Shown one piece after another: positions 1 to 64,000 of a stretch of 64,000 nt of DNA (the stretch's first letter is position 1; each line of letters opens with the position of its first letter). This DNA is from Bolinopsis microptera. Lineage: Eukaryota > Ctenophora > Tentaculata > Lobata > Bolinopsidae. The position numbers and the translations under genes are program-made. Under the pieces are notes generated by a model. It had not been told where the DNA came from, did no database searches, and saw nothing but the letters and a program-made list of their open reading frames with translations. The stretch is from assembly GCF_026151205.1 (NCBI RefSeq), contig NC_087081.1, positions 16,046,837 to 16,110,836 on the forward strand, read 5' to 3'.

Positions 1-1310
1 CTCAGTCCTCCCCCAGTCCCCCTCCTCCTCCTCCTATTCAGTCCTCCTCCTCCTCCTCCTCCTCAGTCCTCCTCCTTCTCAGTCCTCCTCAGTCCTCCTC
101 CTCCTCCTCCTGAGTCCTCCTCCTCCTCCTCTTCCCTCTCAGTCCTCCTCCTCATTCTTCTCATCAGTCCTCCTCCTCCTCAGTCCTCTCCCAGTCTCCC
201 TCCTTCTCCTCCTCCTATTCAGTCCTCCTCCTCCTCAGTTCTCCTCAGTCCTCCTTCTCATTTCTCCTAAGTCCTCCTCCTGAGTCCTCTTCCTCCTGAG
301 TCCTCCTCCTGAGTCCTCCTCCTGAGTCCTCCTCCTCCTCCCTCTGAGTCATCCTCCTCAGTCATCCTCCTCAGCCATCCTCCTCAGCCATCCTCCTCAG
401 CCATCCTCCTCAGTACTCCTCAGTCCTCCTCCTTCTCAGTCATCGTCAGTCCTCCTCCTCAGTCCTCCTGAATCCTCCTCCTCCTCCTGGGTCCTCCTCC
501 TCCTCCTCCTCCTGGGTCCTCCTCCTGGGTCCTCCTCCTGGGTCCTCCTCCTGGGTCTTCCTGATCCTCCCCAGTCCTCTTCCTCCTCCCCTCCTCAGTC
601 CTCCTGAGTCTTCCTCCTCCCTCATCAGTCCTCAACAGTCCTCCTCCTCCTGGGGCCTTTTCCTGGGTCCTCTTCCTCCTGGGTCCTCCTTCTCCTCCTC
701 AGTCCTTATCCTCCTCCTCCTCAGTCCTCTTCCTCCTCTTCCTCCTGAGTCCTCCTGAGTCCTCCTCCTCCCTCTCAGTCATCCTCCTCAGCCATCCTCC
801 TCAGTCCTCCTCCTTCTCAGTCCTCCTGAGTCCTCTTCCTGAGTCCTTCTCCTCCTCAGTCATCCTCCTCAGTTCTCCTCCTCCTCCTCCTAGGTCCTCC
901 TTCTGGGTCCTCCTCCTCCTCCTCCTCCTGGGTCTTCCTGATCCTCTCCTCCCTCTCAGTCATCCTCCTCAGTCATCCTCCTCAGTCATCCTCCTCAGCC
1001 ATCCTCCTCAGCCATCCTCCTCAGCCAGTACTCTTCAGTACTCTTCAGTCCTCCTCCTTCTCAGTCCTCCTCAGTCCTCCTCCTGAGTCCTCCTCCTCCT
1101 GAGTCCTCCTCCTGAGCCCTCCTCCTCCTCCTCCTGGGTCCTCCTCCTGGGTCCCCTTCCTGGGTCTTCCTGATCCTCCCCAGTTCTCTTCCTCCTCCCC
1201 TCCTCAGTCCTCCTCCTACTCCTCCTCGTCCTCAGTCCTCCTCATCAGTCCTCAACAGTCCTCCTCCTCCCCAGTCCTCCTCCTCCTCCTCCTGGGGCCT
1301 TTTCCTGGCT
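1..1310. repeat. TCCTCC/CAGTCC pyrimidine-rich minisatellite
   Basis: The first 1.3 kb is almost wholly (TCC)n interrupted by CAGTCC, GAGTCC, GGGTCC and CAGCCA words, giving one strand nearly all pyrimidine. Longer sub-blocks recur, such as the run of 'cagccatcctcct' near 360-420 and again near 990-1030, which shows segmental duplication inside the array. Such mirror-like polypyrimidine tracts can form triplex (H-DNA). No coding frame is credible. The array continues off the left edge. Confidence 0.95.
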
Positions 1311-1330
1311 CCCTATATAATTTGATATAA

Positions 1331-1675
1331 CTAGCAGGAACCCGTCAAACCTTTAAGACTGGTGTCAAGGCTCTTTGGTGGCCGGATCAGTTTCCTACCC
1401 TAAAGTCTCCCAGTGAAAATAATTATTACCTATTTAATTCGCGTTTTTGACACCACTTGGGGGTCCAAATTTTGGGTACTAAAATTCTTATTCCTTGGCC
1501 AATTTTCGATTTTTTCATGCTGATTTGAAGGCCATTAAAGCATTTGAATGAGTTAAAAAAGTTTCAGTTTTATATCTTGTACGGTTTTTGCGGAAACCCG
1601 TGTTAAAGTTGATGCCGTGGTGTCAGTAAAATGGTACAGATAAATATATATCGTCTCGCTTTATATATAGTAAGA
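1331..1675 (-). mobile_element. Non-autonomous Helitron-like element, copy 1
   Basis: Read on the minus strand the element begins TCTTACTATATATAAAGCGA and ends GGGTTCCTGCTAG. It sits between a 5' A and a 3' T, the insertion signature of Helitrons (TC...CTRR, A/T target, no target duplication). Related copies lie at 2082-2345, 28479-28730 and 54566-54878, and a fragment at 27690-27826. They share the internal words TTGATGCCGTGGTGTCAG (as read on the plus strand in this copy) and GGCCATTAAAGCATTTGA. No protein is encoded. I did not find a convincing 3' hairpin, so assignment to Helitron rests on the termini and flanks. Confidence 0.7.
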
Positions 1676-1767
1676 TAAGTTAAAGCTATTAATAGCTTTA
1701 GTGTGATTAACAAGTCGTTTGTTTTGTACAAGATTATAATACAAGTTGCGAAAAATTCTCAAAATGT

Positions 1768-1985
1768 TTGTCTGCTAATGTCCACCAATGTCCGCTAATG
1801 TCCACCAATGTCCGTCCGAGTCCGCCTATGTCTGTCCGGGTCCGCCAATGTCCGTCCGAGTCCGCCAATGTCCGTCCGAGTTCGCCAATGTCCGTCCGTA
1901 TCCGCCAATGTCCCAAAAAACACGTCCGTTGTCTCATAGAATCCAAAAAGGACAGGACATAGGCGGACATAGACGGACATGACAC
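1768..1985. repeat. 20-bp minisatellite (CCAATGTCCGTCCGAGTCCG)
   Basis: About ten imperfect copies of a 20-bp unit, CCAATGTCCGTCCGAGTCCG, ending in an inverted portion (aggcggacatagacggacat) and a C homopolymer at 1984-1998. Both strands are open for 60-90 codons only because the unit lacks stops, so I do not call a gene. The TGTCCGT words also occur in the subterminal repeats of the DNA transposon at 36364-37085, which may be where it came from. Confidence 0.85.
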
Positions 1986-2081
1986 CCCCCCCCCCCCCAA
2001 TACACTTTCAATTCATAGGTATTGCTGGCCTTATACTCTAATTGGTTGGTAGCCTTCCATCTTAATAGCATTAGGGCCTTA

Positions 2082-2345
2082 CTAGCAGAAAGCCATCTAA
2101 AGTGGTGTCAAAAGACAACGATATTTATCTAATTTGCGATTTTGACACCACCTGGGGGTCCAATGTTCACGACCTAGTTTATTTATTCATTAGCCAATTT
2201 TGTATTTCTTCATACTGGTCAAAAGGCCATAAAAGCATTTGGCCCAGCCAAAAAAGTATCAATAGAATATCTCTCACGGAATTTTTGCTAAAATTCGTGT
2301 TAAAATGTATGTCGTGGTGTAAGTAAAATGGCAACAGATATAATA
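2082..2345 (-). mobile_element. Degenerate Helitron-like copy 2
   Basis: Starts CTAGCAG on the plus strand, like the 3' end of copy 1 read in reverse. It keeps diverged versions of the shared internal words (gacaccacctgggggtccaa, ggccataaaagcatttgg, gtcgtggtgtaagtaaaatgg). It is clearly older than the copies at 1331, 28479 and 54566, and the terminal TCTTACTATA is no longer recognisable. Confidence 0.6.
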
Positions 2346-2911
2346 TACATACAAAAATTCGGTAAAAAATAGGGTCGATTTCAGACCGTGGCAAACAGTG
2401 ACTAATGCGAAGTGCACACGTTGAATGTGTAAAAACTAGAATCACGTGGTGATACTTGATAGTGATGGGGACCATCGTGAGCTACTCACTTTAAAGTTAT
2501 GAATCTGTTTTAGATAGAAGTTTGATTCTTAATATCTTATAGGTTACTGAAAATGTGGATTAATGGGTACACATTGTGTACTCAGTAGAAGGTTAGTTTT
2601 AAATTAGTAGTAAAAAGATCCCTCAGTTGCAGTTTTTGTAGAAGTTTTGAGAATTATTCCATTTCGAGAAAGAACCACAGCTCTCTACACCATGTTGAGA
2701 AGGCTTAAAACATTGCTACTCTCGAGCGGGAATCACTGAACTATATTTAACGTTTAAGCTGTATAGCTGAGAAAAGTCTAAGGGCCGTAGGGGCAAAATA
2801 ATTAATGTCTATCAAACAAGCAAACTTACCACAAACACACCACCAATCACCATATTATTAACCACATCTCCCAATCTTGGCCATACTTTTCATAAGTTAA
2901 TTTGTTGCTTA
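2346..2911. other. Intergenic, nothing recognised
   Basis: AT-rich DNA with no long frame, no repeat I can align elsewhere in the window, and no recognised RNA gene. Confidence 0.6.
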
Positions 2912-3890
2912 GTATTGCAAGCATTAGAGTTCTTCTCGTTAGAATAGTAACTAGTGAGGAGGATTAGTACCTTGGGGTGACGTCACGTGAGGGAGTGTGA
3001 CGTCACCAGCACACTTAGTATTGCAAGCATTAGAGTTCTTCTCGTTAGAATAGTAACTAGTGAGGAGGATTAGTACCTTGGGGTGACGTCACGTGAGGGA
3101 GTGTGACGTCACCAGCACACTTAGTATTGCAAGCATTAGAGTTTTGCTAGTGAGAAGAGTAACTAGTGAGGAGGATTAGTACCTTGGGGTGACGTCACGT
3201 GAGGGAGTGTGACGTCACCAGCACACTTAGTATTGCAAGCATTAGAGTTCTTCTCGTTAGAATAGTAACTAGTGAGGAGGATTAGTACCTTGGGGTGACG
3301 TCACGTGAGGGAGTGTGACGTCACCAGCACACTTAGTATTGCAAGCATTAGAGTTTTGCTAGTGAGAAGAGTAACTAGTGAGGAGGATTAGTACCTTGGG
3401 GTGACGTCACGTGAGGGAGTGTGACGTCACCAGCACACTTAGTATTGCAAGCATTAGAGTTCTTCTCGTTAGAATAGTAACTAGTGAGGAGGATTAGTAC
3501 CTTGGGGTGACGTCACGTGAGGGAGTGTGACGTCACCAGCACACTTAGTATTGCAAGCATTAGAGTTATTCTCGTTAGAATAGTAACTAGTGAGGAGGAT
3601 TAGTACCTTGGGGTGACGTCACGTGAGGGAGTGTGACGTCACCAGCACACTTAGTATTGCAAGCATTAGAGTTTTGCTAGTGAGAAGAGTAACTAGTGAG
3701 GAGGATTAGTACCTTGGGGTGACGTCACGTGAGGGAGTGTGACGTCACCAGCACACTTAGTATTGCAAGCATTAGAGTTCTTCTCGTTAGAATAGTAACT
3801 AGTGAGGAGGATTAGTACCTTGGGGTGACGTCACACTCCCTCACGTGACGTCACCAGCACACACGCATTAGAGTTTAGAATAGTAACTAG
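2912..3890. repeat. CRE-bearing minisatellite, ~106-bp unit, 9 copies
   Basis: Nine tandem copies of a 104-108 bp unit: TTAGTATTGCAAGCATTAGAG, a variable ~18 bp piece (TTCTTCTCGTTAGAATAG or TTTTGCTAGTGAGAAGAG), TAACTAGTGAGGAGGATTAG, then GTGACGTCACGTGAGGGAG followed by TGTGACGTCACC. Every unit carries two full TGACGTCA palindromes (the cAMP-response-element consensus bound by CREB/ATF bZIP proteins), the first overlapping a CACGTG E-box, so about 18 CREs lie within 1 kb. In the last unit (about 3820-3860) the segment between the CREs is inverted. A related palindrome lies at 11866-11943, upstream of the ATPase gene. Confidence 0.95.
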
Positions 3891-4724
3891 TGAGCCTGTC
3901 AATGTATCACTCCAATTATTATGTTCTCAGCATGATGTCAAAAGGCGGATGGTGTCTGTGGTTGATTATTAACTCAAAGAATTGTTGAAATGATGCAAGC
4001 CATTTTATCTGAAACATTGAATTATGTACAAAATCTCATTTAATCTAAAAATTTATCTACCTGAAAATTCTTTGGACGACCGAAGATTAATTGGTGCATC
4101 ATAGCTGACTGATTATGGATTCTCCATACATGTATTTAGTGTAAAAGAGTAAACCAAAAAGCTTTCCCTTCTGAAATTATGTTATGTGTTAATCATCTTT
4201 ATACTAATTTCGGCACATGAGCATAAACAGAATTACTATAAAACCGGAAAATAGTACAAAGAAGTATGTTTTTAATGTTTTGCTAACTGCAAAACTCAAA
4301 ATCTCGTTTTGACTCGCATTGAATACAACGCAGCAAAATGAACTTTTTTCAGATACAAAATTTTTAAAAAGCACAATATATCGCTGACTAATCGAGATTT
4401 CGGCCTGCTCACATTGATAACCACTGGTTATCCCGTATCTATAGGACTCTACATGTATGAACCTTACGTGATTTAGCTGAATGTTTAATTTATACTTGTA
4501 CACACAATACAATACATCTTTTACATGCATCTCTTACCGTATACAATCGTACAGACGACTGACACATACTTCACTCTACGAACGAGCAGTTGTGCAACTT
4601 AATATCATTATACAATCATGTATTGTTATGTTATGATCACTATAATTCGGCTCATGATGCATTTGTACGTTTTGTATAGGTCCTTCAATCTTCATACTCT
4701 ATGTATATTTTAGATATATATATA
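3891..4724. other. Intergenic, nothing recognised
   Basis: No convincing coding frame or repeat. The 108-codon minus-strand frame at 4204-4530 has no recognisable domain and the composition of random AT-rich DNA. Confidence 0.55.
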
Positions 4725-5259
4725 GGCGGGGGATCATAAGGTCAGAATCGTACGTCACGTTGGGGGAGGGGGGGGGGGGGTGGGTCATATTTTCTTCCAA
4801 AACGCAGTTAGTACTTTTGTAAGTGGTGGGTCTGCTGCTCATTTCCCAGAAAAACAGTACATGGTACTAAGGGGGGTGTCCAAAAAAAAACCATTAAACC
4901 CCTAATTTCAATTTTGGGAATGGGTTTTGAGGTTTTTTCCTTTTTTTGTAACTTTTTATGTAATTCGACTACATTGAAAACAAAACCCCTACTAAATAAT
5001 GGGTATAATATGCCCATTTCCCAATGTTTAATGAGCTGTTTAAAGCAATTTATGGGTGGGTATCTTATTTTATATACCAAGACACAGTTAGTACCGTAAT
5101 TTCTCAACAGTTCGTACCGCAAAAGGGGTGGGTGTCCTAAATATCATCCGAAAAAAAAGTTAGTACCGCGAAGGGGGTGGGTGGGTCTTTTTTGTACATT
5201 CCAAAGTTGCACTTAGTCGACGTCACGCACGGCACTTGGTACCTGATCCCCCCGATATA
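4725..5259. mobile_element. MITE with imperfect terminal inverted repeats
   Basis: The left end GGCGGGGGATCATAAGG...CGTACGTCACG is mirrored at the right end by CGTCACGCACGG...CCTGATCCCCCCGATATA. Both ends abut TATA, compatible with a short AT-rich target duplication. Internally a degenerate sub-repeat of the form 'agttagtaccg..aaggggGtgggtgggtc' occurs about three times (near 4806, 5087 and 5158). No transposase is encoded, so the superfamily is not assignable. The element ends about 130 bp before the start codon at 5388 and may overlap that gene's promoter. Confidence 0.6.
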
Positions 5260-5387
5260 GGTTTGTTTAGCTTGCATTCGTCATTAAATTATGTTATTTC
5301 ATAGTCACGATTACCTGCACAGTGCAGGCGACTGAACGAAAATATGTAATTTTATTTTAATCCATGAAATGTACAGTTTAGTAGGAA

Positions 5388-8300
5388 ATGTCCAGATTCT
5401 CTCAAGGAGATATTGAAGTAGACGAAACTCAGAAGCAGGCTGCTATCAAGAAAAAAGTCCAGGCAAATGAAGCGTATAAGAAAAAGGAATATGACAAAGC
5501 TCTCGTTTTGTATGACGAAGCGATACAATTGGATCCTACTCAGGTGGTTTTCTACAATAATAAAGGAGGTAGGCAGTTTAGAGTCTACTTTAAATTCGTC
5601 TTAAATTGAATTTAGATTTGGCCTAAATTACCTCTTAATAAAGACTGGAAACGTTATAATGAAATTTGTCCACCAGGTCACCTGATCATCAGGTCACCTG
5701 ATGACCTGATGGTTTGGATGACAAACAATAACACGTGTTTGTGGAATTAACGTTCAAACTCTTTTCAGCGGTTTACATTGAAAAAGGGCAATATCTGATG
5801 GCAAAGAATGTATGCTCTAAAGCACTCGAGATTGGAGAAAAATATAGTGCTGTTAACAGAGATATTTCCAGGTTTGATTCCTGCAATGATTCCAATTTAA
5901 TATTAATTCTACTCATGTTGATAAACCTATACGCTTCATTGTTATAATCTTGATAACATGTTAATTTTGTGTAGTTAAAAAAGAACGTTATTCTAAAGAG
6001 TGATTCGTTCGATGACTCAATCGAAATTCTTTTAAGGGCTCTGGAGCGCAAAGGAAAAGCTTGTTTTAATCTAGGCGAAGTCTACAACGCCATGTGGAGT
6101 TATAAAAAGGCGATGTTGCTTCACGAAAAGATCAATATTTCTGATGAACTAGAAAAGGTTAATAAAGCTATATTTTCTAGAATTTTAAAGTTAACTTTAA
6201 AGCTCTGATAATTAAAAAATAGTGAAGTACAAAATCAAAAGTTTTAAATCGAAGGGAGAGATGAATGATGGTATAATTTTTTAACAATAAATCACACTGA
6301 TAATTCAGGTTTATGCAGTCGTCAAGGACGCTCTGCTTAAACCAGGTGCGTTGCCAGTCTAAATAGCGTAATAAATTTAGCAATTTTTTAAAATTAGATC
6401 ATTCCTTTTTGATCCTCAAAAGTAAATCGATAACTGGATGAAAACATGAACTTGTGAATGAAATTGTTAAATGTTTGATGATAAAAATAGCAATTCAAAT
6501 CAATAATTTGTAGAAAATGCATAAATGAATGTTGGGCCTCTTCAGACGATTTGTCGGAGAACAAGATCGAAGCTGCAGGTGATATGATAGCACGGATTTA
6601 CGTTGACCGTCAGGCGAGGTATAAGATGGAGTATGATACTCCTGCTATGTTCCCTCCTGCTCCACAACAGACCTTCGTTGATGCCTTCTCAGAAGAGGAT
6701 TCTTCTCAATTGAGCTTGAAACAAAAAGACCAACAAGTTCAGTATGATGCCGAGGTTGACCTCTTTAGGGCACTGGAGAGTTTAGAAGCTAAAGGAAAGA
6801 TAGTTGTCTTGCATAGCTTTGATTTCAGTAAAGAACAAGCTCAATTGTTCTCTATGTCAGAAGAATCCTCTAAAAATCAAGGAGAAGGAGAGCAGGATTT
6901 CTTGGTTATTGTTAGAGATCAAGCAATAGTCCTGTTCGAAGTGAAGTCCCCCATTCAAATTAGTAATAATAACTTTAAGAAAAATGTAATTGAATCTAGA
7001 AAGCAGCTTGATCGAGCATACGAACTTGTTTCAAATATATACATGAAATTTGGGGGTTTAACATCTGACTTGACGATTCTCCAGTTTACTGTCTTCCCTA
7101 AGACAGCAAAAGTCGATCTCACTAGTTTTCCTTCATACAAGGCATATCTGGCAAACAAAATGGGGAATATCAAGGTTTTATTCCAGGAAGAAATCCAGAA
7201 CTTCAGCAATTGGTGGACTGATAATTATGGCAGGTCTACTCCAACCTAACATTTCTTCTGGCGACAGAACGATAATGCAGCGCCTTGAAGCTTCCTTAAT
7301 TGGACTTTGGTGTATTGACAAGAAAAACATCTGTAATATTGACATATGCAGCTTAGGATATTGTATCAGACAGGTTGACGAGGCAATAAAATCTGAGCAC
7401 ATAACTCACAGGAAATATTTGAAGAAACCAGTGTCAAAAAGTGTCGAAGTGAGTCCTGATATATTCAAAACGTTTCTTGGCATCGATTGCCTCACTGATG
7501 AACAATTGCAGATATTTCAAGAAAGTAAAATGTCCCAGTTCATCGTGGGAGCAGCTGGGTCTGGAAAAACGATTTTGCTCTTTGGCAAAATAATACAACT
7601 CTTTCGAGGATCATCAAATAATAGGGATGGAAAGAAGAAATTCCTTCTTTTAACAGGAACTATGGATTTGGCAGGTGTTGAAGAACTTTTTAGCAAGGTT
7701 GGTATGAGGGTCATGGTTTCACACAGTGTGTACGGAGGACATAATTCCAGATATGGAAATTTGAAATTACAGAAAAATGACCTTTTCTTTGAAGCTTTCA
7801 ACAGCAACGATGCAGCATCTGACATCTTTATTTTGCATCATGAATCGCTACGAGAACCACATTTTTGGCCAGAGAACTTCTTCGTGGAATTGTGAAAGAA
7901 GCATTCTTTAGTGTGATCAATCATAAACATTGCCACATATTTATCGATGACTTTCATAACTACTTGGATAAACGTTTAGCGTTCCATATAGACAATGATC
8001 CTCATTATGAATATGATACAGGCTTTTCCCAAGGTCTAATTCGAGGACTTTTCCAAGAGATGACTAAAAGAATTGGTGTGGAAACGCTGTCAGATTCATA
8101 CTTCTGGCTGGTTTACGACCAAAGTCAAATGACTGTTTCATTCAAGTTAAAACATGAATCTTTAGGATCATTTTTACGGCGCCGGCAGCTTTTATTCCTT
8201 TACGATAGAGATTTAAGAAACGCTCTTGATGACAAGTTTGAAAAGAATAACGACTTATTTCGATCACTATCAAGAGGCCTTAGAAATACAGTAGACATCA

Positions 8301-9229
8301 CTCTTGCTATAGAGAATGTATACATGCACAAAGCAAACCATTTTGCTGGACCAAAACTGAAAAAAACACTTAAGCTACCTAAATTATACAAAGGACCTGG
8401 TCATCAAATCAATGGCCCAAAACCAGTTTGTGTCTTTGTTAAAAATAGCGATTTTCAAGAATATTTGGTACACAAAGTAATATTAGACGAACTTGAAAAA
8501 CTGCTTCTTTTGGGTGATCACCTATCTCCGGCAGACGTAGCGATTATATCTGACTCGCACACTCCACTCGTCAACCACGGCAGCAAAGAAGAACCTTGTC
8601 CCATACCAATGAAAATGATGATGAAATTGCAAGGTAAATTAGATGAAGTTACCATACGAATGATCACTGATCGTGATTGCATTCAGGCATCTGAGTGGAA
8701 GGCTGTGATATATGTAGCTAATCTCCGGGAAAATATTAATCGAAAGGGTTTCATCCCGCAAAGCGGGAAAAAACCTGATGTTATAGGATCGTATATGTCA
8801 TTTCAACTGTCGTCGATGTATGTGACATTGAGTAGAGCTAGAGCTTACCTTGTAGTTATAGGCAAACTTGGTGGTGAGGAGCGCCTGGAATTTTCTGACG
8901 TTATAGCACGTAAGTGGAAATCGTATTCGAAGCATGGTACCGGACCTAGGACTGGTATCCTCCGCAATTTAGCTGATACGTGGAAAAAGGATCCAGGACT
9001 TCATCAGGGGGACATTGTGGAACCTACATTTAATAAAGGAGAACATGTTTTCCTAAAGAAGAGTGATTTTCTTCAGCGTGTTGTCGATAACAGCACACAT
9101 TTACCGGACTATAAGTTTATAGATTCAAGTGTATTTGATTCACAGGAGAGGGCCATCAAAGGTGAAGGAATTTGGTTTCGGCCAGAAAATACTGTAGAAT
9201 TTTCAGAAAGGCCGGATGCCCCAGAATAA
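5388..9229 (+). CDS. TPR - NERD-like nuclease - SF1 (UvrD/Schlafen-like) helicase fusion protein
   Basis: Five exons: 5388-5568, 5769-5871, 6037-6157, 6309-6345, 6546-9229, all with GT..AG introns and matching phases; about 1,041 residues. Residues ~20-130 are three TPRs closest in pattern to the Hop/STI1 TPR2A module (QANEAYKKKEYDKAL; LGEVYNAMWSYKKAM), suggesting chaperone or peptide binding. Residues ~215-340 resemble a NERD nuclease (EVDLFRALE; EGEQDFLVIV; FEVKSP, the E..D..ExK pattern). Residues ~470 onward are a superfamily-1 helicase: Walker A GAAGSGKT, IFIDDF in place of DE-box, WLVYDQSQ (motif III), QASEWKAV (motif V), YVTLSRARAYLVV (motif VI). The frame slips +1 near 7237 (GG) and back near 7871 (T5 run); single-base corrections give continuous homology-like sequence, so these are either assembly indels or real. 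Role is inferred: nucleic-acid processing or defence. TPR and helicase are firm, NERD likely. Confidence 0.85.
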
Positions 9230-9426
9230 ATGAGTTCTCGTGTGGATGTATAGGGTACTGTCTTAGCTTTAGTGTATGAGGTGACTAAATCTTAAAGGGG
9301 GAATCAACTCGAGTCTTTAGTATAACCGGCGAAGCCTCCCATACATTATAAATAACTGATAAATGATATTCCACACAAAGCATGAAATTGTGCTGTATAT
9401 GAGTGGTGATTTCGTTCTGGGAATCA

Positions 9427-9505
9427 GGGTCAGTAGCTCAATTGGTAGAGCAAGAGACGCGAAATCTCGAGGTTCTGGGATCATTCCCCAGTTGTTATGT
9501 CCCTA
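9427..9505 (+). mobile_element. tRNA-like sequence, probable tRNA-derived SINE head or tRNA pseudogene
   Basis: TAGCTCAATTGGTAGAGCA is a good RNA polymerase III A box and D arm. A near-complete anticodon stem (GAGA/TCTC) and a T stem CTGGG/CCCAG follow. The T loop lacks the expected TTCRANY and the anticodon loop lacks U33, so a functional tRNA is unlikely. The translated form (SVAQLVEQETRN) is a familiar artefact of tRNA-derived repeats. The 3' boundary of any SINE tail is not visible. Confidence 0.6.
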
Positions 9506-10320
9506 GTTTTTCAGAGTTAATCATCACATATAGACAGCATGAGAGTAGGCCTGGCCATCTCGAAGTGATAATAATAATTAAATGTTTCGCAGATTGGCAA
9601 TTGATCGGTGTAGTTGGTGTTGTACATACTGCACTGATAATGATATCACGTTGAACGTGTAATGTAAATATAGTGTGGATACATGCGAATATATATTCTA
9701 AATAACTGAGAAATATCTGGTGATAAAGCCCAGGAAGGTTCGTGGACAATGTTAATGTTTTGTACTGAAAGGAATGTGCTCTAGGTTGTACTTGTATAGT
9801 TATTCGTGAGTTGCATATTTTATCGAATCCATACTTTTATTGTTTTTTAAAACTTTTAAAATATGGGTATCGGTTTATATAAATTAATGACATTAGACGT
9901 AATTATCGTGTTTAACCCATCTGGTTTTCTTCGTACAGTGATCGTTATTATGGAATATTGATAGAGCTTAAATTTTACATTAAAATAACGTATAAATTAA
10001 GATATTCAATGACTTACAGTTCAGCTAAAATATTTCAAAATTTATAGAGCTTAAGTTAAGCGGAAATGAATATTGATGAATTTATTCATATTGATGCTGT
10101 TTTGACTATTGTGATTTTGATATAAATGTCTAATTTGTATCCCTTTTTTCTTTTAATTCCTTACAATCGTGATAATCGTTTATACTTTAACAGTGAAATT
10201 ATTGCTACCTCAAATTTTAACTCTCGAATTTTTACACGAATTACACCCTAATCTAATATCTAAAACGCAAACAAATACAAGGTCATAACCTTGTCAATCA
10301 GACAATCTTATTCTGAAGTT
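9506..10320. other. Intergenic, nothing recognised
   Basis: AT-rich spacer after the TPR-helicase gene. I see no frame, RNA gene or repeat that I can support. Confidence 0.5.
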
Positions 10321-10329
10321 TTTAAAAGC

Positions 10330-10740
10330 TGCAGTCACGTGACTACTGATTAGTGATTTCACTGAAACGTCGACTAAGGTATTCAGTATTCACCGCCGTC
10401 TCTGCCGTCTCTGTGACGAGGAGTTTCAGATATAAATATCTCCGGGATTTCGACGCGGGATCATATTATCACTCAGCCCGGCCCGCTGTTAGATAAACAT
10501 CTCAAGGTGATATCATCCCGCCCCGGAAATTTGTATAAACCCGGCCCGCTTTTTAGTCGTAACTGATGTTTATCATTCAATTCTCCGACTTACAATAATC
10601 AATGATACTGCTGATTAGAACTCGATAATAGTAGAACAGTTAGACGCGCGATCACGTGGGCGCGTCACGTGCGTACCACGTGCCACCAATAGCATACGCC
10701 GAGTCTATACCACGTGACACGAAAGCGCACCACGTGATAT
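10330..10740. promoter_or_regulatory. GC-rich island with six CACGTG E-boxes
   Basis: Exact CACGTG palindromes begin at 10336, 10653, 10666, 10677, 10711 and 10731; five fall within 84 bp. They are consensus sites for bHLH-ZIP factors (Myc/Max, USF, MITF, CLOCK/BMAL families). The block is CpG-rich against an AT-rich background and also holds inverted words (GATAAACATC at about 10493 / GATGTTTATC at about 10564). It lies about 1.6 kb upstream of the ATPase start and 0.2 kb upstream of a tiny frame at 10944. Promoter function is inference. Confidence 0.5.
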
Positions 10741-10943
10741 GAAACATCGTAACCGTCCACTTCTTTTACACGCAAATTCCTGGGATCGTTGCCAAAGCAG
10801 CTAATTCTTGGAATTTCTCCAACGCGTGGCGTGAGAAGTTGGCGACTAGCCAGCTACCCTTGTCCGTGCCCTAAAAATAGTATTGTTTTGCTTGCTCTCC
10901 TTCCAGCTCTTGTTCCTGCTAACGTTCAAGCTATTGCTCCACT

Positions 10944-11048
10944 ATGACAGATCGGTTTGACATTCAGATTGATGAACTGCTTTCCAATCGTGTTCATCTA
11001 AAGTATAAATCCCTTGTCGAAATCGCCGGAGATAATTATAATCCATAA
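10944..11048 (+). CDS. Possible 34-residue microprotein or orphan first exon
   Basis: An ATG opens a 34-codon frame (MTDRFDIQIDELLSNRVHLK...NP) directly after the GC-rich, E-box-rich island and before the hairpin run. The residue composition is protein-like (charged and amphipathic, with a low share of codons typical of random AT-rich DNA), but I recognise no family. It could equally be the first exon of a lost gene or transposon. There is no independent support. Confidence 0.25.
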   Translation: MTDRFDIQIDELLSNRVHLKYKSLVEIAGDNYNP

Positions 11049-11215
11049 ACACTTCACGCTCAGGGCTAAATAAATGTAATCCCTCAGCTGGCGCTTCGGG
11101 ATTACATATTAACACAAAACTCGTGCGCTGCGCGCACTCGTATGTGTTTATCAGATCATCCCGCTAGCGCGGGATGATCTGTTATATAAACCCTTTGCGT
11201 GGCGGGTTTATGTTA
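11040..11215. repeat. Run of four adjacent hairpins
   Basis: Four strong stem-loops follow one another: TGTAATCCC...GGGATTACA (about 11069-11106), AACACA...TGTGTT around GTGCGCTGCGCGCAC (about 11112-11149), GATCATCCCGC-tagc-GCGGGATGATC (about 11154-11180), and ATAAACCC...GGGTTTAT (about 11186-11211). The four stems have different sequences, so this is not a simple tandem repeat, yet all have GC-rich, CGC-containing cores. No known RNA family fits. Confidence 0.6.
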
Positions 11216-11840
11216 TTATAACCACTCCAAGCAGTCCAGGTCAGATATTTCTAATTTATACATCCTAATTTTAAGCGTGATAACTCCGTGATATAAAATT
11301 CCTGCAGCCCGCAGAATGTGATTAATTAATGTAATTGTTATTGTCCGATTGTTGATTAATTGATTAAATTGTTCTTTTAATCATAGACAAAATACTTAAG
11401 ATTAGAAGTTTTGATGCATAATATTAAAATTCGTCCATCTTTCTAACAGTATTGTCCGCCGTGATAATTTCAATGGAGGTAGCACCTGAAAACACTGATT
11501 TCTAAGTGAAATATAAAATTAAGGGGCAGATTTTGACACTTTAGCTGAAAAAGCAAGGTGAGAAGAGATTGATTAAATTGAGCCATTAATAATTGCCACC
11601 TTCATATTATGCTTGTTTTTAGATACGGTAGTCAATAGCTTTAATATGCATTCCAAGAAACAGCAGGTAATAACTTAAAACGTTTTCTGTCCTTGATAAA
11701 TTATGATATAAAAATCAATACATTAAAAAATCATGCTTATAGAATATCTTCTTATTTACAAAGCATCGTACTCGATTGTTCGATTACAGTTGTTAAGTGA
11801 TGCTTATCATAACGCGGAGGTGTCTTAACAGCTCAATTAC
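11216..11840. other. Intergenic, nothing recognised
   Basis: AT-rich DNA without supported features. Confidence 0.5.
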
Positions 11841-11968
11841 AGATGTTCCCGAACATACTTCTAGAAGAGGAGGATTAGTACCGTGACGTCACGCGAGGGA
11901 GTGTGACGTCACACTCCCTCACGTGACGTAACCAGCATTATATAGATGTTCCCGAACATACTTCTAGA
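11841..11968. promoter_or_regulatory. CRE palindrome flanked by 25-bp direct repeats
   Basis: A 25-bp sequence, AGATGTTCCCGAACATACTT plus CTAGA, occurs at 11841-11865 and again at 11944-11968. Between them is a near-perfect palindrome centred on TGACGTCA at about 11907: GTGACGTCACGCGAGGGAG and its reverse complement on either side, ending in TGACGTAAC. The core is the unit of the 2912-3890 minisatellite (GGAGGATTAGTACC...GTGACGTCAC). It lies about 0.4 kb upstream of the ATPase start codon, so it could bring cAMP-responsive sites to that promoter. The regulatory role is inferred. Confidence 0.65.
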
Positions 11969-12347
11969 TCTCCGACGAAACCCAGTTTTAACATCCGCAC
12001 TGCACAGTATTTGTACAGATACTAAACGGTTGTGTCTAGTTTAACACAATCTCTTGCATGCATTGCTGGAAAACTTATCCGTTATCAAAAGGAGACTTTT
12101 AATACAGATAGGGTTTAAAATTGTTCGAAGTAAATATCGAATTAACGGAATCGAATGATCGAGTTCAATTGTACGTGAGAGTAAGCACGATCAGTAAAAC
12201 TCGTTTAGTTGCAGTTCTTTGTTTCGTGTGAGAATAGCTGTTCTTGATTTCACCGTTTTAGTGTGAACTTTAAGTTGATAGCTGAACGTCTAGTTGATAG
12301 CTGAACGTTTAGTTGGCAGTTGGACTTCAAGTTGATAGTTGTTAGCA

Positions 12348-35926
<23,579 letters not shown>

Positions 35927-36300
35927 CAAACCGACGATAAGTTCTATATTGCCATTGTGAATTGGAGTGGTGATTACTTGAAGTTAGATTTTGAACTACT
36001 TTTTTAAACGGAAGTCGGAATACTAATTACATTTAAGTATGTACACTGTATAATCTTTCAATATAGGTATAGCAAGGGATTATTAATTAATTGTGTAATC
36101 ACTGCCGGCTAATATTTAAACCCTGTAAAGTTTATATTGCACATGTTGTGCAACTGTTTTAGGTTTAAATTTTTGATTATATGTACCACGAATCCTGAAT
36201 TTTTATTTAAACTTGTTAAAAACAATTGACAATGTTTTACTTTGTCACGCGGATCGATAGTCAGTATTGAGATGGTGATTAGTAATAATAATATGGGATT

Positions 36301-36306
36301 AATAAA
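36301..36306 (+). terminator. Candidate polyadenylation signal of the ATPase gene
   Basis: AATAAA 375 bp after the stop codon at 35926, in unique AT-rich sequence before the transposon at 36364. It is the nearest canonical hexamer I see. Confidence 0.4.
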
Positions 36307-36363
36307 GTGTTAAGTAATGGTTAAGATAACATTAAGAGTTAGAAAGAGTTGCAGTACAAACTA

Positions 36364-37085
36364 CCTTATCGGACCTTATTTGGACGGACATTACTTAAAC
36401 GCTGGAGGCCCTGGCGTTCATCTTAATGTCCGTTCAAATAATGTCCGTTCAATTAATGTCCGTCCAAGTTAAAGTCCGTTGAAATTTTTTCAAAAATTTT
36501 TCCATTTCGAACTTTTTGTCCAGAATATGACAACTTTGAGAACTTTATTGAGCCGTAAGTTAACAACGGAAAGATTCTCCTTGGTCTGCCGGAGGCACAG
36601 AAAACTCTACTAGTATATTATTAGTATATTATATGATGTTTTCAAGGGTCACTTGGCGGAAAAATTCAACGAAATTATGGCACTCAACAACATAGTTCAT
36701 GAACTAGTCCCCGCCAACATGACAAACTTGTTCCAGCCTCTAGATATTACGGTAAATCGTGTTGCCAAGGACATTGTCCGACGTTGTTATAGCTCATATT
36801 ACTCAGGGGCGGTAATGAAACAGTGCTAGGAAAGCTCCACGTGATGTTAAGGTTAACCTTAAGTTGTTTAAGATAAAAGTAAAACCACTTCACGCCGAAT
36901 GGCTTTTAAAAGTTAACACATAAAAATCGATTTAAAAATCATTTGCTGAAATTTAAAAAACGTCAAAAAAATTGGAAAAAATTCGGATTTTTTGATGGTT
37001 TTGAATGCCTTCGAGCGTTCATATTAATGTCCGTTCATAATTATGTCCGTTCATGTAATGTCCGTCCAAATAAGGTCCGATAAGG
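36364..37085. mobile_element. Deleted Tc1/pogo-type DNA transposon with transposase remnant
   Basis: 722 bp with perfect ~30-bp inverted repeats (CCTTATCGGACCTTATTTGG...), flanked by TA on both sides. Subterminal TAATGTCCGTTCAA words repeat at both ends. The interior (about 36620-36810, plus strand) keeps a decayed transposase C-terminus: FKGHLAEKFNEIM, NNIVHELVPANMTNLFQPLD, ITVNRVAKD, close to the VP.NMT.LFQPLDLTVN block of DDE superfamily endonucleases. Catalytic residues are not all present. Confidence 0.8.
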
Positions 37086-37301
37086 TAATCGGTACCTAGT
37101 GGCCACTGGCTAGTAAATTAAACTATTAACACCTATAATAGCGGATCTTTAAAAAGTTAAAATGAACGTTTAAAAAGGTACGCAAAACGGTTTAAACCTA
37201 ATTGCAGTCCACGAAACATGCACAAAACATTCACCTAGCCATATTAATTGAGTCTACGCGTACTGCGTGACGCGCTTCCCAGAAACCCTTACAGTTACTG
37301 G

Positions 37302-38795
37302 GGGGGGGGGCCAATGGCATAAATGGAGAAAATGGAGAATTACTCATAGGTTTTTCCATTTTCTCCATAGAAATAGTCTCCATTTTATGCCATTTTATGC
37401 CATTTTATGCCATTGAAAACCTGAAAAATTTAGAATTTCGAGAAAAATTATTTTAAAAAAGATATTTTCGGCCATTAATGAACAGAGTATCATGAAACAT
37501 GGAGAAAAGTGGTTTTCAGAAAAACTTTGAAAAATGTTGACTTAGAAAATGTTCGGTCCGAGTCATTTACGATACCTCCCGTATCGAGAGCTCCCGATTC
37601 CGAGCTTGTGTTGCAAAGGGGAGGCCTGCCTTCCAAGATCGCATTACTTCGAGTCCAAAATTGTGTATCGAGGGGAAGGTGTGGACTTCGAAAAACCGAA
37701 AAAATATGTTCGGCAAATAATGAACAGAGTAGCATGAAACGTGGAAAAAAGCGGTTTTCAGAAAAAATTTGAAAAATTTTGATCGAAAAAATATTTTCCG
37801 CTTATAATGAACGAAGTAGCATGAAACGTGGAGAAGTATTTTTCAGAAAAATTTTGATCGAAAAAATATTTTCCGCTAATAATGAACAAAGTAGCATGAA
37901 ACGTGGAGAAGTGTTTTTCAGAAAAACTTTGAAAAAGTTTGATCGAAAAAATATTTTCGGCTTATAATGAACAAGGTAGCATGAAACGTGGAGAAAAGTG
38001 TTTTTCAGAAAAACTTTGAAAAATTTTGACTTAGAAAATTACCCCTCGGTACACAATTTTGGACTCGAGGCTTCCCCCTGGAAATGCGATCTCGGAAGGC
38101 AGGCCTCCCCTTTGCAACACGAGCTCGGAATCGGGAGCTCTCGATACAAGAGGTACGTATCGAGAATGACTCGGGCCGAAAATTTTCTAAGTCAAAATTT
38201 TTCAAAGTTTTTCTAAAAACCACTTTTCTCCACGTTTCATGCTACCCTCTTCATTATTAGCCGAAAATATTTTTTTGGTTTTTCGGTTTATCGAAGTCTG
38301 CACCTACCCCTCGATACACAAATTTGGACTCGAGGCTTCCCCCTGGTAATGCGATCTCGGAAGGCAGGCCTCCCCTTTGCAGTGCGAGCTTGTTTCGACT
38401 GTCGAGGATGTAGGTCTCACTTCTCAGTGCCTATTACTCTCCCCTATTACTCACTCCTGCTGTAGCCTGTAGGAATAACTTTACACTAGGCTTGAGTAAT
38501 TATGAGTTTGCCTGAAGTGTGCCTCTACTAACCTAGAATAAGCATCTAGTAGCATACTATGAGCTTTCATAAGCTTGTTACGTCCCTAGTAAGCGTAAAT
38601 AAACATGTTAGGATGTCCAATTTAGGTGTTAAATGGTGTTAAAGATGAAATTTAGAAGACAAAATTCATGGCATAAAATGGAGAAAATGGAGAATTACTC
38701 ATGGGTTTTTCCATTTTCTCCATAGAAAAAGTCTCCATTTTATGCCATTTTATGCCATTTTATGCCATTGGCCCCCCCCCCCCCCCCCCCCCCCC
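37302..38795. mobile_element. 1.5-kb foldback DNA element with 8-bp target duplication
   Basis: Flanked by GTTACTGG at 37294-37301 and 38796-38803. The ends are poly-G/poly-C followed by CCAATGGCATAAA...and TTTATGCCATTGGCC. Each end is itself a palindrome around GGAGAATTACTCATGGGTTT. Inside, ~200-bp arms (37494-37690 and 38030-38240) are inverted copies of one another around three to four ~80-bp tandem units (ATGAAACGTGGAGAAG...). A third partial arm lies at 38290-38410. The paralogous segments near 47315 and 52540 (CAGAAAACC-TACTGACCAGGG) show the site without the element. No transposase is present. Confidence 0.8.
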
Positions 38796-39669
38796 GTTAC
38801 TGGCCAGGGCCTAACTTCAAAAGTAAAAGAGATAGATAGCGACTTCCGGTTTTTGCAACATGTTCGTCTTGTAAAGTAACCTTCCCCCTTCCCCTCCCCC
38901 CCCCCCCCCCTCCAGGAGGAAATTTAAGACAACGTAGATTTTGAATTATCTTCAATTCTCCAGAAAAGTGTCATTTTGGGCCGATCAAAAGTTTAAGTAA
39001 CTTTAACTTTGCAGATTTCTGTACTCTGATTGGCTGAATTGTGTCACGATCCATGTGTTACCTTGGTAACAGGTGCTACCTTGGTAACATGAGCTGCCAT
39101 TTATTTAAAACCTATGGTGCGAAGCTCAAACTAACAGTTATTAATTACTCCTCAAGCTGGATCCCTATTCCTGAACCTCATCGAAATTTAGGCTTTTAAG
39201 TTAAAAATTTGGCTTTAGACAATGTAATTTGCAGTTATACACTTATTATACACACACAGTATTGTTCCTCCGCCCTGTGGACCACATAGACTAGGCTAGC
39301 TCATATAACATCTGAACTGCTGTTATTTAAAACACATGGTGCAAAGCGAAGCTCAAACTAACAGTTGTACTGAAGCTTTAGTTCGGAGATCACTTCTAGT
39401 AAATGTTTAGAACATTAAGTTTCGTAATTTAATAGCTTTATGTAGCTTTATATGAATCAGCATTATCCGAATACCTTATTAACATTAATTTGAACCTGTT
39501 TCAAATTTGGTAACCACATTCGCTTGTTTTTTATTTTCTGGGTTACTATCATCACTTTTTATAAGCTTGTTTCTGCCTGATGTCAGATGTAAACAAAACG
39601 AAAAGCTCCTCAAATAAAAACTGGAATTTAGTTTTGTACAGTGAACCTTGACTTATTATAATTAGTGGA

Positions 39670-40905
39670 ATGGAGCAGCAAAATGTTCCAGACTTTAAAG
39701 ATGAGATGAAGATAGAAGAAGAAAGTATTTCACCGGAACTGATCAAGACAGAGATTAAGAAGGAGGAAGATAATTTTCTTATTAAATCAGAATTAGTGTA
39801 TTCGAAATCGAACGCAGTTTCTCAGTCGGATTGTCCCAACCAGGACACAGCATTGCTTCGCTACCAGTGGGTTCATCCCAATGAAAATGCTTACATTCGC
39901 TCTGAATGTTCCTACAATGCAAAAACAGCTTTAGTTTCACATCAACGGACTCATACCGGTGAAAAACCGTATAAATGCTCCGAATGTTCCTACAGTGCAA
40001 GCTACAAATCAAACCTAGTTAACCATAAGATGACTCATACCGGTGAAAAACCGTATAAATGCTCTGAATGTTCCTACAGTTCAAGCCGAAAAGCAAACCT
40101 AGTCAGCCATCAAATATCTCATACCAGTGAAAAACCGTATAAATGCTCTGAATGTTCCTACAGTTCAAGCCGAAAAGCAAACCTAGTCAGCCATCATATA
40201 TCTCATACCAGTGAAAAACCGTTTAAATGCTCTGAATGTTCCTACAGTTCAAGCCGAAAAACAACCCTGGTTCGACATCAGATGATTCATACCGCTGAAA
40301 AACCGTATAAATGCTCTAAATGTTCCTACAGTTCAAGCCATAAATCAGCACTGGTTTACCATCAGATGACTCATACCGGTGAAAAACCATATAAATGCTC
40401 TGAATGTTCCTACAGTTCAAGCCGAAAATCAGACCTAAGTAAACATCAGATGACTCATACTGGTGAAAAACCGTACAAATGCTCTGAATGTTCCTACAGT
40501 GCAAGCGTAAAAGAAAACGTAGTTCGACATCAGATGACTCATACCGGTGAAAAACCGTATAAATGTTCTGAAAGTTCCTACAGTTCAATCCAAAATTCAA
40601 CTTTCTTTCAAAAATGTAGTGTTGGAGGACCCATTTTTGTTAAGCCTCTACCTTTCGTGAAGCCTCTCACATTTGTAAAGCCTCTGAACTTCGATGACCC
40701 CTTTCTTTCCAGTTCCAGCTTACCTCCCAGTTCCTTCTCCAGTAACCAACCAGAATCTCACAAGTCTCACCCTACAGATCCTCTCACCTTCTCACCTGGT
40801 GAATCTGTTTTCACACCTGCTCCCACTGTCCCACCTACCTTATACTCTACAACATTTCCTTCCACCTTTCATATTTCCTGCCAGTTCAGCGACCATGGGG
40901 CGTAA
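39670..40905 (+). CDS. C2H2 zinc-finger protein, intact copy 1
   Basis: Single-exon 411-residue protein. The first ATG (in GGAATGGAGCAGC) is used because copy 3 keeps it. Residues ~10-42 are acidic with four SUMO-type motifs ([16 protein letters not shown]). Residues ~78-300 hold one degenerate finger (SEC..., first Cys lost), seven intact C2H2 fingers of the form [20 protein letters not shown] joined by TGEKP-type linkers, and a last degenerate one (YKCSESSYSS). The tail (~310-411) is Ser/Pro/Phe-rich with a triple F-V-K-P-L repeat. Nuclear DNA binding is expected; recognition positions differ between fingers. A candidate poly(A) signal follows at 40999. It is the only undamaged member of the triplet. 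Confidence 0.92.
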   Translation: MEQQNVPDFKDEMKIEEESISPELIKTEIKKEEDNFLIKSELVYSKSNAVSQSDCPNQDTALLRYQWVHPNENAYIRSECSYNAKTALVSHQRTHTGEKPYKCSECSYSASYKSNLVNHKMTHTGEKPYKCSECSYSSSRKANLVSHQISHTSEKPYKCSECSYSSSRKANLVSHHISHTSEKPFKCSECSYSSSRKTTLVRHQMIHTAEKPYKCSKCSYSSSHKSALVYHQMTHTGEKPYKCSECSYSSSRKSDLSKHQMTHTGEKPYKCSECSYSASVKENVVRHQMTHTGEKPYKCSESSYSSIQNSTFFQKCSVGGPIFVKPLPFVKPLTFVKPLNFDDPFLSSSSLPPSSFSSNQPESHKSHPTDPLTFSPGESVFTPAPTVPPTLYSTTFPSTFHISCQFSDHGA

Positions 40906-40998
40906 ATCAAAATTTATGTAATATGTTATGATGGGAAGAGGACGACGTTTCTGGTTCAAATCAAATATCAATTAGCACAATGCTGACTTAAAGGGTCT

Positions 40999-41004
40999 AA
41001 TAAA
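40999..41004 (+). terminator. Candidate polyadenylation signal, zinc-finger copy 1
   Basis: AATAAA 94 bp after the stop codon; the same signal is at 49663-49668 in copy 2, 87 bp after its stop. Confidence 0.55.
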
Positions 41005-41712
41005 TCTTAGTAGTTTTACTATTAGTATTACAATGTATATTGGGGGGATATAACATGTGACAAAGTATAAATTAAATTGTCTGGTTCTATAAAGTTAAGT
41101 ATATTATATTTATAATCAATAATCAGGGAATATTACAAAATCTATATTAATGTTATTAGAAGTTAGTGTAAATATAATACTTTATACCTTAATATTTTTG
41201 TTTTATTAAGTTTTCGAGCAACTACAAAGTGATTTACCTAACCCAGTTTTTATTTTTATTTCAATTTCATAGTCATACACTATTAATAATGTTTCATTTG
41301 AATGTAGTAGTGGTTTAGAGATTAAACTTGCCGGTCCAGGATCAGATAACTGGAAGTTTAGGCAAAGAGTTTGGATATAGGACACACATAACTACCGTCC
41401 CAGCCCTGTCTTATATAGTGGCGTTACGTTATATAGGGTTCCGTTCAGGCCCTTCACACTTTGTTTCTCTCTGGTTCTGATTTAACGTAACAATAATGAA
41501 TTTAATATATGTTGCCCGAGCCACTCCACGCTGGGTGGCTACTAAACGTTTAATGAAAAATGCAAGGTATAACCAGCTAATAACGTTTCTTGAGAAAGCT
41601 GGCAGTACCCATGCCTTGAATATGGACTTATGGACTATTGCCTAATTGATTGAGATTCTGAATTCAGTCTTCCGAGAGTGTAAAATTTGGGAAAATTGAG
41701 AAAATTGGAAAA

Positions 41713-41965
41713 AAGGAGGAAGATAATTTTCTTATTAAATCAGAAGTGTATTCGAATGCAGTTTCTCAGTTGGATTGTCTCAACCAGGACTCAGCATTGC
41801 TTCGCTACCAGTGGGTTCATCCTAATGAAAATGCTTCCATTCACTCTGAATGTTTCTACAATGCAAGCAAAAAAACAGCTTTAGTTTCACATCAACGGAC
41901 TTATGATACCGGTGAAAAACCGTACAAATGCTTTGAATGTTCCTACAGTACAAGCGTAAAACCTC
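41713..41965 (+). pseudogene. Zinc-finger gene fragment spliced into the copy 1 downstream region
   Basis: About 250 bp matching codons ~30-125 of the zinc-finger genes ([48 protein letters not shown]). It has its own changes (insertion giving RTYDTGEKP, CFEC) and a one-base slip near 41745. In copy 2 the equivalent place (after GAGAAAATTGGAAAAAA, about 50377) has ~100 bp of unrelated AT-rich DNA instead, so this is a local partial duplication. Confidence 0.8.
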
Positions 41966-42426
41966 CCCCTCCGTAATCAATTTTACACATAGCTATATTG
42001 TGTAAAAATAACACTAGCGTAATCATTTGGAAAGCCACCTCACTCCCTCTGACTCGGCTGACTAAATAATATGTGAAGTGTGAACGATCCCTAATCGAGT
42101 CATAAACTACAGCGATGATGGAATACGGGCCATGAGTGTCGTATTTTGGTTCTATATATATCAGGCCTATGTATGAATATTGAATATGAGGCTGCATGCT
42201 TTCGATATTACATTCCGATATTACATTTGGCCACATGAACACCCCCATCGCGTGGGGACACATTTTCGCTAGTAGTTGGCGACGTTACTTTATGGGTATC
42301 GAATCTCGCGACTTCAACGAATTCCTGCGGACAAGTTTTCAATATTTCATAAACTTTTCATCCCCTATCATTTTAAGCATCGTTAGGGCTTTCCCAGAAA
42401 CTAACTCTCATCATCCTACGATAATC

Positions 42427-42828
42427 GTGTGTCGTGTGTCGTGTGTCGTGTGTCGTGTGTCGTGTGTCGTGTGTCGTGTGTCGTGTGTCGTGTGTCGTGT
42501 GTCGTGTGTCGTGTGTCGTGTGTCGTGTGTCGTGTGTCGTGTGTCGTGTGTCGTGTGTCGTGTGTCGTGTGTCGTGTGTCGTGTGTCGTGTGTCGTGTGT
42601 CGTGTGTCGTGTGTCGTGTGTCGTGTGTCGTGTGTCGTGTTTCGTGTGTCGTGTGTCGTGTGTCGTGTGTCGTGTGTCGTGTGTCGTGTGTCGTGTGTCG
42701 TGTGTCGTGTGTCGTGTGTCGTGTGTCGTGTGTCGTGTGTCGTGTGTCGTGTGTCGTGTGTCGTGTGTCGTGTGTCGTGTGTCGCGTGTCGTGTGTCGCG
42801 TGTCGTGTGTCGTGTGTCGTGTGTCGCA
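42427..42828 (+). repeat. (GTGTCGT)n heptanucleotide satellite, copy 1
   Basis: About 57 units of GTGTCGT with few variants (one TTT, two CGC). All six frames are open because 7 is not a multiple of 3 and the unit has no stops; not coding. Confidence 0.97.
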
Positions 42829-43001
42829 TGACAGCTCACTTGTTTCAGCAGCGAGGCGGAAAGTAGTCGCCAGTACGCCAGAATGACGTGTACGTTTCGG
42901 TCACCTGTTATGTAGAAAATGGAAGTGAGATATCAAATTTAAAATCTGAGAATTTGACCCCCCGATAATTGTAATTAAAATTAAACTGGGGTAAATTAAT
43001 C

Positions 43002-43291
43002 GGGTCAGGGTCAGGGTCAGGGTCAGGGTCAGGGTCAGGGTCAGGGTCAGGGTCAGGGTCAGGGTCAGGGTCAGGGTCAGGGTCAGGGTCAGGGTCAGGG
43101 TCAGGGTCAGGGTCAGGGTCAGGGTCAGGGTCAGGGTCAGGGTCAGGGTCAGGGTCAGGGTCAGGGTCAGGGTCAGGGTCAGGGTCAGGGTCAGGGTCAG
43201 GGTCAGGGTCAGGGTCAGGGTCAGGGTCAGGGTCAGGGTCAGGGTCAGGGTCAGGGTCAGGGTCAGGGTCAGGGTCAGGGTCAGGGTCAGG
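43002..43291 (+). repeat. (TCAGGG)n array, copy 1
   Basis: About 48 uninterrupted TCAGGG units, one base from the animal telomere repeat TTAGGG. GGG every six bases makes it a canonical G-quadruplex motif on the plus strand. Confidence 0.97.
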
Positions 43292-43311
43292 GATAATTGT
43301 ATTAAATTATA

Positions 43312-43368
43312 TTTTCGGGGGGTCAATTGTCGGGGGGTCAATTGTCGGGGGTCAATTGTCGGGGGGTC
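43312..43368 (+). repeat. GGGGTCAATTGTC repeat, copy 1
   Basis: Four units of CGGGGGGTCAATTGT, the same as at 52082-52175 in copy 2 (seven units, then a further variant). Confidence 0.9.
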
Positions 43369-43520
43369 TGATTGCTAATCACCCACATGCATCATGACGT
43401 AGGGTAAAACTACTTCCCTGGAGAGTTACGGGCAAAGAAACTGTAATGGTCACGTGACGAATTTTATTGTTTAGGGCTCGGGGTAGGGTTATATATAGGG
43501 TTATTGTGGTAAGGGTTATG

Positions 43521-46500
43521 GCATATGATACAATCGCTTTGCGCGTGCCTTTCGTTGTAAAACTTTTGCTCCCGCCATTTCTACGAAATGTTAACAACTA
43601 CAACTCACCTGTGGTCACGTGATCACATCGGAACTTGGAAGAAGAGGCTGCCCAACTTGCTGTCAACTTCTTTCCTTCCAGATAAGTCACTTTACCTTGT
43701 AGTGCACTACCGAAGTAGTTCCGATCATGTCATTCCATTTCCTTGCAAGTCCCCGGATCTCGCCCAACACCCCCTGCAGGGACGGAGCTTCACACGAAAC
43801 GACGAGTAAACACAAGCTGGAGTCACACTACTTTGCAAGCTACAAGACGGTGCCGACTTCTTTTCCTTCAGATAAGTTTAACACATCCGTATTGCACTGC
43901 CGAAGTAGTACTTAACTCTAGGGGTAACCTACTGTTAGATTTCCTCGCTTGTAATCGACTATCGCTGCTAAATGGTAACACACTGGGAGACATCTTTGGG
44001 GAATATACCTCTGTCAACTACAATGGTGCCAGCGTAGTTGACTATATGGCAGTCACACCTGAATTGTTGGAATCAGTGCTGTCATTCCAAGTGCAGAATC
44101 TTAACAAATTTTCTGACCACAAGCCTTGCATCTGCAAAATAAAGCACAAACACAACTTGGTTGATGCAGAGGATCTACTTGAAACACTAGAAGACGCACC
44201 AAAAACATACAAATGGGATAATGAGGACGAGAAACTTCAATTTCAGTTTCATGCGATCCAGAATTCGCCAGAATTTGTTCAGAAAATAACCCGAATCGCG
44301 GAAACCCAATGCACAGACAGAGAACAAGTTTTGTGTCTTAATGAAGAACTCGTATCTATCTTCCAAGACATTGCCGATGTTATTTTTCCGACAAAGGGTC
44401 CGAGGAACAAGCCAGATAGGAAAATAGTGAGCGGAAAAAGAAAAAGGACACAAAGGATGAAGCCCAAAGCTCCGTGGTTTGATGTAAGTTGTATAAACGG
44501 CAAGCGGGAGTTGAACAAACTGTCCAAAAGTTACGGCAAAAATCCTACGAATAAAAAACTCAGAGACTCTTACTATGAAAGTCGACGATTATATCGGAAA
44601 CTCATAAAACTTAAAAAGTATGCATTCATAGAGGACCTATGTAGTGACATCGAACGAGGCAAAAATATTAACTGGTCCCGTTTCAAGAGGCTTAAAGATA
44701 TGAAGACAAATGGAAGCAAATTGGACGTCTTTGATATGCTTAACTTCAGCAAATTCTTCAAAGAGCTGTATAGTAAACCATCGATCAGCCCAAAGAAAAT
44801 AAAAGAACTACAAGACGAAATGAACAGAGATGCCACCCAGCAAACACTCACAGAAATCCTTGAGCAAGACATAAGCTCCGAAGAACTGTTGGCTTGTACT
44901 CGAGTGCTCAAGAAAGGGAAAGCAGTGTCGGAGGATTTAATCCCTAATGAATTTCTCAAACTCTCTGGAAAACATATGCAGTACGCTATACTGCATCTCT
45001 TTAACCTATGTTTATCACACAGAGTTTATCCCTGGGGAACATCTGTTGTGACGCCTCTGCACAAAAAAGGCAACATCTACGATCCCAACAACTATAGGGC
45101 AATTGCAGTAGCCAGCAACGTGGGAAAACTGTTTGCAAGTATTCTCCTCCAGAGACTTATAAAATTCCGTGCAGAGACAAACCCTGACACCCCCAATCAA
45201 CTGGGGTTTTGTAAAAACGCGCAAACAGCAGATCATATATTGACACTGTCGACTTGCATAGAAAAATATGTAAAAGCTAACAAAGGCAGATTGTTCTCCT
45301 GTTTTGTTGACTACGCCAAAGCGTTTGATACAGTCTGCCGGGAGGCACTCTTGTACAAACTCTGGAAACTAGGCATCAAAGGAAGATTCTTTGGTTGCAT
45401 GGAGTTCATGTACACAAACTCCAAAGCAAAAATCAAGCTCTTGAACAAGCTCTCTGAAAAGATCGATGTTCTTTGCGGGACTGAACAAGGACACCCCATG
45501 TCTCCAGAACTCTTCAAATGCTTCATACACCAACTATCAGAAGACCTTAATTCTATGGAAAATGTCGAAGTACCGTTACTGAAAAGTACTAGAGTAACCC
45601 ACCTCCTCTGGGCCGATGACCTGATTCTGTTGGCTCTCGATCAAGAGAGTCTTCAAAGAATGTTAGAAGTACACACCTACTGTCAAGAGTGGGGGTTATC
45701 GGTTAACATATCAAAAACAGCAATTATGGTGTTTAACCGGGCAGGACGGGTGCTCAAGGACAGTACTAATTTTGTCTACGGGGAAATGACCTTGCCATCA
45801 GTGCGTGAGTACACATATCTTGGAATTACGTTCACACTCACGGGATCATTAAAACTTGCTCAGATAAAGCTTAGACAAAAAGGGCTCCGGAGCTACTTCT
45901 CTCTCAAGAGTATGCTTGACCTTCGATACCTCCGGAAGACAACTGTGTTTAAGCTTTTCGACACTCTGATTGTTCCTGTTCTATCCTACGGGTGTCAGAT
46001 CTGGCTTCCCATGTGACAAATTTCATGTCTATCTTTGCTTCGGGGAGTTATCCGGCTACTCAGGATACAGCAAAAGACCCCCTTGGAGAAAGTTCACCTA
46101 TCATTTATGAAATGGACTATGAATGTCAACAAATCGACTTCAAACACCGCTGTGTGGGGTGACACTGGAAGATACCCGCTTGCCATCGAGCTTACGTCCC
46201 AAGTCTATAGCTACCTCGGGAGGTTGGAGGGACTGGACAAAGAGGGATGCTCTTCTTTAGTGAGGCACGCTTACGCCGAGCAGAGGGATCTGAAACTGTT
46301 ATGGTTCTCCCGGCTGGAATCCACCAAGAACACAGTGAAAGAACTGACAGGAGGAAGTGATATTTCAAACCCGCTCAAAATCAGCGAGGCTATGAAAACC
46401 CTTTTCGTTCAACAATGGAACAAAGAGCGAAAACTCAACAAAAAACTAGGATTCTACAACCTCATCAAGGCAAGCTTCGGTTGCGAAACGTACCTGTCGA

Positions 46501-47107
46501 TCAACCTACGGCCACAGCAGACTAGGAGACTTGCGCAACTCAGAACAAGCTCGCATCAATACAACATCGAAACTGGAAGACACGGCATGCATCGACAAAA
46601 ACTTTCGAATAGGGCATGCAAACACTGTTCTACTACAGATGTGGAGTCACTCGATCTTCTTCTAGAGCTTCCTTTCCCTGATCCAATCATCGAAGATGAA
46701 CTTCATGTATTGCGTACTTGCCCTCTCTATGAAGATCTCCGCCACTGTTTGTCCCAACAAAGTAAAACATTACTCTTCTCTGACATTGGACAGATCTTCG
46801 CACACCCTACAACCATCGGAGACCTAGGAAGGTTCCTTACCAAAGCTCATGAACGAAGATTCCCTAAAGCGTCCTCCAAACAAATTCCTAACATTAACAA
46901 TATTGCCAAATTATAATCTATGACTCGGAACACTTTCAGAAAAGTTCATTTAAATTATTAAGTATTTTGAATCTCACTCTTAAGATTTACGGGGTTCATT
47001 GTATATATATACTTTATGACTTTTGGGTAAGTTTAATTTTGTATATCTGGTCAGACATTACCATTGTAATTTGACTTTTGAATCGTTTAATCCTTTTAAT
47101 CCGTTTA
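43521..47107 (+). mobile_element. 5'-truncated CR1-like LINE inserted in copy 1 of the triplicated unit
   Basis: The insertion is defined by copy 2, where GGTTATGGCATATG runs directly into GGATAGCTTCGGGG (52367-52395). Here those flanks are 3.6 kb apart (43507-43520 and about 47105-47118) with a short (ATG or TATG) duplication. It contains the pol pseudogene at 43910-46916. A ~65-bp stretch in the 5' part (AACTTCTTTCCTTCCAGATA... and ACTTCTTTTCCTTCAGATAA...) is duplicated at about 43665 and 43855. Confidence 0.85.
43910..46916 (+). pseudogene. LINE pol (endonuclease remnant + reverse transcriptase), one nonsense codon
   Basis: Starts within the apurinic endonuclease (LGDIFGEYTSVNYNGASVVD, SDHKPC near 44118), so the catalytic N-terminus is lost. 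The reverse transcriptase is complete: TPLHKKG, NNYRAIAVASNVGKLFA, FVDYAKAFD (motif A), GTEQGHPMSPELF (motif B), LLWADDLILLA (motif C, catalytic DD), YLGITFTL. A TGA at 46014-46016 interrupts an otherwise continuous frame that resumes to 46916 and ends with a C-x2-C...H-x4-C knuckle (CKHC, HVLRTC). About half the residues match the LINE at 57.2-64 kb, so they are relatives, not copies. Few lesions imply recent insertion. Confidence 0.9.
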
Positions 47108-47226
47108 TGGATAGCTTCGGGGTTATCATGGTCACTGTTATATATTAGGGGTAGGGTTGGAATAAGGGGTTTTGTATAAAAACCATTTTGTTTGCGGCGA
47201 CATCTAGCGCCAGATAGGTCCCACTT

Positions 47227-47282
47227 AACAACACTTAGCAACACTTAGCAACACTTAGCAACACTTAGCAACACTTAGCAAC
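47227..47282 (+). repeat. (AACACTTAGC)n, unit boundary
   Basis: Five or six 11-bp units in copy 2; only two at 52495-52517 in copy 3. Confidence 0.85.
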
Positions 47283-48110
47283 AAGTGATTACAATATTAT
47301 AACAGTTCTCAGAAAACCATACTGACCAGGGCCTAACTTCAAAAGTAAAAGAGATAGCGACTTCCTGTTTTTTGCAACATGATCATCTTGTATAATAAGT
47401 AACGTTTACCACCAGGGGGGAAATTTAAGACAACGTAGATTTTGAGTTATCTTCAAATCTCCAGAAAACTGTCATTTTGGGCCGATCAAAAGTTAGCAAC
47501 TTTAACTTTGCAGATTTCTGTACTCTGATCGGCTGAATTGTGTCACGTGCTAGCTGCTTGAAGATTGGAATTTTGCTGGGTTAACTACATAACTACACGC
47601 AGTCGGTTACTTATACCCTGCTTTCACATCACGTGTTACTGTTAACAAATTTTACCTTGGTAACAGGTGCTACCTTGGTATTGACATACGTTGCATACCA
47701 CTTTTCGCGCCATAATATCTCTGATGTTCGTGATACGTGCCATGTATCAACCTTGGTAACAGGTGCTATCTTGGTAACATGAGCTGCCATTAATTAAAAC
47801 CTATGGTGCGAAGCTCAAACTAACAGTTATACTGAAGCTTTAGTTTAGAGATCACTTCTAGTAAATGTTGAGAACATTAAGTTTCGTAGTTTAATAGATT
47901 TATGTAGCTTTATAAGAATCAGCATTATCCGAATACCTTATTAACATTAAGTCGAACCTGTTTCAAATTTGGTAACCACATTCGCTTGTTTTTTATTTTC
48001 TGGGTTACTATCATCACTTTTTATAAGCTTGTTTCTGCCTGATGTCAGATGTAAACAAAACGAAAAGCTCCTCAAATAAACACTGAGATTTAGTTTTGTA
48101 CAGTCCTTGA

Positions 48111-49576
<1,466 letters not shown>

Positions 49577-50976
49577 ATCAAAATGTATGTAATATTTTAT
49601 GATGGGAAGAGGACGAGGTTTCTGGTTCAAATCAAATATCAATTAGCACAATGCTGACTTAAAATAAATCCTAGTAGTTTTACTATTACAATGTATATTG
49701 GGGGGATTTGTGACAAAGTATAAATTAACACTGTCTGGTCTTATAAAGTTAAGTAATTATAATCAATAATCAGAGAATATTACAAAATCTATATTAAATT
49801 TAATGTTATTAGAAGTTAGTATAATACTTTACTTTATACGTTAATATTTTTGTCTTATTAAGTTTTCGAGCAACTACAAAGTGATTTACCTAACCTTGTT
49901 CTTATTTTTATTTCAATATCATAGCGTCATACACTATCAATAATCAATTATGTTTCATTTGACTGTAGGTTTGGTTTAACTTTAGAGAGTAAACTTGCCG
50001 GTCCAGGATCAGATAACTGGATGTTTAGGCAAGGTGTTTGGTCTTGGATATAGGACACACATAACTACCGTCCCGGACCTGTCTTATATAGTGGCGTAAC
50101 GTAATATATGGTTCCGTTCAGGCCCTTCACACTTTGTTTCTCTCTGGTTCTAATATAACGTTACAATAATGAATTTAATATATGTTGTCCGAGCCACTCC
50201 ACGCTGGGTGGGTACTAAATGTTTAAAGAAAAATGTAAGGTATAACTAGCTTATAACGTTTCTTGAGAAAGCTGGCAGTACCCATGCCTTGGATATGGAC
50301 TATTGCCTAATTGATTAAGATTCTGTATTAAGTCTTCCGAGAGTGTAAAATTCGGGAAAATTGAGAAAATTGGAAAAAATGTATGTAAATTAGGATTAAT
50401 ATTAAGTAATTAAATGACCATTCTTACCAAGATCAGATAAGGGGTCGTTATCACGTAAATTAAGTTATCATTTTTTAAACCGCTCCTCCTCCGTAATCAA
50501 TTTTACACATAGCTATACATTGTGTCAAAACTAAAAATAACACTAGCGTAATCATTTGGAAACCCCCCTCACTCCCTCGACTGACTTAATAATAATAATA
50601 TGTGAAGTGTGGACGATCCCTAATCTGTAATCGAGTATGAAACAACAGCAATGATGGAATACGGGCCATGAGTGGCGTATTTTGGTTCTATATTAATATA
50701 TATATCAGGCCTATGTATGAATATTGAATATGAGGCTTCATGCTTCCGATATTACATTCCGATATTACATTTGGCCACATAAAGTTTAACACTCCCAGCG
50801 CGTGGGGACACATTTTTGCTAGTAGTTGGCGACGTTACTTTATGGGTATCGAATCTAGCGACTTCAACGAATTCCTGCGGACAAGTTTTCAATATTTCAT
50901 AAACTTTTCAGCCCCTAACATTTTAAGCATCGTTAGGGCTTTCCCAGAAACTAACTCTCATCATCCTAGGATAATT

Positions 50977-51172
50977 GTGTGTCGTGTGTCGTGTGTCGTG
51001 TGTCGTGTGTCGTGTGTCGTGTGTCGTGTGTCGTGTGTCGTGTGTCGTGTGTCGTGTGTCGTGTGTCGTGTGTCGTGTGTCGTGTGTCGTGTGTCGTGTG
51101 TCGTGTGTCGTGTGTCGTGTGTCGTGTGTCGTGTGTCGTGTGTCGTGTGTCGTGTGTCGTGTGTCGTGTGTC
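50977..51172 (+). repeat. (GTGTCGT)n heptanucleotide satellite, copy 2
   Basis: About 28 perfect units, half the length of copy 1, bounded by identical flanks (CATCCTAGGATAATT and GCATGACAGCTCACTTG). Confidence 0.97.
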
Positions 51173-51347
51173 GCATGACAGCTCACTTGTTTCAGCAGCG
51201 AGGCGGAAAGTAGTCGCCAGTACGCCAGAATGACGTGTACGTTTCGGTCACCTGTTATGTAGAAAATGGAAGTGAGATATCAAATTTAAAATCTGAGAAT
51301 TTGACCCCCCGACAATTGTAATTAAAATTAAACTGGGTAAATTAATC

Positions 51348-52050
51348 GGGTCAGGGTCAGGGTCAGGGTCAGGGTCAGGGTCAGGGTCAGGGTCAGGGTC
51401 AGGGTCAGGGTCAGGGTCAGGGTCAGGGTCAGGGTCAGGGTCAGGGTCAGGGTCAGGGTCAGGGTCAGGGTCAGGGTCAGGGTCAGGGTCAGGGTCAGGG
51501 TCAGGGTCAGGGTCAGGGTCAGGGTCAGGGTCAGGGTCAGGGTCAGGGTCAGGGTCAGGGTCAGGGTCAGGGTCAGGGTCAGGGTCAGGGTCAGGGTCAG
51601 GGTCAGGGTCAGGGTCAGGGTCAGGGTCAGGGTCAGGGTCAGGGTCAGGGTCAGGGTCAGGGTCAGGGTCAGGGTCAGGGTCAGGGTCAGGGTCAGGGTC
51701 AGGGTCAGGGTCAGGGTCAGGGTCAGGGTCAGGGTCAGGGTCAGGGTCAGGGTCAGGGTCAGGGTCAGGGTCAGGGTCAGGGTCAGGGTCAGGGTCAGGG
51801 TCAGGGTCAGGGTCAGGGTCAGGGTCAGGGTCAGGGTCAGGGTCAGGGTCAGGGTCAGGGTCAGGGTCAGGGTCAGGGTCAGGGTCAGGGTCAGGGTCAG
51901 GGTCAGGGTCAGGGTCAGGGTCAGGGTCAGGGTCAGGGTCAGGGTCAGGGTCAGGGTCAGGGTCAGGGTCAGGGTCAGGGTCAGGGTCAGGGTCAGGGTC
52001 AGGGTCAGGGTCAGGATCAGGGTCAGGGTCAGGATCAGGGTCAGGATCAG
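51348..52050 (+). repeat. (TCAGGG)n array, copy 2
   Basis: About 115 units, nearly perfect until three TCAGGA variants at the 3' end; more than twice the length of copy 1. Confidence 0.97.
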
Positions 52051-52081
52051 CTGGTTAATGTTAATTGTATTAAATTATATT

Positions 52082-52175
52082 TTCGGGGGGTCAATTGTCG
52101 GGGGGTCAATTGTCGGGGGTCAATTGTCGGGGGGTCAATTGTCGAGGGTCAATTGTCGGGGGGTCAATTGTCGCC
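52082..52175 (+). repeat. GGGGTCAATTGTC repeat, copy 2
   Basis: Seven units of (C)GGGGGGTCAATTGT with one GAGGG variant. Confidence 0.9.
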
Positions 52176-53357
52176 CACCCATGAGAGTTTAATCAGAATT
52201 GCAGTGTATTTTTAGACGCTGATTGCTAATCACCCACATGCATCATGACGGAGGGTAAAACTACTTCCCTGGAGAGTTACGGGCAAAAAAACTGTATTGG
52301 TCACGTGACGAATTTTATTAATTAGGGCTCGGGTAAGGGTTATATAATATAGAGTTATTATGGTAAGGGTTATGGCATATGGATAGCTTCGGGGTTATCA
52401 TGGTCACTGTTATATATTAGGGGTAGGGTTGGAATAAGGGGTTTTGTATAAAAACCATTTTGTTTGCGGCGACATCTAGCGCTAGATAGGTCCCACTTAG
52501 CAACACTTAGCAACACGTGATTACAATATTATAACAGTTCCCAGAAAACCTTACTGACCAGGGCCTAACATCAAAAGTAAGAGAGATAGCGACTTCCTGT
52601 TTTTTGCAACATGCTCATCTTGTAAAAGTAAAGTTTACCCCAGGGGGAAAATTTAAGACAACGTAGATTTTGAGTTATCTTCAAATCTCCAGAAAAGAGT
52701 CATTTTCGGCCGATCAAAAGTTTGCAACTTTAACTTTGCAGATTTCTGTACTCTGATTGGCTGAATTGTGTCACGTGCTAGCTGCTTGAAGATTGGAATT
52801 TTGCTGGGTTAACTACATAACTACACACGCAGTCGGTCACTTATACTATGACCCTGCTTTCACATCACGTGTTACTGTTAACAAGTGTTACCTTGATAAC
52901 AGGTGTTACCTTGGTATTGACATACGTTGCATACCACTTTTCGCGCCATAATATCTCTGATGTTCGTGATACGTGCCATGTATCAACCTTGGTAACAGGT
53001 ACTATCTTGGTAACATGAGCTGCCATTATTTAAAACTTATGGTGCGAAGCTCAAACTAATAGTTATACTGAAGCTTTAGTTTAGAGATCACTTCTAGTAA
53101 ATGTTTAGAACATTAAGTTCGTAGTTTAATAGATTTATGTAGCTTTATAAGAATCAGCATTATCCGAATACCTTATCAACCTTAAGTTGTACCTGTTTCA
53201 AATTTGGTAACTACATTCGCTTGTTTTTTATTTTCCGGGTTACTACCATCACTTTAGATAAGCTTGATTCTGCCTGATGTCAGATGTAAACAAAACGAAA
53301 AGCTCCTCAAATAAAAACTGAGATTTAGTTTTGTACAGTCCTTGACTTGTTAGTGAA

Positions 53358-54549
53358 ATGGAGCAGCAAAATGTTCCAGACTTTAAAGATGAGATAAAAA
53401 TTGAAGAAGAGAGTGTTTCGCCGGAATTTATCAAGACAGAGATTAAGAAGGAGGAAGATAATTTTCTTATTAAATCAGAAGTTTGTTCGAATTCAGTTTC
53501 TCAGTTGGATTGTCCCAACCAGGAATCAGCCTTGCTTCGCTACCAGTGGGTTCATCCCAATGAAAATGCTTACATTCGCTCTGAATGTTCCTACAATGCA
53601 AGCAAAAAAACAGCTTTAGTTTCTCATCAACGGACTCATACCGGTGAAAAACCGTATAAATGCTCCAAATGTTCCTACAGTTCAAGCCGAAAATCAACTC
53701 TAGTTAACCATCAGATGACTCATACCGGTGAGAAACCGTATAAATGCTCTGAATGTTTCTACAGTTCAAGCCGAAAAGCAGAGCTAGTTAAGCATCAGAT
53801 GATTCATAACGGTGAAAAACTGTATAAATGCTCTGAATGTTCCTACAGTGCAAACGTAAAACAAAACTTAGTTCGCCATCAGATGACTCATAGCGGTGAA
53901 AATTCGTATAAATGCTCCGAATGTTCCTACAGTTCAAGCCGGAAATTATCTCTAGTTAACCATCAGATGATTCATAACGATGAAAAACCGTATAAATGCT
54001 CTGAATGTTGCTACAGTGCAAACGTAAAATAAAACTTAGTTCGCCATCAGATGACTCATAGCGGTGAAAAACCGTATAAATGCTCTGAATGTTCCTACAG
54101 TTCAAGCCGAAAATCAACCCTGGTTCGACATCAGATGACTCATACCAGTAAAAAAGCATATAAATGCTCTGAATATTCCTTCAGTTCAAACGTAAAACTA
54201 AACTTAGTTCGACATCAGATGACTCATACCGGTGAAAAACCGTATAAATGTTCTGAAAGTTCCTACAGTTCAATCCAAAATTCGACTTCCTTTCAAAAAG
54301 GTAGTGTTGGAGGACCCATTTTTGTTAAACTTCTATGACCCCTATCTTTCCAGTTCCAGCTTACCTCCCAGTTCCTTCTCCAGTTACCAACCAGAATCTC
54401 ACAAGTCTCACCCTACAGATCCTCTTACCTTCTCACCTGGTGAATCTGTTTTCACACCTGCTCCCACTGTCCCACCTACATTATACTCTACAACATTTCC
54501 TTCCGGCCCCTCGCATATTTCCTGCCAGTTCAGCGACCATGGGGCGTAA
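53358..54549 (+). pseudogene. C2H2 zinc-finger gene, copy 3, nonsense and frameshift
   Basis: Begins MEQQNVPDFKDEIKIEEES like copy 1, with the SUMO-type motifs. It encodes one complete and several further fingers until TAA at 54030-54032 replaces CAA in NVKQNLVRH. Downstream, fingers continue in frame ([16 protein letters not shown]; then SKKAYKCSEYSF with a lost Cys). About 46 bp of the F-V-K-P-L repeat are deleted near 54330, shifting the tail into another frame (YLSSSSLPPSSFSS) that still ends at 54549. The 224-residue truncated product could still be made. Confidence 0.88.
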
Positions 54550-54565
54550 ATCAAAATGTATGTAA

Positions 54566-54878
54566 TCTTACTATATATAAAGCGAGACAATAAATATGGA
54601 TCTGTACCATTTTACTGACACCACGGCATCAACTTTAACGCGACTTTCCGCAAAAACCGTAAAAGATATACAGCTGAAACTTTTTTGACTGGGTCAAATG
54701 CTAAAAGTTTAATGGCCTCCAAATCAGCGTGGAAAAATAAAAAATTGGCCAAGAAGTAGGAGTTTAAGAGCCCAAAATGTTGACCCCAAGTGGTGTAAAA
54801 AACGCGAATTAAATAGGTAATAATTATTTAGTCTCTTGAGTCTTGACACCATTTTAGGGTTGTACGGGTTCCTGCTAG
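54566..54878 (+). mobile_element. Non-autonomous Helitron-like element, copy 4, in the 3' region of zinc-finger copy 3
   Basis: TCTTACTATATATAAAGCGA...GGGTTCCTGCTAG between A (54565) and T (54879). In zinc-finger copies 1 and 2 the same place reads ATGTAATATGTTATGATGGG or ATGTAATATTTTATGATGGG, giving the empty site. Confidence 0.8.
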
Positions 54879-54879
54879 T

Positions 54880-55095
54880 ATTAAACAGGATTAAACAGGA
54901 TTAAACATAAATTTGTCAATGAGAGCCCTAACACTCACGTCTTGACTATACATCAATATAATAGAAATAAATAAATAAATAATGTGCAAGAGTTTTCTTA
55001 AGATAAAAATTTAAAAATCATAAAAATTTAACTTCGTCACATCTTTTGTTGAAAGAGAAACAAGAGCAAATAAAATAATTTAATTCCCATGAACA
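54880..55095 (-). mobile_element. LINE 3' UTR fragment
   Basis: Matches 28247-28445 nearly throughout (CAATGAGAGCCCTAACACTC, ACTATACATCAATATA, CACATCTTTTGTTGAAA) and begins with two or three ATTAAACAGG units, the LINE's terminal repeat. It was inserted next to the Helitron. Confidence 0.75.
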
Positions 55096-55321
55096 TGTTC
55101 CAAAATGATATGATATGGTGATCGTGATATGAAATGAAATGAAGCTCGACTTGACCGTCACGTGTCCGCAGAGGAGTTCTGTTGAGGTGTAGCGGGGACT
55201 TTACAGCTGGACTTCAGCAGATCCTTCTTAGTGATTTCCTTCTTCGGGAAACGCCTGTTGTTTGCTCTCACCAAGAACCTCGCTGTCTCTCTTATGAGGC
55301 TGGTATCTGTGAATAGCCCCT

Positions 55322-55616
55322 CTAAGTTAGCGAAAAGACAGGTTTTGGCTCTCTGACTAAAGCGGTGTCGGTAGTCTTCATACAGGGAGCAGGTCCGTAT
55401 GTTATGATGGGAAGAGGACGACGTTTCTCGTTTGCTGGAGTATTTGCAACGTCATGGGTTGCATTGAGGCGGAACTTAAGAAGAGCAGGGCTCATCTTGT
55501 AGTTGTAAACAAGGTTGTTCCAACCTAAGTCTAGCTGCATGGTGTTTTCCCATGTTAAGAATTGTCCTTGAACTCCCTTGTCTACCAGTGTCAACAGGAT
55601 ATCCTGCTCTGAGAGT
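55322..55616 (-). pseudogene. Retroelement-like coding fragment fused to zinc-finger flank
   Basis: The minus-strand frame contains WNNLVYNYKMSPALLKFRLN and THDVANTPANEKRR, a pattern I associate with invertebrate LINE pol/ORF proteins (SP.LL.F.LN...TP.N..RW). The frame then runs through the residual zinc-finger 3' flank (GTCGTCCTCTTCCCATCATA on that strand), so the downstream half is coincidental. Confidence 0.35.
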
Positions 55617-55839
55617 GAAATGTGAGATACCAGTTATTTCAGTTTTTCCTTTTTACTGGCTACACTCCTTTTGGATCCCAAGCCCATCCTGCCTTGCACT
55701 GTTACCCCTAGCTACTAACTCTCTGAAGTAAAGATCTCTTTCTCTAGCACTCAGCTCATTAGTGTAACCCCACCGACTGCTCCCTTCTTGTTTCTTGGCC
55801 CTGTGCTCGTAGACTCCCTGAACCCTAATTTTTTAAAGG

Positions 55840-57240
55840 AATCTTCCCTCCATTAAGTAAAATTAAAAATTGAAAGATTTCAAGTTGGGAAAATTTATTA
55901 AGCACTCTTTAAAGGCCAAAAAAATTTTATTATTGTTCCAAAAATTTGGAAAGGGATTGTTTTCTTGTTGCCAGACTGGGGGGTGGGGACACATGATCAG
56001 GACCCCGGGATCCTTTTCGGGAAGTTTTTTGCTTAAAGCCCTTTACTATGAGGGGGTTTCTGAATCCCTCTGTTGGAAAAAAGTCTCTGACAAAACTTCC
56101 TTTTTCAAAAAGGCCCCGGGATGCTTTGGACACGCCACCTGATTTTTGCAACCCCGTTCTTGGGCGATTAAAAAGGGCATTTTGAAGTTAGAAACCTTGC
56201 CCCCTTTAGTCTATGAGGCAGAAAAATTTGTCCTTAAACCCCCCTGACCTGTCAATTTCCGAATTTGAAACCCCTTTTCCAAATTTGTCACCCCATTGTT
56301 GATTTTCCCCCAGCACTATTTGAGAAAAGTCTTTTTTCTTAGGGGCTATTATTAACCTGTTCGGGGCCTGCTCGTGACTTCCTTTTTTAGCCTTCTCAGG
56401 TAACCTTTTTTTTCACCAATTTCCTTAAGGGGAAGACCCACAGGCATTTTTTTTGGCCCTGGTTTCTTTAGTTACCCTCGTTTTATTTGAAAAAATTTGT
56501 GCGCACATATTAGAAATAGCAAAATTAGAACTTAAAACACAAGCAAACTCAGTTACAATATATACACCAAAAACCACTGACCAGGTTTGGAAAAAATGGG
56601 GATTTTTTTGCAAATTTTAAAATAATTCTACGAATTTCCGTTTTTAACTAAAATGTTATTTTGGCCAAGGAACTACTGCTTTCATTTTTGCTTTGTTCCT
56701 TTCTCCTTGTTGGTATTTTCTCCTCCCTGGCTGGCTGTACGGAGATTAAAAGGCCTTTTCACAGTTTGTTTTTTGTTTCCAGCTAACCCACCGTCCTCGG
56801 GGAAAGTTGGAAATAGGTTAGTTTTGAAGGAACAAAGAACAAAATCACGAAACTGGAAATTCACAGGTTGTAAATAGTGATAATGGCCACAGAAAGGGTA
56901 AATTGATGGGGAACTACCTGGTGAGCCCAAAATTTTTAAAAGGTCCCCCTTTAAGAGGAGATTTTTAGAGCCCCCCCTTACGGGCCGGTACCCCCCAAAA
57001 GCCTGGGTAATAAACTAGAAAAAGGGAGGAATTAAAGGGGGAAAGAAAGAAAAAGGGCCTTACCCTCTGAAGAGCCCAGGGGTTTTCCCAAAATTAAACC
57101 TCAAACCCAAAGAAAACCAACCGGCCCGGTCTTAAATTGTTTGAATTATTTTTGTTTCGTTTGATTTCTGACTTTTGGGGAAAAATTGAATTGTAACAAA
57201 AGTAAACTTTTGCTTTTAAATGTGTCGTTGGGTCCCCACA
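55840..57240. other. Homopolymer-rich stretch, probably low-quality sequence
   Basis: An abrupt rise in short homopolymers (ggggg, cccc, aaaaa, tttttt within nearly every 20 bp), with words such as CCCCGGGATCC and AAAAAGGCCCCGGG. No frame, repeat or match to other parts of the window. It looks like smeared base calls rather than a biological composition. Confidence 0.5.
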
Positions 57241-57642
57241 GTGACGGAAAAACGGAATTAAACGGAATTAAACGTAAAGTTGTCGGAGATGGCACTAACA
57301 CCATCGTCTCGACTATACATGAATGAATAACATATCTAGAGTAAGTAAAATTCGAGATTCAAGAATCATGAAAATTTAAAACAAAATCACTTAAAATTTA
57401 ACTCCCGTACAAACAACCGAAAAGAAATAATTGCTGAAATAATAATTTAACATAAGTGGAAGTAGTAAAAGGCAACTTCAATGGTCACTAAACTGCGATA
57501 TTAGTATTCGAGTCCACAAAAGACACATTCATACTCAAACAGTCCTCCCACTCACAGTCACAACGTACTGGAAACAGTAATCACTAGTGTTCCATGCTCG
57601 TACAACAGATCGTGAAATCTGCATAATGATGGTTGATCTGTA

Positions 57643-60600
57643 TTATGTCTGTTGAGTTGGTAGTCCTGATGGGGTGACAGGCAGTATTGGCGTCTTTTTC
57701 GGGTTCCTGATGCGGTGACAGTTGCAAAGGAATTTGCCCAGTTCTTGCACATGGGCAGAATTCATGATAGCTCCGTATTCCTTGAGCAGCAAAAGACTCT
57801 TAAGGTTTTCCGACAGTGAGAGTCTCGCTGAGTGGTACATTGGACATTCAGTGAGGCAGTGTTCTTCATTTTCAATGATTGTTCCTTCGAAAAAGGGGAG
57901 ATATTCTAAGCCTTGAACGTTATCCTTGTTGCAGCAGAATCTGCAGGCTCTCGTCCACGTTCCTGTTTCTTTTGTGTATCTCCCTCTCTCAATAAGAAGG
58001 TCATGGCTACTGGAGCGGATTTTTGCTATGTGCATGCGACATTGACTATTCTTTAGATTGAGATACTGCTCCTCTCCGAATACCTGTTTGATAGTGCAGT
58101 AAAATTGCATTTTCTTTTGGGATGCTAAATCTGTTCTCCAATCTTTTACAAAGTGATCAACCAAATTTCCATGTGCAGTTGAGGTCGTTCCTTCTGCTCT
58201 GTGTTGGTCGGATCGAGCGAATTTGGCCGCTTTGGATTCAGACTGAGCGATCGAGTTCCAGGTCTTATACCAAGAGAGGTTTAGATTCTTCTGCTCTTGG
58301 AATGTCTGATGTACAAGAAAGTTGACGCTGCTCACGTCGGGTGATGTCTGAGACAATCTGTCGAAGTATCTCAGGCATTGTGGTAGTACCGACAGGGCCC
58401 ATGGTAACCTGCCCGTATCTCCGTAACAGAAGTTGTTGTTAGCTTTCTTGTGTAAGCCGAGCACCCATTTCAGCATTTTCAGGTGTGTTGTCTCAAGTGC
58501 GTCCTTTGTTGCAGCTCTAGCAAGGTTCTGTCTTGAACCATCAGCGCAAGCCATCTCCTTTGCCATTTTTGTAGACGGTAGCCATATCTGACAGGCATAC
58601 GTAGCGACTGGTTTAACGAGGCTGTCTATAAGCTTGAGCATGGTTTTTGTTGTTAATGCTCGAGTGTCGACCATGCGTCTGATCGAGAAAAATGCTCTTA
58701 GTGCTTTTTTCCTCAGTTCGTTCATGGCACCTTTAAATGAACCGTTGAGACTGAATTGAATGCCTAGATAGCAGTAGGATTTGGCCGATGAGATGTCCAG
58801 GTTCCCTAGTTTGAACCCGTAGGAGCACTTCAGCAAACGAGAGCTCGAGTTGAATACCATGATTTTGGTTTTGTCGATGTTAATTGACAGTTCCCATTTA
58901 CTTGCAAATTCGTGCAGGCAATCAAGTTGTTTCTGCAGGCTTTTGGCGTCGAGTGCCAAAAGTATCAGGTCGTCTGCCCACAGAAGATGGCTGACCGGGA
59001 AGCCGTTCAGTTCTGGAATTGACAAGTCCTCAAGAGCTGCTAGTCTAATGGAGAGGTCATAAATGTATACCTTGAAGAGCTCCGGCGACATTGGATGCCC
59101 CTGTTCGGTACCAATGGTGACATCGATGGTGTCCGACAGCTTCTTGCTCAGTTTGATACGGGTAACTGAGTTGCTGTACATGTTCTGGAGGCAAGAGAAG
59201 AAGCTTCCTCCGATACCAAGTCTACTGAGTTTGTACATGAGAGCCTCCCTGCAGACTGTGTCGAACACCTTACGATAGTCCACGAAGCAAGCGAATATTT
59301 TCTTCTTCAGCTTCTTTGTATACTTCTCGATGATCGTTGTAAGGGTCAGGATATGGTCAGAGCACTGGGCACCAGCTCTGAATCCGAGTTGGTGAGGGAA
59401 GTCGGGACAGACGACTTTACGGAATTCGATCAGCCTATCAAGGAGGAGGGATGCAAAGAGTTTTCCAAGGCAACTTCCGACTGTGATTGCTCTATAGTTA
59501 TCGGGGTTCTGCTTGTCCCCCTTTTTGTGTAGGGGGGGTAGTTATTGAGCAGTTCCAGGGGTAGATTCCTTGCGTTAGGCAACCATTGAATAGTTTCAGA
59601 AGGACTTTTTGGAGACCGAGTTTGGAGCTCTTGAGCATCTCGTTGGAGATAAGATCACATGAAACGCTTTTGTTATTCCATGGAGCTTATTGGTGACTTT
59701 CTCCAGTTCTTGGATAGTAAACTCTGTGTTGAGTTTTTCAAGTTCGACTGATGGCTCGAGGTGGTACTCGGTTCCCTGTTCACCTGCTTCGTTGGTCAAA
59801 GTGTTCGTTTGTAGTCCACCGTGCGAGGGGTCCTTGCACTTCTGATTGTATAGGTCGTTGAAGAACTTGTGAAATGCGATCAGGTCATATATGTCGAATG
59901 TATCGGGGTCCTTGCAAGCGGACGAGAGGTCTTTTAAAGCAGCCCAGTTGATGTTGTTGCTGAGGTTGATTTTCTCGTTAAGTTTGTATAGGTAAGCTCC
60001 CTTTCTAGCTCGTGTTTGTGCCCTGTATTCTTTCTTACGGAGGTAAAATCTTGCTCTGTTGGATTCCACGAGCATAGGATCGATGTGGGTGTTATTCTTG
60101 GCTCTTTCGTCTCTACAGACTAATCGTTTAGCATGCCTACAACTCCAATCAAACCATTTGTTTTTGTTAGTACTGGGCTTTCCACTTTTCTGGGTGGTAA
60201 CTTGACTTGCCAGGTTAGTAAAGGTGGCAATCACAATTTCATTGAAACTGCGAATGTCGTCAGGGGAGGAGATATCAGTTTGAAGAAGAGAATCAACTTT
60301 TTCTTTGAATTGAGCGGTGTTCTGGGCTGACTTGAATTTTTCTGTGGTACCAAGTCCAGAGCAGGCATCTTTGGTCCACTTGAATGGCTTCGGGATCGAT
60401 GCGAATTTGAGCTCCATTTCGTTCGAGATGTCGCCAGCCATCACAATGTTCCTTATGTTAGTGGTTAAAGTGGTGGATATTGGTCTGTGGTCAGAATAAG
60501 GGGTGAGGTCACCAACTTTGAAGAACCTTGCCCGATGAAGGAGGCTGTGGGACACGCAAATGTAGTCGACCGTACTTACTCCATTTCTTTGAATGCAAGT

Positions 60601-61321
60601 AGGACTGCCAAATATGTCCCCAATTGTCCTTCCGTTTAGGATTATCATTCCAGTTGTCTGGAGTAGCTCAATGAAGGGTTTGCCGTTGGAGTTGAGAATC
60701 CGATCTTGGTTGTTTCTAGAGGCTACCTCAGTAGGAGATATAGAATGCTGGGGAGGATCGAGTTCAACTTGAAGGTCCCTAGACTCGCATGGTGTAAGGA
60801 AGTCGTTCAATGTGCCGGTCCGCGCGTTCATGTCACCAAGTATGGCAGCATCTTCGGAGTCGGGGATATTTGATAGACACTCTTCTAAGTGCTCACAAGG
60901 TGGTTGTATATTGTTCCATTTTGGAACGCATTCGTTTCTTGTATGAGCCATGAGCTGGCGAGTCGTACACATTGATAAGATTCAGATCTTTGTCAAGGTT
61001 GAAGTATTTGGCTTTAAGCTTTACGATGAGTATGTCGTCGCATTTGGAAAAAGGAACTCTGACTACTCCTGCAGCCAAGTGCTTCCGGATCGCTGTGCAC
61101 ACGCCACCTGAGTTGCTATCCGATCTGTTGGCGTTGAAGCATTTGGATTCCCGCATAGAAACCTGTCCTTTAGTTTCTTGTAGGCAGACGATATCGTGGC
61201 CAGCTATGAGCTTCTGGATCTCGTCAATTTCGAATTTGACACCCTCAAATTTGTCACGCTGGTGGTTGATGTTCCAGCTCATGAGTTTGAGTGAGTGTCT
61301 CATCTTAGGGGGGCTATTCAT
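57643..61321 (-). pseudogene. LINE ORF2: AP endonuclease and reverse transcriptase with frameshifts
   Basis: Starts MNSPPKMRHSLKLMSWNINH at 61321. Endonuclease blocks: WNINH, DIVCLQETK, NSGGVCTAI, ILGDMNARTG, STVDYICVS, SDHRP. Reverse transcriptase: DNYRAI, FVDYRKVFD, GTEQGHPMSPELF, HLLWADDLILLA, CYLGIQFSL; C-terminal zinc knuckle CRFC...HCLTEC. The frame slips near 60898, near 59675, and at a C7 run (minus strand) near 59535 where six Cs would keep TPLHKKGDKQN in frame. All are single-base, consistent with either young decay or homopolymer error. Confidence 0.88.
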
Positions 61322-63996
61322 CTCTAAACCTGTTCGTGCTGCGTCTGGATCTGTCCTTTGGTTGGTAGCTTACTCGAGGTAAGCGCATTGTTTTCCTCAT
61401 TCCTTCACGGAGGCGCACCCACAGCATTTTTTGACCTCGTTCTCTCAGCTTGAACCCTTCGTTACTTGTGTAAAAGTTTTGGTCACCGATGCTGTCATTT
61501 TGGAAGTAAAGATCCTATCTTTTGCAACCGGCTTGTGTTTGTGGAGCCAGCTCACATAGTCTTCAACATCTTTGTTGACGATGCTGATTCTCTCATTGAG
61601 GGCTTTATCGTTGCTCGATGGAATCAGTCCTGAGAAGCATATTTGGGCTTTGGTTGTGTTCATGAGGTGCTCGGAGAACTCCTCAACGATACTCACGAGA
61701 CCAGATTTCTTTTTGAGAAGGTCATTTATCCCCGTGTGAACATATATGCATTCGGGCTTGAGTCGTTTGATGGTGCTGTTCAATAGCTTTGTTTTTTTAG
61801 TCGTATCCTCATAGCTGTCAAACTTGAGGCAGTGTACGTTGAATTGACTATTGAACAGTTTAGGGTTGAAGTGATCAAAGTTACTATCGTGGATCAGAAG
61901 AACAGTGTGCTGTCTGTAACTTTCCCTTATTCGCCTGGAAGATTTGTTCTACTCTCCTTGGCTTCACGACTCGGTTGATTAGGTTGTGCCTCGGATGCGG
62001 TGGTCTCTGATGTTTTGACTCACTGGCGGTTGTCCTGTCTGGTTGCTGGTACAGGTACATTCTCTTTGTGGTTTTTTGCTGTTCTTCTTGTTCGATGTAG
62101 TGAACGTCTCGAGCCTCCATTCTCAACGATCTTGGACCACAGGATACCCTGTTCGCTTCCCTGTTCGTATCATCGACAGAGGCCGTGTGTCACGCCGGGC
62201 GGGCTTGTGGTTCGCCGGAGGCTGTGGTGAACTGGCGAGGGCCTGCGTCAGACTCTCATGGTTTACTTCAAGTGCCTCGATTCGGGTCCTATTTGAGGAA
62301 CTTACAGTTTCAAATGACTGAAAGGCTAGATTGAGCTCACCATTTAGCTCTTCAGCTGTGGCTTGTGACTGGTTCTTAGCAGTGTTTGCCACACTCTTGA
62401 CTGCTTTCTTCAGATTGTCTTGGCCTAGCTCAAGTGTTTCGAACTGCCTTCTATTAGCGATATTCGTTGCTTCCAACTTGTCGAAGCAGTTAGCAAGCTC
62501 AGCTCTTAAGTCTGGAGAGGACTGAGTCCTCGTGTTGGGCCACTAGGTCAGAGTATTGTTCTGTTCATCTACTGCCTCTCTAAGTAGGTTGAGGTCAGCT
62601 CTTTGTTGGTTCACTTTGTCTTCAATCGGACTGAGCTTTTTCGCGACTAAGACTTCCAGCTTTTTGTCTGAGGCAGTAGGTGACGAGATGATCAGGTCAG
62701 AGATTGCCTTTTGTTGCAGTATCTCTTCTTTAAGCGTAATAATACTGTCTTGTAGCACTGTCTCCGCCGCCTTTAACTCAGAGCATTGACTGCATTCGGT
62801 ACTTATTAGGTGACCCTTGAGGGGCATATCGCCCGCAGTTTCCATGTCGTCGTTAATTTCAGTGGTTGGCCCGTTAGCGGATAAAAGGCTCCCGGTATCA
62901 GGTGCGACTAAAGAATCTGATGAGGACCAAGGGGGACGCGAGGGGAGGTGTTGTTGCTACCCTTTTTTTTCCTTTTTCTTTCTGTGCGACTTTCCCTTTT
63001 TTTCTTCTTCGCACTTTTGGTGCAAGATTGATCCTTGGGGGTACCAAATTGAAATTTGGTATCAGTGTTACCAGACAGAGGTCCATCAGGGGTTACGTAG
63101 TCGCCCGAATCGTGTGGGCTCGGTTGGTCACGGAGAGACGGTGTGTTGTGCAACTGTAAGATGTTGCGGGTTGAATTACTCTGATCATCCTCACCTGGAT
63201 TTTCGAAAACTAGTCTAATCGCGTTACTGTTGCCACTACACTGATTACTACAAAACGAGATCAGAGCCTTTTTTCTTTCTTGGGCTGAAAGGCTCAAGGG
63301 AAGATAATTGGCAAGGAGTTCCATTCTGATCACTGTTTCTTCGAGTTTATTGATGAGATGAGTGAGTAATTTCACCGTGTTCTTGCTTCCTGTAGACTCA
63401 CAAGTTTCGAGTAGGTCACAGAGTTTCTTTTTGTTGAGAGAGACATTGTTGCTACCCTTGAGTCCGAGAGATGTCATCAAAGTGGACAGTGAAGACTTCT
63501 TGTTAGAATTGGCTGCTCTCTTCAGGAGATCAAGGGTGATGTATTTCAGAGTGATTGAGGAGCCCTTGTCGAGACTGGGATCAGTGTGGTCCACTTCTTC
63601 ATCGGCGAAGGACTCCTTGTGGCTGGTGTCGTCCGGGGTTGCTTTAGTTGTCTGTTTCTGCGTATCTTCGCTTTTCTGACTGCAGCTTGATATTCTTAGG
63701 GGCAGTGATTCGGCAGCAGTATTGTCTATCTCGTGTAGCGGAATCACCGGTTGGTCGAGTTGCACATCCAACGGCTTCATATCTGGCGATTCAGATAGCG
63801 GTGACTTGAGCTTGGTGGTGCTAGGCTCGGCAGTGGTGACTTCCTTCGTAGCAAGGTAGTCCTCCTCTATCCCCAGGGATTCAACCTTCGCTAGTGAGAT
63901 TTCTACTTTCGTTGTAACAATATCCTCGATTGAGGCTGGTGCAGCTGGGTTGCTGTGCTGCATGATCTGAGTCGGTAATTCGGCTGAGGTCTGCAT
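61315..63996 (-). pseudogene. LINE ORF1 with SGNH-esterase-like domain, frameshifted, 5' incomplete
   Basis: From 63996 down: a long Ser/Thr-rich region, then a helical block (KKSSLSTLMTSLGLKGSNNV, CDLLETCESTGSKNTVKLLT), a basic patch (KSAKKKKRESRTERKRKKKG), coiled-coil segments (about 62845-62540 and 62480-62200), then an esterase-like domain: HTVLLIHDSNFDHF (block I), CIYVHTGINDLL (GxND block III), ICFSGLIPSSND. It ends ...RRSTNRFRDE with stop TAG at 61314-61316 overlapping the ORF2 ATG. At least five single-base slips separate the pieces. SGNH esterase domains are known from ORF1 of CR1-group elements. Confidence 0.75.
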
Positions 63997-64000
63997 GTCG

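Follow-up and report, generated by a model that had tools for sequence, protein, structure and literature searches.

The gene considered here lies on the forward strand at positions 5388-9229 of the window, by which we mean the whole 64,000-nucleotide stretch of the Bolinopsis microptera genome that was analyzed (C10:16046837-16110836). It comprises five exons, four small ones encoding TPRs followed by one encoding a NERD nuclease domain and an SF1 helicase. Exon 1 (5388-5568) carries the start codon and the first TPRs in an open frame with a GT donor at 5569; exon 2 (5769-5871), entered in phase 1 and left in phase 2, continues the TPRs; exon 3 (6037-6157) encodes the third TPR; and exon 4 (6309-6345), entered in phase 0 and left in phase 1, encodes a short helix that follows the repeats. 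Exons 2 to 4 have AG/GT borders, and read by eye the phases of the four exons (1/2/0/1) are consistent throughout. The junction of exons 2 and 3 was found again in the paralogs L054, L055 and L056. That these exons encode a module like TPR2A of Hop had been proposed in the initial annotation, and the proposal is borne out by the splice borders and phases, by the Pfam TPR_1 match of exons 1-4 (6.5e-13), and by the best natural match in the PDB, the TPR2A region of STIP1/Hop (2.9e-35), above which only one engineered TPR protein scores. LINE-type elements are also present in the window.

The initial annotation had further placed nuclease and helicase on a single 2.7 kb exon, and this part did not survive inspection, as exon 5 (6546-9229) is made up of three open stretches in two frames and loses frame twice, at ~7.22 and ~7.86 kb. 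The first stretch holds the NERD PD-(D/E)XK domain (6548-7222), with GEQDF near 6887-6901 and EVK at 6938-6946; its frame runs to a stop at 7249, but similarity passes into another frame at approximately 7223-7230. The second holds a linker and the N-terminal part of the helicase (7227-7865), including Walker A (7548-7571), and matches the UvrD N-terminal domain at 7.3e-4 when searched alone. Its frame stops at 7895, and at approximately 7850-7866 similarity resumes in the first frame, where the third stretch (7865-9229) holds helicase motifs II to VI, with the DD of motif II at 7946-7951, and the C-terminal tail. A third break, suspected where exon 2 joins exon 3, was rejected, since the apparent phase conflict is removed by an acceptor seen at the equivalent position in the paralogs. 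Given the two breaks in exon 5, the window copy as assembled encodes no single continuous protein, and it may be a pseudogene or its frame breaks may reflect assembly errors. The three matching stretches are nonetheless free of internal stop codons and all motifs are present, and because paralogs occur in the genome (41% identity, 8.7e-75 for the third stretch) the similarity is not due to chance.

Taken alone, the NERD domain of the window gene falls below the Pfam cut-off (E 0.0087, or 0.011 in another scan; 17.0 versus 22.1 bits), but its relatives make the assignment clear. The Pfam NERD profile (PF08378) matches all 18 members of an alignment of the domain (A2) at E<=0.01, with a best value of 1.2e-10, and 19 of the 23 members of a second alignment that includes the helicase (A1), with a best value of 7.4e-10. 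Given that the rows of A2 were anchored on EVK, this motif is present there by construction and only the other invariant columns of A2 are independent; in A1, the D of GExDF and EVK occur in all 21 rows that reach the nuclease site, and a downstream Q (Q155) is likewise invariant. The NERD-like PDDEXK nuclease of the initial annotation is thus upheld, and its signature residues are present in the region, residues 215-340, where it had been expected. Single-sequence structure models of two pieces of the window gene had pLDDT values of 35 and 33 and were not used for fold searches, although in the former, unreliable as it is, the order of elements (helix, three strands, helix, strand) is compatible with PD-(D/E)XK.

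Searching the genome (264.65 Mb, 232 contigs) with the window NERD domain gave at least 150 NERD places at E<=1e-3 among 182 candidates, and a second query (L049) again gave at least 150, of 169 candidates. The union of both searches, built by adding to the first the 35 rows of the second judged new by eye and merging matches within 1,200 bases, amounts to at least 171 places, 170 of them on C1-C13, the 13 chromosome-size contigs that make up ~258 Mb of the genome, and at least 95 in open frames no shorter than 690 aa; the presence of the helicase in these long frames was observed in the retrieved ones, a subset of the 95. Places are not genes, as one broken gene may count twice, and the totals are lower bounds. 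By sequence similarity, then, the window gene belongs to a very large family of NERD nuclease-SF1 helicases in this ctenophore genome. Of two glutamate receptors examined from the genome, L067 is closest to the ligand-binding domain of Mnemiopsis ML032222a (212 bits, versus 189 for the next named protein), and L066 to vertebrate kainate receptors, with no ctenophore protein among the 60 matches listed for it. Of the 150 places listed in the first search, 86 lie in open frames of at least 690 aa, 17 in frames of 500-689 aa and 47 in frames shorter than 500 aa. The last figure, together with both frame breaks of exon 5, would suit the view that the window locus by itself is a dead pseudogene, without function, of an ordinary paralogous family. 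Against this are the three stop-free stretches with every motif kept and the possibility of assembly error, and we consider the matter evenly balanced.

The helicase of the window gene displays SF1 motifs (Walker A GAAGSGKT, FIDDF, ASEWKAVI and TLSRAR), while for its last 461 aa the sole Pfam match is BCNT, at chance level. For the family at large we aligned 23 of 27 open frames (A1), having dropped one that is a reverse transcriptase (L052) and three that are partial (L048, L016 and L053). SF1 motifs I, II, III, IV, V and VI can all be identified in its columns, among which Walker A, the DD of motif II, the D..Q of motif III, LSxNLRNT, GHxIHGPKP, EWxAVI and SRAR are conserved. Motif II reads DD and not DE, and motif III D..Q, in all 23 rows; in HelD, AddA and PcrA-UvrD motif II is DE, and the substitution could lower the predicted ATPase activity of the family. 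The UvrD N-terminal profile matches 17 of the 23 members (best 1.8e-8), and SLFN-g3 (PF09848) matches four (best 0.0024, for L003, at 15.3 of 24 bits).

The initial annotation had remarked on a resemblance of the SF1 helicase to that of the Schlafen proteins. Against the PDB, A1 indeed finds Schlafen 5 best at 1.3e-6, ahead of HelD at 1.3e-5 and SLFN11 at 3e-5, but the helicase alone (A3, 16 rows) finds HelD at 1.4e-6 and Schlafen 5 at 2.7e-6. The SF1 helicase stands and a resemblance to Schlafen is seen, but given that HelD scores equally with the helicase alone, the link to Schlafen is unspecific. The Schlafen core (AlbA_2) is absent from the best 25 of the 29 Pfam families matching A1, the other four of which match at most one member each.

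Upstream TPR exons were found at six places: the window, C6:4.786, C6:4.793, C6:13.85, C8:1.44 and C8:1.82 Mb. The large frame is unbroken in two of them, C6:4.793 (873 aa) and C6:13.85 (893 aa), and broken in the other four. No TPR at E<=1e-3 was seen upstream of NERD in any of 30 other loci, of which 23 (L024-L046) were scanned over 1.5 kb and seven (L047-L053) over ~3.6 kb, and the five TPR-bearing tips present in a midpoint-rooted NERD tree of 45 tips form one clade with a support of 0.994. Given that single clade and the 30 loci lacking upstream TPRs, the TPR exons were most probably gained once, upstream of a NERD-helicase gene that already existed as a single exon, with the direction of the change read from a tree that is in itself unrooted; this agrees with the earlier suggestion of a large block joined behind TPR exons. 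At the five clamp positions of Hop TPR2A, which are K, N, N, K and R, the window TPRs read K, N, N, R and R in the PDB alignment, and in the paralog L056 the last of these positions is W. Judged from these residues, the TPR-bearing members probably dock on Hsp90/Hsp70.

Selection could be followed best in two subfamilies. Family A has copies on C13, C6, C3, C11 and C2, of which 15 were compared at the DNA level and the seven with a full frame were used here; family C comprises four copies on C12, whose proteins are ~35% identical to those of the other families. In Nei-Gojobori windows, dN/dS in family A was 0.17-0.31 over NERD and the linker, rose in the windows from motif I to motif II (1.72, 1.39 and 1.05), was 0.33 around motif IV and rose again close to motifs V-VI (1.21 and 1.01); dS was 0.15-0.34 throughout. 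Codon models were compared with our own implementation of GY94 after removal of gap-flanking codons, and over the whole frame M2a was preferred to M1a with a likelihood ratio (LR) of 53.2 in family A (P 2.8e-12, seven sequences) and 42.8 in family C (P 5e-10, four sequences). Sites with a posterior above 0.9 numbered 11 and 13, respectively, and all lie past Walker A save one in family C, which precedes it by 14 residues.

When the two halves were given separate trees, the LR in families A and C was 59.0 and 52.1 for the helicase, as against 0.0 and 2.9 for NERD, and for the helicase of family A it did not exceed 5.3 in any of 25 simulations under the null model. Blocks with trees of their own were significant in both families between Walker A and motif II (P 2.9e-5 in A and 5.6e-5 in C) and from GHxxG to the end (P 2.6e-6 and 8.5e-8), gave P values of 0.012 and 0.33 from motif II to GHxxG, and were not significant for NERD (P 1 and 0.2). 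Strong positive selection is therefore seen in two separate subfamilies, and in both of them it acts on the helicase half and does not extend to NERD.

Other pairs of copies gave a more varied picture. The TPR-bearing pair L003/L054 is under purifying selection (dN/dS 0.30 for NERD, 0.43 for the helicase); pair D has 0.50 over the helicase as a whole and close to 1 from motif I to motif II; pair E has 1.44 for the helicase and 1.06 for NERD; and in pair F all nine differences in the helicase alter the amino acid, as against two such differences and four silent ones in NERD. Pooling E and F, helicase versus NERD gave a Fisher P of 0.09; families B and F are too alike for the selection test. Silent divergence is far lower in NERD than in the helicase in family B (0.006 versus mostly 0.02-0.13) and in family D (0.064 versus ~0.5-1.0), and L004 and L056 share tracts without silent differences, all of which points to gene conversion in these copies. 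Within the helicase, such conversion could raise the apparent strength of selection, an effect that the block-wise trees lessen.

The positive selection makes an immune role, for which the gene had been named a candidate from the outset, more likely, a constant nuclease beside a changing helicase being the pattern that an arms race would produce in immune proteins. A total of at least 171 places and a positive selection confined to the helicase are both unusual for enzymes of DNA repair or RNA quality control that process damaged or aberrant nucleic acid and were amplified for other reasons. HelD, AddA and PcrA do rank among the best solved relatives, and the TPR clade is under purifying selection as such enzymes might be, but overall we think a housekeeping role of this kind improbable.

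How the family spread bears on a further explanation, namely that nuclease and helicase travel as a unit on an undescribed mobile element, whose transposition would account for the number of copies. In three dispersed copies of family A, similarity is confined to a stretch that begins ~85-95 nt upstream of the ATG and ends ~65-145 nt beyond the stop codon. The common unit is roughly messenger-sized, but many copies have a conserved splice-acceptor-like stretch before the ATG. Spread by DNA duplication with divergence of the flanks, by retrocopying or by a mobile element are all possible. Transposition would explain the limits of similarity just past the gene ends and the many frame-broken copies, but no inverted repeats were found around it in these three copies, which were compared over ~1 kb to either side, NERD is held at a dN/dS of 0.17-0.31 between copies of family A, and the most similar of the copies compared, which were mostly picked by position, are on one chromosome. 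Near copies are also clustered: 29 pairs of neighboring NERD places lie within 20 kb, versus 2.3 expected at random, which favors local duplication. We therefore regard a transposable-element gene as the least probable of the explanations considered. The initial annotation had also suggested that the large exon may be horizontally acquired. In scans that reach close relatives only, no relative at E<=1e-3 was present in viral, phage, plasmid or prokaryotic contigs; above that threshold, the searches gave one match at E 0.8 and eight at E 0.2-9.

The reading that we prefer, and hold with about even confidence, is that the family consists of intracellular nuclease-helicase defence factors, of which the window locus would be a decayed or misassembled member. 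The kept nuclease residues and kept helicase motifs, with a changing surface between the latter, suggest a fixed effector joined to a variable sensor or contested surface. The targets would be foreign nucleic acid of viruses or mobile elements. Between-motif surfaces of the helicase, which vary among copies, would bind nucleic acid or a pathogen protein, and the ATP-driven movement of the helicase would let the unvarying NERD cut the target, or else cleave the nucleic acid of the host as a suicidal response. TPR-bearing members would probably be held on the C-terminal tail of Hsp90/Hsp70 by their Hop-like clamp, an attachment that would serve folding or control. The same selection data would fit a family that restrains the transposons of its own genome, its helicase tracking changing elements; SLFN11 is reported to restrict LINE-1 (PMC12153781), and there are LINE-type elements in the window, but specificity for such elements was not seen, and we rate this turn inward about as improbable as a repair function.

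On the defence reading, and with rather less confidence than we place in that reading itself, ctenophores may possess a germline repertoire of more than 100 nuclease-helicase immune proteins, in which one fixed nuclease would be paired with many diversified helicase sensors and a TPR branch would be docked on chaperones, a repertoire that either derives from bacterial NERD-helicase defence or converged on it, and that resembles plant NLRs in its logic. If so, an early-branching animal lineage possesses a large, rapidly changing repertoire of its own for nucleic-acid defence, assembled from a nuclease-helicase pair that is elsewhere found in bacterial anti-phage systems, which bears on recognition diversity in animals without vertebrate-type immunity and on the taking over of bacterial defence modules by early animals. 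The pairing of a constant nuclease with a variable helicase makes the split between sensor and effector directly testable.

NERD-helicases are already known from bacteria, and what appears new here is an animal family of this size with this selection pattern; no animal NERD-helicase family was found in the literature searched, which covers few subscription journals. In the portions of text available, papers naming both "nuclease-related domain" and NERD concerned bacteria or prokaryotic defence, plus one association study in bean; the sole match for Schlafen, NERD and helicase together was a prokaryotic paper on BREX (PMC12839542); and the available part of a paper on immune genes of Mnemiopsis (PMC11797021) does not contain the term NERD.

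Among known systems, the bacterial NERD-UvrD defence proteins (RTasNERD-Hel, C3a187, Nhi and AbiO, with GajB for the helicase) come closest, although they were compared by profile only. Within A1, the PADLOC profile RTasNERD-Hel matches six of the 23 members, with a best value of 6.9e-10 (6.1e-5 for a read-through of the window gene), C3a187 "NERD+UvrD" matches 13, Nhi 12 and GajB up to 14; L003, the first member, matched no PADLOC family. NERD-Hel and C3a187, to judge by their names, share the order of NERD followed by an SF1 helicase in one chain, but the present family differs in being animal, in the DD of motif II, in its variable helicase surface, in its very many copies and in its TPR clade.

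Hachiman HamAB and Gabija would be alike in logic and not by descent, with a helicase as sensor and a nuclease as effector, but they consist of two proteins of other folds; in HamAB, the helicase is reported to be able to restrain and then release the nuclease (PMC12278908). Group III Schlafens (SLFN5, SLFN11) are the best or second-best solved relatives of the family helicase, and SLFN5 has DDAQ at motif II in the PDB alignment, in a segment that is weak and not significant by itself; the family differs from them in having no visible Schlafen core domain and in having NERD as its nuclease. HelD/DNA helicase IV, AddA and PcrA-UvrD share the SF1A motifs (1.4e-6 to 6e-4) but are without NERD. 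Finally, TPR2A of Hop/STIP1 is matched in the window gene by three TPRs with most of the chaperone clamp residues, although the window protein has a single TPR module and is otherwise unrelated to Hop.

Directly beyond the nuclease-helicase gene lies a tRNA-like sequence (window about 9430-9500, + strand) that is perhaps a SINE, and at which ARAGORN called no tRNA gene. Farther along the same strand, a 12-residue unit is tandemly repeated at 13818-14565, with several frames open. Three mutually similar C2H2 zinc-finger reading frames (39652-40905, 48488-49576 and 53346-54032, all + strand) are separated from one another by repeat arrays that are themselves alike, and the three are apparently tandem duplicates. 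The window also carries two LINE-type endonuclease/reverse-transcriptase frames, one at 43719-46916 (+; RVT_1, 2.2e-27) and the other at 57643-61369 (-; RVT_1, 7.2e-26).

At the loci of the TPR-bearing paralogs, additional TPR stretches occur between or ahead of the gene copies (6709-7449 in L054 and 99-879 in L056), and may be remnants of more TPR genes. Elsewhere in this genome, locus L036 holds a single frame (1-3090, -) with two NERD domains, the second of which has the E-x-K active-site motif, EVK, while the first is without it. Locus L052 (3514-7013) has a reverse-transcriptase-like frame of 745 aa and, next to it, a 96-aa NERD fragment.

Several ionotropic glutamate receptor genes were also encountered in the genome, on contig C12 (11.78-11.81 Mb) and on C6, C8 and C9; their open frames run to 900-990 aa, and therefore these genes apparently have few introns or none.
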